Shown here in pieces: positions 1 through 64,000 of a stretch of DNA of 64,000 nt. Source of the stretch: Anaerolineaceae bacterium (GTDB lineage Bacteria; Chloroflexota; Anaerolineae; Anaerolineales; Anaerolineaceae). The DNA lies in the NCBI GenBank assembly GCA_030653365.1, contig JAURZL010000011.1, forward strand, positions 124,001 through 188,000, written 5' to 3'. The translations under genes and the position numbers were made by a program. The first letter of the stretch is position 1; the number at the start of each line of letters is the position of its first letter. Under the pieces are notes generated by a model. That model saw nothing but the letters and a program-made list of their open reading frames with translations. It had not been told where the DNA came from and made no database searches.

Positions 1-1074
1 ATTTACAAGCTGGTACCTTTCACCAGCGCACACCTTGGATTATTGGAGGACGAAGATCACTTGATTGCCCGTCTCGCTCGTGGGGAGGAAAATTGGCCGG
101 AAGATAAGAAGTTTTTCGGAAAACGCTTCGACATCTTACAGGTTTCATCTTTTAGAGCTTTATTCAGTGAAAACAAGGTAGTCTCGATACCAGACACAAG
201 ATTAACTACCACATCCATATATTTTCCAGGATATGAATTTGTTGGTAGTTGGATCGCGATTCCCCTCAAGGCAAGTGATCAAATCATAGGCTTGTGTTTG
301 TTGGAACATGTTCAACCCCATTTCTTCACACCTGATTTAATCGAATGGGCAACAGCAGTCGCCAGTCAGGCTGCGATTGCCATTCAAAATGCATGGTTAT
401 TCGAACAGGTAAGGGATGGGCGAGAACAGCTGCAGGCACTCTCACGTCAATTGGTTGAAGTGCAGGAATCCGAGCGGCAGTATATTGCCCGCGAATTACA
501 TGATGAAGCCGGACAAACATTGGCTTCCCTGATGGTCGGATTAAAAGTAATGGAGAGTGAAAGCGCTGACCAGCAAGCAGTTATTGCTCGTAGCCGTGAA
601 CTGAAACAAATAGCTGATAGTGTATTGGAAAATTTACACCGGCTATCGGTATCTTTACGACCAGCTGCGCTTGATCATCTTGGGTTAATCGCAACATTGA
701 AGCAGCACACAGAAATGATAAGTCAACAACACAATCTTCCGATACAATTTGAAGTTGTGGGAAAAATAGACAGACTTCCTTCAGAAGTGGAAATTGCCAT
801 TTATAGAATCGTTCAGGAAGCCTTAACCAACATTGTTCGGCATGCCAGCGCGACCAGAGCCGATGTTTTATTAGAACAACATGGAGATTCAATGGTCGTA
901 ATTGTGGAAGATAATGGTGTTGGATTTGATGCAAAAAACCCGGTGGTCAATCATCTTGGATTAGTGGGTATGCAGGAACGTGCTACTATGTTAGGTGGAT
1001 TGATAACTTTTGAAAGCTCTACTGATCATGGATCAACGATAAAATTGGAGGTACCATGGCCATTCGAATCCTGA
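1..1074 (+). CDS. GAF-domain sensor histidine kinase, NarL/DegS type (5' truncated by window edge)
   Basis: The frame is open from the first base, so the N-terminus lies outside the window. The visible part begins inside a GAF-like sensory domain (to about base 400). A HisKA_3 dimerisation/phosphoacceptor segment follows, with the motif ARELHDEAGQ; its phosphorylated His is at bases 499-501. A HATPase_c domain comes next, with an N-box (EALTNIVRHA) and G-boxes (EDNGVGFD, GLVGMQER). This is the NarX/DegS/LiaS layout that phosphorylates NarL/FixJ regulators. The stop overlaps the start of the downstream response regulator by 19 bp, which supports a cognate pair. No transmembrane helix is visible in the part present. 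The signal sensed is unknown. Its position before the oxidase genes makes it a candidate regulator of them, which is inference only. Confidence 0.92.
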   Translation: MYKLVPFTSAHLGLLEDEDHLIARLARGEENWPEDKKFFGKRFDILQVSSFRALFSENKVVSIPDTRLTTTSIYFPGYEFVGSWIAIPLKASDQIIGLCLLEHVQPHFFTPDLIEWATAVASQAAIAIQNAWLFEQVRDGREQLQALSRQLVEVQESERQYIARELHDEAGQTLASLMVGLKVMESESADQQAVIARSRELKQIADSVLENLHRLSVSLRPAALDHLGLIATLKQHTEMISQQHNLPIQFEVVGKIDRLPSEVEIAIYRIVQEALTNIVRHASATRADVLLEQHGDSMVVIVEDNGVGFDAKNPVVNHLGLVGMQERATMLGGLITFESSTDHGSTIKLEVPWPFES

Positions 1075-1700
1075 TTGCAGATGACCACCGCATCATGCGT
1101 GCTGGACTTAAGTCACTTATGAACGCTGATGCAGGGTTAGAGGTAGTTGGTGAAGCAACCAACAGCGAAGAAGCTATGAGGCTTACACAGGAATTACAAC
1201 CTGACATCGTATTGATGGATATAGGCATGCCTGGGAATGAAAATCTAGAGGCCACCGGAAAAATCGCAGCTTTAGATCCTATGATCCGTGTTTTAATTTT
1301 GACAATGCACGAAGACAAAGCTATGCTGCAAGAATGCCTGCGCTTGGGTGCATCAGGATACATTATCAAACGGGCAGCGGAATCTGAACTGATTGATGCA
1401 ATTTATGCTGTGCAACGCGGTATGATCTATGTTCATCCTTCGATGATCCAATCATTGGTTGCTTTACCTCAAAAATCAAACATACATCACAAAGGTGATG
1501 AGGAGCTGACAGCTCGTGAGATTGAAGTACTGTTGTTGATTGTTGATGGAAACACCAATCGACAAATATCAGATAAATTACATATCAGTGTGCGCACGGT
1601 CGAAACCCATCGCTCCAACATTATGGATAAACTCAATCTTCACAGCCGGGTGGAATTGGTTCGCTATGTGAATGAGCATCATTTACACAAACTTCGTTAA
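1056..1700 (+). CDS. NarL/FixJ family response regulator
   Basis: A 214-residue two-domain regulator. The receiver domain (about 1-120) has the acidic pair D9/D10, phosphoacceptor D55 in VLMDIGMPG, T83 and K105. The C-terminal LuxR-type helix-turn-helix (about 150-210) carries ELTAREIEVLLLI and the recognition helix region ISVRTVETHRSNIMDKL. The start overlaps the upstream kinase gene, so the two are translationally coupled and form a two-component system. All active-site residues are present, so phosphorylation-controlled DNA binding is expected. Targets are not identifiable from sequence; the nearest downstream genes are the transposase-derived gene and the multicopper oxidase fusion. Confidence 0.95.
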   Translation: MAIRILIADDHRIMRAGLKSLMNADAGLEVVGEATNSEEAMRLTQELQPDIVLMDIGMPGNENLEATGKIAALDPMIRVLILTMHEDKAMLQECLRLGASGYIIKRAAESELIDAIYAVQRGMIYVHPSMIQSLVALPQKSNIHHKGDEELTAREIEVLLLIVDGNTNRQISDKLHISVRTVETHRSNIMDKLNLHSRVELVRYVNEHHLHKLR

Positions 1701-1717
1701 TTGAATTGTGATTCTTA

Positions 1718-1736
1718 ATCCGTAGAAATTACGGAT
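1718..1736. promoter_or_regulatory. Short inverted repeat ATCCGTA-5-TACGGAT
   Basis: Seven-base perfect arms (1718-1724 and 1730-1736) separated by five bases, in the gap between the response regulator and the transposase-derived gene. A related TCCGTAT string recurs at 1761 and also upstream of the second transposase-derived gene (about 9751). It could be a binding site for the adjacent NarL-type regulator or for the transposase-derived protein. That is inference; a chance repeat is possible in AT-rich DNA. Confidence 0.3.
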
Positions 1737-1809
1737 ATGGTATCCAAACACGTATTATTCTCCGTATAAAATTGTAAAAATAAATACTGGATTAATACTG
1801 TTTTCAGAA

Positions 1810-1841
1810 TGCCTGCTTCCATTTATTGTAAATGAGCAGGT
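1810..1841 (+). terminator. Two-part hairpin downstream of the two-component operon
   Basis: An outer 8-bp stem (TGCCTGCT with AGCAGGTA, one G-T pair) encloses a second stem (CATTTA/TAAATG). It is followed by a weak T-rich stretch. It may terminate the kinase-regulator transcript, or act as a leader hairpin of the next gene, whose ribosome binding site AAGGAG begins only 14 bases further on. Confidence 0.45.
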
Positions 1842-1866
1842 ATTTTGACTATTTAAGGAGACCTAA

Positions 1867-2715
1867 ATGGAGTTTGGTTCCAAATTGAACGTGAATATCC
1901 CGATTGAAACCTCCCAGGCAGCTCACCAAATTTACAATTCTCGGAATTACTATTTACGTATCGGGGACAGTTTAGCAAGCATTGCAAATCAAATTAACCT
2001 TTCTCTTTTCGATTCAACTTCCATACTGGATCAGGATACAACGTTTCGCCATGCACTCGTCAGTACATTTCAATATGCAGAACTATTACCCGATTCGCTT
2101 GCTTCCAGTGCTTCTTTGAAACGATTGGATTGGAAATATGCACTTTACTTGCCGGTAAAACATCCTGGTATTCATAAAAATTCTCTGTGTTATTTTCGAC
2201 AGGGATTATATTCTTCAAGCGAAGCCCTAAAAGAATTTGGAAATTTACTGCAAATAATTGCTGAATTTGGTTTGTATGACAACTTGAAGAATCGTTCCTT
2301 GGAACCTGGTGAAATGATTTCCATCCTCTGTCTGATTAATCGAATTTTTCGTCTTCAAGAAGCTATGAAAGCTGGATTAAGCCTGATCAGTTCCCTGGAA
2401 CCTGATTGGCTGGCAGGTCATATCTCCCCGCATTGGTTCAACCGCTATAAAACGGGACCATTTATTTCCGTTGATTATTTTAATCCAGCAGATTTACAGA
2501 CATACGCAGATCGAATCGGCAACGATATTTTTTCCCTTATTTCCTTGATCCAGGAAAAAGATTCACCTGTATTAGCAACCAGACCAGAAATTCAATCATT
2601 AATGCATTTATTCCAAAACCAATTCGATCAAAATGGGGAAATCATAATATGGAAAAACCACGGATGTGTTAATTGTGAAAGTAACGACCTTAAGGTCGAA
2701 GGAGGTCAATTATAA
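1867..2715 (+). CDS. Domesticated IS1182-type transposase N-terminal protein (copy A, no DDE catalytic domain)
   Basis: This 282-residue protein matches the non-catalytic half of IS1182-family transposases (DUF772 type) as I know them. It has the N-terminal IPIETSQAAHQ segment, FQYAELLPDSLAS (about 68-80), RLDWKYAL (86-93) and then LCLINRIFRLQEAM followed by LEPDWLAGHISPHWFNRY (177-194), the equivalent of the family's APDWL..PEW..RY block. The RTDST segment holding the first catalytic Asp in real transposases is replaced by SLEPGEMIS (about 144-152). The protein ends, after a CVNC motif (267-270), where the DDE domain should continue. AAGGAG lies 6 bases before the ATG. A paralogue with the same truncation precedes the second oxidase gene, so this is a maintained gene, not an IS scrap. 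A DNA-binding regulatory role is inferred. Confidence 0.8.
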   Translation: MEFGSKLNVNIPIETSQAAHQIYNSRNYYLRIGDSLASIANQINLSLFDSTSILDQDTTFRHALVSTFQYAELLPDSLASSASLKRLDWKYALYLPVKHPGIHKNSLCYFRQGLYSSSEALKEFGNLLQIIAEFGLYDNLKNRSLEPGEMISILCLINRIFRLQEAMKAGLSLISSLEPDWLAGHISPHWFNRYKTGPFISVDYFNPADLQTYADRIGNDIFSLISLIQEKDSPVLATRPEIQSLMHLFQNQFDQNGEIIIWKNHGCVNCESNDLKVEGGQL

Positions 2716-2722
2716 GAAAATG
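2699..2722 (+). other. Conserved SD-like element after transposase-derived gene A
   Basis: AAGGAGG, five bases, then TATAAGAAA and ATG. It covers the last codons and stop of gene A. Almost the same string follows gene B at 10733-10755, where it is wholly non-coding. The only reading frame it could serve here is a 19-codon open frame with an over-long spacing. Function unknown. Confidence 0.35.
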
Positions 2723-2863
2723 AGAACAAACCTTAAAAATGATTGTCGTCTGGCGGAAAAAATTCCCCATGTAGTTTGAAAAACTATCTTTCCACCCAAA
2801 TTTATTGAGAAGATATAAAAAAAATTAATAAAAACAGAAAGAAAAATCTAAAGGAGAACCAAG

Positions 2864-5800
2864 ATGTCTAAATATAAAATTATAAATTTATTGGTATTGA
2901 TGACCCTGGTCTTATCCCTCTTTATGAGTGGTAGCGATCAGGTACTGGCACAAACCACAACTCCGCCTGGGCAGGCAAATAAACCTGAAAAAAAGGATAA
3001 AATCACCCAGGCCGATCGTGATGCAGCGGCTGAACGCGCAGCTGCTGATGGTTTTACATTGGAAGCATCGGCTGTTGCTGCAATGGAAATGGGTGGAATG
3101 TCTGCACCACGCTACTTCAGCCATCCCAACTATGCCAACAGCCCGTTACCCAGAAATGTGGTTGCGGACTGGAATGCCATTGCACAGGATTTATTGCAAC
3201 CACAGATGGCTGGAATGCCAATGGCAATGGATGGTATTTCAATGGCTACGGCCTTTGTGTACCTTTCTTACATGCAGGCTGCTGTTTATGATGCACTCGT
3301 TGCGATTGAGGGAGGTTACCAACCGTATGCTTTTTCTGCAACTCCCAATCCAAACGCTTCGGTCGAAGCAGCGGTGTCCGCTGCTGCTTTTGGCGTGCTC
3401 AACCATTATGTTCCGAGTGTAACCCTTACCGGGATATACGATGCAATGGTAGCAGCTATTGCTGACAGTCCAGAGAAGGACGCTGGGATTGCTGTCGGTC
3501 AGGCAGCTGCTGATGCAATCATTGCATTACGTTCTGATGATGGTTTGCTCGAACCAGATACCTACACTGTTCCTGCACCTGGAATTGGTGTCTGGCAACC
3601 AAACGTGATGCCTGATGGTACAGTCGTTCCACCGGTAGATCCCTGGATGGCGAAATTAAAGCCTTTTTTGCGTTCTACACCTGATTTTTATCGCCCACCT
3701 GCGCCGTATGCCCTTGACAGCGCTGAATATGCTGCTGATTTAAATGAGGTCAAATCGCTTGGTGGCGCAATGAGTATGGACAGAACTCCAGAACAAACTG
3801 CAATAGCAAATTTCTGGACCACCAATATGGTCATTCAGATGAATGTTGCCTATCGTCAACTCGCAGAAACCCGCGGATTGAACCTGCTGGATACTGCTCG
3901 TTTGATGGCTTTGGGTAACATGGCTGCCAGCGATAGTTTGATTTTGACTTTTGATTCTAAATATACTTACAACTTCTGGCGCCCAATGGCTGCGATTCGT
4001 CAAGCGGATTTAGATGGAAACGATGCTACTACCGGAGATTCAACCTGGATGCCAGCAGTGATGACACCAAACTTTCCTGAATACATTACCGGTCATAGCT
4101 CCTTTATGTCAGCTCAGGCTGAGGTATTAACCCATGTGTTAGGCACAGATCTAATTGATGTTGATCTGACCAGTACTGCTACCAATACCACCCGCCATTT
4201 TAACTCTGCTTCTGAACTTAGAACGGAAGTTGGTAATGCCAGAATTTGGGGAGGATTACATTTCCGCACTTCAAATAATATTGCTGAAGGTTTAGGTCAA
4301 CAACTTGTAGTGGATGCTCTAGCAACTAACTTCGTTGCCGATCCGGGATCTGATACCGGTGTGCATGCTGCAGTTGCTGGTGGTATTCGCAAGTTTGTTG
4401 ATACATTGCCTGGTTTGGGCGCTGGAAGCGCAAATAACCTGGGGCAGTATATCCCGGTTGCAGTTGCTGATACGATAACTTACCCTGGTTCGGATTATTA
4501 CGAGATCGCAGTTGTGCAATATGAACAACAATTGCACTCTGATCTACCACCGACCTTATTGCGTGGGTATGTACAACTTTCAACCGGTGTGGTTCCAGGT
4601 GATCAGGTGTCATTGAGCAATGTACTTAAGGATGGAACACTTGTACCAACCGGGTTTAACGGAGTCACACCTCCTCACTACCTGGGACCAACCATTGTGG
4701 CCACCAAGGATAAACCAGTTCGCATCAAATTCTACAACCTGCTGCCGACCGGTGTGGATGGAAATCTCTTCATCCCGGTTGACACCACTGTCATGGGTTC
4801 TGGAATGGGTCAATATGCAGATATGACCATGGATACCAATCCACAAGTCCCGATGTGTGATATGGAAACAATCACCGATGATTGTTACACTGAAAACCGA
4901 GCTACCCTGCACTTACATGGTGGTATTTCGCCCTGGATCAGTGATGGGACTCCTCATCAATGGGTTACTCCAGCTGGTGAGAATACACCCTATCCTCAGG
5001 GTGTCAGTGTTGTCCCGGTTCCTGATATGGACGATTCAGGTGCAGATGATGATGGTGTCATGACTTTCTACTACACCAATCAACAGAGTGCCCGTTTGAT
5101 GTTCTACCATGATCACTCCTGGGGCATTACCCGCCTGAACGTGTATGCTGGTGAAGCTGCTCCTTACATCATCACCGATGAAACTGAACAGGCTTTACTT
5201 GACGCTGGTCTCATTCCAGGCGCTGCTGATACAATTCCACTGGTTATTCAAGATAAGACTTTTGTTCCTAGTATTGTCCAACTCGCTGAAGAAGACGAGA
5301 CCTGGGATATGACTCGCTGGGGTGATACTGGAGATCTATGGTTACCCCATGTTTACTCTCCTGCGCAAAACCCGGGTGATTCCTCCGGTGTCAACCAATT
5401 TGGACGCTGGGCGTATGGTCCCTGGTTCTGGCCGCCAACGATTGGCATTGATAATGGACCTGTGCCAAATCCATATTATGATGATACTTGTGACCCGGAT
5501 GTTACCTGGTGTGAACCGCCACTGATGCCAGGCACACCATACAATTCCATGGGTATGGAAGCTTTCATGGATACTCCTGTGGTGAATGGAACAGCTTACC
5601 CAACACTGGAAGTTGATCCTAAATCATACCGCTTCCGTGTCCTCAATGCTGCCAATGACCGCTTCTTCAACTTATCGCTCTATCAGGCAATCGATGCCAC
5701 TGGTGCAGTTTGTGATGGAACCATCGTCCCTGTGGCTGAATCAACCGGAGAGACCTGTACAGAGGTTGCTCTAGCGGATGTTGCAGCTGCATTGGATGAT

Positions 5801-8035
5801 CCGACTATCTTCCCCACACCCGTGAGTGGTTCTGAAGGTCCCGAGTGGATTCAAATTGCTAACGAAGGTGGTTTCTTACCAGCTCCGGCAGAATTACCAG
5901 CACAACCTACTACCTGGGTCAATGATCCCACATTGTTCAATGCTGGTAATGTCGACCTGCATTCATTACTGATCGCACCAGCGGAACGAGCGGATGTGAT
6001 TGTGGACTTTTCTGCTTTCGCTGGACAGACATTGATTCTCTATAATGATGCCCCAGCAGCCTTCCCAGCTCGTGACCCGCGCTATGATTACTACACTGGC
6101 GATGGTGATTTCCGTGACACCGGTGGTACTCCACCAACCTTACCTGGTTATGGTCCCAATACCCGTACAGTAATGAAGATTGTGGTGGCTGATATTGCAG
6201 CAGAGCCAGCATTTGACCGGATTGGGCTTGAGAATGCTTTCAAAGCCGAGAGCCTGGGTGGTTTGGGTGTATTCCAAAATGGTCAACACCCGATCATTGT
6301 CGGCCAGGGTGCTTACAACTCTGCATACGGAACATCTTTCCAAAATAATGGTCCAATGGCTGGTTTAGCACAAATCTTTGATACCTCCCTGACATTCAAT
6401 ACTCTTTCAGGCAACGAGCTGACCATGCCTTTTGAACCGAAAATGATCCAGGATGAAATGGGTGAAGCTTTTGAACATGAGTATGGTCGTATGAGTGGTA
6501 ACCTGGGTGTAGAATCACCCAATCCACAGGCTGGAAATCAGAATATGATTCTGTATGGCTTTACTTCACCACCCACGGAAATCATCAATGGAATTGAGTT
6601 ACCCCCTGGAGTAGACCTTCAACCAATTACTACAATTGATGATGGTACTCAAATCTGGAAGTTCACCCATAATGGTGTGGATACACATCCAATTCACTTC
6701 CACCTGTATGACGTGCAATTGCTCAACCGTGTTGGTTGGGATGGTATCATCCGTAAACCGGACTTGAATGAGTTGGGTTGGAAGGACACAGTACGGGTCG
6801 CCCCGTTGGAGGATACCATTGTCGCCTTGCGGCCTTTGATCCCGCAAATCCCCTGGGATCTTCCCAACAGCATTCGCCTATTGGATCCTTCCATGCCTGA
6901 TGGCGCAGTTATTGCCAGTTCCACCCAGGCAGAAGCTGCTGGATTGGTCCCAATGGCATTTGATCCCACGGGCGAACCGATCGATATTTTCAACCACTAT
7001 GTTAACTTTGGTTGGGAGTATGTGATGCATTGTCATATCCTCAGTCATGAAGAAATGGATATGATGCGACCGGTTGCCGTAGGTGTTGCTCCGTTGCCTC
7101 CTTCCAACCTAACTGCGGCTCGGACAGGCAATGGAAGAAATCGAATTGTGACGCTTAACTGGCTTGACAATTCCTTAAATGAAACTTCATTTACTGTTCA
7201 GCGAGCATTAACTCCGGATGGTCCTTTTGAAACGATTCAATTCATACAATCCTCATCTGGGCCGTCAGCTGGATCAACGATGTCCTATATTGACCCGATT
7301 GGTAACACCAACACTGTTTTCTTCTACCGGGTCTTTGCCAGCAATACCATTGGTGATACCTGGGATTACAGTGACCCTGCCATCAATGAAGGGGCAAGTT
7401 TCCCGGTCTTGAATCTCGATTCCGCTTACTCCAATATTGCATCATCTGGTTCAACAGCTCCAACACCACCTGCTGCTCCAACAAACTTATCAGCAACATT
7501 ACAGACTGGACCACAGGCATTGTTAACCTGGACAGATAATTCTAACGACGAGACTGGTTTTGTGATCGAGCGTTCAGTCGATGGAGTTAATTTCTCTGTA
7601 CTGGCACAGGTTGGTGCCGGAGTGGTCTCTTACACTGATACAACCATTTATGCTGGGTCCACCTTCACCTATCGGGTGAAAGCTGTGAATTCAGCTGGTT
7701 CATCAGCGTACTCGAACACAGCCAGTGTCTCGCTTGCATTACCAGCAGCTCCTTCCAATCTAACCGCTGGAGCAGTACGTCGCGGTAATAATGCACGCGT
7801 CACCCTTACCTGGGTAGATAATGCTGACAACGAGAATGGTTTCCGTATTCAATGGGCTTCTGATGCAGGCTTTGCTAACATCCTGATGACAACAACTGCC
7901 GCGGTAAATGCCACCACATTTACCACCAGCAACCTGAGTCGCAATACGGCATACTACTTCCGCATTCAGTCATTCAATGCTTCAGGTGATTCAGCATGGG
8001 TGAATGCATCACCATTCCCCATCACGACACCGTAA
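2864..8035 (+). CDS. Secreted vanadium-haloperoxidase-like / multicopper oxidase / FnIII fusion protein (copy 1)
   Basis: 1,723 residues. A Sec signal peptide spans 1-29 (likely cleavage VLA|Q). An all-helical PAP2/vanadium haloperoxidase-like domain (about 90-500) has the five vanadate-ligand positions: K366 and R373 in KYTYNFWRP, H411 in TGHSS, R460 and H466 in RIWGGLHF. A complete multicopper oxidase follows (about 560-1405), with HLHG (683-686), HDH (749-751), HPIHFH (1275-1280) and HCHILSHEEMDM (1389-1400). These supply all type 1, 2 and 3 copper ligands, with M1400 as the axial residue. Three FnIII domains end the protein (about 1410-1723); no LPXTG or anchor is seen. AAGGAG lies just before the ATG. 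The substrate is unknown; metal, phenolic or halide oxidation are options. The haloperoxidase domain could instead be a phosphatase relative, because the ligands are shared. Confidence 0.9.
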   Translation: MSKYKIINLLVLMTLVLSLFMSGSDQVLAQTTTPPGQANKPEKKDKITQADRDAAAERAAADGFTLEASAVAAMEMGGMSAPRYFSHPNYANSPLPRNVVADWNAIAQDLLQPQMAGMPMAMDGISMATAFVYLSYMQAAVYDALVAIEGGYQPYAFSATPNPNASVEAAVSAAAFGVLNHYVPSVTLTGIYDAMVAAIADSPEKDAGIAVGQAAADAIIALRSDDGLLEPDTYTVPAPGIGVWQPNVMPDGTVVPPVDPWMAKLKPFLRSTPDFYRPPAPYALDSAEYAADLNEVKSLGGAMSMDRTPEQTAIANFWTTNMVIQMNVAYRQLAETRGLNLLDTARLMALGNMAASDSLILTFDSKYTYNFWRPMAAIRQADLDGNDATTGDSTWMPAVMTPNFPEYITGHSSFMSAQAEVLTHVLGTDLIDVDLTSTATNTTRHFNSASELRTEVGNARIWGGLHFRTSNNIAEGLGQQLVVDALATNFVADPGSDTGVHAAVAGGIRKFVDTLPGLGAGSANNLGQYIPVAVADTITYPGSDYYEIAVVQYEQQLHSDLPPTLLRGYVQLSTGVVPGDQVSLSNVLKDGTLVPTGFNGVTPPHYLGPTIVATKDKPVRIKFYNLLPTGVDGNLFIPVDTTVMGSGMGQYADMTMDTNPQVPMCDMETITDDCYTENRATLHLHGGISPWISDGTPHQWVTPAGENTPYPQGVSVVPVPDMDDSGADDDGVMTFYYTNQQSARLMFYHDHSWGITRLNVYAGEAAPYIITDETEQALLDAGLIPGAADTIPLVIQDKTFVPSIVQLAEEDETWDMTRWGDTGDLWLPHVYSPAQNPGDSSGVNQFGRWAYGPWFWPPTIGIDNGPVPNPYYDDTCDPDVTWCEPPLMPGTPYNSMGMEAFMDTPVVNGTAYPTLEVDPKSYRFRVLNAANDRFFNLSLYQAIDATGAVCDGTIVPVAESTGETCTEVALADVAAALDDPTIFPTPVSGSEGPEWIQIANEGGFLPAPAELPAQPTTWVNDPTLFNAGNVDLHSLLIAPAERADVIVDFSAFAGQTLILYNDAPAAFPARDPRYDYYTGDGDFRDTGGTPPTLPGYGPNTRTVMKIVVADIAAEPAFDRIGLENAFKAESLGGLGVFQNGQHPIIVGQGAYNSAYGTSFQNNGPMAGLAQIFDTSLTFNTLSGNELTMPFEPKMIQDEMGEAFEHEYGRMSGNLGVESPNPQAGNQNMILYGFTSPPTEIINGIELPPGVDLQPITTIDDGTQIWKFTHNGVDTHPIHFHLYDVQLLNRVGWDGIIRKPDLNELGWKDTVRVAPLEDTIVALRPLIPQIPWDLPNSIRLLDPSMPDGAVIASSTQAEAAGLVPMAFDPTGEPIDIFNHYVNFGWEYVMHCHILSHEEMDMMRPVAVGVAPLPPSNLTAARTGNGRNRIVTLNWLDNSLNETSFTVQRALTPDGPFETIQFIQSSSGPSAGSTMSYIDPIGNTNTVFFYRVFASNTIGDTWDYSDPAINEGASFPVLNLDSAYSNIASSGSTAPTPPAAPTNLSATLQTGPQALLTWTDNSNDETGFVIERSVDGVNFSVLAQVGAGVVSYTDTTIYAGSTFTYRVKAVNSAGSSAYSNTASVSLALPAAPSNLTAGAVRRGNNARVTLTWVDNADNENGFRIQWASDAGFANILMTTTAAVNATTFTTSNLSRNTAYYFRIQSFNASGDSAWVNASPFPITTP

Positions 8036-8050
8036 CACCTGTATTAACCT

Positions 8051-8094
8051 TTTCAGGAAAGGGAGAAATCCCTTTCCTGAAATTTCATTTTTTT
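8051..8094 (+). terminator. Intrinsic terminator after oxidase fusion 1
   Basis: A perfect 14-bp stem (8051-8064 with 8069-8082) has a GAAA loop and is followed by a T-rich tract ending in seven T. It lies 16 bases after the stop codon, so the peroxidase downstream is probably transcribed from its own promoter or by read-through. Confidence 0.9.
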
Positions 8095-8151
8095 GGAGAT
8101 TCCCCATAAATCTTGAATGATATCTGATTTCTTGAACAGGGAGAGTTCAAC

Positions 8152-9597
8152 ATGAATAAGCTTATCTTTCTTCTGATGGGTTTCATTTTGGTAAGTGAAT
8201 TGATTATCGGTGGATACAATTCCACCGCGATCGCTCAGGATGCTGAGGAAATCAGCAGCCTGGAATTGTTAGGAAAAGCGATTTTCTTCGACGCTGATAT
8301 CTCACTAAATGGGACACAGTCCTGTGCCACCTGCCATGCTCCTGAGGTGGGTTGGACAGGTCCGGATGCACTGGTGAACCTGGAAACCGTTGTTTACCAG
8401 GGTGCATTACCTAACCATTTTGGCAACCGTAAACCTCCTGCTTCAGGTTACGCTGGAGACAGTCCGATCCTTTATTTCAGTGAGGAAGCTGGAGAATGGA
8501 TTGGCGGTATGTTTTATGATGGACGCGCTACTGGCGAGGTTTTAGGTGATCCATTAGCTGAGCAAGCTCAGGGACCATTCTTAAATCCACTGGAGCAGGC
8601 GATCCCCAATGCACAGGTATTGTGCGTCAAGATCAAACAAGCGGATTATGCTGATCTATTTAAAGAGGTTTGGGGAGACCGCTCTCTCGACTGTGCCAAA
8701 GATGTGGATGGAGTGTATGAACGCATTGGCAGATCTGTTGCCGCCTATGAAAGAAGTGCTGAGGTTAATCCCTTCAGCTCGAAGTTTGATCTTTTCTGGG
8801 ACAATGCAATCGCAGCTGGAAAAGATGTCACCAAAATCAAATTCACCTCTGGTGGCGGAGGCGGAATGGGTGGTGGTGGCATGGGACCCGGAGGTGGTGG
8901 TATGGGCGGTGGTGGAAATACTGATCCTTACCGCTGGCAGAATTATCGTGGTCTGGGTTTGACTGATTCTGAATTGCAGGGTCTGGCAGCCTTTAATGAT
9001 CCTAACCGGGCAAATTGCGCTTCCTGCCATTCCATCGAGCATGGCTCAGCTGGGTATCCCCTATTCACCAGTTTCACCTATGACAATGTTGGAATGCCGA
9101 AAAATCCAGATAATCCGTTTTATGCCATGCCTAAAGCCTGGAATCCCGATGGAGCAGACTTTGTGGACTATGGTCTGGGAGGATTTCTTCAGGGTGCTGG
9201 ATACACTAATGAGGTGTATTTACAGCAGCTGGGGAAATTTAAAGTACCATCTTTACGCAATGTAGATCTGCGGCCTTCAGATGACTTCCTGAAAGCCTAT
9301 GGTCACAACGGCTATTTCAAATCACTGGAGGACATCATTCTCTTCTACGCCTGGCGTGGATTAACCATGAATGGCGGCCTGGGAATGGGTGGCCGGGGAA
9401 TGGATGGATGCTCCGGTGGCGGAATGGGCGGCGGTGGCATGGGTGAAGGAGGATTCCATGAAATGATGTGTGATCCGGACCTGTTTCCAGCTCCAGAAGT
9501 CGACCAGAACCTTGCCCAAATGAATCACTTTAATATGATGGATCAAAACAATATCCTGGCTTTCCTCAAGACACTTTCAGATGGATTTATCGAATAA
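8152..9597 (+). CDS. Exported di-haem cytochrome c peroxidase / MauG-like protein with Gly-Met-rich inserts
   Basis: 481 residues with a signal peptide (1-29, TAIAQ). Two c-type haem sites are seen: C58-C61-H62 (CATCH) and C289-C292-H293 (CASCH), the arrangement of the bacterial CCP/MauG family. These reduce H2O2 or carry out high-valent haem oxidations in the periplasm or outside the cell. Two Gly/Met-rich low-complexity inserts (234-255 and 406-433) are not usual for the family. The first precedes the second haem domain and the second sits in the C-terminal part. The protein lies between two multicopper oxidase fusions on the same strand, which suggests a shared oxidative pathway, perhaps peroxide removal or electron acceptance. 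MauG-type cofactor maturation is an alternative. Confidence 0.9.
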   Translation: MNKLIFLLMGFILVSELIIGGYNSTAIAQDAEEISSLELLGKAIFFDADISLNGTQSCATCHAPEVGWTGPDALVNLETVVYQGALPNHFGNRKPPASGYAGDSPILYFSEEAGEWIGGMFYDGRATGEVLGDPLAEQAQGPFLNPLEQAIPNAQVLCVKIKQADYADLFKEVWGDRSLDCAKDVDGVYERIGRSVAAYERSAEVNPFSSKFDLFWDNAIAAGKDVTKIKFTSGGGGGMGGGGMGPGGGGMGGGGNTDPYRWQNYRGLGLTDSELQGLAAFNDPNRANCASCHSIEHGSAGYPLFTSFTYDNVGMPKNPDNPFYAMPKAWNPDGADFVDYGLGGFLQGAGYTNEVYLQQLGKFKVPSLRNVDLRPSDDFLKAYGHNGYFKSLEDIILFYAWRGLTMNGGLGMGGRGMDGCSGGGMGGGGMGEGGFHEMMCDPDLFPAPEVDQNLAQMNHFNMMDQNNILAFLKTLSDGFIE

Positions 9598-9632
9598 TTG
9601 ATCCTGATTTGCCTTAAAACAATTGAATATGA

Positions 9633-9675
9633 AATCCAAATCCTGGAAGTTATTTAACCTTTTAGGATTTGGATT
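9633..9675 (+). terminator. Hairpin after the di-haem peroxidase gene
   Basis: A perfect 12-bp inverted repeat (AATCCAAATCCT with AGGATTTGGATT) with a 19-base loop, 35 bases after the stop. The T-tract is poor, so it may be a weak terminator or an mRNA-stabilising 3' hairpin. Confidence 0.5.
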
Positions 9676-9768
9676 AATTCTCAATGAATTAATTTCTTAT
9701 TGAATTCACACAAAAACCTTTTCATTCATCACCTGATCTGTACCAACTTATCCGTATTAAATACTGAG

Positions 9769-9796
9769 TTGACGTCTAAAAATCGGATATTATCTA
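9769..9796 (+). promoter_or_regulatory. Candidate sigma70-type promoter for transposase-derived gene B
   Basis: TTGACG (9769-9774), 16-base spacer, TATCTA (9791-9796). The predicted leader before the start at 9901 is about 100 nt. The match is moderate and rests on pattern only. Confidence 0.35.
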
Positions 9797-9900
9797 CGTA
9801 TATTATCACAAATAGAAATCCTGATTTCCTACTGATTTAAATAGACCTAATTTTTTGTATTCTATATGTAATCGAAAACTATTTTTGAGAGGAATCATTA

Positions 9901-10725
9901 TTGAAATTATCATCCGGATTTGTAGTTAATATTCCAAATGAAACTGCACAAGCAGCTCACCAATTGTTCTCCAATAATAATCGGTATCTTCAAATTGGGG
10001 ATTGTTTGGAGAGTATTGTGAATCAAATTGACTTAGCCCTTCTTGATCCATCCTCGATAGCAGACAAAGAATTTGTTTTTCGGTTGGCATTAACAAGCGC
10101 ATTCCAATATGCCGAATTGTTACCTGATTCTTTAGCTTCCCTTGCAACAATGAAAAGAATTGATTGGAAGTACGCTCTGTATCTGCCAACAAATCATCCG
10201 GGAATAAATAAAACAGCCTTATGTAAATTCCGTCAATTATTATATACCTCTGAAAAAGCACTATCTGAATTTCGTCATCTTTTACGAATTCTTACTGAAT
10301 TTGGAATTTTCAGTCATTTAAAAGATCAATCTTTAAATCCAAAAGATATCATTTCGGTGATCTGTCAGATAAATCGATTATCACGGTTACAGGAAGCTTT
10401 AAAAGTTGGTATAAGCCTGGTCAGTGCGGTAGCTCCAGATTGGTTGGCAAGTAATGTGGCTTCCCACTGGTTTGCACGCTATCGAACGGGACAAATGGAT
10501 CTGATTGATCCTTGTGATTATTACAATCTTAAATATTTTGCAGAAAAAACAGGGACAGATATCTTTTTGTTTCTGCAGGTGCTACATAAAAAGGATTCCC
10601 CTGACCTTTTGAATCGTTCAGAAATTCAATATTTATCCCAATTATTCAAGCAACAATATCTTCAGGATGGCGAAATCCTGCGTTGGAAAGATTCAGGTTG
10701 TATCAATTGTATTAGAAACATCTAG
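9901..10725 (+). CDS. Domesticated IS1182-type transposase N-terminal protein (copy B, no DDE catalytic domain)
   Basis: 274 residues, TTG start with AGAGG upstream. It is a clear paralogue of the 1867-2715 product along its whole length. It shares FQYAELLPDSLAS, RIDWKYALYLP, QINRLSRLQEAL and AVAPDWLASNVASHWFARY, and ends with CINC (267-270) at the same residue numbers as CVNC in copy A. The block equivalent to the transposase RTDST catalytic segment reads SLNPKDIIS, so the first acidic residue of the DDE triad is absent and the rest of the catalytic domain is missing. Both copies have stayed open for about 275 codons, and each sits directly upstream of an oxidase fusion. A sequence-specific DNA-binding role near that gene is the simplest inference. 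No experiment is known to me. Confidence 0.8.
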   Translation: MKLSSGFVVNIPNETAQAAHQLFSNNNRYLQIGDCLESIVNQIDLALLDPSSIADKEFVFRLALTSAFQYAELLPDSLASLATMKRIDWKYALYLPTNHPGINKTALCKFRQLLYTSEKALSEFRHLLRILTEFGIFSHLKDQSLNPKDIISVICQINRLSRLQEALKVGISLVSAVAPDWLASNVASHWFARYRTGQMDLIDPCDYYNLKYFAEKTGTDIFLFLQVLHKKDSPDLLNRSEIQYLSQLFKQQYLQDGEILRWKDSGCINCIRNI

Positions 10726-10732
10726 ATGAATT

Positions 10733-10755
10733 AAGGAGGCAAGTTATAAGAAATG
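10733..10755 (+). other. Conserved SD-like element after transposase-derived gene B
   Basis: AAGGAGG, five bases, TATAAGAAATG, starting 8 bases after the stop of gene B. It matches the element at 2699-2722. The open frame after the ATG is only 11 codons. A TTGACA (10760-10765) follows almost immediately and could be a -35 box for the next gene. Confidence 0.35.
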
Positions 10756-10829
10756 TATATTGACAATATCATTCAATCATTTGATTAATTATTTTTTTCT
10801 TTCAAAGCATTATTAAAAGGAAAACCGAC

Positions 10830-13800
10830 ATGTCTAAAAATAAAATTCTCAATGTATTTATATTATTTACGCTGATCTTTTCACTTTTTATGAGTGGTAA
10901 CAGCCAGGTGCAGGCTCAAACCGTAAATCCACCTGACGGTATTGTTAGGCCTGAAAAACAGGAAAAAATTACCCAGGAAGACCGCCAGGCTGCAGCTGAT
11001 CGCGCTTCGGAGGGTGGTTTTTCATTGGAAGCGTCTGTAACGATGGACGCACCAATGAGTATGGATATGGATGGTGATGTTCCTCGCTATTTCAGTCACC
11101 CCAATTATGCTAACAGTCCATTGCCCGGAAACATTGTGTCCGACTGGAATGCAATCGCTCAGGACGTATTACAACCACCGATGGCGGGTATGAGCATGGG
11201 TGACATCTCTATGGCAACTGCATTTGTTTACTTATCTTACACGCAGGCAGCGGTTTACAATGCCTTGATAGCCATCGAAGGTGGTTATTATGCGTATGAT
11301 GGAAATCCTACTTTTGTGACCTTTATTCCAATGTTAGTGGGTGGTGGTACAGATGCGGCGGTTGGTGGTGAAATTAGTACAACTAATTTTATTACCGATA
11401 GCACCGCGGCTCGTGAGGCTGCTGTAGCCACCGCAGCCTATAAAGTATTAATCCATTACCTGCCAGGCAACATGGTATTACCGGTGAAATATGCAGAATC
11501 CCTGGCAACCATTCCCGATGGACCAGAAAAAACACTTGGTATTTCTATCGGTGACCAGGCTGCGGCTGAAATTATTGCTTTAAGAGAAAATGATGGTTTA
11601 TTGGCACCTGACACCTACACACCGCCTGCACCAGGACCTGGTGTTTGGGAGCCCACCATGCTATTAATGGATGGTGTCACTTTTGCTCCTCCCGTTGATC
11701 CCTGGATGGCTCAATTGAAGCCATTTTTGCGAGATACTCCGGATCAATATCGCCCTGTTCCTCCACCAGCACTTGACAGCCCTGAATACGCAGCAGATTT
11801 GAATGAGGTCAAGGAAATAGGCAGCGCTGGGAGTTTGACCCGCACACCAGAACAGACCGAGGTGGCCAAATTCTGGACGGATAACATGGTTATCCAGACC
11901 AACAAGTCGTACCGCAATATTGCAGAAACACGCAGTCTGAATTTGCTGGATACAGCACGCCTAATGGTGATGGGTAACATGGTTGCTACAGACAGTCTCA
12001 TCGCTACGTTTGACTCCAAATATTTCTACAATTTTTGGCGACCTGTCACCGCGATTCAAAGAGCCGACACAGACGGAAACGCTGCGACCGATGCAGATCC
12101 CACCTGGATGCCAGCTGTAATGACACCGAATTTTCCCGAGTATGTGGCAGGGCATGGATCTTTTGTTTCCGCTCAAGCAGAAATGCTCACGCAATTCTTT
12201 GGAACAGACCAGATAGAGCTGGATCTGGAGAGCAGTGTCACCGGCACAACCAGACACTTTTCTACAGCAGAGGAACTGCGTACAGAAATCGTGAATGCCA
12301 GGACCTGGGGTGGATTGCATTTCCGCAATTCCAGCGAACTTGCAGTGTCCCTGGGGCAAGAAATTGTTCAGAATGCATTCGCGCATTACTTACGGGATAA
12401 TCCATTTAACGATACAGGTGAACATGCTGAAGTTTCTGGTGGCATTCGCAAGTTTGTCGATGAATTATCAATGTTTTGTGACCCGAGCACTGGACCATGC
12501 ATAGGTACTTCCACTCTCGGTCAATTTATGCCGATTGGTGTGCCGGATACAACTACCTACCCTGGATCAGATTATTATGAGATTGCTCTGGTACAGTATA
12601 GAGAACAAATGCACTCCGATTTGCCAGCAACTTACCTCCGTGGGTATGTGCAACTTTCTACTAGTGTAGTGGATGCTTTGGTTGTAGATGAACCGGTACA
12701 ACTCACAAATGTTCTTTTAGATGGGACCGAAGTGACCCTTACTGATTTCTTTGGGGTTACTCCACCTCACTATTTAGGACCAACCATTATTGCAACCAAA
12801 AATAAACCAGTCCGAATCAAGTTCTATAACTTATTACCGACAGGGATTGAAGGTGATCTATTCTTACCGGTAGACACGACTGTTATGGGTGCTGGAATGG
12901 GACCAGATCTTGTGATGCCAGAACTCACACCAGAAGAGGAAGTAGAAGAATACCTGAATCCAATGTGTGGTATGGCTTATGACGGAGCAGGTGATCGCAT
13001 CGCCAAAAACGTAGATTGTTTCGCTGAAAACCGGGCTACCCTGCATTTGCATGGTGGCATCACTCCATGGATCAGTGATGGTACCCCACACCAATGGATT
13101 ACTCCGGCTAATGAGCTTACTTCCTATCCTCAAGGTGTCAGCGTTCAACCAGTTCCTGATATGTTTGACACTGGTGACCCGGTTGATGGCGTCATGACCT
13201 TTTATTACACCAATCAGCAATCAGCCCGTTTGATGTTCTACCATGACCATGCCTGGGGCATCACCCGGTTGAACGTGTACGCAGGTGAAGTTGCTCCATA
13301 CTTGATTTCTGATGAGACAGAACAATCGTTGATTGAAGGTGGCTTCATCCCTGGACCAGAAAGCACAATTCCGCTGGTTGTTCAGGACAAGACATTTGTG
13401 CCTGGTGCCAAACAACTATCTGTATCCGATGAAACCTGGGATGTAGAACGATGGGGTGGACCAGGAAACTTGTGGCTCCCACATGTCTACTCTCCTGCGC
13501 AAAATCCGGGTGACGCATCTGGTGTCAACCAGTTTGGCCGGTGGGCATATGGACCCTGGTTCTGGCCGCCAACGTCAGATATTGACTCTCCTCCCGTTCC
13601 TAATCCCTACTATGATGAGGATTGTGATCCGGATGAGCAGTGGTGTGAACCTCCCATGATGCCGGGAGTACCTTATAACTCAATGGGTATGGAAGCATTT
13701 ATGGATACACCAGTGCTCAATGGGACGGTTTATCCAACCCTGACGGTTGATCCAAAATCATATCGTTTCCGAATTCTTAATGGAGCGAATGACCGCTTCT

Positions 13801-16097
13801 TCAACCTCTCATTCTACCAAGCAGTGGATGCGAACGGTGTGGTATGTGATGCAGCCAATCTAGCCCCTGCACCAGAGTCAACTGGAATTATCTGTACGGA
13901 AGTTGCATTGGCGGATGTTGAAGCAGCACTGGAAGATCCGACCATTATGCCTACTCCTGTTAGTGGTTCTGAAGGTCCTGATTGGGTACAGATCGGTACG
14001 GAAGGTGGTTTCTTACCTGCTCCTACAGTTCTTCCTGCTCAACCAACAACCTGGGTGAATGACCCGACGGTATTCAATGCTGGAAATGTTGATCTACACT
14101 CGTTATTGATCGCTCCAGCAGAGCGTGCAGATGTCATTGTTGACTTCTCAGCCTATGCTGGTCAGACACTGATTCTATACAATGATGGACCAGCAGCATT
14201 CCCAGCCCGTGACCCACGCTATGATTACTTCACTGGCAATGGCGACTACCGCGATACAGGGGGAGCTTCTTCCACGTTACCCGGTTACGGTCCCAATACC
14301 CGCACGATGATGAAGATAGTGGTGGCACCTGCTACTCCAGCACCAGCTTTCAACCTCACTGCACTTGAGACTGCATTCAAAGCTGTAAGTCTGGGTGGTT
14401 TGGGTGTGTTTGAAGAAGGACAACACCCAATCATTGTTGGTCAGGGTGCTTACAACACAGCTTACGGAACTTCGTTCCCCCACAATGGTCTTATGAATGG
14501 AACCGTACAAATCTATGATACATCTTTGACATTTAGAACACTTCTAGGCACGTCTTTGACGATTGAATTCAAACCCAAAATGATCCAGGATGAGATGGGT
14601 GAGGCATTTGACCCGGAGTACGGACGTATGAGTGGATTCCTCGGGGTTGAGACGCCAGATGCTCAGGCAGGCAACCAGAACATGATCCTCAATGGATATG
14701 TGATGCCACAGACTGAGGTTCTGCGTGGTATTGAATTGCCACCAGGTGTTGAATTGACACCGATTTCCACAGCAGATGATGGAACGCAAATCTGGAAGTT
14801 CACCCATAATGGTGTGGATACACATCCAATTCACTTCCACCTGTTCGATGTACAGCTCCTCAACCGAGTCGGTTGGGATGGCATCATCCGCAAGCCGGAC
14901 GCCAATGAATTGGGTTGGAAGGATACAGTCCGGATCAGTCCATTAGAAGACACCATTGTCGCACTTCGCCCATTGATTCCACAAATTCCCTGGGATCTAC
15001 CGAACAGTGTGCGATTACTCGACCCCTCAATGCCGGAAGGTGCTACTTTAGATCAGGGTAGAATAGGAATGTTTGACCCACTTGGAAATTCGGTGACGGT
15101 AACCAATCGCTTTGTTAATTTTGGTTGGGAATACGTTTTCCATTGTCACATCCTCAGCCATGAAGAAATGGATATGATGCGTCCGATGTCGGTCGGCGTC
15201 AGGCCGAGAACGCCAACCAATCTAGCTGGAATTCTAACTGGAAGTGGAGTAACACAAACCGTGGTTTTGACCTGGCAAGATAACTCATTGAATGAGACTT
15301 CCTTTTCCGTTCAGCGCTCTCTTGCAGGGGCTGACGTATGGAGTACTATCGATGTGGTTCCAGCAGATACAGAAACCTACAATGATCTGATTGGTGACAC
15401 AATTGAACGGTTTGATTACCGTGTGTTTGCTTCCAACGTTATTGGCGATACATTTGATTATGCAGATCCAGCGGTTGGCTTCCCCAATACCAGCATGGAT
15501 TCAGGATTCTCTAACACTATTGTGATCGATACAGTTGCACCTGGAGATCCCACTGACTTGGTAGGTGAATTGCAAGCAGGCCCACAGATTTCGTTGACCT
15601 GGCTTGACAATGCTAATACAGAGACTGGTTTCGAAATCGAACGCAATGTCGATGGTTTAGGATTTGAACCGCTCATAACCCTCGCGGCAGACACAATCAG
15701 TTACATTGATACTGATATTGTTTCAGGTTCAGCTTATGTCTACCGGGTTGCTTCAGAAAACAGTGCTGGTTTATCCGCTTGGGCGGTATCCAACTTGATA
15801 GAAACTGTCCCACCAGCTGCCCCTACTGACTTGACTGCTACTTTGGAAGCTGGTCCGCAGGTCGTTTTGAACTGGACAGATGCGTCAATAAATGAGACGG
15901 GCTACGTCATTGAACGTGACGATGGTTTAACTGGCTATGTTCTGCTAACAACACTGGCAGCAAATAACAACACCTTCACTGACATCACTGTTCTTCCTGG
16001 TTCGTTATACATGTACCGCATTGCAGCGGAAAACAATGCTGGGTTATCAGAATGGGTGGAATTTACATTAAATCCAATTGAAATTCCAATTCCATAA
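10830..16097 (+). CDS. Secreted vanadium-haloperoxidase-like / multicopper oxidase / FnIII fusion protein (copy 2)
   Basis: 1,755 residues, a close paralogue of the 2864-8035 product with the same domain order. A signal peptide spans 1-29 (VQA|Q). The haloperoxidase-like domain has K397/R404 (KYFYNFWRP), H442 (AGHGS), and R491/H497 (RTWGGLHF). The multicopper oxidase has HLHG (739-742), HDH (805-807), HPIHFH (1332-1337) and HCHILSHEEMDM (1438-1449). Three C-terminal FnIII domains follow (about 1455-1755). It differs from copy 1 by insertions in the haloperoxidase domain (about 158-195) and by an acidic segment (about 699-709) before HLHG. It is preceded by transposase-derived gene B. Copy 2 has no peroxidase gene after it. 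Both copies look catalytically intact, so they may differ in substrate or expression. Confidence 0.9.
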   Translation: MSKNKILNVFILFTLIFSLFMSGNSQVQAQTVNPPDGIVRPEKQEKITQEDRQAAADRASEGGFSLEASVTMDAPMSMDMDGDVPRYFSHPNYANSPLPGNIVSDWNAIAQDVLQPPMAGMSMGDISMATAFVYLSYTQAAVYNALIAIEGGYYAYDGNPTFVTFIPMLVGGGTDAAVGGEISTTNFITDSTAAREAAVATAAYKVLIHYLPGNMVLPVKYAESLATIPDGPEKTLGISIGDQAAAEIIALRENDGLLAPDTYTPPAPGPGVWEPTMLLMDGVTFAPPVDPWMAQLKPFLRDTPDQYRPVPPPALDSPEYAADLNEVKEIGSAGSLTRTPEQTEVAKFWTDNMVIQTNKSYRNIAETRSLNLLDTARLMVMGNMVATDSLIATFDSKYFYNFWRPVTAIQRADTDGNAATDADPTWMPAVMTPNFPEYVAGHGSFVSAQAEMLTQFFGTDQIELDLESSVTGTTRHFSTAEELRTEIVNARTWGGLHFRNSSELAVSLGQEIVQNAFAHYLRDNPFNDTGEHAEVSGGIRKFVDELSMFCDPSTGPCIGTSTLGQFMPIGVPDTTTYPGSDYYEIALVQYREQMHSDLPATYLRGYVQLSTSVVDALVVDEPVQLTNVLLDGTEVTLTDFFGVTPPHYLGPTIIATKNKPVRIKFYNLLPTGIEGDLFLPVDTTVMGAGMGPDLVMPELTPEEEVEEYLNPMCGMAYDGAGDRIAKNVDCFAENRATLHLHGGITPWISDGTPHQWITPANELTSYPQGVSVQPVPDMFDTGDPVDGVMTFYYTNQQSARLMFYHDHAWGITRLNVYAGEVAPYLISDETEQSLIEGGFIPGPESTIPLVVQDKTFVPGAKQLSVSDETWDVERWGGPGNLWLPHVYSPAQNPGDASGVNQFGRWAYGPWFWPPTSDIDSPPVPNPYYDEDCDPDEQWCEPPMMPGVPYNSMGMEAFMDTPVLNGTVYPTLTVDPKSYRFRILNGANDRFFNLSFYQAVDANGVVCDAANLAPAPESTGIICTEVALADVEAALEDPTIMPTPVSGSEGPDWVQIGTEGGFLPAPTVLPAQPTTWVNDPTVFNAGNVDLHSLLIAPAERADVIVDFSAYAGQTLILYNDGPAAFPARDPRYDYFTGNGDYRDTGGASSTLPGYGPNTRTMMKIVVAPATPAPAFNLTALETAFKAVSLGGLGVFEEGQHPIIVGQGAYNTAYGTSFPHNGLMNGTVQIYDTSLTFRTLLGTSLTIEFKPKMIQDEMGEAFDPEYGRMSGFLGVETPDAQAGNQNMILNGYVMPQTEVLRGIELPPGVELTPISTADDGTQIWKFTHNGVDTHPIHFHLFDVQLLNRVGWDGIIRKPDANELGWKDTVRISPLEDTIVALRPLIPQIPWDLPNSVRLLDPSMPEGATLDQGRIGMFDPLGNSVTVTNRFVNFGWEYVFHCHILSHEEMDMMRPMSVGVRPRTPTNLAGILTGSGVTQTVVLTWQDNSLNETSFSVQRSLAGADVWSTIDVVPADTETYNDLIGDTIERFDYRVFASNVIGDTFDYADPAVGFPNTSMDSGFSNTIVIDTVAPGDPTDLVGELQAGPQISLTWLDNANTETGFEIERNVDGLGFEPLITLAADTISYIDTDIVSGSAYVYRVASENSAGLSAWAVSNLIETVPPAAPTDLTATLEAGPQVVLNWTDASINETGYVIERDDGLTGYVLLTTLAANNNTFTDITVLPGSLYMYRIAAENNAGLSEWVEFTLNPIEIPIP

Positions 16098-16148
16098 ACA
16101 CCAATTTTTAAAGGGAGGGATCATCCTTCCGCCATAACAATTTTCTAC

Positions 16149-16191
16149 AATCAATCCTCAAGAACATCAAACTCTTGAGGATTGATTTTTA
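16149..16191 (+). terminator. Strong intrinsic terminator after oxidase fusion 2
   Basis: A perfect 15-bp stem (16149-16163 with 16173-16187), 9-base loop and a run of T. It ends the oxidase transcription unit. Confidence 0.9.
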
Positions 16192-16384
16192 TCTTCCCAA
16201 AGCAAAAAATTTCCTTCCAGATAACAATTTCCAAAAATAGATTACGAGAGGGAATTCGATAAAATAAGAATAATATGATGGTAATAGTCGTAATTAAAAA
16301 AACCATGCCAAAACATATGACTCAGGAGGGATGTGAATAGTAAAAATTTCCTTTAAATTTAACCAAATATCTTTGGAGGTTGTT

Positions 16385-17407
16385 ATGGAAAAATCACAGT
16401 TTTTAAATCCTACAATGAAAAATCTCAAACCGTTTATAGCTCCTTACGCCAAAGCGAATACGAAGAAAGCTATCATCCAAATTCTCAATTCAGTTATCCC
16501 ATATTTTGTGTTATGGGGGTTGATGATCTGGAGTCTCCAGTATTCATATTGGATTACATTCGGTTTATCGATCCTGGCTGCGTTGTTTATGGTACGGGTT
16601 TTTATTCTGTTTCATGATTGTGGACATAATAGCTTGTTCTCATCCAAACAGAAGAATGAGCTTGTTGGTTTCTTCCTGGGAGTTCTGGTATTTACCCCCT
16701 ATGAACAGTGGTCGAAAACACATGCCATTCATCATGCTTCCAGTGGAAACCTGGACAAACGCGGGATTGGGGATGTGATGACCCTGACTGTTGAAGAATA
16801 TCTGTCTAAACCAGCCATCGTAAAACTAGGATACCGGTTGTTTCGACATCCCCTGGTGATGTTTATATTAGGACCATTGTACATGTTTCTGATCAGTCAC
16901 CGGATTCCCCGTCCAATTTTAGGAAAGAAAGAAACGCGATTTCAGATTTATCACAATTTTGCTTTATTAGCGATGATCATTATTATGGGTTTGGCAATTG
17001 GCTGGAAAGAGTACCTCATCATTCAATTGCCGGTCATCTGGATAGCAGGTGCGGTGGGAATCTGGTTATTTTTCCTGCAACACCAGTTTGAAGGGGTATA
17101 CTGGGCTGAAAGTGCAGAATGGGATTATGTTGCATCAGCATTAGAGGGCGCATCGTATTACGAATTGCCAAAATGGATGCAATGGTTTAGCGGAAATATT
17201 GGATTTCATCATATCCATCACCTCAGCCCCAAAATTCCTAATTATTACCTGGAAGCCTGTTATAAAAATGGCGAGATTTTTCAGGAAAAAGTAAGAAAGA
17301 TATCATTCTGGGAGGGATTTAAATCGGTTGGATTGGATCTTATTGATGTCAAGAATAATCGCTTGATTCGTTTTCGGGATTTGAATCAAGCGGTGGGGAC
17401 TGAATAA
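16385..17407 (+). CDS. Membrane fatty acid desaturase (acyl-lipid omega-6/delta-12 type)
   Basis: About 340 residues with several hydrophobic segments and the three diagnostic histidine boxes of integral membrane di-iron desaturases: HDCGH (77-81), HAIHH (113-117) and HHIHH (275-279). It should insert double bonds into membrane lipid acyl chains using O2 and reduced ferredoxin or cytochrome b5. The ATG at 16385 is chosen because GGAGG lies 5 bases upstream; the in-frame TTG at 16373 overlaps that site. The O2 requirement fits an organism that at least tolerates oxygen, in line with the neighbouring copper oxidases. Regiospecificity cannot be fixed from sequence. Confidence 0.93.
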   Translation: MEKSQFLNPTMKNLKPFIAPYAKANTKKAIIQILNSVIPYFVLWGLMIWSLQYSYWITFGLSILAALFMVRVFILFHDCGHNSLFSSKQKNELVGFFLGVLVFTPYEQWSKTHAIHHASSGNLDKRGIGDVMTLTVEEYLSKPAIVKLGYRLFRHPLVMFILGPLYMFLISHRIPRPILGKKETRFQIYHNFALLAMIIIMGLAIGWKEYLIIQLPVIWIAGAVGIWLFFLQHQFEGVYWAESAEWDYVASALEGASYYELPKWMQWFSGNIGFHHIHHLSPKIPNYYLEACYKNGEIFQEKVRKISFWEGFKSVGLDLIDVKNNRLIRFRDLNQAVGTE

Positions 17408-17413
17408 TTATCC

Positions 17414-17440
17414 AACAGGAGATGATTTCCATCTCCTGTT
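17414..17440. terminator. Hairpin between convergent genes
   Basis: A perfect 11-bp stem (AACAGGAGATG with CATCTCCTGTT), loop ATTTC, between the desaturase and the SHOCT-like gene. T-tracts are weak on both sides. Possible bidirectional terminator. Confidence 0.5.
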
Positions 17441-17484
17441 ATTGGAGATTTATGAGTTATATATTGGGTAATTTGTTGGTCTAA

Positions 17485-17886
17485 TTATTCGATGAACACT
17501 TCTACGCGTTCACCATCTTCTTCATCGAAGACATCAACAATCTGACCTATTTCACCGCTTTCCAGAAATTCAGTAATTATATTAGGATCAATACCTTCAA
17601 TTTCAGGACTGAATTTCATGCCCATTTTCATACCAGCACCTACCAGGCCTACGGGGAGACGTACATTTACGCGGGTTTTTCCGGTGTCTGTGTCTGTTAC
17701 GCGAACACGAAAAAACTTTCCAGGCCGACCACCTCCTGCTCGTTCATAGGTTGGGGGCGAAGGCGGGGATTTCGGTTCGGAACTGGTAGAACCTAGGGCT
17801 TCCAAAAGTTTTGCAGCCTGATCCGCATTAATTACACCATCCTGTAACATGGATAAAATTTTGATTCTTTCTTCTGGACTTGTCAT
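17485..17886 (-). CDS. SHOCT-like domain protein (YvlB/LiaX N-terminal type)
   Basis: 133 residues. An N-terminal short helical SHOCT-like segment (TSPEERIKILSMLQDGVINADQAAKLLEAL) is followed by a Pro-rich linker and a small beta-rich region containing VRVTDTDTGKTRVNVRLPVGLV, typical of bacterial proteins sitting beside DUF2089 or envelope-stress genes. The start is the ATG at 17886 because AAGGAG lies 8 bases upstream; the GTG at 17895 would overlap that site. It is the second gene of a pair with the DUF2089 protein. Molecular function is not established. Confidence 0.8.
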   Translation of the reverse strand: MTSPEERIKILSMLQDGVINADQAAKLLEALGSTSSEPKSPPSPPTYERAGGGRPGKFFRVRVTDTDTGKTRVNVRLPVGLVGAGMKMGMKFSPEIEGIDPNIITEFLESGEIGQIVDVFDEEDGERVEVFIE

Positions 17887-17900
17887 GATCGTCACTCCTT

Positions 17901-18293
17901 TTATTCGGTTTTCTTACCAGCCAATTGTGCCTGAGCTTCTTCCGGGCTTATTTCTCCACTGGCCAATGCATCCAAAATGCGTAATCTTTCTTCTGCTGTA
18001 AATTTGGTCGGTTCATCTGCTTTAGGTTCAAATCCTAACAGGCGAAGAATGTCCTGCAGTCGATTTCTCAAGGTTGGGTAGGAGAGGCTGAGCTCCTCCT
18101 CCATGCGATTAAACCTGCCTTCACAACGGATGAAAGTCATGAGGAAATGCATTTGTTCTTTGTTCAGTACATTGAAGGGATTGGCAGTCGGTGCAAAATG
18201 CCCCTGAAGGCTGGTGTCGCACTGCGGGCAATATAAACCAGTTACTTCGAGATCATTTCGGCAAATTGGGCATTGGGTTGGTAATTTATTCAT
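17901..18293 (-). CDS. DUF2089 family zinc-ribbon / HTH protein
   Basis: 130 residues. An N-terminal zinc ribbon has two CxxC pairs (CPICRNDLEVTGLYCPQC, about 8-25). A helix-turn-helix-like segment follows (RCEGRFNRMEEELSLSYPTLRNRLQDIL), and a C-terminal SHOCT-like helix (EERLRILDALASGEISPEEA) resembles the N-terminus of the partner encoded just downstream. The build suggests a DNA-binding regulator controlling its own operon, which is inference from the fold. AGGAGG precedes the ATG. Confidence 0.85.
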   Translation of the reverse strand: MNKLPTQCPICRNDLEVTGLYCPQCDTSLQGHFAPTANPFNVLNKEQMHFLMTFIRCEGRFNRMEEELSLSYPTLRNRLQDILRLLGFEPKADEPTKFTAEERLRILDALASGEISPEEAQAQLAGKKTE

Positions 18294-18317
18294 TGAACCT
18301 CCTGATATTTCTTCATA

Positions 18318-18341
18318 CCTCGCGTGGCTATCTCGCGATCT
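18318..18341 (-). promoter_or_regulatory. Repeated CGCGAG motif in the leader of the DUF2089 operon
   Basis: On the minus strand CGCGAG occurs twice, 13 bases apart, between the candidate promoter and the SD. In an AT-rich leader this GC-rich direct repeat stands out and may be an operator. No proof. Confidence 0.3.
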
Positions 18342-18388
18342 CCAATTTATTTATTAATTTTCTTAATCAAATATTTCTTTTTATAAAT

Positions 18389-18416
18389 ATCTTATCATAA
18401 AATATAAATTTGTCAA
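18389..18416 (-). promoter_or_regulatory. Candidate promoter of the DUF2089-SHOCT operon
   Basis: Minus strand TTGACA (18411-18416), 16-base spacer, TAAGAT (18389-18394). It gives a leader of roughly 90 nt. The 18294-18589 gap otherwise holds only AT-rich DNA shared with the divergent sixA upstream region. Confidence 0.4.
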
Positions 18417-18589
18417 TACAAAACTTCAATAATATTAATAAATGCATTAATAATATTGAATATTACAGATTCAAGATCAGGAAAATCAAAGATTGAGTTA
18501 ACAAATTGTTAATAATTTTTGTAAAATTTGAATCATGATATACTAATTTAATTGGGAAAATTTTCAATTGGCAATTTTTTGAGGGATTT

Positions 18590-19081
18590 ATGAAGACATT
18601 ACTTATTATGCGTCACGCCAAATCTAGCTGGAAAGAGCAGGAAATACCGGATCATGATCGACCTTTAAAGAAACGTGGTCGAAAAGATATTGGGAATATA
18701 GCAAAAGTTTTGAAGAAAAAAGGACTCGTTCCCGATTTGATTCTTTCGTCCACAGCAACGCGTGCAAAAGATACAGCCAAATTATTAATTGATAAGTTGG
18801 GTTATAAAGGCAAACTGGAATTGCTTGAAAATTTATATATGGCAGAACCAGACACGTACATTCAGAAAATTGCCACAGTTGGGAATAAAATTGATACATT
18901 ATTAATTGTTGGTCACAATCCAGGTCTAGAGGGATTGGTGATGACATTTGGTGATAAAATTGCTTCTTTACCAACCGGTTCCATTGCAAAAATTTACTTA
19001 TTCATAGACAAATGGAGTGAGTTGACATCTGAAACTGACGGAGAAATCAACCACATCTGGCTCCCGGAAGATTATCGATAA
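18590..19081 (+). CDS. sixA: SixA-type phosphohistidine phosphatase
   Basis: 163 residues of the histidine phosphatase (phosphoglycerate mutase-like) superfamily. The catalytic RHA motif (R8-H9-A10 in LLIMRHAKSSW) and the second conserved His region (LLIVGHNPGLEGLV) are present. SixA proteins remove phosphate from His in signalling phosphotransfer proteins such as ArcB or PTS NPr. The substrate here is not deducible. GAGGG precedes the ATG by about 5 bases. It is followed by a terminator, so it is probably monocistronic. Confidence 0.9.
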   Translation: MKTLLIMRHAKSSWKEQEIPDHDRPLKKRGRKDIGNIAKVLKKKGLVPDLILSSTATRAKDTAKLLIDKLGYKGKLELLENLYMAEPDTYIQKIATVGNKIDTLLIVGHNPGLEGLVMTFGDKIASLPTGSIAKIYLFIDKWSELTSETDGEINHIWLPEDYR

Positions 19082-19088
19082 GGATTTG

Positions 19089-19117
19089 AGGCTGACCCAA
19101 AGGGTCGGCTTTTTTTA
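19089..19117 (+). terminator. Intrinsic terminator after sixA
   Basis: A 10-bp GC-rich stem (19089-19098 with 19102-19111, two G-T pairs) with an AAA loop and a run of seven T. Confidence 0.9.
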
Positions 19118-19159
19118 TCAGGTACCTATTTTATTTCCTCAGAGAATTTCTGGAAAAAT

Positions 19160-19855
19160 ATGCTCTATATTGTCTCAACACCCATTGGAAATTTAGGTGA
19201 CATGTCTCTACGAGCGATCGAGATACTGAAGTCAGTCGATTTTGTTGTCAGTGAGGATACCCGTAAGACAGGGTTTTTGTTAAAGCATTTTGATATTCAC
19301 AAACCTCAAATTTCTTTTCGGGAAGACAACGAAAAACGAACCCTTCCCAAACTATTGGGTTTGTTGAATGCAGGCAAACAGATTGCTCTGGTATCCGATG
19401 CAGGCACTCCATCTGTCAGTGATCCGGGTTTTACATTGGTACGTGAAGTAATAGCAGCGAATATTGAATTGACAGCCATTCCCGGACCAACAGCTTTGAT
19501 TACCGCATTGGTCCTTTCCGGCTTGCCGGTTCACAGTTTTACTTTTCGCGGGTTTCCTCCACGGAAAGCAGGACCACGGAAACGCTGGCTGGCAGTTGAT
19601 ACGGATTCACCTCACACATTGATCTTTTATGAGAGTCCCTACCGCTTGAAAGCATTTTTACAGGATGCACTGGAAGTTTATGGCGATCGAGCTGCAGCGA
19701 TTGCTAATGATTTAACCAAAAAATTTGAGACGATGTATCGGGGAACATTACAGGAACTGGTGGAGCGCTTTGAAATTGAAAAAATCCTGGGGGAGTATTG
19801 CGTTGTGATCGGCGGAAAAAGCGACCCGGATGAGAATTTGTCTTCTGAGACTTAA
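19160..19855 (+). CDS. rsmI: 16S rRNA (cytidine-1402-2'-O)-methyltransferase RsmI
   Basis: 231 residues of the tetrapyrrole-methylase fold. Diagnostic motifs are [14 protein letters not shown] at the N-terminus, [27 protein letters not shown] and [18 protein letters not shown]. RsmI methylates the ribose of C1402 in helix 44 of 16S rRNA, in the ribosomal P-site/decoding region. Slightly shorter than E. coli RsmI, lacking part of the C-terminal extension. The gene ends convergently with yhhQ, overlapping by 4 bp. It is the first of several small-subunit decoding-centre modification genes in the next 6 kb. Confidence 0.95.
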
Positions 19856-20625
19856 TGCATGGCGAAAAAATTAAAGCGGGTATCGTGATCGTAATAGTCT
19901 TCGCTTTCAGCCTGCTTTAGTTTTGACACAATCAGATAGGTGGCAGGGGTCATCAACGCTTCGATGCCAACCTTAAATATGTAATTCGTTACAACCAGAC
20001 TGCCCCAAATCATCCAGGGGAATACGCCCATTAAGGTAGCGATGGTTACAAAAATCAGGGTATCAAACCCCTGTCCAATTAATGTTGAACTGATGGTTCG
20101 CAACCATAAGAAACGACCCCCCGTTTTTACTTTGATTTTGGCGAGTGTTACTGAATTGCTGAATTCCCCAACCAGATACGCGACCAGACTGGCAATCACA
20201 ATGCCTCCGGTGCTCATTCCTCCCAGAATTGCATCATAGGCTCCCTGACCGGCGTATTCCTGCCAGGCTGCTTCACCTGGTAATAATCTGACCAATGCCA
20301 GGATCAAAGAGCTGAATGCCAGCGCAGCAAAGCCAACCCAGATAACTCGTCTTGATCGGCGAAAACCATAGACTTCAGTCAGGACATCTCCAAAGATATA
20401 GCTGATGGGGAAAAGTATTGTTCCAGCGTCAAATGCCAACGGAAGACCGAACAAATTGACACCCCAATCCACGATTTTTGCCGATGAAGCAATATTGCTT
20501 AAGATCAAAACAGTAACAAAAACGACCATAATCAGATCGTAATAATGATACACACGAATTTTTTCAGGTTCCTGGGTCAAATTAATTTCCTTTTTATCAG
20601 ACCGGATTTTTTTCATCTCATCCAA
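19852..20625 (-). CDS. yhhQ: Queuosine-precursor transporter, YhhQ/VUT family
   Basis: 257 residues with about six membrane helices. Family signatures are [43 protein letters not shown] and [17 protein letters not shown]. YhhQ-type proteins import preQ0/preQ1 or queuine for queuosine synthesis. The first ATG is used; another ATG three codons downstream is equally possible because no clear SD is seen. A divergent tRNA-guanine transglycosylase paralogue lies 4 kb away, a possible functional partner. Confidence 0.88.
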
Positions 20626-20866
20626 GATTATTCAATCATTATAATTTCAAACTGTCGCAAATTCTACTTCTCTTTCGTTACCTTTCATTTTTGTGGTCAG
20701 GGTGCCTTTAACAATGACACCCGGCAAATACACCTGCCACCTACATTTTATTGAAAAGAGACTCTTTTATTGAATTGAAATAGAATTGGATCGTTTCGGG
20801 TCTGTTGTATCTATGATGGTTATATAATTACTACTGAATAAATTTTTATCACCGATTTGGAAGTAA

Positions 20867-21598
20867 ATGAGTATGCATCGATTTTTTGTGGAACCCGACC
20901 AAATAAAAGGAACCAGAGTTTTGTTTTCACCTGATGTATCTCATCAGATCGTTCGGGTTTTAAGGTTGAAAAGCGAAGTTACGATAATTGTTTTGAATAA
21001 CGAGGGAATGCAATTTGAGGTAAAGCTGGTAAAGCTGGATCCGCAACAATGTGAAGGTGAAATTCTTCAAACACAGGTGGTGGATACAGAACCAAAAATC
21101 AGACTGCATTTAATCGTAGCTTTGGCACAGCGCGATAAATTTGAATGGATTCTCCAAAAATGTTGCGAACTTGGTATCCATACTATTACACCGATGCTGA
21201 CAGAACGGTCACTGGTGATGAAAACAATGGATTTTCATAAAAAACAGGAACGCTGGAAGAGGATATTGAAAGAAGCAGCCGAACAGAGTCATCGCGGACG
21301 GATACCTGAGTTGAGGTCCCCCATCCATTTTGATCAGGCTTTACAGGAGACAGGTGGATGGTGTCTGATTGCCTGGGAAAATGAACAAAGGCAACGATTA
21401 ATGGATGTGTTTGATGGTGAGAATTCAAAGGATATCGCGGTGATGGTTGGACCGGAAGGTGGATTCAGTGAACAGGAAATCCAGGCAGCTGTTTTGCTTG
21501 GTTGGAAACCTTTTAGCATGGGAAAGAGAATCCTCAGGATGGAAACTGCAGCAATCGTTGCCTGTGCATTGGTGTTCCAACTCTCCGGAGATATTTAA
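20867..21598 (+). CDS. rsmE: 16S rRNA (uracil-1498-N3)-methyltransferase RsmE
   Basis: 243 residues with an N-terminal PUA-like domain (HRFFV..., VSHQIVRVLRL) and a SPOUT methyltransferase domain. SPOUT motifs seen: QKCCELGIHTITPMLTERS, RWKRILKEAAEQSHRGRIPEL, VGPEGGFSEQEI and LRMETAAIVA near the C-terminus. RsmE makes m3U1498 in 16S rRNA, adjoining helix 44 and the mRNA channel. It stands alone on the plus strand, ending 26 bases from the convergent RsmF-like gene. Confidence 0.95.
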   Translation: MSMHRFFVEPDQIKGTRVLFSPDVSHQIVRVLRLKSEVTIIVLNNEGMQFEVKLVKLDPQQCEGEILQTQVVDTEPKIRLHLIVALAQRDKFEWILQKCCELGIHTITPMLTERSLVMKTMDFHKKQERWKRILKEAAEQSHRGRIPELRSPIHFDQALQETGGWCLIAWENEQRQRLMDVFDGENSKDIAVMVGPEGGFSEQEIQAAVLLGWKPFSMGKRILRMETAAIVACALVFQLSGDI

Positions 21599-21624
21599 TT
21601 AACAGAAAAAAGTGTTGGGGAAAA

Positions 21625-23115
21625 TTAAATATTCTGTAATAGAGCGCGTTTAGGCAGCATGTTTCGCAGACGTCCAGCGGAAGGTTTCCCGCATCCGATG
21701 GTGCATCCTTGTTGGTCACGAATGATTTGCAAATTTGTTTTGATTTCTTGTGCAAAGGGGAGATCTTCCCCACGCATCCATGCAATTAAAGAGACAGGAT
21801 CCAGTACATAAACGTTGTTGTCAGCCAATCCGCCAAATCGGGAAACAAATTCGTGGGAGAGTAGAAATTCAGTCTGATTTAATTCACCCAAGGGTAGTCC
21901 GAGTGTCTGGACTGGTAATTCTGCAAAATGATGGAAGAATTTTAACGGGAAACAATGCAGGTTGTTTTTATATCGCCAGATTTCCCAATTGTGGTCATCG
22001 ATCAATCTTTTTAGAGGAATGCCATACAAGTCAGATGCTTTTTGGGTCAACTCATGCAATAGTCGATCAGAAATGGGATTCCATTCTGTTTCAGAAAGTG
22101 GACGAGCCGGCGGTTGTTTTTGGTTCACATCAATTGATTTGATTTTTGTGATTCGGGCTGCAAAAAACCCGGCAGTTCCAAAGCTGAATGGCCAGATGCG
22201 GGCAGCATGAGGTACTTGTGAATGAAACCTATGTTGATCAAAATGTCCGATTGCAGGCGCTGGCTTTTGAAGAATGTGCTCAATTGGTTCAATCTGGACT
22301 TCGCGACCGAATTTATGCATAATGGCATCCAGCACCATCTCATTTTCTTCCAGGGTAAGCGTACAGGTGGAATAAACGACCTGCCCGTTAATTTTTAATG
22401 CCTGCAGGGCACTCTCTAATAGTTTCATTTGTCGTCTTGCCAGATTATTGATTTCTTTTTGTGTAATCGACTTAATCGAATGCGAATCACTCTCACGTAA
22501 TCCCTGCATCGAACAGGGGGCATCCAGGAGAATGTAATCAAATGTTTCCGGATACCAGCTGCCAAAGTATTCACCAGAATAATTGGTGACAGCCACGTGA
22601 CTGCTGCCCCAGTTATGTAAAACAATACGTAAGGCGGTCAGGCGGTCTCGGCTGGAATCATTGGCAATGATCAATGCGTGGTCATTGGTTTTGCTCACGA
22701 GATGGGTGGTTTTTCCGCCTGGTGAGGCAGCCATATCCAGAATCAAGGGATGTGCTTCACGTGTGATATCAAACAATTCAACCGGCAGCATGGAGGCAGC
22801 ATCCTGGATGTAATAATGACCGAGGCTGTGCTCGATTGTTTTACTAATGGGATGCGGAGATTCAGTTACCCAAAAACCCGCTTCACAAAACGGCACTGGT
22901 TTAAGCTGCCATTCGTACTGTTTTGCCCATTTTTCGACTTTATTACGGTCAATCCCTTTTAGTGGATTATAGCGAAAGGAAGGGTATAAAGGCTGCTCTA
23001 ATTCCCGGTATAATGCCTGGATTTCCTCTTCGCGAAGCAATGGAAGAAGTCGTTCCAGCATTGATGAATTCGTTGGCTGGGGACTCGCCTGGTTTTTTGA
23101 TTTTTTTCTGGACAT
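21625..23115 (-). CDS. rsmF: 16S rRNA m5C methyltransferase, RsmF-like (NOL1/NOP2/Sun family)
   Basis: 496 residues. The Rossmann SAM site is DMAASPGGKTTHL (127-139). The two catalytic cysteines are C201 in DAPCSMQG and C251 in YSTCTLTLEEN. A C-terminal PUA-like domain ends with MRGEDLP, as in RsmF/YebU. RsmF homologues methylate C1407, and in some bacteria also C1400 and C1404, of 16S rRNA. Which positions are used here is not known. It is the last gene of a four-gene minus-strand operon behind two m7G1405-type methyltransferase homologues; 22 bases separate it from the nearest. Confidence 0.85.
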   Translation of the reverse strand: MSRKKSKNQASPQPTNSSMLERLLPLLREEEIQALYRELEQPLYPSFRYNPLKGIDRNKVEKWAKQYEWQLKPVPFCEAGFWVTESPHPISKTIEHSLGHYYIQDAASMLPVELFDITREAHPLILDMAASPGGKTTHLVSKTNDHALIIANDSSRDRLTALRIVLHNWGSSHVAVTNYSGEYFGSWYPETFDYILLDAPCSMQGLRESDSHSIKSITQKEINNLARRQMKLLESALQALKINGQVVYSTCTLTLEENEMVLDAIMHKFGREVQIEPIEHILQKPAPAIGHFDQHRFHSQVPHAARIWPFSFGTAGFFAARITKIKSIDVNQKQPPARPLSETEWNPISDRLLHELTQKASDLYGIPLKRLIDDHNWEIWRYKNNLHCFPLKFFHHFAELPVQTLGLPLGELNQTEFLLSHEFVSRFGGLADNNVYVLDPVSLIAWMRGEDLPFAQEIKTNLQIIRDQQGCTIGCGKPSAGRLRNMLPKRALLQNI

Positions 23116-23137
23116 TTAAGCTGATTGTAACAGCAAT

Positions 23138-23962
23138 TTATAAATCTTTTTGAAGCCAGAAAATCAATTCGTTCTCGACTTGAAATTCTTCTACAGTCCA
23201 CTCCAGACCTTGTATAATTTCATACACCAGGCGGCGATGTTGATCGACCTTATTATGCCGTAAGGACATACTGGTGGTCGGCAATGAAACCAACAGATGT
23301 TTTACCGGCAAAGATTGCCAAAAATTACGGTTACAACCCCGATGACGTTGTTCAAAACGATGGGCTTCTTTAAAAAAGAATGCAACATCTGCTTTTATTT
23401 GGGGCGGGTGCAGCAAGATGTCCTGTTGATTCGCCAGCGGTTTCCTGTTGGATAACGAAAAAAATGTATTAATTAAATCAATCCGCTCTTTGACAATGTC
23501 AAATGCATAGTATTGACACTGCTGATCCAATTCCATCCATGGAAGCCCAAATGGATGCAGTCCACAGGCGAGATCGAGAATGGACTGGGGTTTTCCAATT
23601 CTTAAGAAAATCTCCTTGTAAAACTTCCCAAGAAAGGGTTGGCGTTCTTTGGTGGATGCATGACTGTTTAAAATGTCAGTGCAGACTGTTCTTACTGCTT
23701 CCTGGTTGAGGTTGAATGCATTGGTAATATCAATTGATGCCTGTTTGTAATCCGGATCACCTAAATAGGGAGCGACAATATTGTGAAGCTTTTTTCTGAC
23801 TGCCTTATGTAAATCCTGAAGTCGTTTATGATGGGGCTCTTCCTGCAGGTACAACGATTCAATCAGATCTTCAGGGATATCAATGGAACGGTATTTGGGT
23901 GAATTTAAAATCTCTTTTACGTATTGAAGGATTACTTCATTGGAAATTTGACTTATTCTCAT
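23138..23962 (-). CDS. Divergent 16S rRNA m7G1405 (FmrO/Rmt-type) methyltransferase homologue, copy 1
   Basis: 274 residues. It has the family frame of ArmA/Rmt/Sgm enzymes: an N-terminal helical rRNA-binding domain with KAVRKKLHNIVAPYLG (about 53-68), HASTKER (101-107), SAM motif ILDLACGLHPFGL (128-140), FFFKEAHRFEQ (195-205) and LLVSLPTTSM (223-232). In this family these enzymes methylate N7 of G1405 in the A-site and confer high-level aminoglycoside resistance. This copy is more divergent than its neighbour in the late motifs, so another nucleotide target or a partner role is possible. Its start overlaps the stop of copy 2 by 4 bp. Assignment rests on motif memory, not on a search. Confidence 0.78.
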   Translation of the reverse strand: MRISQISNEVILQYVKEILNSPKYRSIDIPEDLIESLYLQEEPHHKRLQDLHKAVRKKLHNIVAPYLGDPDYKQASIDITNAFNLNQEAVRTVCTDILNSHASTKERQPFLGKFYKEIFLRIGKPQSILDLACGLHPFGLPWMELDQQCQYYAFDIVKERIDLINTFFSLSNRKPLANQQDILLHPPQIKADVAFFFKEAHRFEQRHRGCNRNFWQSLPVKHLLVSLPTTSMSLRHNKVDQHRRLVYEIIQGLEWTVEEFQVENELIFWLQKDL

Positions 23963-24762
23963 TTTTGTATCAAGAATGCCTGTTCATTTTGGTAAGAAAA
24001 TGTTGTTGTTTTCCAGTTTGTACCTTTTAATAAACTTTGGAAATGTTCGCTATAAAACTGACGCATTCCCTTCTGCTTGCCGGTTAATGATTGAGATGGA
24101 AAGCTAACCAATAAATTCTCGCACAATAAATTCTGGATGATTTTTGATCCGATGCTTTTATCAATCTGCTCCAGACAGGGGATTGTTTTTAACACAAATC
24201 CAACCTGTGCTTTTTCGGAAGGAAATTGTTGCGTCAAGTCACAACTGTATGCCTTCCCGTTGATGTGGAAGTGTTCAAAATAAGCATTGAGAAAATCCAT
24301 CTGATCGGTATAAATATCGCAGACGGAGATCTCGACTGATTCTGAGAGTGGCATCCATGCCAATGCCAGCGGATTGAGCCCACAGGCAACATCCAGAATA
24401 GAATCGATAGGTGCAAGAGATGCCAGTGTTTCATAAAAGAATTGATCCAATATTTGCAGGCGTTCACGGGTGGAGGCATGCAATCCCATCGTTTGAACAA
24501 AAAATCGTTTGGCTTCCGGCGTATGCATATCATGTGGCAGGCTTTTTAATTCTGAATGGAGTTGTTCGTAGTCGATACCAAGTGGTTGGTATGCTCCTCC
24601 AACTTGATGAAGTTTGTTGCGAACAGCCTTTACAGTTGCCTTCCAGGAACGACCTTTGGTTAATTCATTTCTGGCAATATTCTCGATCAAATCCTTATGA
24701 ATAAAACGATATTTGGCACCTTCCTGCACTTGTTGGACTAATTTCTCAAGCTGTTCACTCAT
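23959..24762 (-). CDS. 16S rRNA m7G1405 (ArmA/Rmt-type) methyltransferase homologue, copy 2
   Basis: 267 residues, about the length of ArmA. Matching blocks in order are KAVRNKLHQVGGAY (46-59), HASTRERLQILDQFFYETL (95-113), SILDVACGLNPLAL (121-134), FVLKTIPCLEQID (189-201) and LLVSFPSQSLTGKQKGMRQFY (217-237). They correspond closely to ArmA blocks such as HSSTNER, ILDFGCGFNPLAL, FLLKMLPVL and SFPIKSLSGKEKGME. It therefore probably methylates G1405 of 16S rRNA. A resistance or housekeeping role cannot be told from sequence. No drug biosynthesis genes or mobile elements adjoin it, which favours an intrinsic chromosomal gene. It overlaps both neighbours by 4 bp. Confidence 0.85.
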   Translation of the reverse strand: MSEQLEKLVQQVQEGAKYRFIHKDLIENIARNELTKGRSWKATVKAVRNKLHQVGGAYQPLGIDYEQLHSELKSLPHDMHTPEAKRFFVQTMGLHASTRERLQILDQFFYETLASLAPIDSILDVACGLNPLALAWMPLSESVEISVCDIYTDQMDFLNAYFEHFHINGKAYSCDLTQQFPSEKAQVGFVLKTIPCLEQIDKSIGSKIIQNLLCENLLVSFPSQSLTGKQKGMRQFYSEHFQSLLKGTNWKTTTFSYQNEQAFLIQK

Positions 24763-25868
24763 GGAGTAATTTCCCGTATTCTTTCTGTCAATTGGGTCAT
24801 GAACCGTAGATTGTGTATGGTTGCGAGCCGCAGGAATAAGGAATCATTCATTTTGAACAAATGGTGTAGATAGCCACGGGAATATCGTGTACAAGTCAGG
24901 CAATCACAGCCATCCGAGAGCGATCCTGGGTTTTTAATATGTTCCTGGTCGTTGATATATAAATATTTAAGCCAGTTATCAGGCAAATTCGCAATAGAAA
25001 CAGCATCTCCTTTTAAAAATTTATAAAGACGACCATGTCGGGCGTCCCTGGTAGGCATGGCACAGTCGAAAATTCCATAGCCCAGTTGGTAACACGCCAG
25101 GACATTGTAGGGGTGCCCGATACCAAGCGCGTGCATAGGATATTGTTCCGGAATAAGATTTCTCGTATAGGTAAGGATATCACTAAGCAGTTTGCCATCA
25201 GCATCCAATGGCCAACCCCCATAACCGTAGCCATCAAACCCAATTTTTAGTAATTCATCCGCGCAATGTTTGCGTAAATCGAATATTCCTCCACCCTGGA
25301 TGACCCCAAACAATAATGGACGATCACTTGCATTCATTTTCTTTTCGGAGACAAGTTTATCAAAGGTCTCACGGCAGCGTTTCGCCCAGGCAATGGTACG
25401 GCTGACACTAAGTTCCTGTTCCTGTTCAGATGCATCCACATGGGTACAATCATCGAGACAGATGACCACATCAGCTCCATAAGCAAGCTGCAACTGGACA
25501 CTTTTTTCAGGTGTAAGCAGAAATTTCCGGCTGGCTCCTTCTGGTTGAAAATTGATACCTTTGCTGGTCATATTTCCAAATTTGGCATTCTGTCGGATCA
25601 GCGAATACGCTTGGAACCCGCCTGAATCGGTGATGATGGGTCGCTGCCAGCCGCTCATCGCGTGCAGTCCGCCCAGTGACTGGATCGTGCTGGTGCCGGG
25701 TTTCTGCATCAGATGAAAGGCATTCATCACAACTGCCTGGATTTGTGCATTCTCTAAATCACCACTATCGACTGATCTGACCACACCAAATGTGGCATCC
25801 GGCAAAAAGACCGGAAATTCGAGATCTCCATTGGTTAAGGAAAGCGAACGGATAAAAGGATATGGCAT
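24759..25868 (-). CDS. Divergent tRNA-guanine transglycosylase (TGT) family protein
   Basis: 369 residues with the TGT barrel. General acid/base D81 is in ITDSGGFQAYSL, the guanine-binding segment is VVICLDDCTH (135-143), and nucleophile D268 is in IFDCAMPTRDARHG. The Zn site is C321/C323/C326 plus H336 (CDCLTC...YLHHL). Two features depart from standard bacterial TGT. The pocket loop usually reading GGLAVGE (or GGLSVGE) is GGWPLDADG (217-225), and PTRNARNG is PTRDARHG. Catalysis is probably retained but base or RNA specificity may differ. It heads an operon with two m7G1405-type methyltransferases and an RsmF-like enzyme, which would be odd for a housekeeping tgt. Confidence 0.85.
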   Translation of the reverse strand: MPYPFIRSLSLTNGDLEFPVFLPDATFGVVRSVDSGDLENAQIQAVVMNAFHLMQKPGTSTIQSLGGLHAMSGWQRPIITDSGGFQAYSLIRQNAKFGNMTSKGINFQPEGASRKFLLTPEKSVQLQLAYGADVVICLDDCTHVDASEQEQELSVSRTIAWAKRCRETFDKLVSEKKMNASDRPLLFGVIQGGGIFDLRKHCADELLKIGFDGYGYGGWPLDADGKLLSDILTYTRNLIPEQYPMHALGIGHPYNVLACYQLGYGIFDCAMPTRDARHGRLYKFLKGDAVSIANLPDNWLKYLYINDQEHIKNPGSLSDGCDCLTCTRYSRGYLHHLFKMNDSLFLRLATIHNLRFMTQLTERIREITP

Positions 25869-25921
25869 ATCTAGATTATGCCTGAATAGAGATCAGGCGG
25901 CAAGGGATTCAGTATTTTTCT

Positions 25922-26263
25922 TCATTCTAGTGATGATTGGTCTTCTTTCGTCCATAACCTTGACCTGTCGCGAAGGTCTTCAAGTTGTTTCCAATGTCTT
26001 TCTATGGATGTTTTTCCCAATGGTGTTAATTTAATGGTTGTGTTTGGACGTTTTTTAACGATTTTTTTATTGATTTCAATTAATGTAGCTTCTTCCAGTT
26101 TTAATAGATGACCTGAAAGATTGCCTTGTGTCAACCCTGTCAGACGTTGCAAGAATGTAAAATCAGCAGATATGCAGGATGATAATGCGGTCAATATCGC
26201 CAATCTCGCAGGTTCATGAATTATTTTATCAAGGCCAACGATGTCTTCAAAAAGTTCACTCAT
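25922..26263 (-). CDS. Winged-helix transcriptional regulator (HTH_34/MarR-like)
   Basis: 113 residues. The sequence HEPARLAILTALSS...DFTFLQRLTGLTQGNLSGHLLKLEEATLIEINKKIVKKRPNTTIKLTPLGKTSIERHW is a typical DNA-binding winged helix with the wing near residue 75. Its start overlaps the stop of the upstream membrane protein gene by 4 bp, a common arrangement in which the regulator represses its own operon and the membrane protein. A palindrome by the operon promoter is a likely operator. Confidence 0.88.
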   Translation of the reverse strand: MSELFEDIVGLDKIIHEPARLAILTALSSCISADFTFLQRLTGLTQGNLSGHLLKLEEATLIEINKKIVKKRPNTTIKLTPLGKTSIERHWKQLEDLRDRSRLWTKEDQSSLE

Positions 26264-26865
26264 TCTAAATTTCCTGGTTGAGGAGGTAATAATTTTTTTA
26301 AGGTGTAATGATCGAACAGACCTCCCACCAACATCGTAATGCCTACGAGTAAATATCCCCAGACACCATATCGATTATCGAATAAGGAATCATAAGGTAA
26401 TAATCCGATCGTTGGTGTAATTGCGAGGAGTATGAATAAAATTGAAAAAAAGAGATAAACCATCTGTCCACGCCTGAAAAAAGGAAAGGCGAAGAAAATC
26501 GCAAAGGCTAGGCTAGTGACGCTTACAGGATTATTTAATTCTTTATTGATTTTTAAATCCAAATAATCCATTAGGATAATCAGCATGAAAAGAACAATAA
26601 AAAGTCCGAAGATTTTGGTGTTTGTAAGCGTCTTTACCGTTCCCATTTTCTTTGAATAATATTGACTGACCCACACCATTGAAAGGATTGCCAGGAAGAT
26701 CATAATCAATGGGATTCCAATATCTTTGCCGGTAGGTGTTATACCTGCTTTGGAAGCATTCCAGATCGCCAGAAAGACAAAATACAAAGCAATTGGTATG
26801 TTAATCAAACCTTTTAGGTTTTCAAAATTTTTGGTAATCCATTTTGTTTGTTGGTAATCGCTCAT
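26260..26865 (-). CDS. Multi-pass membrane protein of unknown function
   Basis: 201 residues with about six predicted membrane segments, beginning with LINIPIALYFVFLAIW. No recognised catalytic motif. The ATG at 26865 is chosen because GAGGG lies about 5 bases upstream and because a strong promoter has its -10 at 26899-26904, making the longer ATG at 26907 untranscribed. It is co-transcribed with the winged-helix regulator downstream; such pairs often adjust membrane or drug responses, but nothing here shows that. Confidence 0.8.
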   Translation of the reverse strand: MSDYQQTKWITKNFENLKGLINIPIALYFVFLAIWNASKAGITPTGKDIGIPLIMIFLAILSMVWVSQYYSKKMGTVKTLTNTKIFGLFIVLFMLIILMDYLDLKINKELNNPVSVTSLAFAIFFAFPFFRRGQMVYLFFSILFILLAITPTIGLLPYDSLFDNRYGVWGYLLVGITMLVGGLFDHYTLKKLLPPQPGNLE

Positions 26866-26898
26866 CTTACCCTCACATTTCAACAGAACCTTGAATTC

Positions 26899-26951
26899 AG
26901 TATACATCGCAAAATAGTTTATGTCAATATTTAGTTTGTATTACAGACTAA
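26899..26951 (-). promoter_or_regulatory. Promoter and palindromic operator candidate of the membrane protein/regulator operon
   Basis: Minus strand: TTGACA (26922-26927), 17-base spacer, TATACT (26899-26904), an excellent sigma70-type promoter. Just upstream of the -35, TTAGTTTGTA (26931-26940) and TACAGACTAA (26942-26951) form a 10-bp inverted repeat with one mismatch and a one-base centre, suitable for a dimeric winged-helix regulator. Confidence 0.75.
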
Positions 26952-27063
26952 GTATTCCAACGGACATAATATTAAAAATACAGATAAGCTTTAGTTTTCT
27001 GATAAAAATGGGATATTTAACTCTTGAAATATGCTTTTAGAAATTGATAGATGAGAAATAGTC

Positions 27064-27678
27064 TCAAACGAATGTTGATATTCCATTGATAATCATTGTG
27101 AGCCCAACGATTACCAGCAACACAACAATTACCGAACTGATTATTTTTTGAACCGCCGGTTTCAGATATCCTACTGTGCCTAAAATCATTATCCAGAGCA
27201 TCGTCATCGGGATCATGGTGACATAAAACCCCAAACCGAAAGCCAGACCATGCAATGGTGATATTTGCCATCCGGTTAAAATAGTAGGAACACCAATGGT
27301 TGCCCAAAAAATGTAAACATTTGGATTGAGCAGGTTCATAGTTACGCCCTTAAGAAAGGTAGCTCGAACGGGTGATTGGTCAGTCGGTATAGTAATTTCT
27401 TTGGAATTTTTAGAGGATCGATAGGCATCCCATGCCAGATAGAGAATAAAAAAACCACCGATGATCCGCAATACATGAGTAAACCAAACAGGTAATTGGG
27501 AAAGCAAAAAGAATAAAGAGATCATCACCGGACCATCAGAGCCTAACGGAATCAAGGCCAGCGGTAAGGTGCGTCTCCATCCGGATCGGATGATTTGAGA
27601 AAGCAAAAACGCCTGCATGGGTCCCGGTAGGAATGCAGCATATAATCCGAAAACGATCCCCTGCGTCAAAAAATACAT
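27064..27678 (-). CDS. LysE/RhtB family amino-acid exporter-like protein
   Basis: 204 residues with about six membrane helices and LysE-family features: GPMQAFLLSQIIRSGWRRTLP near the N-terminus and KGVTMNLLNPNVYIFWATIG in the middle. It probably exports an amino acid or related small molecule. The ATG at 27678 is chosen since GGAG sits about 7 bases upstream; the TTG at 27690 overlaps that site. It is monocistronic as far as can be seen. The substrate cannot be predicted. Confidence 0.85.
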   Translation of the reverse strand: MYFLTQGIVFGLYAAFLPGPMQAFLLSQIIRSGWRRTLPLALIPLGSDGPVMISLFFLLSQLPVWFTHVLRIIGGFFILYLAWDAYRSSKNSKEITIPTDQSPVRATFLKGVTMNLLNPNVYIFWATIGVPTILTGWQISPLHGLAFGLGFYVTMIPMTMLWIMILGTVGYLKPAVQKIISSVIVVLLVIVGLTMIINGISTFV

Positions 27679-27791
27679 GGTTGACTCCAAGGGAGATTGT
27701 TAATTTTTTTCTTCAAGGGAAGCTTCAATGTCAGTCATCTTTTATTTGGATTTGATGGCTGTTATTATAATGCTTATTTTGGTAAAAATTC

Positions 27792-28286
27792 TTAATCCAG
27801 TTTATATTCCAGTTCGAATTCATCATGGATGGGTATACCGAAATAACCAACAGTTGGAATTTCAGGTTTCTTTTCACGTGCCCGATCGGCTGCCCCAACA
27901 TTGATCTTTTTCACCCTGAATCCTCTTTTTTGATAAAACCTGAGTGAATAGACATTATCGTTTGTTGTGACCAAAAACAATCTTGAACAACCAGCAGAAC
28001 GGGCATAATTCTTTACTGCTTCAATCAATGCATTACCAATACCAATACCTTCACGTAAAGAGTCCAACGTGATTATTTCACAATCGTCCCCATCAAATAC
28101 ATAGGTAATCAGGCCAACAGGATCCTGCGAGGTGATATCATTGGCGATAAACCCGGGAAGGTCTGCTGGATGAAACTCGACGTCATGTGAGATGACTATT
28201 TCTGCACCCCACTGAAAAATCAGCCATCTACCGATCCAATCCCGATCTTCTTTTTCTATTTTTCTGACTGAAAATGTTTCCATCAT
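27792..28286 (-). CDS. GNAT family N-acetyltransferase
   Basis: 164 residues with the acetyl-CoA binding core SLREGIGIGNALIEAVKNYARSAGCSRLFLVTTNDN (motif A) and RFYQKRGF (motif B). The acceptor substrate is unknown. It lies between lysE-like and thioredoxin genes with no obvious functional link. Confidence 0.85.
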   Translation of the reverse strand: MMETFSVRKIEKEDRDWIGRWLIFQWGAEIVISHDVEFHPADLPGFIANDITSQDPVGLITYVFDGDDCEIITLDSLREGIGIGNALIEAVKNYARSAGCSRLFLVTTNDNVYSLRFYQKRGFRVKKINVGAADRAREKKPEIPTVGYFGIPIHDEFELEYKLD

Positions 28287-28369
28287 TGTTTTACCAATTT
28301 TTGACTTTTCTCCTCAAACCTGGCTGACAAATGGGAGAGCTTCGACTATACTTTTATTGTACAAAGCAA

Positions 28370-28398
28370 TTGTCAAAAATCAACAAGATTTTTATTTT
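28370..28398 (+). promoter_or_regulatory. Candidate promoter for thioredoxin-S9 peptidase genes
   Basis: TTGTCA (28370-28375), 17-base spacer, TATTTT (28393-28398). Placed about 57 bases before the thioredoxin start. Moderate match. Confidence 0.35.
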
Positions 28399-28455
28399 AA
28401 CTAGTTGAGAAATCGTCTTCAAATGGAAAAAATTAATTTCAGAAGGGAATCATGC

Positions 28456-28773
28456 ATGATAGAAATTACGCAAAATAATTTTGAGAAAGCAGTTTTGAAG
28501 TCCCACCTGCCAGTGATTATAGAATTTGGTGCGGTTTGGTGCGCCCCCTGTAAAAGACTGGAACCTGAATTGGAGAAATTGATGGGTGTCTGGAACAACA
28601 AAGTTGTTCTGGCCCATATTAATGTAGATGATGACTCGGATCTGGCAACGCAATTTACGATTATGAGTGTGCCTACTGTGATCTTGATAAAAGATGGTGA
28701 GGAAAAAGAACGCTTCACTGGTTTTCGTCCACTTGGAAAAATTATTGAAACTTTTGAAGATTTTATTGACTAG
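28456..28773 (+). CDS. Thioredoxin-like protein
   Basis: 105 residues, standard thioredoxin length. The redox motif is WCAPC (C29, C32) and the cis-Pro segment MSVPTVILIKDGEE is intact. The ATG at 28456 has AAGGG 8 bases upstream; an in-frame start at 28405 would add an unsupported tail. It overlaps nothing but lies 14 bases from the peptidase start, so the two are likely co-transcribed. A general cytosolic disulfide reductase role is expected. Confidence 0.9.
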   Translation: MIEITQNNFEKAVLKSHLPVIIEFGAVWCAPCKRLEPELEKLMGVWNNKVVLAHINVDDDSDLATQFTIMSVPTVILIKDGEEKERFTGFRPLGKIIETFEDFID

Positions 28774-28787
28774 TGAAAGGCAGTCTT

Positions 28788-30668
28788 ATGAAAGAAAAAA
28801 AAGAAAAACCCTTTGGGCTTTGGGATAGCTCGATCACTGCCTTGAGTATTTCGCAAGGTATCCGTTTGAATGATGTTCAATGGGATACGGATGGGGAAAC
28901 TCTGGTTTGGTTGGAAGGCCGCTCTGATATCGGTATGCTGGTTGCCAACCGAAAGTTTGAAGCCGGAACTGATTTGAATGGAGAGATCAGTTGCAAAGGT
29001 GGTGTGGGGTATGGGGGTGGTGAGTTTTCTGTTCGCAATCATCTTGTTGTTTTCGCAGGAAAAGACGGTCGATTGTACCGAAGAGAATTAGACCCGCAAA
29101 CCCCTCGAGCACTTACGCCAGCTTATGGTTGGGTGGCAGCACCTCAAATTTCACCGGATGAAAAGTATGTTGTTTATATATTTTCAGATGGGGAAAATGA
29201 TGCGTTAGGAGTGGTGGACTCTGAAGGCGTGAATTGGCCTCAAAAAATTGTCCAGGGTGCTGATTTTTATATGCAGCCCGTCTGGCATCCCGATGGACGA
29301 ATGCTTGCATGGATTGAGTGGGATCACCCCAATATGCCGTGGGATGGAACAAGGTTGAAAATGGCTTCATTGGAATTCAACCAGCTTCCTGTTGTTAATC
29401 AGATACAAACGATTGTTGGTGATGAGGACACAATAATCTTTCAACCGGAATTTTCACCGGATGGATGTTGGCTGAGTTATTTGACGAGTGATGGTGAATG
29501 GGATGCATTTGTTCTGGTCAATTTGAGTAGCATGGAAAAACAAGTAGTTTACCGTCCAGGTGGATTGCATCTCATGGAACCTGCCTGGGTTCAAGGTCTT
29601 AGAACGTATGGATGGAGTGCGGATAGCCGATCAATTTATTTACTGCAAAACCAATCAGGTTTTGGTAGTCTCTGGAAGCTGGATATTTCATCAAAAGAGG
29701 CTAAGAAAATTGATACTGGTGAATATACCTGGTTAAATCAAATATCAGTTTCAACCTCTGGTCAAGTTGCTTTGATTGCCACGAGTGCAAGCATTCCACC
29801 ACGCATTATTGTCGGAGATGGAATGAGTTGGCGGGTGGCAGCCAGAAGTTCAGCAGAAAATATCCCGGCTTCATTTCTGTCTACTCCGCAGGCGATTTCA
29901 TGGCCCGCACAAGAGGGGACAACTATTCATGGTTTGTATTATCCACCTGCGAATCCAAATTTTTTTAGAGAAGGCAAGCCTCCTGCGGTTGTGTATATTC
30001 ATGGAGGTCCAACATCTCAGGTGAGAGCGGGGTATAGTGCTACAACCGCATTCTTTACTTCCCGTGGTTATGGTTGGTTGGATGTCAATTATCGTGGCAG
30101 TACAGGCTATGGACATTCATATAAGAATTTATTGCGGGGACGCTGGGGTGATGTTGATGTTGAAGATGCAGTTGGTGGAGCACGTGCATTAATTGAGGCG
30201 GGGTTTGTAAATGAGAAACAACTCGTAATACTGGGTGGTAGTGCGGGTGGATACACTGTCCTGAACAGCCTGATCCGCTACCCGGGCGTATTTAAAGCTG
30301 GCATCTGTAATTATGGTGTCTCGAATTTATTCATGCTTGACATGGATACCCATAAGTTTGAAGCGCATTACAATGCATCCTTAATTGGTAAATTACCTGA
30401 GGCGGCAGAAAAATACCATGCATGGTCTCCAGTCTTTCACGCGGACAAAATTCGTGATGCTTTGGCAGTATTTCAGGGTGCGGAAGATAATGTTGTTCTA
30501 CCAAACCAATCCGAGGTCATCGTTGAGAAACTCCGTCGCCAAGGTGTGCCTTTCATATATCAATTATATGAAGGCGAAGGCCATGGATTTCGCAAAAATA
30601 CGACGCTCTTGGATTACTATCAACGAGTGGAGCGATTCTTGATTGAAAACGTGTTATTTGCCCCCTAA
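28788..30668 (+). CDS. S9 family serine peptidase (acylaminoacyl-peptidase/prolyl oligopeptidase type)
   Basis: 626 residues. The N-terminal part (about 30-350) has beta-propeller repeats with PD40/TolB-like signatures such as ISPDEKYVVYIFSDGEND and FSPDGCWLSYLTSDGEWD. The C-terminal alpha/beta hydrolase carries the triad S485 (GGSAGG), D567 and H599 (GEGHGF). No signal peptide, so it is cytoplasmic and probably degrades short peptides or acyl-peptides. AAAGG precedes the ATG at 28788. It follows thioredoxin closely. Confidence 0.93.
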   Translation: MKEKKEKPFGLWDSSITALSISQGIRLNDVQWDTDGETLVWLEGRSDIGMLVANRKFEAGTDLNGEISCKGGVGYGGGEFSVRNHLVVFAGKDGRLYRRELDPQTPRALTPAYGWVAAPQISPDEKYVVYIFSDGENDALGVVDSEGVNWPQKIVQGADFYMQPVWHPDGRMLAWIEWDHPNMPWDGTRLKMASLEFNQLPVVNQIQTIVGDEDTIIFQPEFSPDGCWLSYLTSDGEWDAFVLVNLSSMEKQVVYRPGGLHLMEPAWVQGLRTYGWSADSRSIYLLQNQSGFGSLWKLDISSKEAKKIDTGEYTWLNQISVSTSGQVALIATSASIPPRIIVGDGMSWRVAARSSAENIPASFLSTPQAISWPAQEGTTIHGLYYPPANPNFFREGKPPAVVYIHGGPTSQVRAGYSATTAFFTSRGYGWLDVNYRGSTGYGHSYKNLLRGRWGDVDVEDAVGGARALIEAGFVNEKQLVILGGSAGGYTVLNSLIRYPGVFKAGICNYGVSNLFMLDMDTHKFEAHYNASLIGKLPEAAEKYHAWSPVFHADKIRDALAVFQGAEDNVVLPNQSEVIVEKLRRQGVPFIYQLYEGEGHGFRKNTTLLDYYQRVERFLIENVLFAP

Positions 30669-30731
30669 TCAGGTTTAGACAGGTCATCCATACAGTTGTC
30701 GATAAAAAAGATTGAAAGTTATAACATCCTT

Positions 30732-32495
30732 CTACTGTTTTATGAATGAGTTTTTTGATACTGCTTGAGCAATATCACGTTCCAATTTTAATAAACTGTG
30801 CATGCAGGTGGTAACTGCATCTTCCACAGGTACGGATGATTTTTCATTCTCGTGACGGATTTTAAATTCCACCTGCCCCTGGCTTAAGCTTTTTTCGGCA
30901 ACAGTAATACGAAGAGGGATGCCGATCAAATCTGCATCATTAAATTTTATCCCTGGGCTCTCCTTGCGATCATCATATAGAACATCAATGCGTGCATTCT
31001 GCAAATCCTGATATAGCTTATCTGCAAATTCCAACGGTTGGTTCGAATTTTTGGATGGAAGCAGTACGAGATGTACCTGATAAGGAGCTATCGGGAGGGG
31101 AAGAATTAATCCATACTGATCATGATATTCTTCAGCTACACATGCCAGAATTCGATCAAGATCAAACCACGCCGATCCGATGATGACAGGTTTGAGTTCA
31201 CCATTTTCGTCCTGAAAATTGCAGCCTGATGCCAATGACAAACGATGATCCGGTTCGTTCATTTTTCCAATTTGGTAGCTGTGTTGCATTTCCAATGGAT
31301 GACCACATTGGGGACAGGGGTCACCTTCTTTGCAAACTGTTATATCAGTAATGATTTGCGATTGATAATCCCGAGCATAATTGACATTTCTAAGGTGATA
31401 ATCTACCAAATTTGCACCAGCCACCAGGTTATAGGAATTGGGTATTAAGTCATCGACGACAATCAGACCCTGCGTTAGTCCTACAGGAGATGCAAAACCA
31501 GGGACGGCTCCAATCGATTGTATTTCCGTTTCTGTGGACGCCCTGATTTTTTTGGCTTTGATTGCTCTGGCAAGTTTATACTGGTCCAATTCCATATCCC
31601 CACGGATGATTGCCATGATAACTTTATCAAATTCAACTTCATTTTCCCGCATTGTGGCGGTCATAAAAACAGCTTTGGCAGTCCGGGAGGTGGGAATATT
31701 CAGGAATTTAGACAGATCCTCTATGGTTTTAGTATTGGGAGTATAAACTGTTTCAAGTGGATTTAATGGTTCCGGGATTGATTGAGATTTAAAAGAAGAT
31801 GCGTTGATTTGATTTGCCCAATAATCACAGTAAGAACAATGTATCAGGTTGGCATCACCGTGTGTATGGAGAAAAAAGAATTCGGTACCTTTGTAAGGAT
31901 TGATTGAATTCGAGGCTAGTGTTATCGCTTTGATCGGGAGTTTACACCGTAGCAATATATTCTGAAATGCACGGTCCAGATTGCGGTATTGGTCAGCGGC
32001 ATTTTCGTTATCCTTGTCCAGCGAAAATACTTCCACCCTGGTCACGGTTCTCGATGATTGGTAGGCAGAATGGAACTGTGAATAATTCAAGAATTTTGTT
32101 TGGATCTGAAATAAAACACGAGGGAGATTTCGGTGTGAACGCACAAGATGTTTCACCAATTCGGCCAGGTAGGGTTCAGAGGATGCATTCAAAGACCAGG
32201 AGTGTCTGTCTGTATCATTCAATTGCCACGATTCTGGATCAAGAAAGTTATCCATCACTTGTTCCCCAGGAACCAGAGCTGGCAAATTGACTTCCTGTAC
32301 ACCGAGGTTGCTCAATTCCTGACGAGTAATGTGTTCCAATTTTTGCAGCGAACGTCTTCCCAGTGGTAAACTGGCAAAAACCCCATTGGCCATTTCGCGG
32401 ATGTATCCAGCACGCAATAATAGCTGTTTTCCGGGTGTTGATGGTTCTCCAGGAGCTTCTCGAAGGGTCAGGTTGAACAATTGTGACATACGCAT
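30732..32495 (-). CDS. Degenerate prolyl-tRNA synthetase paralogue with apparently intact editing (INS) domain
   Basis: 587 residues, aligning end to end with long-form bacterial ProRS. The N-terminus MRMSQLFNLTLREAP and LLLRAGYIREMANGVF are normal. The class II core is broken. The amino-acid binding THEE reads SSEP (105-108). Motif 2, normally FRDE.RPR, reads FLNYSQFHS (135-143) without the ATP-binding Arg. The AHEF segment reads YKGTEF, and motif 3 (GIGVTR) reads WFDLDR. In contrast the INS/YbaK editing domain (about 250-385) keeps K274, the IRGDMELDQYKL block, a Gly-Pro loop and GANLVDYHLRNVN. The anticodon-binding domain (about 470-567) is also present. It is probably a stand-alone Ala-tRNA(Pro) deacylase or another tRNA-binding factor, not a synthetase. 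It lies 12 bases downstream of alaX. Confidence 0.8.
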   Translation of the reverse strand: MRMSQLFNLTLREAPGEPSTPGKQLLLRAGYIREMANGVFASLPLGRRSLQKLEHITRQELSNLGVQEVNLPALVPGEQVMDNFLDPESWQLNDTDRHSWSLNASSEPYLAELVKHLVRSHRNLPRVLFQIQTKFLNYSQFHSAYQSSRTVTRVEVFSLDKDNENAADQYRNLDRAFQNILLRCKLPIKAITLASNSINPYKGTEFFFLHTHGDANLIHCSYCDYWANQINASSFKSQSIPEPLNPLETVYTPNTKTIEDLSKFLNIPTSRTAKAVFMTATMRENEVEFDKVIMAIIRGDMELDQYKLARAIKAKKIRASTETEIQSIGAVPGFASPVGLTQGLIVVDDLIPNSYNLVAGANLVDYHLRNVNYARDYQSQIITDITVCKEGDPCPQCGHPLEMQHSYQIGKMNEPDHRLSLASGCNFQDENGELKPVIIGSAWFDLDRILACVAEEYHDQYGLILPLPIAPYQVHLVLLPSKNSNQPLEFADKLYQDLQNARIDVLYDDRKESPGIKFNDADLIGIPLRITVAEKSLSQGQVEFKIRHENEKSSVPVEDAVTTCMHSLLKLERDIAQAVSKNSFIKQ

Positions 32496-32507
32496 AATGG
32501 ATACGCC

Positions 32508-33230
32508 TCAGTTAATCAGTTTGAGATAGATACGTTTATTGATTTTCCCTTTGGATTTGTAATCGACAATATGGGTCTTTCCAATTTCCAAGGTGGAGTG
32601 TACATGAGTGCCACCATCAGCCTGTAAATCCAGACCTTCAAGTTCAATTGTGCGAATTTCGTTGATACCGGGTGGGAGTAGATTGATTTTGGTACGAATG
32701 AGATCAGGAATTTGAAAGGCTGTTTCACGAGGAAGAATCTGTACCCGGATGGGATGATCTTTTTGGATCTCGGAATTTACAGCCACTTCAATGACTGTTA
32801 CCAGATCTCTCGTGAGGGATTCGAATTCAAAATCCATTCTTCCTTCTAAAGGATCCATATTTCCACCAGTCACTAGCGCACCATAATCTCGAAAAACAAC
32901 ACCACAAAGAACATGCATGGCAGAATGTGTTCTCATCAACTGATAGCGTCGATCCCAATTAATTTTTCCAAGTATTTTTGTTCCGTGGTAGGGGAGTATA
33001 CAATCGGTAGACAGTATATGCCAGACCTGGTCGCCAATTTTCTTCAGGCTCACCACATCCATTTTGGATTGTTCTGTAGACAACCAGCCTGTATCGTGTG
33101 GTTGACCTCCTCCCCCCGGATAGAAAGCAGTCTGATCGAGACAAACAGCATGCATTTCAGGATCGACTTCTGTCACAATCCCTTCAAATTCTTGCAGGTA
33201 ACTGTCTTTTTGGTAAAGCAATTCTGTCAT
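32508..33230 (-). CDS. alaX: AlaX-M type alanyl-tRNA editing protein
   Basis: 240 residues, homologous to the editing domain of AlaRS plus its N-terminal glycine-rich module (FYPGGGGQP, 37-45). Zn-site motif HSAMH (H102, H106) is intact. The second half of the site, CGGTH in many relatives, reads DGGTH (D205, H209). Such proteins hydrolyse Ser-tRNA(Ala) or Gly-tRNA(Ala) in trans. It lies directly upstream of, and in the same operon as, the degenerate ProRS with an editing domain. Together they look like a tRNA quality-control pair. Confidence 0.88.
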   Translation of the reverse strand: MTELLYQKDSYLQEFEGIVTEVDPEMHAVCLDQTAFYPGGGGQPHDTGWLSTEQSKMDVVSLKKIGDQVWHILSTDCILPYHGTKILGKINWDRRYQLMRTHSAMHVLCGVVFRDYGALVTGGNMDPLEGRMDFEFESLTRDLVTVIEVAVNSEIQKDHPIRVQILPRETAFQIPDLIRTKINLLPPGINEIRTIELEGLDLQADGGTHVHSTLEIGKTHIVDYKSKGKINKRIYLKLIN

Positions 33231-33320
33231 GTGATTTGCTCAATGTGTGCGGAGATTAATAATAGAGAATTAAATTGAAAACTACCTTCTTAATCAATGA
33301 TCGTGGTGATCCGGAAAGGT

Positions 33321-34127
33321 TTAATAACCAGCTTTTGCAGTCAGTCCTTGAATAATCTGAACCCCGGCACTGGCGCCCAGACGAGTAGCTCCGGCTTCGA
33401 TCATTTTCTCGGCATCCTCCAGATTACGAACCCCACCAGCAGCTTTAACACCTATTTCAGGTCCAACAACCTTTCTCATCAAAGCAACATCTTCCTCTGT
33501 TGCTCCGGAAGTCGAAAAACCTGTTGAAGTTTTTACGTAATCTGCACCCGCTTGTTTAGCCAGGAGACAGGCTATCACCTTTTCTTCTTCATCTAGCAAA
33601 CAGACTTCAATAATCACTTTGAGGATAGCACCACCTGCATGTGTTGCCTGCGCGATTTCAGTGATGTCTCTGGCTACGAATGTGTAATCACCACTCTTAA
33701 GAGCACCAATATTGATAACCATATCAATTTCTTGTGCTCCATTTTGAATAGCATTTTTGGTTTCGAAAACTTTGGTAGCTGTGGTATTCGCGCCCAGCGG
33801 AAAGCCGATCACTGTACAAACTCTTACACCACTATTTCTGAGCAATTCTGCGCATAATGACACATGGGTTGGATTGATACATACGGAAGCAAAATGATAT
33901 TCTTTGGCTTCCATACAAAGCTGGATGATTTGTTCGTTGGTCGCATTTTGTTTGAGAAGGGTATGATCGATATAACTGGCGAGATCTGGCTTTCCGGGAG
34001 TGGTTGGCACCTCAGCCTGTCTTCCCGCACCAGCAGAAATTAAATTTCCATTTTCGTCAAAACGGGTGGTTACAACCAGACCTTCAGCAATCTCCGTTTT
34101 AATTTGATCTTTATTTGGGGTATGCAT
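33321..34127 (-). CDS. deoC: Deoxyribose-phosphate aldolase
   Basis: 268 residues. The TIM-barrel enzyme has catalytic D135 ([15 protein letters not shown]), K170 and Schiff-base K199 ([10 protein letters not shown]). It splits 2-deoxyribose-5-phosphate into glyceraldehyde-3-phosphate and acetaldehyde in nucleoside salvage. The first about 48 residues, rich in Gly and Ala, extend the usual 220-residue core. No other deo genes adjoin. Single gene. Confidence 0.95.
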
Positions 34128-34304
34128 ATCCTGTCCTTTTGGAAATGTTCATTTGATATTTGTATTTTAGCATATCATCTATGATGATCCTTCCAAAGTG
34201 ATTGATTTTTCGGATCAATAACCATCGTGAAAGAATCAAAAGAAAAGGAGAACCGGGGAAAGTCCTCCTCTACTAAAAGGATGATAGCTTCAAGTTATAG
34301 TTTT

Positions 34305-35312
34305 TTAAGGTATTGACAGCAAGTTATTTGTGAACGCTTTGCTGACATCAATCGGCTGCATGGTTTCATACTCGACCAGAAAATCAACCAATGCCTGCCA
34401 TTTTTCGAGATTATGCCAGCCAAGGGTATTTTGATCCGTGTTTTCGCTACGGAGATCTTTCAATTCGGTTTCCAACATGAATCGCATGTGATCCCGATCT
34501 GTTTCGGGACCAGCATACTTCAGAACGATTTCAACTGCTTCCTCGGGGTTCTGTTCAGCATATAAAATTCCATCAATGCTGGCTGCCATAAAACGGCTGA
34601 GGATATCAGACTGATTGGCGAGAGTCTCTTCACTTGTCACGTAGGCCAATCCCAGAGAAGGGATCCCATAATCGGTTGCATCCCACAGGTCAATTTCATA
34701 ACCCCATTGTTGCATCAAAAAAGGTTCATTTGACTTGAATACCGGATAGACAGCCACATTTCCTTCTGTAAGAATACGCGGGTCAAAACCAACATTCACC
34801 AACTCCATTTTATTCAGATCAGCGCCAGCAGCTTTGATCAACGCAAATAAATCCGGAGGAGGTGTTCCTTTAAAACCTACCAGATGGTTTTCCCAATCTT
34901 TTGGGGTGATAAAACCACTGCTTTTCAAAGCGGCGAAGGCTTGCTGACCTTTTTGCCCGATTAAACCAATAGATACCAGTGGTAATCCAGGATCGGATCG
35001 TCTTTTTAGTAAGATCGCTGCGTCCTGGGTTGTGACCTGCACTTTTCCCTGAGCGACGAGTTGAAGATGTTGTCCTGAGCCTGGGGAGTGTTGAATGATG
35101 ACATCCAGGTTATTGGCTGCAAAGTACCCTTTTTCTTTGGCAATGTAAACGCCAACAAATGGAAGATTAGCCTGTGGTTTATAACCAGCCATGAATGTCA
35201 TTTGATCGATGGTAGGGGCTATGGTTGGATCCGATGGATTATTTGCTTGATTACAGCCTGAAGTGAGAATAAGCAAAAAAGCCAGGGTTATTGTGATGAT
35301 TCGATGTGACAT
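34305..35312 (-). CDS. ABC transporter substrate-binding lipoprotein, NMT1/THI5-like
   Basis: 335 residues. Lipoprotein signal LLILTSGC with lipid-attachment Cys at about residue 20. The mature region has NMT1/THI5 features: KPQANLPFVGVYIAKEKGYFAANNLDVIIQHSPG and the periplasmic binding fold. Members bind pyrimidine precursors of thiamin, riboflavin, nitrate-like or sulfonate compounds. It is the last gene of the regulator-ATPase-permease-SBP operon; AGGAAG precedes the ATG. The ligand is not fixed by sequence. A flavin is proposed from the fused PNPOx domain of the regulator (inference). Confidence 0.9.
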   Translation of the reverse strand: MSHRIITITLAFLLILTSGCNQANNPSDPTIAPTIDQMTFMAGYKPQANLPFVGVYIAKEKGYFAANNLDVIIQHSPGSGQHLQLVAQGKVQVTTQDAAILLKRRSDPGLPLVSIGLIGQKGQQAFAALKSSGFITPKDWENHLVGFKGTPPPDLFALIKAAGADLNKMELVNVGFDPRILTEGNVAVYPVFKSNEPFLMQQWGYEIDLWDATDYGIPSLGLAYVTSEETLANQSDILSRFMAASIDGILYAEQNPEEAVEIVLKYAGPETDRDHMRFMLETELKDLRSENTDQNTLGWHNLEKWQALVDFLVEYETMQPIDVSKAFTNNLLSIP

Positions 35313-35325
35313 TCTTCCTCCAGTT

Positions 35326-36096
35326 TTAAGAATTGAATTGAGCTGGCTGCCAGAATACGGCTTTTTCTTCCGACCAGGTGATGATACGGTAGATGATCAT
35401 TCCAGCTGCCGCTAAAATAAAAATGGCAGCAAACAAAAAAGGTAAGTTGAGATTTGTATATGCCATCCACATGGTTCGACCCAACCCGCCTGATGCACCT
35501 GTCCACTCGGCTACAACTGCTCCGATCAATGATAAAGGTCCAGTAATTTTCAGGGCGGTGAATAAGTAGGGAACAGCAGAAGGAGCTCGTAAGAATCGGA
35601 AGATTTCCCAACGATTTGCATTCCAGGAACGGAAAAGATCGTGGTGTGCCGGGTCGATTCGTTGCATACCACTCAAGACGTTGATCAACACAGGGAAAAA
35701 GCTCATTAAGGCAGTGATGATTATTTTGGGTAAGACCCCAAATCCCAGCCACAAGGTCAATAGGGGGGCGATCGCAACCATAGGTGTGGATTTAATCAGG
35801 ATAGCGAGTGTCATAACACCGTCTTCAATCCCAGGTAATAATGTGAGAACAGATGCCAACAGAATACCAGCCAGAACGCCAATCAATAAACCGGAGAGCG
35901 CTTCCGCCAATGTCAGAAACGTTGCCTGAGCAAAGGTATCCGGATGAGCCAAAAGAGTTTTGACAACGCGGGATGGTGCAGGCAAGAGATAAACAGGAGT
36001 TTGTGAAATAGTTACTGCTAATTCCCAACCAATAAAGAAAACCAATACGATGCCAATTGTGATAAACAAAGATTTGCGGGAAGGTTTATGGTGCAT
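35326..36096 (-). CDS. ABC transporter permease (SsuC/TauC/ThiX type)
   Basis: 256 residues with about six membrane helices and the permease loop signature (EALSGLLIGVLAGI near 65-80, PLLTLWLGFGVLPKIIITALMSFFPVLIN near 115-143). It forms the membrane channel with the ATPase encoded just upstream, with an 11-bp gene overlap. Solute as for the partner binding protein. Confidence 0.92.
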   Translation of the reverse strand: MHHKPSRKSLFITIGIVLVFFIGWELAVTISQTPVYLLPAPSRVVKTLLAHPDTFAQATFLTLAEALSGLLIGVLAGILLASVLTLLPGIEDGVMTLAILIKSTPMVAIAPLLTLWLGFGVLPKIIITALMSFFPVLINVLSGMQRIDPAHHDLFRSWNANRWEIFRFLRAPSAVPYLFTALKITGPLSLIGAVVAEWTGASGGLGRTMWMAYTNLNLPFLFAAIFILAAAGMIIYRIITWSEEKAVFWQPAQFNS

Positions 36097-36856
36097 CGAT
36101 GAAGCTCCCGACAGATTCCTGGTGAAGGACTTTCCGCAGTCTGGATAATAAGTCCTGAAAATCAGGTTGGTTTTCCAGACGGGGATGCGGAATCGGATTA
36201 GGAATATCGGCGATAATCCGACCTGGTTGATCCGAGAAAACCAGGATACGATCCGAAAGCTTTACTGCCTCATGAATATTGTGGGTAATCCACAGAACAG
36301 TCGGTGAAAAATCCTTCCATAAAGAAAACAATTCCTCGGTCAACCGTTCGCGGGTGAGTTCATCCAATGCTGCAAAGGGCTCATCCATCAGCCAGATAGG
36401 AGCATCCTGAAGTAAAAGTCGCGCTAATGCAAGCCTTTGCTGCATACCACCTGACAAGGTAAAGGGATGTTGGTCAGCAGCTCCAACCAGCCCAACCCTT
36501 TCAAGAACCTGCTCGACGCTCAATTTCCGTTTTTGTCTTCCTTTTTGAAAGCGTTCAGCCAATCTCAGATTTCCTTCGACAGTTAACCAGGGTAACAATG
36601 CCGGGCTCTGTGCCATCCAGGCGATCTGACCATTCTCAATCGCCTTCTGAGGGTCTATCTGCCCGATTTTGATCTCTCCGATGGAAGGAGTAATCAAATT
36701 TGCTATCAGACGGATCAGGGTCGATTTTCCACAACCGCTGGGACCAATCAGGGCAACAAACTGCTTTTGCAGGATATCCAGATGAATATCCTCGAGTGCA
36801 TGAGTGGTCTTTCCATTGAAGTATTGGTGAGAGAGGGATTTGATTGATATCTGCAT
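36086..36856 (-). CDS. ABC transporter ATP-binding protein (SsuB/TauB/ThiZ type)
   Basis: 256 residues. Walker A GPSGCGKST, Q-loop WMAQSPALLPW, signature LSGGMQQRLALARLLL, Walker B IWLMDEPFAALDE and the H-loop (TVLWITHNIHEAVKLSDRI) are all present. It energises the NMT1-type importer. The start lies 3 bases after the stop of the IclR-PNPOx regulator, so regulator and transporter are one operon. Confidence 0.94.
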   Translation of the reverse strand: MQISIKSLSHQYFNGKTTHALEDIHLDILQKQFVALIGPSGCGKSTLIRLIANLITPSIGEIKIGQIDPQKAIENGQIAWMAQSPALLPWLTVEGNLRLAERFQKGRQKRKLSVEQVLERVGLVGAADQHPFTLSGGMQQRLALARLLLQDAPIWLMDEPFAALDELTRERLTEELFSLWKDFSPTVLWITHNIHEAVKLSDRILVFSDQPGRIIADIPNPIPHPRLENQPDFQDLLSRLRKVLHQESVGSFIDAP

Positions 36857-36859
36857 GGA

Positions 36860-37987
36860 TTATATTTTCTCTGCTGCCAGGCCGGTCCATCCCCGCAGGG
36901 TTTCAGGATTGATTGTAAAAATCGCTTCAACCTGATGTAGAAACCGTTGTGGTGTATTTTGTCCCAAAAAACGCTTCGATAATCGGGTTAATAATTCAGT
37001 CTGTTTTTCAATATCTACATTCTCTAATTCTTTGGCTGTACCCCGCATGACGACCCGCCGATAAGGCGCCCAGGGTTCGTCGATTGTCAACGAGACTTGC
37101 GAGTTTTTGCGAATATAATCCGGCCATTGGCTGTTTTGCAAAGCCAGAATACTGAATTTCTTTCCATCCCATTCCTGCCAGACAGGGATAACATGCGGAT
37201 GTCCGTCCGGATGAATGCAGGCAAGCCGGGCTGTCCAAGGACCCAATAAAAACTGGGTGATCTGTGTCTCGTCCATTACGGTAGTAGGTTGTAATGATGA
37301 TTGTTGATCCTGATGATATGGTGTGTACTGCAAAGCACCCAGACGATAGGAGATTCGAGCTGCCATCGCTCGCATGTCCTGAAGCCATTTTTCCAATAAT
37401 AGCTCCGAATTCCAGCGATATTTTGGTACATTAAGCATCAATCCTGCAACAGGTTTGACACCATCAGCACAAATCGGTATCGCGAGTTCAAAAAAATCAT
37501 CATTTATATTGAGATAATAGCCACACTGAATAACAATTTCTTTATATGGAGGATTCAGAACTTGTTGGGCAGCGGAGCTGTCTGGAAGTGGTTCACCAAT
37601 TGCGTAAACAGCACGGATGACCTGGCCTCCTTCTTTTTGATCAAGTAGAAAAATTCCCTGTGGTCCAGGCACTGCCAGTGCGACTGTTTCCGAAAATGAT
37701 GCGTTGTGAATTTCCTGTTGAAATACATTGATCAATAATTGGTATGATGGTGAATTTGACCCTGACCATGATAAAAGGCGGGGACCTGCGACATAGCGTC
37801 CTCGTGCTTCGGTTTGGTCGAGATAACCTATATCCTTAAGCTCTTTTAAAAGCGTGAAGAGCGTGCTACGTGAAATATTCGTCTTCTCAAGAATTTCCTG
37901 AGGATTTAATCCATCGGGGTTTTGCAAGAAGATTTCAAGCAGGGATAAAGCTCTTTCAATAGTAGAAGATAATGGTTCGTTTTTCAT
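36860..37987 (-). CDS. IclR-type regulator fused to a PNPOx-like (split-barrel flavin-binding family) domain
   Basis: 375 residues. The N-terminal IclR helix-turn-helix (about 8-65: SSTIERALSLLEIFL, LEKTNISRSTLFTLLKELKDIGYL) is followed by an IclR-type effector domain (about 80-215). The C-terminal part (about 238-372) matches the pyridoxamine-5'-phosphate-oxidase-like split barrel: TARLACIHPDGHPHVIPVWQEWDGKKFSILAL and RVVMRGTAKELENVD. IclR proteins normally end after the effector domain, so this fusion is unusual. The barrel family binds FMN, F420, haem or nothing; which applies is unknown. It leads the NMT1-type ABC importer operon. No SD precedes the ATG, which directly abuts a TATAAT sequence and a 38-bp palindrome. 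Confidence 0.82.
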   Translation of the reverse strand: MKNEPLSSTIERALSLLEIFLQNPDGLNPQEILEKTNISRSTLFTLLKELKDIGYLDQTEARGRYVAGPRLLSWSGSNSPSYQLLINVFQQEIHNASFSETVALAVPGPQGIFLLDQKEGGQVIRAVYAIGEPLPDSSAAQQVLNPPYKEIVIQCGYYLNINDDFFELAIPICADGVKPVAGLMLNVPKYRWNSELLLEKWLQDMRAMAARISYRLGALQYTPYHQDQQSSLQPTTVMDETQITQFLLGPWTARLACIHPDGHPHVIPVWQEWDGKKFSILALQNSQWPDYIRKNSQVSLTIDEPWAPYRRVVMRGTAKELENVDIEKQTELLTRLSKRFLGQNTPQRFLHQVEAIFTINPETLRGWTGLAAEKI

Positions 37988-37992
37988 ATTAT

Positions 37993-38030
37993 AGTATGAT
38001 ATACTGGACTTCAGTCCAGTATATCATACT
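37993..38030. promoter_or_regulatory. 38-bp palindrome directly upstream of the IclR-PNPOx gene
   Basis: Perfect 18-bp arms, AGTATGATATACTGGACT (37993-38010) and its reverse complement (38013-38030), around a TC centre. Only five bases separate it from the start codon at 37987. It is a probable operator for the regulator it precedes, likely autorepression, or a hairpin in the 5' mRNA end. It is not followed by a T-run in either direction. Confidence 0.65.
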
Positions 38031-38274
38031 TAGAATATTTCACAAGAGGAATTACTAAATTAAATAAGGGAGAAAAAATCGAAAATGAAGGAATTTTTTC
38101 AAGAAATAAGAATTAGAGTCTTTCATCATCGCGGTCAGGGTATTAATTACGGTGATAACCGTCAAAAACAATTATCAGCCCTGGTTATTGAAATGAAAAT
38201 AAATGAGGAAAATTCAATCTTAAACAAAAAACACCGTCGGTAGACGATGTTAATAAATTTCTTCTTAATAATTA
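38031..38274. other. Gene-poor gap between the IclR-PNPOx operon and a small membrane protein gene
   Basis: AT-rich DNA with no convincing gene. A 52-codon open frame at 38085-38243 (+) exists but overlaps a terminator and has a poorly spaced SD. The palindrome and terminator at its edges are listed separately. No FMN or TPP riboswitch-like structure was recognised. Confidence 0.5.
38224..38251 (-). terminator. Intrinsic terminator after the small membrane protein gene
   Basis: A 9-bp stem with one mismatch (38230-38238 with 38243-38251), GGTA loop. On the minus strand it is followed by a T-rich tract, 23 bases beyond the stop codon. Confidence 0.75.
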
Positions 38275-38475
38275 TTAACGTAAAAAGAAAGTTAAAATGA
38301 TTAGAATTGCAATAAAACTAGTGGCCAGAATACCAATCTTTTTCAGATCACTTTTAATATCGGTATAATCCGGATTGAAATCAGTACTTGATAATCGATT
38401 TCGGGAGCTGGTTACAACAGTAACAGGGGTGTTCTCAACCGACTTTGATACTTTTCGTGTATGTTTCTTTGCCAT
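38275..38475 (-). CDS. Small single-pass membrane protein, unknown function
   Basis: 66 residues: a basic N-terminus (MAKKHTRKVSKS), a polar middle and one C-terminal membrane helix (IGILATSFIAILIILTFFLR). GAGGAG lies a suitable distance from the ATG and a terminator follows, so this is a real gene. No family recognised. A tail-anchored topology is likely. It lies just downstream of the sortase gene on the same strand. Confidence 0.65.
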   Translation of the reverse strand: MAKKHTRKVSKSVENTPVTVVTSSRNRLSSTDFNPDYTDIKSDLKKIGILATSFIAILIILTFFLR

Positions 38476-38551
38476 ATGACATTCTCCTCAACCAATCTAA
38501 CAATAACGCTTATAGGCGTTGTGCGCCATTATTTATACCACGTTTTTTTGA

Positions 38552-39460
38552 TTATTGCTCAAGCAGGGCGGCAGAAATCACGATCCGGTGGGTGTCAACC
38601 ATGTAAGGATAACAGGAAATTAAGGTTACAACAGGATCTGGGGTTTGAGCCATCACTTCTACCTGAAGAGGACCCACCACCTGTTGTTGTTGAACTACAT
38701 AGGTGTAAGCACGAACATTAGTGTATATAATCACTTCATCACCAGGTTGAAGTTGATCTAGATCACGGAAAATTTCTCCAAAGACATCATTATGAGCGGA
38801 TAATACCAGGTTCCCTTTTTGGCCAGGGTTTGGGGATTGGATATATTGTCCCACACCTTTCTTTAATTGTTCCTCGCCATCACCCATCACTACAGGTGCA
38901 TCCACAGAAATGGCTGGAATTCGAATCCGAATCGCCTGTTCCGGACTGGCCGTTGGCAGGGGAAGGCTTGCCATTGCCTGGACATGTGCGCGTAAATGTT
39001 CGGGAATTTCGGACTCATTAAAACGCACACCGCCAGGATCTGTTGGAGGAGTATGTCCTGAAGGTAATACAACCGCTTGAAAGATGGCGGTAGGCGTCAA
39101 GGTCGGTAACGTCATTGAAGCAATAGCCTCCTGATTGAGGTTGCGTAGGAGACCAAAAATGTTAAAGAAAATGAGGATCAAGCCCAAAACAGCAACCACC
39201 TCAATTCCTACCAGGAAACGGTCGAAGAAAGTTCGTCTTGGTTTGCGGTTTGGGTGGAAATTTTCGTAATCTTGCTCTAATTGTGTCAACTCATCCGACA
39301 AAAGACCTGGGGCAGATTCTGGTTCTATGTTGATCATGCGGTTTGAACGACGATATTGAGACTTTTGTCTTGATCGTTCAGCCCGTTGTTTTTCTATTAT
39401 GATCTGCCGTAATTCCTCTATTGACATATCGTCAACAGATTTTCTTCTTTTTCCTGCCAT
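38552..39460 (-). CDS. Sortase family transpeptidase
   Basis: 302 residues. A long charged cytoplasmic N-terminus, one membrane helix (about 84-106), a linker, then the sortase barrel (about 178-300). The catalytic triad is H223 (LSAHND), C283 (TLISCYPYM) and R292 (DTHRIVI). Sortases cut a C-terminal LPXTG-like signal and link the protein to a surface acceptor. No clear LPXTG-type substrate is encoded in this window; the FnIII oxidases end without one. Class D/E-like by overall look, not confirmed. Confidence 0.9.
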   Translation of the reverse strand: MAGKRRKSVDDMSIEELRQIIIEKQRAERSRQKSQYRRSNRMINIEPESAPGLLSDELTQLEQDYENFHPNRKPRRTFFDRFLVGIEVVAVLGLILIFFNIFGLLRNLNQEAIASMTLPTLTPTAIFQAVVLPSGHTPPTDPGGVRFNESEIPEHLRAHVQAMASLPLPTASPEQAIRIRIPAISVDAPVVMGDGEEQLKKGVGQYIQSPNPGQKGNLVLSAHNDVFGEIFRDLDQLQPGDEVIIYTNVRAYTYVVQQQQVVGPLQVEVMAQTPDPVVTLISCYPYMVDTHRIVISAALLEQ

Positions 39461-39660
39461 AGCATGTCCTCTTCGGTGATTATACCTGAAAATATTATGA
39501 GTTTTTTAAGTGATTGGCACAACAAAAATCCACCATATAAAAGGCTTTGATAAAGTTTCCATTCGTGATAATTAAAATTCAATCTCGAGGGGTTATAATA
39601 AGGTATTCAAATGAGAGCCCTAAATTCTAGTTTTTTTCTATCATTATTAATGGAGGAAGT

Positions 39661-40575
39661 ATGCAGCGTTTCCTGATAATTGCTATTGTCTTTATACTTT
39701 TTCTTTCTTCTCCTTTTTCCACACAAGCACAATCGGAAATTACGATTGATCAAATGCAGGTGAAAATTTGGCCTGAATATGATCAACCGACTGTATTGGT
39801 GATTAATAATATTTTTCTTTCTGGAGATGTGAAATTTCCAGCGCGAATGAACATCAATATCCCGGTGGCTGCTGGAACTCCTCATTCGGTGGCAGTAAGA
39901 GAACTGGATGGACAGTTGTATCTGTTGGATTATGAGATGATAACAGTTGGTGAATGGAACCAACTGACTTTTACCACACCGTTTGCTGAATTATGGATTG
40001 AATATTACGATCCATCTTTAACCATAAATGAGGATATTCGAACTTTCGAATTTCAATGGATGGGAGAGTATTTTGTTAAGAGTCTTTCCCTGGAAGTACA
40101 ACAACCTGTTTCAGCCTCCAATATGACATTTAAGGAGAGTATGGGAGTTGCACGAGTGGGTAATGATGGTCTGACCTATTTTTCAAGGGATGTTGGTGAA
40201 TTGAAAGCAAATACCAAGATATCGCTAAATCTACAATATTCTAAAAATGATAATACGTTAAGCTCCAGTGTGGCGATTCCCGTACAACCTGTAACACCAC
40301 TTAATGATGAAACCAGTCAGGGACAAACATCATTTACCCAGATATTACCATTTATTATTGCAGGAATAGGCCTGGTTTTGCTGGTTTTTGGTGTGTTCTG
40401 GTTTATGAGCAGGCAAAAAGAGAATCTCCCGGCATCACGTAACCGACATTCAACCAGTAGAAGAGTCTCTCGTCAGGAAAGCGATTCGATTTTCTGTCAT
40501 CGTTGTGGGCGTCGGGCAGATTCCGGAGATGTTTTTTGCCGGGCTTGTGGAACGAAACTGAAAGCTGAGGAATAA
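39661..40575 (+). CDS. Exported membrane-anchored protein with C-terminal zinc ribbon
   Basis: 304 residues. Signal peptide (1-23), an extracytoplasmic beta-rich domain (about 25-215), a membrane helix (about 228-249), a basic linker and a cytoplasmic double-CxxC zinc ribbon (FCHRCG...FCRACG, 278-297). The topology puts the zinc ribbon inside the cell. Function unknown; perhaps a sensor or assembly factor. The signal peptidase I gene follows 85 bases downstream on the same strand. Confidence 0.75.
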   Translation: MQRFLIIAIVFILFLSSPFSTQAQSEITIDQMQVKIWPEYDQPTVLVINNIFLSGDVKFPARMNINIPVAAGTPHSVAVRELDGQLYLLDYEMITVGEWNQLTFTTPFAELWIEYYDPSLTINEDIRTFEFQWMGEYFVKSLSLEVQQPVSASNMTFKESMGVARVGNDGLTYFSRDVGELKANTKISLNLQYSKNDNTLSSSVAIPVQPVTPLNDETSQGQTSFTQILPFIIAGIGLVLLVFGVFWFMSRQKENLPASRNRHSTSRRVSRQESDSIFCHRCGRRADSGDVFCRACGTKLKAEE

Positions 40576-40660
40576 ACGTTATTCATCCACAACTCGATTT
40601 TCTCCCTTGATTGTCTGGGATATGAGATTTATAATCAAAGCAAGAAATTGGGAGTAGATA

Positions 40661-41254
40661 TTGAATAACAATTATCCGGAACAACCAGCGCTGGACTGGG
40701 TTGATCAACCTGAAAAAAAATCAAAATGGCGCAGTTTTTTCTTAGAAATATTCCAGACGCTTATTTTAGCGTTGATATTTTACTTTATTATTGATAGCTT
40801 TTTCCCACGGGTTCGAGTAGAGAATATCAGCATGAAACCTACTTTAGAACCAGGTGAATTGTTGTTGGTTAATAAACTGGCATATAAAATTGGAAATCCA
40901 CAGCATGGTGACGTAATCATTTTTCATTATCCTGCCAATCCATCAGAAGATTATATAAAGCGCTTGATTGGATTGCCAGGTGATATCGTAATGATTGAAG
41001 AAGGCCTGGTATTTATTAACGGGCAATCAATGGACGAACCATATATTTCAGCTCCTCCCTCCTATCGAGGAACCTGGGAGGTACCGTTGGATTCATTTTT
41101 TGTTCTGGGAGATAATCGAAATCAATCTTCCGATTCTCATAGTTGGGGATTTGTGCCGATTGATAATGTTGTAGGTAAAGCATTGATCGTATATTGGCCG
41201 ATTGACCAGATTAAAACGCTAACCCATCCCTTAATCGTTAATGCAGCTAGGTAA
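40661..41254 (+). CDS. lepB: Signal peptidase I
   Basis: 197 residues, TTG start with GGGAG upstream. One N-terminal membrane helix (about 28-47), catalytic S57 (ISMKPTLEPGELLLVNK), catalytic K100 (YIKRLIGLPGD) and the C-terminal box VLGDNRNQSSDSHSWGFV. It removes Sec/Tat signal peptides, for example those of the secreted oxidases and peroxidase. The next gene, a small zinc-finger protein, starts 9 bases after the stop. Confidence 0.95.
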   Translation: MNNNYPEQPALDWVDQPEKKSKWRSFFLEIFQTLILALIFYFIIDSFFPRVRVENISMKPTLEPGELLLVNKLAYKIGNPQHGDVIIFHYPANPSEDYIKRLIGLPGDIVMIEEGLVFINGQSMDEPYISAPPSYRGTWEVPLDSFFVLGDNRNQSSDSHSWGFVPIDNVVGKALIVYWPIDQIKTLTHPLIVNAAR

Positions 41255-41263
41255 AAAGAAAAA

Positions 41264-41560
41264 ATGAGACGATCGATTCAAAGAAGTAAAGTTTATTGTC
41301 CCGCCTGCCAGGTTGGAAATTATCATCTCAAACTGGTTACTTATTATGCATGGCACAACAATGATCTAATCACCGTGCCCGATTTCCCCGGTTGGATTTG
41401 TGATGTTTGTAATCGCATCGAATACGATGAGAAAGCTCTATCACAATTAAGGTCTCTGTTAGCTTCCTCTACTGATGCTCGAGTTATTGAATATGGCAGA
41501 AAAAAACCAAAATCGATTAAATCCAAAGTAAGACCCCGTCGTCCTCATAAAAGTGAATAA
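41264..41560 (+). CDS. YgiT-type zinc finger protein
   Basis: 98 residues with two CxxC pairs (CPAC at about 12-15, CDVCNR at about 46-51) and the YgiT-like spacing with a PDFPGWICDVC segment. In other bacteria this domain is found as the N-terminal half of MqsA-like antitoxins or beside DUF4258 toxins. No toxin gene adjoins here and there is no HTH, so an antitoxin role is not supported. The C-terminus is Lys/Arg-rich and could contact nucleic acid. Confidence 0.75.
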   Translation: MRRSIQRSKVYCPACQVGNYHLKLVTYYAWHNNDLITVPDFPGWICDVCNRIEYDEKALSQLRSLLASSTDARVIEYGRKKPKSIKSKVRPRRPHKSE

Positions 41561-41660
41561 TATTCTCCTCACAAAATTGCAAAGAAAATAGAATATTTAA
41601 TTAAAAAATGGTAGAATAATCTATCCTAATTATTTGTGCTCAATTAATTTTTGGGGGGGC

Positions 41661-43763
41661 ATGTCTCAATTTTTATCATTCATTTACTTAATCGTATCTT
41701 TAGCAGCAATAACTTTTCTAATCAGTTTTGCAGTTTATGCTCTACGTAACCGTCAATCGGTAGGCGCTGTTGCATTTGCTGTCTGGTTATTGTTTGTTAG
41801 TGGTTGGTTATTTGTTCAGAATTTGCTTCCTTATTTATCAGAGGATTTATTGTTCACAGGATTAAGGATTGAATTATTGTTCCTTTGTTTCATTCCACCA
41901 ACATATCTGTTATTCATACTCAAATTTACATCGCATAGACATTGGATGAATTCCTGGCGGCAATTAACATTATTTGCTGTACCGCTATTAACCATATTGT
42001 TTGGATTGAATTCTGATCTCGAAACAATGATTTGGAAGGATATTGAATTCTTGAACGTAAATAATTTAAAGTCGGCAAATTATGAAGTCGGAAATTGGCT
42101 CATAATTTTCTGGCTTTTTTCTATTGCTATCATGGGTTTTGTATTCTATGAGGTAAATAGAAACAGTAAGTTATCTTTCAATTTGGATAAATCTCAAGCT
42201 AAAATATTCAAAATTGCAGCAGGTATTTCTTTTGTATTAAGCTTTTTAAGTCTGATTCCCCAAATTCAACCGGATGTGATCAAGATTATAGCAATTGGAT
42301 ATGCAATTAGTGGAATTTTGATTGGTTTTTCGATTTATCATTATCAGCTATTTGATCTTTCACCAGTAATTTATCAATCTTTATTAGAGAATTTACAGGA
42401 TGGAATAATTGTTGTAAATCAGGAATTTCGTGTATTACAAATAAATGAACGTGCAGCCTCATTACTCAATCTGGATAGTAAAAACTTACTGGGACAAGCA
42501 CTACAAACGAAACTTCCACCTGCCTCTCCCTGGTTAAATGTTATCTTATTCAAACAAAATGAAATATTGATCAGATCGGAAAATCAAGAAGAAAGTTATT
42601 TCGAAATTCAATTTTCCACTCTGAACGAAAAAACTCAGGCTACTAACCAACTTGTCTTGATCCATGATGTAACCCAATATCGAGCCAGTAAAATGGCTGA
42701 ACAATCGGTGCGCGAAATGGCAGAAGTTCGGGCTATGGAACTGGATGTTTTACGAAAAGTTGCTGAAACACTAAATCAATCTGTTCAACAAAAAGATGTG
42801 TTGACTGAAGGACTGGAAACAATTGTCTCCCTGATCGGAGCACGTTTTGGATATGTGGTTCTGGCTGATGAGTTTGGACGTCCTGGATTGGCAGGTTCCT
42901 TCAGACTTCCAGAAGCAGTTCAGGCAGCTTTTGGCGCATACCCAATTTGTCCAGTGTGTAAGTCTTTTGAGCGCTTAATGAATGGAGAATATCAAGAGCC
43001 AATTACCTTCATGCCCTGTAAGGTGTTGTTTGATGTATCCATTTCCTATCCAGGCTTGATCAGTATTCCACTAAAGCTTGCGGATAAACAAATGGGTTTT
43101 CTCAATCTGGTTATGGCTCCTGAAGTTATCTTCTCCGGAGATGAGATTTTATTATTGCAAACTTTGGGAGATCAATTTAGTGCTGCCATTGAGCGGACAA
43201 GGATGTATGAACAATTTGAAAAATTAGCAATGATTGATTCCCTCACAGGGTTGTATAATCGCAGACAATTATTTATCCTGGGTCAAATTGAATTCAGTCG
43301 TGCCTGTCGATACAACCATTCGATTGCGGTTCTGATGCTTGATATTGATTTGTTTAAGAAAGTGAACGATGTTTATGGACATTTGATTGGAGATCAAGTT
43401 TTGCAGGAAATCGCTAATCGATGTCGGTCAATATTACGAAATTCAGATATTATAGGACGCTTTGGCGGTGAAGAATTTTTATTCCTGCTTCCGGAAACCA
43501 GTATCCAACAAGCACAAAACATAGCCAATCGTATTCGTTTATTGATCCTGGATCGCCCAATAATGACGGATCGTGGCGATATTTCTATCTCCGTTAGTCT
43601 GGGAATCTCCAACATGGATGGCGATTGTGATTCTAGGCTGGATTGGATTGTCGACCAGGCAGATCAGGCATTACTCCGAGCCAAAGAATTAGGACGAAAT
43701 CGAGTCGTTACCTGGCAGGAAAATCAGCTGCCTCTCATTCAAAAGATCAATAAATTTAAATAA
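41661..43763 (+). CDS. 7TM-sensor PAS-GAF diguanylate cyclase
   Basis: 700 residues starting at the ATG at 41661 after a G-rich SD. Order: seven or so N-terminal membrane helices (7TM histidine-kinase-type sensor, about 1-230), a PAS-like domain, a GAF domain with a CPVC motif (about 410-530), and a GGDEF domain. Active site GGEEF (602-606), with an RxxD inhibitory site RNSD five residues upstream (593-596). It should make cyclic di-GMP under product feedback. No EAL domain. The stimulus is unknown. Confidence 0.92.
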   Translation: MSQFLSFIYLIVSLAAITFLISFAVYALRNRQSVGAVAFAVWLLFVSGWLFVQNLLPYLSEDLLFTGLRIELLFLCFIPPTYLLFILKFTSHRHWMNSWRQLTLFAVPLLTILFGLNSDLETMIWKDIEFLNVNNLKSANYEVGNWLIIFWLFSIAIMGFVFYEVNRNSKLSFNLDKSQAKIFKIAAGISFVLSFLSLIPQIQPDVIKIIAIGYAISGILIGFSIYHYQLFDLSPVIYQSLLENLQDGIIVVNQEFRVLQINERAASLLNLDSKNLLGQALQTKLPPASPWLNVILFKQNEILIRSENQEESYFEIQFSTLNEKTQATNQLVLIHDVTQYRASKMAEQSVREMAEVRAMELDVLRKVAETLNQSVQQKDVLTEGLETIVSLIGARFGYVVLADEFGRPGLAGSFRLPEAVQAAFGAYPICPVCKSFERLMNGEYQEPITFMPCKVLFDVSISYPGLISIPLKLADKQMGFLNLVMAPEVIFSGDEILLLQTLGDQFSAAIERTRMYEQFEKLAMIDSLTGLYNRRQLFILGQIEFSRACRYNHSIAVLMLDIDLFKKVNDVYGHLIGDQVLQEIANRCRSILRNSDIIGRFGGEEFLFLLPETSIQQAQNIANRIRLLILDRPIMTDRGDISISVSLGISNMDGDCDSRLDWIVDQADQALLRAKELGRNRVVTWQENQLPLIQKINKFK

Positions 43764-43896
43764 AATTTTTCAAATTTAATCATGCAAAATTTTTAAGAGC
43801 CAACTTACCAATAGTTAATGTTTACATTTGTGCTTAAGCAGATTTCATCATAAAATCAACCCGTAATCTCAAATTCAATTTGAAATAGGGACACAA

Positions 43897-44658
43897 ATGA
43901 CTGATCAACCTTTTTATATTCCTGAAAGTGCTATGGCAATTGTTGCTCATCCAGACGATATTGAATTTTCCTGTGTAGGGACTTTGGCTCGTTGGGTAAA
44001 ATCCGGTACAAAGGTTAGTTATGTCTTGTGCACCAGTGGTGATGTCGGGATTGCGACACCAGGGATGACCCGAGAAAGAGCTGCTGAAATTCGTGAAAAA
44101 GAAGCGAGAAGCGCAGCGAAAATTGCTGGTGCTATTGAAATAAATTTTCTTCGGGAACCTGATGGATTATTACAACCGACACTGGAATTGAGAAAAAAAT
44201 TGGTAAGGGAGATTCGCCGCTTTAAACCAGAAGTAGTGTTTACTGGAGATCCAACAGTGGTGTTCGCCAGTGAATATTATATAAACCATCCGGATCATAG
44301 AGCTGCAGCAACCGCTGCGTTGGATGCAGTTTTTCCAGCAGCTGGGCAGCCAAATCTTTTCCAGGAATTGGAAGAGGAAGGCTTGACAGCGCATAAAGTG
44401 CGGAAAGTGTACATTACCGGTCAGCAGCAGACAGATATTTTTATAAGTATTGATGACACTATTGAAATCAAACTGGCTGCTCTACGTGCACATAAGAGTC
44501 AATTTCCAAACTGGGATCCTGGAGAGCGTGTCAAACAATGGGCAGCGGAACGGGCAAAAGATAAAGGAATGCAATATGCGGAAGCCTTCCGAGTGATCAC
44601 CCTGGAAGATGATGAAACCTGGGAACGTCTACGCCATTCTCAAAATGGTGTTGCCTGA
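43897..44658 (+). CDS. PIG-L/LmbE family deacetylase
   Basis: 253 residues with the zinc motif AHPDD (17-21) and the downstream HPDHR block (about 131-135). This family removes N-acetyl groups from GlcNAc-type sugars in mycothiol, bacillithiol, GPI or antibiotic pathways. The substrate is unknown here and no thiol-pathway genes adjoin. Convergent with the LCP gene, 6 bases between them. Confidence 0.9.
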
Positions 44659-44664
44659 GATTTT

Positions 44665-45690
44665 TTATTCTCCAAACATCTCCATTAATAATGGATTGAT
44701 CATTTCCCAATTGGGTATCAGGATATTTGCTCCATCAGCTGTTATGGTTGGATAAACCATTTCCCGTGTGATTGTCTGGCTGTTAATGCTGTCAGCAATG
44801 ATAGCGCGCGCCATTGCTATTCCTAATCGTGGAATTTCGAAAAATGGAACGTTGGTATTCACAGCCTGTAGACTGGTTGTCAGAACCAGCGGTATCCTAG
44901 GCCATGCGATTGGGTTAATCATCTGTTTGACTGCAGCCTGGATCATCATCTGACCACGTTGCATGCGGAAAAAATCATCGCTGCTTTGTCTGTCGCGTAC
45001 AAATGCCAGTGCCTGATCACCATCCAATTTGTAAATTCCCGGATCATATCCAGACATGGGTTGAGGAATTTCGATGTTAATGCCACCCATGGCATTAACG
45101 ATATCTTTAAATCCTTCAAAATTGAAACGGACGAAATAATTAACCGTAACACCAAAATTGCTGCGTATGGTCTGCAAAGCAGAATCCGGACCAGAACCTG
45201 CCTGATTGGCTTCAGCGAAGAAGTGGGCAGTATTGATTCGATTTTCACCATAAAAGGGAATATTCACCCATAGATCACGGGGAATCGAGAGTAAATTCAC
45301 ATCTGGTTTTAGTGGATTTACACTTAACAACATGATGGTGTCTGTTCGCCCTACATAGGTTCCATCGGGAGATCGATCAACACCGAGGATTAAAACGTTG
45401 GTGCGATACGGGAATAACAAAAACCCAATGATTAATGCGAGAATTGGAATAATTAGACCCCACAAAAAACAACCGCATCCCCGTGGTTTCGTTTTTGGTT
45501 GGATAACAGGCTGGCGCTGCAAGGGTAAACGTGAATTGGAAATAGGAATAGGTTGAAAATTCGAAATGTTATCATCCTGAAATGCAGGTGTAGAATCCAG
45601 AAAGGTTTCCATCGGTTGGGTCATATCCAAGGAACGATCCTTTTTTCTACGGATCGGGCTGGTGTCCTCTTCTGAAAAATTTCTAGTCAT
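44665..45690 (-). CDS. LytR-CpsA-Psr (LCP) family cell-wall ligase
   Basis: 341 residues. Cytoplasmic N-terminus (about 1-70), one membrane helix (about 74-92), then the LCP domain with FPYRTNVLILGVDRSPDGTYVGRTDTIMLLSVNP, NLLSIPRDLWVNIP and RINTAH...FVRDRQSSDDFFRMQRGQ. LCP enzymes transfer polyprenyl-linked glycopolymers to peptidoglycan or surface proteins. In Chloroflexota, where the wall is thin, the acceptor is uncertain. Single gene. Confidence 0.93.
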   Translation of the reverse strand: MTRNFSEEDTSPIRRKKDRSLDMTQPMETFLDSTPAFQDDNISNFQPIPISNSRLPLQRQPVIQPKTKPRGCGCFLWGLIIPILALIIGFLLFPYRTNVLILGVDRSPDGTYVGRTDTIMLLSVNPLKPDVNLLSIPRDLWVNIPFYGENRINTAHFFAEANQAGSGPDSALQTIRSNFGVTVNYFVRFNFEGFKDIVNAMGGINIEIPQPMSGYDPGIYKLDGDQALAFVRDRQSSDDFFRMQRGQMMIQAAVKQMINPIAWPRIPLVLTTSLQAVNTNVPFFEIPRLGIAMARAIIADSINSQTITREMVYPTITADGANILIPNWEMINPLLMEMFGE

Positions 45691-45793
45691 TGATTAGCTC
45701 TCCATTTTTTTAGTATCTCATTATAACCGGATTCTACTGACCTCTTCCTTGCGAAGTGATAAGTAAGCTTGGATAACGGGTTAAATTCAATAC

Positions 45794-45855
45794 TTGACAA
45801 AGTTGGTCTAAATTGATAAAATACCTTATCCCTCCCCCCATGGGGGGGTGTAAGG
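45794..45855 (+). promoter_or_regulatory. csoR-copZ-copA promoter and CsoR-type operator
   Basis: TTGACA (45794-45799), 17-base spacer, TAAAAT (45817-45822). Immediately after, CCCCCC-AT-GGGGGG (45834-45847) forms a GC-rich palindrome over the likely transcription start, as in CsoR operators. Outer CCTTA (45824-45828) and TAAGG (45851-45855) roughly extend the symmetry. AAGGAG of csoR partly overlaps its right side. Cu(I)-relieved repression is expected. Confidence 0.85.
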
Positions 45856-45862
45856 AGAATAA

Positions 45863-46135
45863 ATGCACGATCATAAAGATGTTATTCAACGTCTAAAAAT
45901 CGCTGAAGGGCACCTCCGTGGGGTTCAACGTATGGTGGAAGATGATGCCTATTGTATTGATATCATACGTCAAATTCAGGCAGTTCAATCTTCGTTAAAT
46001 AAAATCAGCACCAAAATTCTCGAAGCTCATCTGCATTCCTGTCTGATTACTGCAGTGCAGGGTGATGATCCAGCAGATCGGGAACGTGTGCTATTGGAAA
46101 TAACCGAGGTTTTTGATGCAGCAACCAAAGTCTAA
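45863..46135 (+). CDS. csoR: CsoR family copper-sensing repressor
   Basis: 90 residues of the all-helical DUF156 family. Cu(I) ligands match CsoR: C31 (AYCIDII), H56 and C60 (EAHLHSC). Binding of Cu(I) lowers operator affinity. It is the first gene of the csoR-copZ-copA operon, directly under a C/G palindrome. FrmR-type formaldehyde sensors share the fold but lack this full ligand set, so copper is the best reading. Confidence 0.93.
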   Translation: MHDHKDVIQRLKIAEGHLRGVQRMVEDDAYCIDIIRQIQAVQSSLNKISTKILEAHLHSCLITAVQGDDPADRERVLLEITEVFDAATKV

Positions 46136-46152
46136 TAAAATAAGGAGATCAA

Positions 46153-46359
46153 ATGACAAGTTTAACGTTTAATGTACCTAATATCTCATGTGGGCATTGT
46201 GTCCACACCATCCAGACTGAATTAGTCGAGTTGGAAGGCGTTGAAAAAGTTGTGGCTTCAGCACAAACCAAACAAGTTACAGTAACTTTTGACCCACCAG
46301 CGGATGAGGAAAAGATAAAATCCATGTTAAGTGAAATCAACTATCCGGTTGTGGGTTAA
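46153..46359 (+). CDS. copZ: Copper chaperone CopZ (HMA domain)
   Basis: 68 residues forming one heavy-metal-associated domain with C13-x2-C16 (NISCGHC). It carries Cu(I) to CopA and CsoR in the cytoplasm. AAGGAG lies before the ATG; 17 bases from csoR. Confidence 0.92.
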   Translation: MTSLTFNVPNISCGHCVHTIQTELVELEGVEKVVASAQTKQVTVTFDPPADEEKIKSMLSEINYPVVG

Positions 46360-46421
46360 CTTCACGCTAGGCAGTTTTCACCAGAGTCACTACACACAGA
46401 ATCGAATGAAAGGAAATTTCA

Positions 46422-48851
46422 ATGGCTGAGTCAAAACATGTTGTTTTACCTATTACAGGCATGACTTGTGCTAATTGTGTCGCTTCCGTCGAAAGAAATA
46501 TCAAGAAGGAAAAGGGGATTAATACAGCAATTGTAAATCTTTCCTCTGAACGCGCAACAGTAGATTATGACCCCACTCTGGTGAAACTACCCATGATTCT
46601 GCAACGCGTCGAACGAGCAGGTTATGGTATAGCCTCTGGTGAGGCTGATCTCTATATCAAGGGATTGAGCGATGATAATGATGCCCGTCGTCTTGAAAAG
46701 GCATTTTCTGCTCAGGAAGGCGTTTTAAGTAGTAGTGTTAGTTTTTCAAATGAGCGCGCAAAAGTCACTTATATTCCAACGATGATCAGCCAGCAGGATT
46801 TGAGAAAGATAGTAAAACAAGCTGGATTCCAGGCCGTGGAAAGTGGAGATTCTGACTTAGACGCGGAAGCTCTGGCAAGAGAAGCTGAAATAAAATACCA
46901 GCTCAGATTGTTAATCATTGGTCTGATTTTTACAGTGCCACTTTTTTTCTTCTCAATGAGTCTTGATTTTGGTTTATTAAAGGTAGGGATGCATAGCAAC
47001 TGGACACAATGGGTAATGTTTGCTCTGGCAACCCCTGTACAGTTTTATGTTGGGAGACAATATTATATAGGTGCCTATAAATCTTTACGCAACCGGTCAG
47101 CTAACATGGATGTGTTGGTGGCAATGGGTTCCTCCGCCGCTTATTTCTATTCTATCCTGATTGTTATAGGTGTGCTCCCTGGCCATGTTTATTTTGAAAC
47201 AGCTGCTGTCATCATCACGTTAATTAAATTAGGTAAATATCTGGAAGCAAAAGCGAAAGGCAGGACGTCTGAAGCAATTAAGAAATTAATGAGTTTAAGA
47301 GCTCCAACCGCCCGTGTAATTCGTGATGGTCAGGAATTTGAAATTTCGACTGATGAAGTCACCATTGGCGATATTGTGCTTGTTCGACCTGGTGAAAAAA
47401 TCCCGGTGGATGGGGTGGTGATTGAAGGACGCACAACGATTGACGAGTCGATGCTCACTGGTGAATCCATGCCGGTTGATAAAAAATCAGGTGATACGGT
47501 GATTGGCGCAACACTTAATAAAGTGGGTTTGATTCGCTTTGAAGCAACTAAAGTTGGCAAAGAAACAGCCCTAGCTCAAATCATCCGTTTGGTTGAAGAT
47601 GCTCAGGGAAGTAAGGCACCCATTCAAAAACTGGTTGATCAAATCTCTTCAGTATTTGTTCCGGTTGTGATCGGAATTGCATTGGTTACTTTTTTGGTCT
47701 GGTTCTTTGCAGTGCCCCCAGCGATCGATGCAGAAGTATCTCAATTTACACGGGCATTAATCAAGACGATTGCTGTGTTGGTGATCGCCTGTCCGTGTGC
47801 GATGGGTCTGGCGACCCCAACCGCTGTAATGGTGGGAACCGGATTAGGGGCCGAGCAGGGTATTTTATTCAAATCCAGTGAAGCGCTGGAACGGGCAGGC
47901 AAACTTACAGTGGTGGTCCTGGATAAAACCGGAACCATCACCCGCGGTCAGCCAGCAGTTACCGACATTCAATTATCCAATTTCCCTGCCGGGGAGGATG
48001 AATTATTGCGTCTAGCAGCCTCGGTTGAGAAAGGCAGTGAACATCCTTTAGGTGAAGCTATATTGACGGAAGCTAATCAACGCGGATTGAGTCTCAGCGA
48101 CCCGCAAGGATTTCAGGCACAAGTTGGTTCTGGTGTCTCAGCTGAAGTAGATGGTTTTAAGGTGGCAGTTGGTAATTTACGGATGGCGAATGAAATGAAC
48201 TTGAAAGTTGATGAACTGCAGGCAGAAATTGAACGATTACAAGCTGAGGCCAAAACCGTTATGCTGGTTGCAATTGATGATGTTGTTCATGGCTGCATCG
48301 CTGTGGCAGATATGGTGAAAACTGGTTCCAAAGAAGCGATTGATGCCTTAAAAGCCATGAACTTAAAAACTGTAATGATTACCGGGGATAACCAGCAAAC
48401 CGCCAATGCAGTTGCCGAACAAGTCAATTTGGATCAGGTAATCGCTGAAGTGTTACCGGCTGATAAGTCTGAGAAAATCAAACAGCTTCAACAGGAAGGC
48501 GCAATAGTTGCTATGGTTGGTGACGGCATCAATGATGCTCCAGCACTGGCACAGGCGGATGTTGGTATGGCAATTGGTACCGGAACAGATGTAGCAATGG
48601 CTTCGGCACCATTGGTGTTGATGGGGGGTGATCTTTCTGGGGTTCCAAAAGCAATCCGTTTATCCCGGCTGACACTTTCAACAATCAAACAAAATTTATT
48701 CTGGGCGTTTATCTATAATATTCTGTTAATTCCTGCCGCGGCTTTGGGATATTTAAATCCGATGCTGGCTGCAGGTGCGATGGCATTTAGCAGTGTCTTT
48801 GTGGTCAGTAACAGTTTGCGATTACGAAGAAAAAAATTGACCGTCGATTAG
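46422..48851 (+). CDS. copA: Cu(I)-exporting P1B-type ATPase
   Basis: 809 residues. The first HMA domain has C16-x2-C19 (MTCANC). A second HMA-like domain (about 77-142) lacks the Cys pair, reading GLSDDND at that place. Eight or so membrane helices include the CPC motif at 457-459 (IACPCAMG). Phosphorylated D501 is in [13 protein letters not shown] and [10 protein letters not shown] blocks are intact. It pumps Cu(I) from the cytoplasm, and may also supply the exported multicopper oxidases encoded 30-40 kb upstream (inference). Third gene of the copper operon. Confidence 0.95.
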
Positions 48852-49372
48852 CGACGAATCACAAGATCCCGGCGTTCGATCTTTTTCAATGCTGCATGAG
48901 AAATCTTGGGAATACCCCTGAGATATACCTCTTCCAAATAACGCATCTCACCGATCTTTTTAATACTCAGGTCGGTGAGACGTGTACAATAACTCAAATC
49001 CAGAAAGCGTAAATTATTCATTTTGATGATGGGATCAATACCATAATCATTTAAACCGCAGGCACTCAGGTTGAGATGGATGATTTGGGTGAGCAAGGGA
49101 ATGAAGCGCATGCCTTTATTCCCGACATTGCGATTTTCAGATAAATTGAAAGATATCAATCCATTTACGTATTGAATTTCTTCAATCATAGGTTTGATCG
49201 TATCGTCATTTAAATTACGAATTATGATCTCAGCCACCATTCCATCAGGGATATTAAAATATCCAGGGCCATCGTCCAGCTTGATCCACTCGATATCAGG
49301 CTGATTATCTGGCCGGACTAATATCTCAACAGGAAAACTGGTTTCAATTCTTCGGTTTGTTTGTTGATTCAT
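48848..49372 (-). CDS. Leucine-rich repeat protein
   Basis: 174 residues without signal peptide. From about 70 onward it shows LRR-like units ([63 protein letters not shown]) of the RNI/AMN1-like type. Probably a small protein-interaction module. Its 3' end overlaps copA convergently by 4 bp. Partner unknown. Confidence 0.75.
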
Positions 49373-49396
49373 ACTGGCATTTTATCAGACATTGTT

Positions 49397-49433
49397 ATAA
49401 AAAAACACATCCAGCATCCATACTGAATGTGTT
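49397..49433 (-). terminator. Intrinsic terminator after the aldolase gene
   Basis: An 11-bp stem with one G-T pair (49404-49414 with 49423-49433). On the minus strand it runs into a T-rich tract (complement of 49397-49405). Confidence 0.85.
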
Positions 49434-49456
49434 TAATCTTGAAAGTTTATAACAGG

Positions 49457-50404
49457 TTATTTTAAAAATTTTCTTACATCGGGAATTTGACCAGCACTTC
49501 CCAATTTCTGGTTCTTATCTGCAATGAATTTTGCATATTCTGCCATAAAAGCCGTTCCAGGTGGGCGCAAGTCGAAGTTTTCTGGATGCGCGATAAAATA
49601 TTCACGATGAACCCGAGTCCAAACCAGACGGCCATCGGTATCAATATTAATCTTGGTTACTCCCAGTTCAGCTGCGTGTTTAAATTGCCGGTCATCGACA
49701 CCCTTTGCTCCTAAAATGTTCCCCCCCGCCTTATTGATGCGTTCGACTTCTTCCTGGGGTACAGAGCTTGAACCGTGCATAACAAGTGGAAATCCGGGCA
49801 AACGTTTTTGGATCTCTGACAAAACATCAAAACGTAATCCCTGCGTTCCGGAGAATTTGAAAGCTCCATGACTGGTGCCAATTGCACATGCCAGTGAGTC
49901 TACTCCTGTGCGATCAACAAATTCTTTGGCTTGATCAGGATCGGTTAATTTTGCATCTGATTCCTTCACTGAAACATGTTCTTCCACACCACCCAATTGC
50001 CCTAATTCTGCTTCCACAACAATTCCTTTGGCATGGGCTGCGTCCACAACTCGTTTCGTGATGGCGATATTTTCTTCAAAAGATTCGTGACTGGCATCTA
50101 TCATAACAGAACTATAGAAACCACTTTCAATACAGTCATAGCAAGTTTTTTCATCACCGTGATCCAGATGTACAGCAAAGATGGCATCAGGGAAAATTTC
50201 ATCAACAGACCGAATTATGGACTCTAAAACCAATTTATTGGTATAGGATCTGGCGCCTTTGCTAATCTGGATAATAAAAGGTGCTTCTGATTCAACACAA
50301 CCTCGGAACAACCCCATTGTTTGTTCAACATTATTTATGTTGTATGCACCAATTGCATATTTTCCGTATGCTGCCTCGAATAATTTCTTAGTAGTTACAA
50401 TCAT
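49457..50404 (-). CDS. fba: Class II fructose-bisphosphate aldolase
   Basis: 315 residues. Metal-binding and catalytic blocks are FAVHLDHGDEK, VVEAELGQLGGVE, IGTSHGAFKF, LVMHGSSSVP and ITKINIDTD-like VTKINIDTDGR. Zn-dependent cleavage or condensation of fructose-1,6-bisphosphate in glycolysis/gluconeogenesis. AAGGAG lies about 6 bases before the ATG. Single gene with its own terminator. Confidence 0.95.
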   Translation of the reverse strand: MIVTTKKLFEAAYGKYAIGAYNINNVEQTMGLFRGCVESEAPFIIQISKGARSYTNKLVLESIIRSVDEIFPDAIFAVHLDHGDEKTCYDCIESGFYSSVMIDASHESFEENIAITKRVVDAAHAKGIVVEAELGQLGGVEEHVSVKESDAKLTDPDQAKEFVDRTGVDSLACAIGTSHGAFKFSGTQGLRFDVLSEIQKRLPGFPLVMHGSSSVPQEEVERINKAGGNILGAKGVDDRQFKHAAELGVTKINIDTDGRLVWTRVHREYFIAHPENFDLRPPGTAFMAEYAKFIADKNQKLGSAGQIPDVRKFLK

Positions 50405-50512
50405 AAGTTACTCCTTATTTCTATTATTTTTCGATTAATCTCCACATAATTGCATTAATATTGTAAATCATTTGGATTGGAAATTCCATTTTAAACCGGA
50501 CAAAATCCTAAA

Positions 50513-52240
50513 TTACATTTCTCTCACTTGTTTTTCAAGGTTGAGAAGATGAACCTGCAATTGATCTAACTCTTCATTTACCTGATCTAATGAATCTTTT
50601 TCAGAGCGGACAAAACGTGTATAAGGAGCTATAGCTGAATCAATTCGCTCCAGGCTGCGATCTATTTCATGATTGAATTGAGTGCTCAGGGTAGCGATTA
50701 ATTGCTCCCGAAGTGTTTTGATCTTTTCTGTTAATTCCAAATTAGCTTTTCTTCTCTTAGCTGGGATAATGAACAAACCAAGTACTGCAACTGCACTTGC
50801 CACCAAAATACCGGTCACATCTGCGGTCAATGAAGTGGCCAATACTGCAATCAGCGTCCCCAGACCCACCGCGCCTACTTCTATTGCAGCTGCAGCCGCT
50901 ACAGCATTTTGAGCGCCTTCAGCAATATTGGCTGATTCTATATGACGATCATATCCATCAACGACTCGTTTGGCACGATTGGCAACACTTTCAATCAGAT
51001 GCTCACGATTATATTGAAAGGAAGTATTAAAATTGTCGCCGATGATTTTACCCTGGTGCGCATTTTTCCGTTTATCTAAATGTTCCAGCACAGCCTGCCA
51101 TTGCCGAAAATCACGTTCAACCATCCAATCGATTAACTCATGAATTTTCTGTTCAATTTGTTGCGGCACATCTCCAATAACCTCTAATTTGAATGCATTT
51201 TGAATCCTTTCTTTTCTTAATAAATCAGGGATTCTAGAAATTCTTAAATAATCCTCAAAAAATTTTTGACCACTTTGTTCCATGGCAAACAAGATGTTTT
51301 CAATGTCTGCCATCCGATAGTCAAAATCATGACGCATATCATCCTTGTAGAGCGTTAATTGCCTTTCCACACTGTTAATGACTTCCCAATCTGCATTTAG
51401 CAGATCCAAACGGGTTTTAACCACGCTTGTATAGCGTTGGTTGAGATTTAGACCCACCCCAATGGGGTTTAAGAATTTTAGTCGAACGCGCTCACCCTCA
51501 TCCAATGTAGATTGGATGTGTTTTTCCAGGCCTTCAAAATGACTGGCATTCCATAGAAGGGGGTTACCTTTTTTTGCTTGCAAGGCTAATCTTGAACTGA
51601 CAGAAAAAATTTCTGGCTGAATTCCTAATAATGATTGGATATTCTCCTTTATGAATTTTTCGATCTGTTGGACTTCATCATCATTTTGTAATAAATCTAC
51701 TTTATTTAAAACAATCACTAACTTTTTGCCCCAATCTCTGATTAGTTGTAAAAATGATCTCTCACTTTCTGAAAGAGGTCGATCAGCAGATGTGACAAAC
51801 AAAACCAGATCGGAACGTGGAACAAATTGACTGGTGATCTCTTCATGTTTTCGGACTATTGCATTGGTTCCAGGAGTATCTACGATACTAATTTCTTTTA
51901 ATATTGGAATAGGTGCACCAATCACCAGAATGTTTTTTTCAGTAAGGGTTTCCTGATTCTGATCATGATATCGAATGATATTGATCTGGGTTGTGGTTGG
52001 CGTGACACCTTCTTTTAATAGATTTTCACCCAATAAAGCATTAATAAAGGAACTTTTTCCTGCATTGAATTCGCCAACGATCACCAGTAAAAAGAGATCA
52101 TCAATTTGACGGATCGATTGATTCAGGGTTTCCAGATCCTCTTTTGAAGCACCAAAACCAACCAATGCCATTTGTAAATCGTTCAAGAGATTTCGCTCTA
52201 GCGATAATATATCTTCTTGATTTTGATTAAGTATTCTCAT
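50513..52240 (-). CDS. Bacterial dynamin-like GTPase
   Basis: 575 residues. P-loop GEFNAGKS (56-63), switch T in KEGVTPTT, G3 DTPG, G4 NKVD. A long helical stalk follows, and two adjacent hydrophobic stretches near 440-480 (IEVGAVGLGTLIAVLA, GILVASAVAVLGLFII) insert in the membrane. This is the BDLP layout, linked in other bacteria to membrane fusion or repair. The start at 52240 is preferred since GGAGA lies about 7 bases upstream. Single gene rather than the tandem pair seen in some bacteria. Confidence 0.88.
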   Translation of the reverse strand: MRILNQNQEDILSLERNLLNDLQMALVGFGASKEDLETLNQSIRQIDDLFLLVIVGEFNAGKSSFINALLGENLLKEGVTPTTTQINIIRYHDQNQETLTEKNILVIGAPIPILKEISIVDTPGTNAIVRKHEEITSQFVPRSDLVLFVTSADRPLSESERSFLQLIRDWGKKLVIVLNKVDLLQNDDEVQQIEKFIKENIQSLLGIQPEIFSVSSRLALQAKKGNPLLWNASHFEGLEKHIQSTLDEGERVRLKFLNPIGVGLNLNQRYTSVVKTRLDLLNADWEVINSVERQLTLYKDDMRHDFDYRMADIENILFAMEQSGQKFFEDYLRISRIPDLLRKERIQNAFKLEVIGDVPQQIEQKIHELIDWMVERDFRQWQAVLEHLDKRKNAHQGKIIGDNFNTSFQYNREHLIESVANRAKRVVDGYDRHIESANIAEGAQNAVAAAAAIEVGAVGLGTLIAVLATSLTADVTGILVASAVAVLGLFIIPAKRRKANLELTEKIKTLREQLIATLSTQFNHEIDRSLERIDSAIAPYTRFVRSEKDSLDQVNEELDQLQVHLLNLEKQVREM

Positions 52241-52315
52241 ATCATATTCTCCAATCCCATATGTATGATACACGCAGGATAAAGAATTTACCAGGTTTTT
52301 ACAATGGTCCTTTTG

Positions 52316-54478
52316 TTAAGATCGCAAGCTAAAAAATTTGTATTGATTTTTCCCTGATTGTTTCGCCCGGTACATGGCGGTATCCGCTTTATTGATCAGT
52401 TCTTCTGTTGTCACCCCGTCCATCGGGAAAATACTGATTCCAATACTGGTTGTAACATGGCATAGGTGTTCATTGATCTGATATGGTTGGGCAATTGAAT
52501 GCAGTATCTTTTCTGTTATCGGTTTGATCGCTTCAATATCAGAAATATTTTCCAAAACCAAAATAAATTCATCTCCGCCAAAACGTGCAACCGTATCTGA
52601 AGCTCGCAGGTTTGCTTCGAGCCGGTTGGCAATTTGAACCAATAAAAGATCTCCAACCAAGTGCCCAAAACGATCATTGATTGTCTTATAACCATCCAAA
52701 TCCATGAAGTAAACAGCAATCATTTTTTGATCTCTTTTTGCATGCGTCAACGCGTGACTGAGGCGGTCATAAAGTAAAGAGCGATTTGCAACTCCAGTTA
52801 ATTGGTCATGTGTTGAGAGATATTCCAAATAACTTTCATTATTCTTTCGTTCGGTGATATCAATCACAGAAACGAATACTTTTTCCCACGTGTCTTCGTA
52901 ACCAGGTGCTATTGATAATCTTAAAACTGTGTAGATATTTGAACCTAAAAAGTTTTTATGACCAATTTCTCCAATACATTGATTCCCGCCTTCTGCTAAA
53001 GTTGCATAAATTTTTCCCATAGCTGGAATTGATTCTGGCAAAATTAGATTTTCAAGACCATTTAGGAAGACATCTTTACCCTGGGCATTAAAAAGTTTGA
53101 TTGTAGCCTGGTTAACATTGATGATCTTTATTTTTTTAATTATTTTATCGACAACATCAACATTTGAAGCGAAGAACTCGTGAAAATTCTTCACTCCCAG
53201 GATTTTGAAATGATCAATTTCAAGTTTTATTTGACTGAAATCCTCTTCCCATAAGGAAATGGGGGAATCTTCAAACAAACTGCGGTAGCGCATTTCGTTT
53301 TCCCGCAGGATCTTTTCTGTTCTAATCTGAGTCGTTATATCGCGATAGAGACCTAAAACCCCAACTTTTTCTTTATTCACGGTTACAGGAACGCCTAGGA
53401 TTTCTACATGTACATGACCACCATCTCTTTGTTTACGAATCCCTTTTGCGGAAATCTGAATATTTTTTAAGACATTCTGTGTAAGATTTTTGGCTTCATT
53501 CAAATGTTCTTCTGGTGAAATTAACGAGTCCAGATCCTGATCATATGCTTCTTCATAAGAATAACCGAATAGCTCTTCAAAAGCAGGATTAACTGATAGG
53601 ATCCGTTGAGAATTATCGAGAGTCACTGTCGCGATTGGATTGTTATCCACCAAAGCACGAAAATATTCTGCTTGATACAGATAAGCCTGGGTTCTTTCCG
53701 AGACAGTTTTCTCCAATTCCTCTTTATGTACCTGCAAGGCAAGATTTGCTTTTTCGAGGGCTTCTTTGTTAGCGATCGATTCCAAAATGTTTTTGGAGAG
53801 CAGGAAAGCAACCAGAGAAATGACAATCAAAAAACCAACTTCAAGAATATAGACTGATTTAATAATTCCATTACCTAGTAATGTATCGTTTATAAAAGCA
53901 AAATATAAAATTAATGTTGACAGAAATAAAGGATGACGGAATTTATCGGGTTGACCTCGAAATTCCCGAAAAACAATAAAGGTGATGATTCCAAAAGCAA
54001 TAAGTCCTATTCCAAATGTAATTTGTGTAACTATTCCAGGTAAACTTTCGGTTATTATCTGCATGACCCCAAAAAAATTTATCAGGTGAAAATTACTTTT
54101 TTGAGTGTTCCAGATGACAGGATGGATAATGAAAATTTGAGGAATAATTGAAAGAATAGTTAATACGATCCAGGTCCAAAAATACTTCTTCCAAAATGCT
54201 ATATTTAGAAAATGAATGACAAAATAAAAATAAGACAGAACAAATAAAATAATCGTGCTGATTTGCATTCTTTGCCAGATGGTTGCGTCTGCAAGATTTG
54301 ATACGTTATATAATTCGGTAGTCGCGAAAGCGTACAACATGACAGAAAAGGCGATGAAAGCAAATGAAATCTGAATGCGATCTTTCTTTCCCCGTAATGA
54401 TAATATCAGAACAAATAAACCCAAAGCTCCCGATATACCAGTAACGATGATTGGAACGATTGATAGTAGCGCTATCAT
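52316..54478 (-). CDS. 7TM-sensor PAS diguanylate cyclase
   Basis: 720 residues. N-terminal seven-helix membrane sensor (about 1-230), a coiled coil (about 230-265), a first PAS domain with PAC (about 270-385), a second PAS-like region (about 395-545), then GGDEF. Active site GGDEF (634-638) with RxxD inhibitory site RASD (625-628). Synthesis of cyclic di-GMP under feedback is expected. The first ATG lacks a good SD. No phosphodiesterase domain. The second such sensor in the window. Confidence 0.92.
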   Translation of the reverse strand: MIALLSIVPIIVTGISGALGLFVLILSLRGKKDRIQISFAFIAFSVMLYAFATTELYNVSNLADATIWQRMQISTIILFVLSYFYFVIHFLNIAFWKKYFWTWIVLTILSIIPQIFIIHPVIWNTQKSNFHLINFFGVMQIITESLPGIVTQITFGIGLIAFGIITFIVFREFRGQPDKFRHPLFLSTLILYFAFINDTLLGNGIIKSVYILEVGFLIVISLVAFLLSKNILESIANKEALEKANLALQVHKEELEKTVSERTQAYLYQAEYFRALVDNNPIATVTLDNSQRILSVNPAFEELFGYSYEEAYDQDLDSLISPEEHLNEAKNLTQNVLKNIQISAKGIRKQRDGGHVHVEILGVPVTVNKEKVGVLGLYRDITTQIRTEKILRENEMRYRSLFEDSPISLWEEDFSQIKLEIDHFKILGVKNFHEFFASNVDVVDKIIKKIKIINVNQATIKLFNAQGKDVFLNGLENLILPESIPAMGKIYATLAEGGNQCIGEIGHKNFLGSNIYTVLRLSIAPGYEDTWEKVFVSVIDITERKNNESYLEYLSTHDQLTGVANRSLLYDRLSHALTHAKRDQKMIAVYFMDLDGYKTINDRFGHLVGDLLLVQIANRLEANLRASDTVARFGGDEFILVLENISDIEAIKPITEKILHSIAQPYQINEHLCHVTTSIGISIFPMDGVTTEELINKADTAMYRAKQSGKNQYKFFSLRS

Positions 54479-54756
54479 TAATTATGCAACCCAAATGAAT
54501 TGTTACAAGTTTTGGTTTTTATTTTTACCATTATCCCATCTTTAATTATAGATAATTATATAATAGTAAATTTATTAACAATAATATTCAAACTTAGGAT
54601 TTTGTTAAGTTAATTATTGACTCATTATCCATATTGATAGTTTATTGATAACAAAACCAATGGATTTCACCAAACCGTGACAAAGTGGTTTTTATGAATC
54701 AAGATAAAAATACAGGTCTCCCAAAAAGAGACCTGTAAACATGATCAAAGTAAAAT
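54479..54756. other. Intergenic AT-rich region
   Basis: About 280 bases between the diguanylate cyclase start and the end of the M3 peptidase gene. Apart from the terminator nearest the peptidase, nothing gene-like or structured is seen. Confidence 0.6.
54704..54736 (-). terminator. Intrinsic terminator after the M3 peptidase gene
   Basis: A perfect 9-bp stem ACAGGTCTC/GAGACCTGT (54712-54720 with 54728-54736), 7-base loop, followed on the minus strand by ATTTTTAT. Confidence 0.88.
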
Positions 54757-56562
54757 CTAAATTTCTATATAACGATTGACCCGTTGTTCAACGACTTTCA
54801 GACTTCCTTCCCAGAATGATTTCTTGCGGATATCAATTCCAAAACGTTGGGCCAGATCAGCTGCTGAACCTGATCCTGTGCTGGAAAGTAAATCTGTGTA
54901 ATCAGGGATGAAAGAATTACCTCTTTCCTGGTAAATCGCATACAAACCGGTACCGAACATCAATCCAAAAGCATAGGGGAAATTATAGAATGATAGATTG
55001 GCAGAATAGTAATGAGGTTTCCATGTCCACATATATTTATGCAGGAAATTCTCATCCAACCCATCACCATAGGTTGCTTTTTGAGCTCTTTCCATGATCT
55101 CACATAATTCTTCCGCAGATAAATCTGATTTTGCTCGGCGTTCAAAGACCTCTTTTTCAAACAGATAACGAGAGTAGATATCAACAATAACCTGTGAATC
55201 CCCATTTAACATACCTTCTAAGATTGCTAATTCTTCATCTTTGCTCTTTGCTTGTTTGAGGGATGCATTTGAAATGATAGTTTCACACATAATGGATGCG
55301 GTTTCAGCCATGGTCATTGGAGTGCGCTGTTGTAATTGTGTTCGTCCAGCTTTCTCCATACAATCATTATGAAAGCCGTGACCTAATTCATGTGCGATAG
55401 TGGATACCTGATCAAGTGATCCATCGAAATTACACAAAATACGGGACTCGCCTGTTCCAGGGATGTCCATACAGAAGGCTCCCCCCATTTTTCCTTCGCG
55501 TTGTTCAGCATCAATCCAGTTGTTGTCGAAAGCTCTGGCAGCAAAATCAGCCAGATCGGGTGAAAATTTAGAAAAATGATCCAGAATAAAATCACGTGCT
55601 TCCAAAAAGCTAAATTTTGTATCAGATTTTCCTACCGGCGCAAACAAATTCCACCAGGGTAATTTCTCCTGTCCGAAGCGTTTTGCTTTTGCTTGAAAAT
55701 ATCTTCTGAACATAGGGAAGGAATCTTCCATGGCAGAAAGCATGGCATCCAGGGTTTCACGATCGATGCGTGCCATATCGAGAGCAGATTCAACAGCATC
55801 CTTACGCCCTCTTTTTTTATTCAGGGTGATCACGGTGCCTTTAATCCCATTCATGGCAGCAGCAAGTGATTCCTCTACAGATTTCCAGACCTGCATCTCT
55901 TTTTCATAGCCTATTTTTCTGACTTCTGAATCAGGATGAGAACGCAGATTGATAAGGGCGGGAGCTGGCAAAGTCTTTATTTCACCATCCAATTCTATTT
56001 CCGTTGTTAGCTGTGATGTGATTACGCCTTGTAATTTTTCCCAACCAGAGGCACCACTTAAGTTAAGCTCTGAGGCAAGTTCTTCTTCTGCCTGGCTCAT
56101 TAAGAATTGGCTGAAATGGACGATTTCTTTCAAGGCAAAATCATGTTCTGCCACTGTTCCACCCAACGAAATGATTTCATCAATTCTTGATTGGACGTTT
56201 GATAACCAGTTTTTGAAGATTACATCCTGGTTTTCCAAACGAACCATTACCTGTTCATATTCTGATATAAGACGCGTTGCGAGTTTGTTGTATGAGTCGG
56301 TACTGATAAAACTGTAAATGTAGTTACCAACTTTTCCTACATGGGTTAATGTTGAGTTGAGCTTGTTAACATATTCAGTCAAGGACTGATTGATTATCTG
56401 CACTTCAGTTTCCATTGTTAATGGTGCTAATGAAATATTGAAGAAATTCATTAACTCATCAATGATTAGCGGTGTATCAGCAACAGCTTTTTTAAATTCT
56501 TCAGACTCGAGTCCAGGAAAAATATTGGATAAATCCCAGCGGGTTGGTTGATCAGTACTCAT
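54757..56562 (-). CDS. pepF: M3 family oligoendopeptidase F
   Basis: 601 residues, usual for PepF. Zinc site HELGHGFH at about residue 391, with the third ligand in the following MAETASIM block. The N-terminal helical lid (RWDLSNIFPGLESEEF...) is typical. It cleaves cytosolic oligopeptides of about 7-17 residues. Single gene with its own terminator. Confidence 0.94.
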   Translation of the reverse strand: MSTDQPTRWDLSNIFPGLESEEFKKAVADTPLIIDELMNFFNISLAPLTMETEVQIINQSLTEYVNKLNSTLTHVGKVGNYIYSFISTDSYNKLATRLISEYEQVMVRLENQDVIFKNWLSNVQSRIDEIISLGGTVAEHDFALKEIVHFSQFLMSQAEEELASELNLSGASGWEKLQGVITSQLTTEIELDGEIKTLPAPALINLRSHPDSEVRKIGYEKEMQVWKSVEESLAAAMNGIKGTVITLNKKRGRKDAVESALDMARIDRETLDAMLSAMEDSFPMFRRYFQAKAKRFGQEKLPWWNLFAPVGKSDTKFSFLEARDFILDHFSKFSPDLADFAARAFDNNWIDAEQREGKMGGAFCMDIPGTGESRILCNFDGSLDQVSTIAHELGHGFHNDCMEKAGRTQLQQRTPMTMAETASIMCETIISNASLKQAKSKDEELAILEGMLNGDSQVIVDIYSRYLFEKEVFERRAKSDLSAEELCEIMERAQKATYGDGLDENFLHKYMWTWKPHYYSANLSFYNFPYAFGLMFGTGLYAIYQERGNSFIPDYTDLLSSTGSGSAADLAQRFGIDIRKKSFWEGSLKVVEQRVNRYIEI

Positions 56563-56717
56563 ATTACTCCTCTTTTTTTAATTTTTCTTTATGATATGTA
56601 AAAACTTTTCCCAAAAATTATCATCTCAACAAAACAAGGTTAAGGTATTTTTGGAGGGTATCACCGCCAAAAATAACCGGGCAGCTAAGATGAAAAGACA
56701 CCAAAAATTATACATCT

Positions 56718-57938
56718 TTAATGGTGGTGGTGGGTCTGGTGCCATTGGTTATCTGGACCTAAATATTTACGAATCCAGGGGTATTGTTGATGACGGGTAG
56801 CAAAAATGGAAGCTAATGCAGTTGTTACGGGAATGGAAATAAATAAACCAATTGAACCAACCAGCGTGCGGACAATTTCTTCAGCGATGAAGCTGATATT
56901 AATCAACATTGCTGGGTCCTGATTACTGATGGTAAATAATAATAACATTGGTAATGAAGCTCCAGCGTAGGCGAGGACCAAGGTGTTGACAGTGGCGGCA
57001 GCATGATCACGGCCAATATTCATTGCACGTTTGAAAAGGAATCCAAAAGTCAATGAAGAGTTAGCTGCATGTAATTCGAACACAGCAGACGCCTGACTGA
57101 TTACCAGATCATCCAAAACACCTAACGCACCTATCAACATTCCAGCCAGTAGTAATCCTTTGATATTAATTGGCTGTGAGGACATTTGCGAAAGAAATAG
57201 AGCATTTTCGTCCCCGTATCCTGTCAGACGTGTAAAGTCGACAAAATATCCAGATAAGAGTCCGGTAATAACCAGAGAAATAAAAATACCTATTACGGCT
57301 GAATGCGTCTTGAGGTTCCAGCCATACACCAAAAATTGAGAGACTGCCAGAAAAACAAATGCACCAGAGATACTGACCCAAACCGGATCTTTTCCACTCA
57401 GGATTTGAGGCAAGATGTACAAAACGATGATCAAAAGGCTGAATCCGATCCCCAAAAGACTGCGGACACCTTTCCACCCACTGATGAGAACACTAATCAC
57501 AACAAATAAAAGGAATAAATAAAAAATAGGTCTTGAGCGAACAAAGTCGGTGAAGAATGCGCGCAGCTCACCCGTATCAGGTCGTTGTCCGACCGTAACC
57601 AGAATGTAATCTCCTTCTTTGATCTGTTCATCTCCGCCTAATATCTGCCGCAACCCATAATCTACGGTCAGGACTGCTCCTTTAAAATCGCCTTCTACCA
57701 ATTCCACATCAAAAACCTGATAGTTTTGAACAGTGCCACCAAGATCAGTTACACCTTCTTCAATCATATTGATGACTTTGGCACTTACCGTATTCGATTC
57801 GTAGCCTGTATTAAATTCAGGACTTGTTTCCAGTGCATGCAATTTTAAACCAGGGGAAACCATAAAAAAAACAAGTACAGCAAAAATTAAAACCAAGATT
57901 GTTGGAATGAGTATGGAATGCTCTTTTTTGTTATTCAT
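56718..57938 (-). CDS. YibE/F family membrane protein
   Basis: 406 residues. An N-terminal membrane anchor, a soluble extracytoplasmic beta domain (about 35-130), then about seven membrane helices with the family blocks GALGVLDDLVISQASAVFEL and MNIGRDHAAATVNTLVLAYAGASLP. The C-terminus ends with a His-rich tail (HQTHHHH) that might bind metal. Transport role suspected for the family, substrate unknown. Confidence 0.88.
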   Translation of the reverse strand: MNNKKEHSILIPTILVLIFAVLVFFMVSPGLKLHALETSPEFNTGYESNTVSAKVINMIEEGVTDLGGTVQNYQVFDVELVEGDFKGAVLTVDYGLRQILGGDEQIKEGDYILVTVGQRPDTGELRAFFTDFVRSRPIFYLFLLFVVISVLISGWKGVRSLLGIGFSLLIIVLYILPQILSGKDPVWVSISGAFVFLAVSQFLVYGWNLKTHSAVIGIFISLVITGLLSGYFVDFTRLTGYGDENALFLSQMSSQPINIKGLLLAGMLIGALGVLDDLVISQASAVFELHAANSSLTFGFLFKRAMNIGRDHAAATVNTLVLAYAGASLPMLLLFTISNQDPAMLINISFIAEEIVRTLVGSIGLFISIPVTTALASIFATRHQQYPWIRKYLGPDNQWHQTHHHH

Positions 57939-57950
57939 GTTACCTCGAGT

Positions 57951-57988
57951 AAAAAATAAATAGCGCAGGAGAATTCGCCTGCGCTATT
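57951..57988 (-). terminator. Intrinsic terminator after the CBS-domain gene
   Basis: An 11-bp stem (57959-57969 with 57978-57988), 8-base loop. On the minus strand it is followed by TTTATTTTTT. Confidence 0.88.
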
Positions 57989-58009
57989 ATAGAATTTCTA
58001 AGCAGGTGA

Positions 58010-58447
58010 TTAAATCATATTAACCCAAAGGAAATGTTCTAATAGATCAATAGTTTCCTGTTTCTCATCGAGAAGTTGTTTTACAACATCACCAATGGAT
58101 ACAATACCTATCATTTTACCATTCTCTAAAACAGGCAAATGACGCAGCTTCTTATTTGTCATGACTGCCATGCATTCTTCCACTTTTTGTTCAGGATCAA
58201 CAAAATAAACCGGATGCACCATCAACGCTTCAACAGGTTTATTCATGTCAAAACATTCGTCATTAATTGCATCTCTGGCGAAATCGCGTTCTGAAAAAAA
58301 ACCTACGACTTTCTCATCTTTAACCACGGGGAGCGCTCCGACATTATGAGTTTTCATGAGCTCCAATGCTTCCCGAATGGTTGACTCTGGATAAGTGACC
58401 CACAAATTACTTTTTTTGTTTTTGAGCATATCATTTACAGTAGCCAT
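58010..58447 (-). CDS. CBS-domain pair protein
   Basis: 145 residues made of two CBS motifs (about 15-65 and 80-135) with SERDFARDAI and SIGDVVKQLL. Such stand-alone pairs bind adenine nucleotides and regulate partners. AGGAAA precedes the ATG. No partner gene adjacent. Confidence 0.88.
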   Translation of the reverse strand: MATVNDMLKNKKSNLWVTYPESTIREALELMKTHNVGALPVVKDEKVVGFFSERDFARDAINDECFDMNKPVEALMVHPVYFVDPEQKVEECMAVMTNKKLRHLPVLENGKMIGIVSIGDVVKQLLDEKQETIDLLEHFLWVNMI

Positions 58448-58634
58448 GTTTATTTCCTCTCAGAAAATAAGAAAGTTGCTTATGAAAATTATGGCAATTG
58501 ATGGTTGATGTGTCAAGTTTCTGTCTAAATTTTTTCTTTTTGAATTAGAGTCAAATTTAAAAGAGCGTATGAATGGGTCGAAAGGTTATCAGTTCCACCA
58601 ACCTGTAATACAATTATCCAGATTAAGGATAAAA

Positions 58635-59609
58635 ATGTCCACTTCCATAAAAGAAAAATACTTTCAAAAAAAATCTGAAACTAAATCCATCAGTGCTGCT
58701 CTAGATAATATCGAAGCAATCCTTGGCAAATTGGATGGTTCTCCCAGTCCATTGGCCGAAAAAGTTTTAGAGACAATGGATGAAATCCAATTTCAAATGA
58801 AGTCTGACCAGCGAGAAGAGCTTGAGGAAATTAAGATTAAAACACAATTGACATTTGTGTCAAAGAAAATTCGAGCGATGGCAAAGGTGCTTGTAAAAAC
58901 AATTGGGGGAAAAAGAGCATTACAAGAAAAAAGAAAGTCGTTGGGCGTTTCTGTGAAGCAGGAGCAATGGTGGTGGTATTTAGATGAATACCTGGAATTA
59001 AAAAAGAAAAATGAAATCAAACGACTTGGGTTTATTGGATTCTTCTTGATTATCGTTTTTGTTGTGATGGCTGATGTCTATGATAAATTTATTGCTCCGC
59101 CTCCAGAAGTAAGAGCCAGATTGGAATTTGAAACCAGAATTGATAATCTGATCGAAAATGATGACTATAATGCCGCCATATCAGAAACCGATAAGGCTCT
59201 GGATCTGGCTCCTGAATATTATCCACTCTGGATAAAAAAAGGTGTGCTGGCAAAAGTTTTAGGAAATGAGAAAGTCGAGCAGGAATCCTATGAAACCGCA
59301 CTTTTGTATGTGGAGAATTTGGAATATTTTTATTATGAAAGAGGAAGTGTTTTTATGCAGTTTGGACTATTGGATGATTTATTGTCAGAAGTAGATAATA
59401 TTTTGGCGGTAAATCCTCAATCAGCAGAAGCTTATCTCTATCGGGGACTTGTTCAAGAAGTTCAGGGTCAAAATTCGGAAGCATTTCAATCATTTGAAAA
59501 AGCTTCAATACTGGCAGAAGAGCAAAATAAAACACAACTTGTCGCGACGATTCGGATGAGAATGGCAATGATTATGCAATCGATTGCCATTCCCACCCCG
59601 GAAAATTAA
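58635..59609 (+). CDS. Membrane-anchored TPR protein
   Basis: 324 residues from the ATG at 58635, which has AAGGA upstream. A charged helical N-terminal half, one membrane helix (RLGFIGFFLIIVFVVMADVY), then TPR-like repeats (DNYNAAISETDKALDLAPEYYPLWIKKG-like units and NPQSAEAYLYRGLVQEVQGQNSEAFQSFEKA). A scaffold role is likely. Convergent with the DUF4340 gene. Not further assigned. Confidence 0.72.
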   Translation: MSTSIKEKYFQKKSETKSISAALDNIEAILGKLDGSPSPLAEKVLETMDEIQFQMKSDQREELEEIKIKTQLTFVSKKIRAMAKVLVKTIGGKRALQEKRKSLGVSVKQEQWWWYLDEYLELKKKNEIKRLGFIGFFLIIVFVVMADVYDKFIAPPPEVRARLEFETRIDNLIENDDYNAAISETDKALDLAPEYYPLWIKKGVLAKVLGNEKVEQESYETALLYVENLEYFYYERGSVFMQFGLLDDLLSEVDNILAVNPQSAEAYLYRGLVQEVQGQNSEAFQSFEKASILAEEQNKTQLVATIRMRMAMIMQSIAIPTPEN

Positions 59610-59615
59610 AGAGAA

Positions 59616-60581
59616 TTACTCGTTTCCTGTTTCTTCCGTAGGAATCGGACTGGAAAAATCATCTGCGCTCAGATTGATAAATCGTTCGGCATTAAAACTG
59701 CTAATTTTGTAAATATATTCCCCGCCACTCCATTTCGCATAATAATTACCTGCGCTGTCCTGACCACCAATTACCAATTCACCGAATTGAGGCTTGCCTG
59801 CATCATTTGCATAATGAATCGTCAAGGTTGCAGCAGGGGTATCGAATCCATATTCTGGTAAGTCAGTCTTCGCCACTGGTTCAACAAATCGGAGGGTGGT
59901 GAAACCAGTCAATAAACTGCTCCACTTGCTTTGATCAAACTCATTACCTTCCTCAATTTGGTTTGTTGTCCAGACCGAATTGGCATCCGGTTCAAATACA
60001 AAATTACCTTCCGCACTTTTTACTTCGATTTTATTAACAGTTGTGCTAACAATTTGGAAAATGACAGTATCAACCCAATTGGCAATTGTTGCGGAAACTT
60101 GCATGCTGGTAAGGGCATTCGTCAGATAGACTTCAGGTTCTCCTGACATTCTAAAATGAATGTTGTTTGTAGCCGGGGAGGAACCGAAATAGATCACTTC
60201 TGATTTTCCGTTGATTGTCATTTCCACTTTTCGATCAAAATTATTATCCGAAATACTCAAGCGGTCATGGCTTGATTCTGAACGGGTAACCAACCGATTA
60301 TCACGAATGGTAGCAAGCTTTTCCACTAATTCCTGAACTTTTGCAGTTTGAACAGGATAATCATCCTGAAGCGGCAGCACCCATCCATCCCCACTTTTTT
60401 GGATTGATATAAGATTGCCTGTGGAATCGCTGATGTTTATTGCTGAAATTGTTTCGATTTTCAGGTCAGTGAATATCAGGTTGTTGCTGGCAGCAACAGG
60501 TCGCTGTAAAAGAAAGACAACCAATATCAGAATGATTTGCAAGCCAAGAAATGCGATCAGGTACTTTTGTGTTTTATTCAT
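59616..60581 (-). CDS. DUF4340 domain protein
   Basis: 321 residues. N-terminal membrane anchor, then two related beta-rich DUF4340 units (about 70-195 and 200-300). DUF4340 proteins regularly accompany GldG-type ABC export components. Here the gene overlaps the ABC-2/GldG fusion gene by 8 bp and is the last of that operon. Confidence 0.85.
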   Translation of the reverse strand: MNKTQKYLIAFLGLQIILILVVFLLQRPVAASNNLIFTDLKIETISAINISDSTGNLISIQKSGDGWVLPLQDDYPVQTAKVQELVEKLATIRDNRLVTRSESSHDRLSISDNNFDRKVEMTINGKSEVIYFGSSPATNNIHFRMSGEPEVYLTNALTSMQVSATIANWVDTVIFQIVSTTVNKIEVKSAEGNFVFEPDANSVWTTNQIEEGNEFDQSKWSSLLTGFTTLRFVEPVAKTDLPEYGFDTPAATLTIHYANDAGKPQFGELVIGGQDSAGNYYAKWSGGEYIYKISSFNAERFINLSADDFSSPIPTEETGNE

Positions 60582-63459
60582 TGGATGCTCCTTTTACTAA
60601 TTTTGATTGTTCATCAGCCAGGAGATTGATAGACTTATTCTTGCGTTTCTGAAATTGCCAATACCCATACAATCCAAACAATAAGATTGCTTCAATGATG
60701 TAAATGCTGATTTCCCAGAATGATTGTTGGTTCGATTCAAGCAGGATCAATACCCGTGTGGCAGTACCACGAGAGCGGATGGATAGAAGATCGGTATCTT
60801 CAACCGACCAATCAACTGCATTCTGCAGCAAACGCAAATTATTAATTACATAATCCTGGGTCAAGCGGGAAGATAACTGAAGTGGAAAATCATCAATAAA
60901 GCCTGAACTACCAAACACTACCAGACGACTGTTTAGGGAGGATTGAGAAACTGTTATTAAGCCTGTATTTGTTGACTGTGTGCCATCAGCATTTGTGAAA
61001 GTCGGTACTGGCTTATCTTTAAAGTATGATTCAAAACTGCCTTGAACGGAGACTGCCAATGGGTAAGAGGAACGAGTTTCGCCTGTGGCAAAACCAAGCT
61101 CTGGATACAACTCAAAATCTGGTTGGATGCTGGTGCTGGTTGACGTCCAGGAATCAGTGCTTGATTTGATTATGATGGATGTTTCACGTGACAGATGTAG
61201 TTCTTCGTTCAGTTGTACCGGGGATGCCCAATTAAAGCTGATAGCTGGTAAACCGGAAGCTATAACTTTTTCACTATCCATCATGTTTGGACGTACATCT
61301 ACAAAGAAAGGATATTGGACAGCTTGAATTTCCTGCACTTGAACCTGACCAACATCTCGATTAACTGTCACCGGAAAAGCCGCATTTTGTGTATCCATCA
61401 CCAATTGATCCTGTACAGAAATGCCGTAAGAATTAAGCATTTCTGTCAATCCGGTATTGATAGGTGTCAGGGTTAAAAATCCGCCGAAGGGATCAGCATC
61501 CAGTTTGTAAGGGCTGATTGCCAGGATAACTGCTCCGCCACGCATTAAGAATTGATCCAGTGCGTACTGTTCGATTTCTCCCAGATCCTGGGGAGCAATG
61601 ACAACAACCGCATCGAAATTATCAGGAATTCGGCCAGTGCTTAGATCGGCATACTGTAATTCATAATCACTATTCAGTTGTTCCACAGCAAATTGGTAAC
61701 TTGAAATAGGTTGTTGGGTTTGTCCAAACATATCCTGGGTGGAAGTTTGTGGTGGTGTCCAGATACCAATCACTTTTAAAAACCCGCTGGAGGTTCTTTT
61801 TAATGCGGATTCAATCGACAGGCGAATATCAGCTTCATTGGCTTCGGTTGGTGGGTAAATAATCTGTCCTTGTTCCCCATTTTGCAGGAGTAAATGGAAG
61901 AAATACGAATCTTGAGAAAAAAGAGCAACAGGGTAAGGCTCAATGCCTATTTCTTCGATTAATTGTTGACGGGTGATGGATGCGCCATCAATGTCCGGAT
62001 CAACAATTTCGAAGATCAGCTTTCCATTCGATTGATCCTGAATCTGATTAGCTACCTGATTAATCATGACTACGATTTCATTTTCACTGGCTGGCAGAAG
62101 AGTCTGGGAAAGGAGTAAAGTCAATTTGACGGGTTCCTGCAATTCTGCCAGGATTGAGTCGATGCTTTGAAATCCATAGACTGTTTTCTTAATTGCTGAA
62201 GTCAGGTTGTATTCCAAGTTTTTCAAACTGACATTAACGCCTGTTGCCGACTGTTGGACTTCGATCAATTCGTCTAATCCAATCACAATTGATTGATCAC
62301 CGTAGCGAACCAAAATATTAAAATAAGCATTAATAATGGAAGATTCGTTTCGTCCAGCAATTTGAAATGGGGTTGGTTGGATGCCATAAGCCTGATTTGC
62401 TTCGGTTTCGATTTCAGGATCAGCGATTGGATCAATAATTTCGGTGGTCAGCATTCCACGGGAAGCGATCTCATATTCCTTCAACATGTCACTGACCTGC
62501 GGAATTAAGGGGGAAAGTAATGGATGGGTTTTTTCACTCAGGTAAGCACGGATGAGGAGTTGTTCAGGCAGTGTTGAAATCAGATCCTTGGTGGTCTGAG
62601 AAATGGTGAATTCTTTTTGAGCAGTCAGATCCAGCCGTAATCCGTAAAGAGGATAGACCCATATATTGATTAAGAGTAGGTTCAGACAGATTAATGCAGT
62701 TGTGCGCAAGTAGGAAAAGCGATATGGCGTTGGTTGTTGTGACCAGCGCATACTATCGATGGAAAGGATGTTTAATGTCAGGAAAAAAGCACTGAGAGAG
62801 CCATAATAGATCAAATCACGCAAGTCAATGACACCACGCTGGATGCTCTCAAATCGGCTGCCAGTCCCAATAGATCTTAGAATTTCAACGGTAACACCTG
62901 AGAAAAATCCGGTAAAAAACGCACTTCCAATCAAATAAAAGGCACCACCGGTAATAACTGTCAGAATTAATGCAACAATCTGATTATCGGTGCGTGAAGA
63001 AATAAATAATCCAATAGATGCATAAGCGGCTGCAATTAAAATGGATGCCAGATAACCACCGAAGACAGGACCCCAATCCAGATTGCCTAATAAGGAAACC
63101 ATGATGGGAAGTGGTAATGTCAACAGTAAGGCAATGCCAATCATACTCATGACTGCCAGAAATTTGCCCAGAACCAATTGAACATGGCTGGTAGGTAATG
63201 ACAATAAGATCTCAAGTGTTCCGGAGCGTTGTTCTTCACTCCATTGCCGCATGGTCAAGGCAGAAATTAAGAAGATTAACAGAACCGGCATCCAGGAAAA
63301 CATTGGGCGAATATCTGCGATCCCTCTGCCAAAAAACCGTTCCACACTGAAAAAAATGATGGCAATCGCTGCCAGAAACGTACCTAAAAAGATAACTGCC
63401 AGTAAAGAGTTAAAATAACTATTGAGTTCTTTGCGGGTTATAGCGATAATTTGTTTCAT
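60574..63459 (-). CDS. Fused ABC-2 permease (GldF-like) and GldG-like auxiliary protein
   Basis: 961 residues from the ATG at 63459, which has GAGG 6 bases upstream. Residues about 1-260 form six membrane helices of an ABC-2 permease (ITRKELNSYFNSLL, MRQWSEEQRSGTLEILLSLPTSHVQLVLGKFLAVM). The rest (about 280-900) is the GldG/IFT52-like extracytoplasmic domain, with a final membrane helix near 925-945. In Bacteroidota these are separate gliding proteins; fusion is known in other phyla. Cargo unknown. Confidence 0.88.
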   Translation of the reverse strand: MKQIIAITRKELNSYFNSLLAVIFLGTFLAAIAIIFFSVERFFGRGIADIRPMFSWMPVLLIFLISALTMRQWSEEQRSGTLEILLSLPTSHVQLVLGKFLAVMSMIGIALLLTLPLPIMVSLLGNLDWGPVFGGYLASILIAAAYASIGLFISSRTDNQIVALILTVITGGAFYLIGSAFFTGFFSGVTVEILRSIGTGSRFESIQRGVIDLRDLIYYGSLSAFFLTLNILSIDSMRWSQQPTPYRFSYLRTTALICLNLLLINIWVYPLYGLRLDLTAQKEFTISQTTKDLISTLPEQLLIRAYLSEKTHPLLSPLIPQVSDMLKEYEIASRGMLTTEIIDPIADPEIETEANQAYGIQPTPFQIAGRNESSIINAYFNILVRYGDQSIVIGLDELIEVQQSATGVNVSLKNLEYNLTSAIKKTVYGFQSIDSILAELQEPVKLTLLLSQTLLPASENEIVVMINQVANQIQDQSNGKLIFEIVDPDIDGASITRQQLIEEIGIEPYPVALFSQDSYFFHLLLQNGEQGQIIYPPTEANEADIRLSIESALKRTSSGFLKVIGIWTPPQTSTQDMFGQTQQPISSYQFAVEQLNSDYELQYADLSTGRIPDNFDAVVVIAPQDLGEIEQYALDQFLMRGGAVILAISPYKLDADPFGGFLTLTPINTGLTEMLNSYGISVQDQLVMDTQNAAFPVTVNRDVGQVQVQEIQAVQYPFFVDVRPNMMDSEKVIASGLPAISFNWASPVQLNEELHLSRETSIIIKSSTDSWTSTSTSIQPDFELYPELGFATGETRSSYPLAVSVQGSFESYFKDKPVPTFTNADGTQSTNTGLITVSQSSLNSRLVVFGSSGFIDDFPLQLSSRLTQDYVINNLRLLQNAVDWSVEDTDLLSIRSRGTATRVLILLESNQQSFWEISIYIIEAILLFGLYGYWQFQKRKNKSINLLADEQSKLVKGASNE

Positions 63460-63467
63460 AGAGCACC

Positions 63468-64000
63468 TCACTCAGAAATCGCAAGTTCATTAAAAACTGA
63501 TTCAAGGGTATGAATATCTTTACGAAGTTCGCGCACCGGCCAATTATTCTCAACGGCGAGTTGAAAAATTCTTGGTGTAATGTCTGCAGCCGGTTGGCCT
63601 TGAATGAAAAAATGGGGAAATTCATGATTATCAACTTCTCTATTTACACCAACAACTCCTTCGAGTTTTTTCAAAAGATTGACAGTATTTGGACGATCTT
63701 CATCCAGGATTAAAATGGCGTTATCCGTATTAGCCAATTTAGATAAGCGTGAATCAGCCTTGATTTTCCCATTCATAATCATGATGACGCGATCACAAAG
63801 CGCTTCCACTTCCGAAAGAATATGGGTTGAGAACAGAATGGTGCTTTGCTTCGCAAGGTTTTTTATTAACTGGCGAATCTCAATGATTTGTGTAGGATCC
63901 AATCCAACCGTCGGTTCATCGAGGATGAGAATTTCGGGTTTGTGCAGAATTGCCTGAGCCAAACCAACGCGTTGGCGCATACCTTTGCTGAGTTGTCCGA
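63468..64000 (-). CDS. ABC transporter ATP-binding protein (N-terminal part beyond window edge)
   Basis: C-terminal half only: signature [16 protein letters not shown], Walker [14 protein letters not shown] and H-loop [17 protein letters not shown], followed by the C-terminal extension typical of GldA/CcmA-type ATPases. It drives the permease fusion encoded immediately downstream. The Walker A motif lies outside the window. Confidence 0.93.

Follow-up and report, generated by a model that had tools for sequence, protein, structure and literature searches.

A family of IS1182-type transposase N-terminal halves, probably exapted, beside two-component and giant redox genes in Chloroflexota

We analyzed a 64,000-nucleotide stretch of contig JAURZL010000011.1 from an Anaerolineaceae bacterium (assembly GCA_030653365.1), here called the window, in which two short genes related to IS1182-type transposases each precede a giant oxidase gene. 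The family that includes them is named TnpN, a name coined here. The genes and features are as follows.

1–1074, + strand: histidine kinase, C-terminal part (GAF, HisKA_3 and HATPase_c domains, by Pfam)
1056–1700, + strand: LuxR/NarL-type response regulator (Response_reg and GerE domains)
1718–1736, + strand: candidate operator ATCCGTAGAAATTACGGAT, with the core CGTAG-N3-CTACG at 1721–1733 (one mismatch)
1867–2715, + strand: TnpN copy 1, IS1182-type transposase N-terminal half, 282 aa, ATG start
2188–2190, 2329–2331, 2665–2667 and 2674–2676, + strand: codons of C108, C155, C267 and C270 in TnpN copy 1
2864–8035, + strand: giant oxidase 1, 1723 aa, with a weak VCPO-like region, a multicopper oxidase and FN3 domains
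8152–9597, + strand: di-haem MauG/CCP-like peroxidase with Gly/Met-rich inserts
9901–10725, + strand: TnpN copy 2, 274 aa, TTG start
10222–10224, 10363–10365, 10699–10701 and 10708–10710, + strand: codons of the same four cysteines in TnpN copy 2
10830–16097, + strand: giant oxidase 2, 1755 aa, laid out as oxidase 1

The histidine kinase gene starts before the window; read together with its upstream part, it encodes about 757 aa and, judged by eye, a membrane-bound protein. Each TnpN reading frame is open and is followed by an oxidase reading frame. Both oxidases combine multicopper-oxidase and FN3 domains with a vanadium-chloroperoxidase-like match that falls under the Pfam cut-off, and oxidase 1 appears by eye to have a signal peptide. 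The two TnpN copies share 54% identity across 273 aligned residues with zero gaps and are paralogues. They carry CVNC and CINC, respectively, at residues 267–270, as stated in a preliminary description that had noted matching ends with a CxxC motif.

The same description read both genes as the non-catalytic half of an IS1182-type transposase, lacking the RTDST segment and the DDE domain, and our comparisons bear this out. Both copies are homologous to IS1182-type transposases over approximately residues 1–264 of the latter. The window copies score weakly by themselves in family libraries (for P0002, DUF772 at E = 0.11 and IS1182 at E = 0.24; for P0001, a match to neither), but at the family level 11 of 13 aligned members match DUF772 at E ≤ 0.1 (best 9.4e-12) and 11 of 13 match NCBIfam IS1182 at the same threshold (best 1e-11). 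P0001 also matches annotated plasmid IS1182 transposases (E = 8e-18, 28% identity, query residues 4–264). The likeness to the IS1182 family (DUF772 N-terminal domain; NCBIfam NF033551) thus spans approximately residues 4–264 and takes in the DWKYAL block, whereas the catalytic motif R[TS]D[SA], present in all 38 full-length relatives, occurs in none of the 18 short proteins. The short reading frames stop no more than a few tens of residues away from model position ~264–271 and are without the DDE core. By our own count, TGATACTGTTGGCGAA-like ends are found in approximately 31 of 38 full-length IS1182 elements; this typical terminal inverted repeat is absent from positions 1–17000 of the window and from eight of the nine TnpN loci scanned, the single match (L050, position 393) lying ~4.5 kb from tnpN. 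Full-length transposase neighbours would have pointed to recent decay of insertion sequences, and no full-length IS1182 transposase was found in the window's genome. Sequence comparison with solved structures gave no significant relative of TnpN (best E = 0.23), and at E ≤ 0.001 its AlphaFold model (pLDDT 86.6) matched no fold in the PDB. Relatives were not found in phages and viral contigs, nor in PHROGs for the four proteins searched.

TnpN has 18 members in 17 genomes, and the named ones are Chloroflexota bins apart from one Acidobacteria bin, so the family extends to distantly related bacteria; these counts cover the matches made into loci, and further matches outside them include 317–372-aa open frames in genomes with several copies (G1082, for instance). 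In a tree built after the catalytic and cysteine columns had been removed, the 18 short proteins are set apart from the 38 full transposases by one branch with 99/95 support. Sixteen of the 18 carry four cysteines together, two of them with tail variants, and all four are missing from L047 and L051. C108 is found in 16 of 18 TnpN proteins versus 3 of 38 full transposases, C155 in 16 versus none, and a C-terminal cysteine pair in 16 (14 CxxC, CxC in L072 and CxxxC in L050) versus none at that place. The set as such was not found in full transposases; it is a conserved group of potential metal ligands and could form a putative metal or Fe–S site. Among the full transposases, E241 is present in 2 of 38.

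A single subfamily of histidine kinase and LuxR-type regulator lies directly upstream of TnpN in 12 of 16 assessable loci, another feature, like the cysteines, that separates TnpN from IS1182 transposases. Divergence of the kinase and regulator tracks that of TnpN (Mantel r = 0.59, p ≤ 5e-5, 12 loci), as kinase divergence tracks regulator divergence (r = 0.54), a signal that either co-inheritance or shared species history could produce. Downstream and on the same strand, 13 of 16 assessable loci have a giant redox or FN3 protein, with no giant redox gene adjoining in L050, L051 and L119. The oxidase does follow both window copies, as first described, but it is not a constant partner, since some loci have other giant proteins downstream, and the commonest direct upstream neighbour is the kinase/regulator pair. 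In the 400-genome order samples, TnpN occurred in 12 genomes, the giant oxidase in 30 and both in 7 versus 0.9 expected, the two samples being taken as the same draw since their handles recur. At oxidase loci without TnpN, another small protein stands just before the oxidase gene in 11 of the 20 whose upstream regions were fetched, a set that excludes genomes G525, G590, G605 and G638.

The neighbourhood and the tree bear on whether the window genes are decaying insertion sequence remnants that remained open by chance, a reading to which the low scores of these two genes by themselves in the family libraries lend some support. The same truncation recurs, however, in 17 genomes on a single branch, with neighbours common to most loci. 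For the window pair, to which the selection result applies because dN/dS is saturated elsewhere, the NG86 estimates give a low ratio (dN 0.38, dS 2.04, itself saturated). At 67% amino-acid identity, neutral simulation left 0.3% of 300 frames open, and at 46% it left none; the observed identity is 54%, around which 6 to 10 stops are expected. Synteny, phylogeny and selection together lead us to reject decay, to which we give almost no credence. That TnpN is an exapted IS1182-type transposase N-terminal half is instead well supported by sequence comparison, because its members form one branch with conserved neighbours, dN/dS is low, the window's genome has no detected full-length IS1182 transposase and positions 1–17000 contain no typical inverted repeat. 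Conserved non-transposon neighbours and purifying selection, the marks of an exapted regulator, are both present. The exaptation first proposed therefore stands, but the two domesticated halves become one old family with two local copies.

Regions before TnpN genes are enriched in CGTAG/CTACG half-sites, with 60 observed versus a mean of 19.6 (maximum 33 in 500 Markov resamplings), for a motif defined after inspection of 13 of the 18 regions. The five regions that were not used in motif discovery contain 21 half-sites versus 6.1 (maximum 16 in 1000). Four control sets gave half-site counts at chance level: 12 of the 20 fetched oxidase loci without TnpN (6 versus 6.6 expected), 11 intergenic stretches separating TnpN from the gene that follows it (3 versus 2.0), regions upstream of full IS1182 genes (22 versus 18.6) and 11 kinase upstream regions (7 versus 6.2). 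The loci scanned for palindromes with no more than one mismatch contain 13 distinct ones, and 10 of these lie upstream of TnpN. L058 has no half-sites before its gene, and window copy 2 and L047 have one each. The clustering is suggestive of operator or promoter control. An origin as IS1182 ends was rejected, those ends being TGATACTGTTGGCGAA-like. Plain terminators could account for the palindromes in L045, L048 and L122, judged by eye, but would leave the shared arm sequence and the lone half-sites unexplained. TTTCTACGCTTACA, considered as a fixed promoter element, gave good matches at few loci only, and we do not claim it.

The binder of the half-sites may be TnpN or the response regulator. 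Where TnpN has no adjacent pair, related regulators occur unlinked (54% in L051's genome, 52% in G598), and in L051's genome the unlinked regulator is directly followed by a palindrome with two mismatches; the half-sites may thus be the regulator's, and the idea that the motif follows TnpN rather than the regulator is weakened. TnpN could then be exapted without binding DNA, a co-regulated accessory protein such as an adaptor, a chaperone or a metallation factor for an exported copper or haem enzyme, with the regulator alone at the half-sites. LuxR/NarL regulators suit palindromic half-sites, genomes G598 and G354 and the genome of L051 encode a related regulator, although not as a neighbour within one contig stretch, and L121 and L123 carry, near the oxidase, genes that by eye resemble copper-export P-ATPases. 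Yet DNA recognition is usually attributed to the very part of the transposase that TnpN retains, and the regions upstream of the kinase are not enriched in half-sites. L118 has half-sites even though the regulator subfamily is without a clear member in its genome (G617, a bin 92% complete), where the best candidate reaches 47% and its kinase 35%. We consider an accessory protein unlikely, while giving it real weight.

Truncated transposases are also known as inhibitors, and TnpN might act against IS1182 transposition, either as a dominant-negative inhibitor or as an immunity factor. IS1 InsA and IS50 Inh are truncated transposase regulators that, like TnpN, lack catalysis and that keep the DNA-binding part, as TnpN probably does, and genome G362 encodes a 563-aa open relative in addition to TnpN. 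InsA and Inh regulate their own element, however, whereas TnpN sits in chromosomal redox loci, in the window's case in a genome where no full-length IS1182 transposase was detected. The half-sites do not resemble IS1182 ends, and recurring kinase and regulator neighbours do not fit such a role, which makes it highly improbable.

We favor, with a probability of about 0.62, an account in which a dead transposase half became a cysteine-site co-regulator acting with a two-component pair on the TnpN–oxidase operon. Most likely the DDE core was lost in a single old event, after which the lineage would have acquired the four cysteines and become coupled to the one kinase and regulator subfamily. The kinase would perceive an environmental cue, and the phosphorylated regulator would work at the TnpN promoter, where half-sites cluster. 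TnpN, most likely a small DNA-binding protein whose truncated fold may be held or switched by a metal or Fe–S site formed from C108, C155 and the C-terminal pair, would bind at or near the half-sites and tune expression of the presumably co-transcribed operon. Control of the oxidase through TnpN binding is plausible. The more specific proposal, that a metal- or redox-responsive Cys4 co-regulator and its dedicated pair control giant extracellular copper/haem enzymes through CGTAG-N3-CTACG operators, is tentative and rather less likely to hold in full.

The TldR proteins belong to a protein family unrelated to TnpN. They are exapted nuclease-dead TnpB repressors (PMC13418256), reportedly described by Wiegand in 2024, and they resemble TnpN as transposon proteins that lost catalysis and are now linked to non-transposon genes; TldR is RNA-guided, whereas the guidance of TnpN would come from the protein itself, in partnership with a two-component system. 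None of the open papers found in our literature searches describes half of a bacterial DDE transposase in a conserved role on the chromosome. If the more specific proposal is correct, a transposase recognition domain was converted to a Cys4 sensor. The loss of catalysis, the probable gain of a metal site and the two-component coupling are traceable on a tree of the family. The family supplies concrete candidate operators and cysteines, and it marks a set of giant Chloroflexota redox enzymes as probably regulated loci.

One lead comes from the full transposase L019, which is flanked on each side by ATTTCTACG; by our own arithmetic, a match of this length (9 bases) is expected approximately once by chance.

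In the window, the two short proteins homologous to the N-terminal half of IS1182-type transposases, here called TnpN, stand in the following order with their neighbors.

1867-2715: TnpN copy 1 (P0001), 282 aa
2864-8035: giant oxidase with multicopper-oxidase and FN3 domains, 1723 aa
8152-9597: MauG/CCP-like di-haem peroxidase between the two TnpN-oxidase units, with long Gly/Met-rich inserts that are possibly metal-binding
9901-10725: TnpN copy 2 (P0002), 274 aa
10830-16097: giant oxidase with multicopper-oxidase and FN3 domains, 1755 aa

Our ORF and domain reading bore out the preliminary description of two open reading frames with matching ends, each with an oxidase neighbor. The two copies share an almost identical stretch, GGAGG..AA.TTATAAGAAA, which for copy 1 falls at the end of the gene (2700-2720) and for copy 2 just 3′ of it (10735-10754). 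Library scores of the single window proteins were weak; DUF772 and the IS1182 model were each matched by 11 of 13 aligned relatives (E ≤ 0.1), and residues 4-264 of P0001 match plasmid-borne annotated IS1182 transposases. The alignment with full-length relatives runs to model position ~264, past which those proteins extend through the SPYD...KR region and further. In the window's genome (4.5 Mb, 20 contigs), only these two TnpN copies were found, both by single-sequence search (E ≤ 10) and by family profile (E ≤ 1e-15), and no full-length IS1182 gene was found.

There is good support for TnpN having arisen through one old exaptation. In an N-half tree of 18 short and 38 full-length rows, calculated while leaving out C108, C155, the catalytic columns and the tail, one branch divides the short from the full-length rows (support 99/95), and the split was recovered in 98% of 200 bootstrap trees. 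Because transposases are widespread, we infer that the root lies among them. Resolution within the short group is poor outside the cluster of L073, L043, L072 and the window pair; branches are long for the short rows L081, L045 and L058, and the window pair's amino-acid make-up is odd. The window copies differ by 0.40, 0.21 and 0.55 at first, second and third codon positions, respectively (NG86 dN 0.38 and dS 2.04, the latter saturated). Their observed amino-acid identity is 54%; in neutral simulations, 0.3% of 300 frames remained open at 67% identity, with a mean of 6.4 stops, and at 46% identity no frame stayed open (mean 10.2 stops).

We searched for TnpN in 61 relatives, 396 genomes of the class, 400 of the order, 400 of the phylum and 119 relatives of an Acidobacteria bin, together with one pattern scan of named genomes (22 loci, of which 11 are TnpN). 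All samples together yielded 18 distinct TnpN from 17 genomes, plus a fragment at a contig edge adjoining an oxidase (L123). The distribution is sporadic. By our reading of the profile results, 12 of 400 order genomes carry TnpN, and the named records comprise ten Chloroflexota bins and one Acidobacteria bin.

Several residues distinguish short from full proteins in a joint alignment (18 versus 38): cysteine at C108 (16/18 versus 3/38), cysteine at C155 (16/18 versus 0/38), a C-terminal cysteine pair (16/18 versus 0/38 at that place) and E241 (18/18 versus 2/38). The pair is CxxC in 14 proteins, CNC in L072 and CGSACCDRAC in L050, while L047 and L051 have none of the four cysteines. Because presence is all-or-none, the alignment suggests that the four cysteines form one site, for which Zn, Cu and Fe-S are all candidates. 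L051 (also L177) is the sole member from a record not named Chloroflexota, occurs in 1 of the 119 genomes related to the Acidobacteria bin, and might represent an early form of the family or a transferred one. The structural model of P0001 is confident (pLDDT 86.6, pTM 0.85) and mostly helical with one hairpin; pLDDT drops below 50 at both ends (residues 1-4 and 272-282) and to ~68 over residues 191-200. A fold search of the PDB with this model gave no match at E ≤ 0.001.

TnpN probably has a regulatory role within a kinase-regulator-redox locus. A histidine kinase and a LuxR-type regulator lie directly 5′ of TnpN at 12 of 16 assessable loci (window copy 1, L043-L048, L050, L052, L058, L120 and L122; not window copy 2, L051, L118 or L121), with L049 and L119 excluded as starting a contig. 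In the L049 genome (G354), a pair of this kind closes a different contig; in the L121 genome (G598) one is likewise on a separate contig, and in the L051 genome one is ~21 kb from TnpN. Among TnpN loci, identities are at least 43% for kinases and at least 46% for regulators, versus at most 33% and 42%, respectively, against TnpN-less oxidase loci. At 13 of 16 assessable loci, the gene for a large redox or FN3 protein lies 3′ of TnpN on the same strand, L044 and L122 being excluded where the sequence ends; such a gene is absent from L050, L051 and L119. These downstream genes are as follows.

Window (twice), L043, L046, L048, L049, L052, L058, L118 and L121: multicopper-oxidase proteins (ten)
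L045: 202-aa small ORF, then a 1762-aa FN3 protein with cytochrome-like motifs
L120: FN3-bearing ORFs with motifs that by eye resemble those of the L045 protein
L047: 1909-aa protein, then two genes that by eye are oxidase-like

The giant proteins are predicted to be exported, as judged by eye from signal-like N-termini. Near the TnpN-oxidase locus of L121 and L123 are genes that, by eye, may encode a P-type ATPase for copper transport and a membrane protein associated with it. Literature searches, covering titles and abstract starts, found no description of the TnpN family under domesticated IS1182 or prokaryotic transposases, transposase-derived factors, DUF772 with kinases, exapted IS regulators, truncated transposase repressors, this oxidase type or IS1182 with regulators.

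Giant oxidases occur in 30 of 400 order genomes (E ≤ 1e-60), and seven genomes have both oxidase and TnpN (G003, G055, G587, G598, G617, G655 and the window's genome, G000) versus 0.9 expected (hypergeometric P = 4e-6, uncorrected for relatedness). Each of the four oxidase loci found among the 61 relatives comes after a TnpN. At the profile threshold of E ≤ 1e-15, 23 of the 30 oxidase genomes lack TnpN; therefore, the oxidase does not need it. In 20 upstream regions of TnpN-less oxidase loci (19 genomes and the second copy of G655), there was no TnpN match even at E ≤ 0.1. Instead, 11 of the 20 carry a small protein just 5′ of the oxidase gene (126-186 codons stop to stop; L155, L156, L158-L161, L163-L166 and L170), and thus TnpN occupies a slot often taken by another small protein. 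This family has the pattern 'KKVIVWGQDDLLSWAV...DW.V' and looks by eye like a degenerate receiver; four members checked gave no meaningful Pfam match.

The gaps between regulator and TnpN share CGTAG/CTACG half-sites, often arranged as CGTAG-N3-CTACG. Eighteen regions before TnpN contain 60 half-sites versus 19.6 expected (maximum 33 in 500 resamplings), five regions outside the discovery set contain 21 versus 6.1 expected (maximum 16 in 1000), and four control sets are at chance level. Exact palindromes occur at four distinct loci among 174 locus records, all four upstream of TnpN; when one mismatch is also allowed, there are 13 distinct sites, 10 of them in that position. There are no half-sites before L058 and one each before window copy 2 and L047. 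L051, which has no adjacent kinase/regulator pair, has two one-mismatch sites, but its genome carries the regulator ~21 kb away, and more sites lie on that contig. Either TnpN or the response regulator may bind the half-sites, both being candidates. The one-mismatch extended palindrome is rarer than its reversed control in every one of the 12 TnpN genomes searched, and therefore no large regulon is visible. The half-site seen before TnpN also occurs on either side of a full-length IS1182-like transposase, L019, as ATTTCTACG (L175, 7898 and 9724), which may be due to chance.
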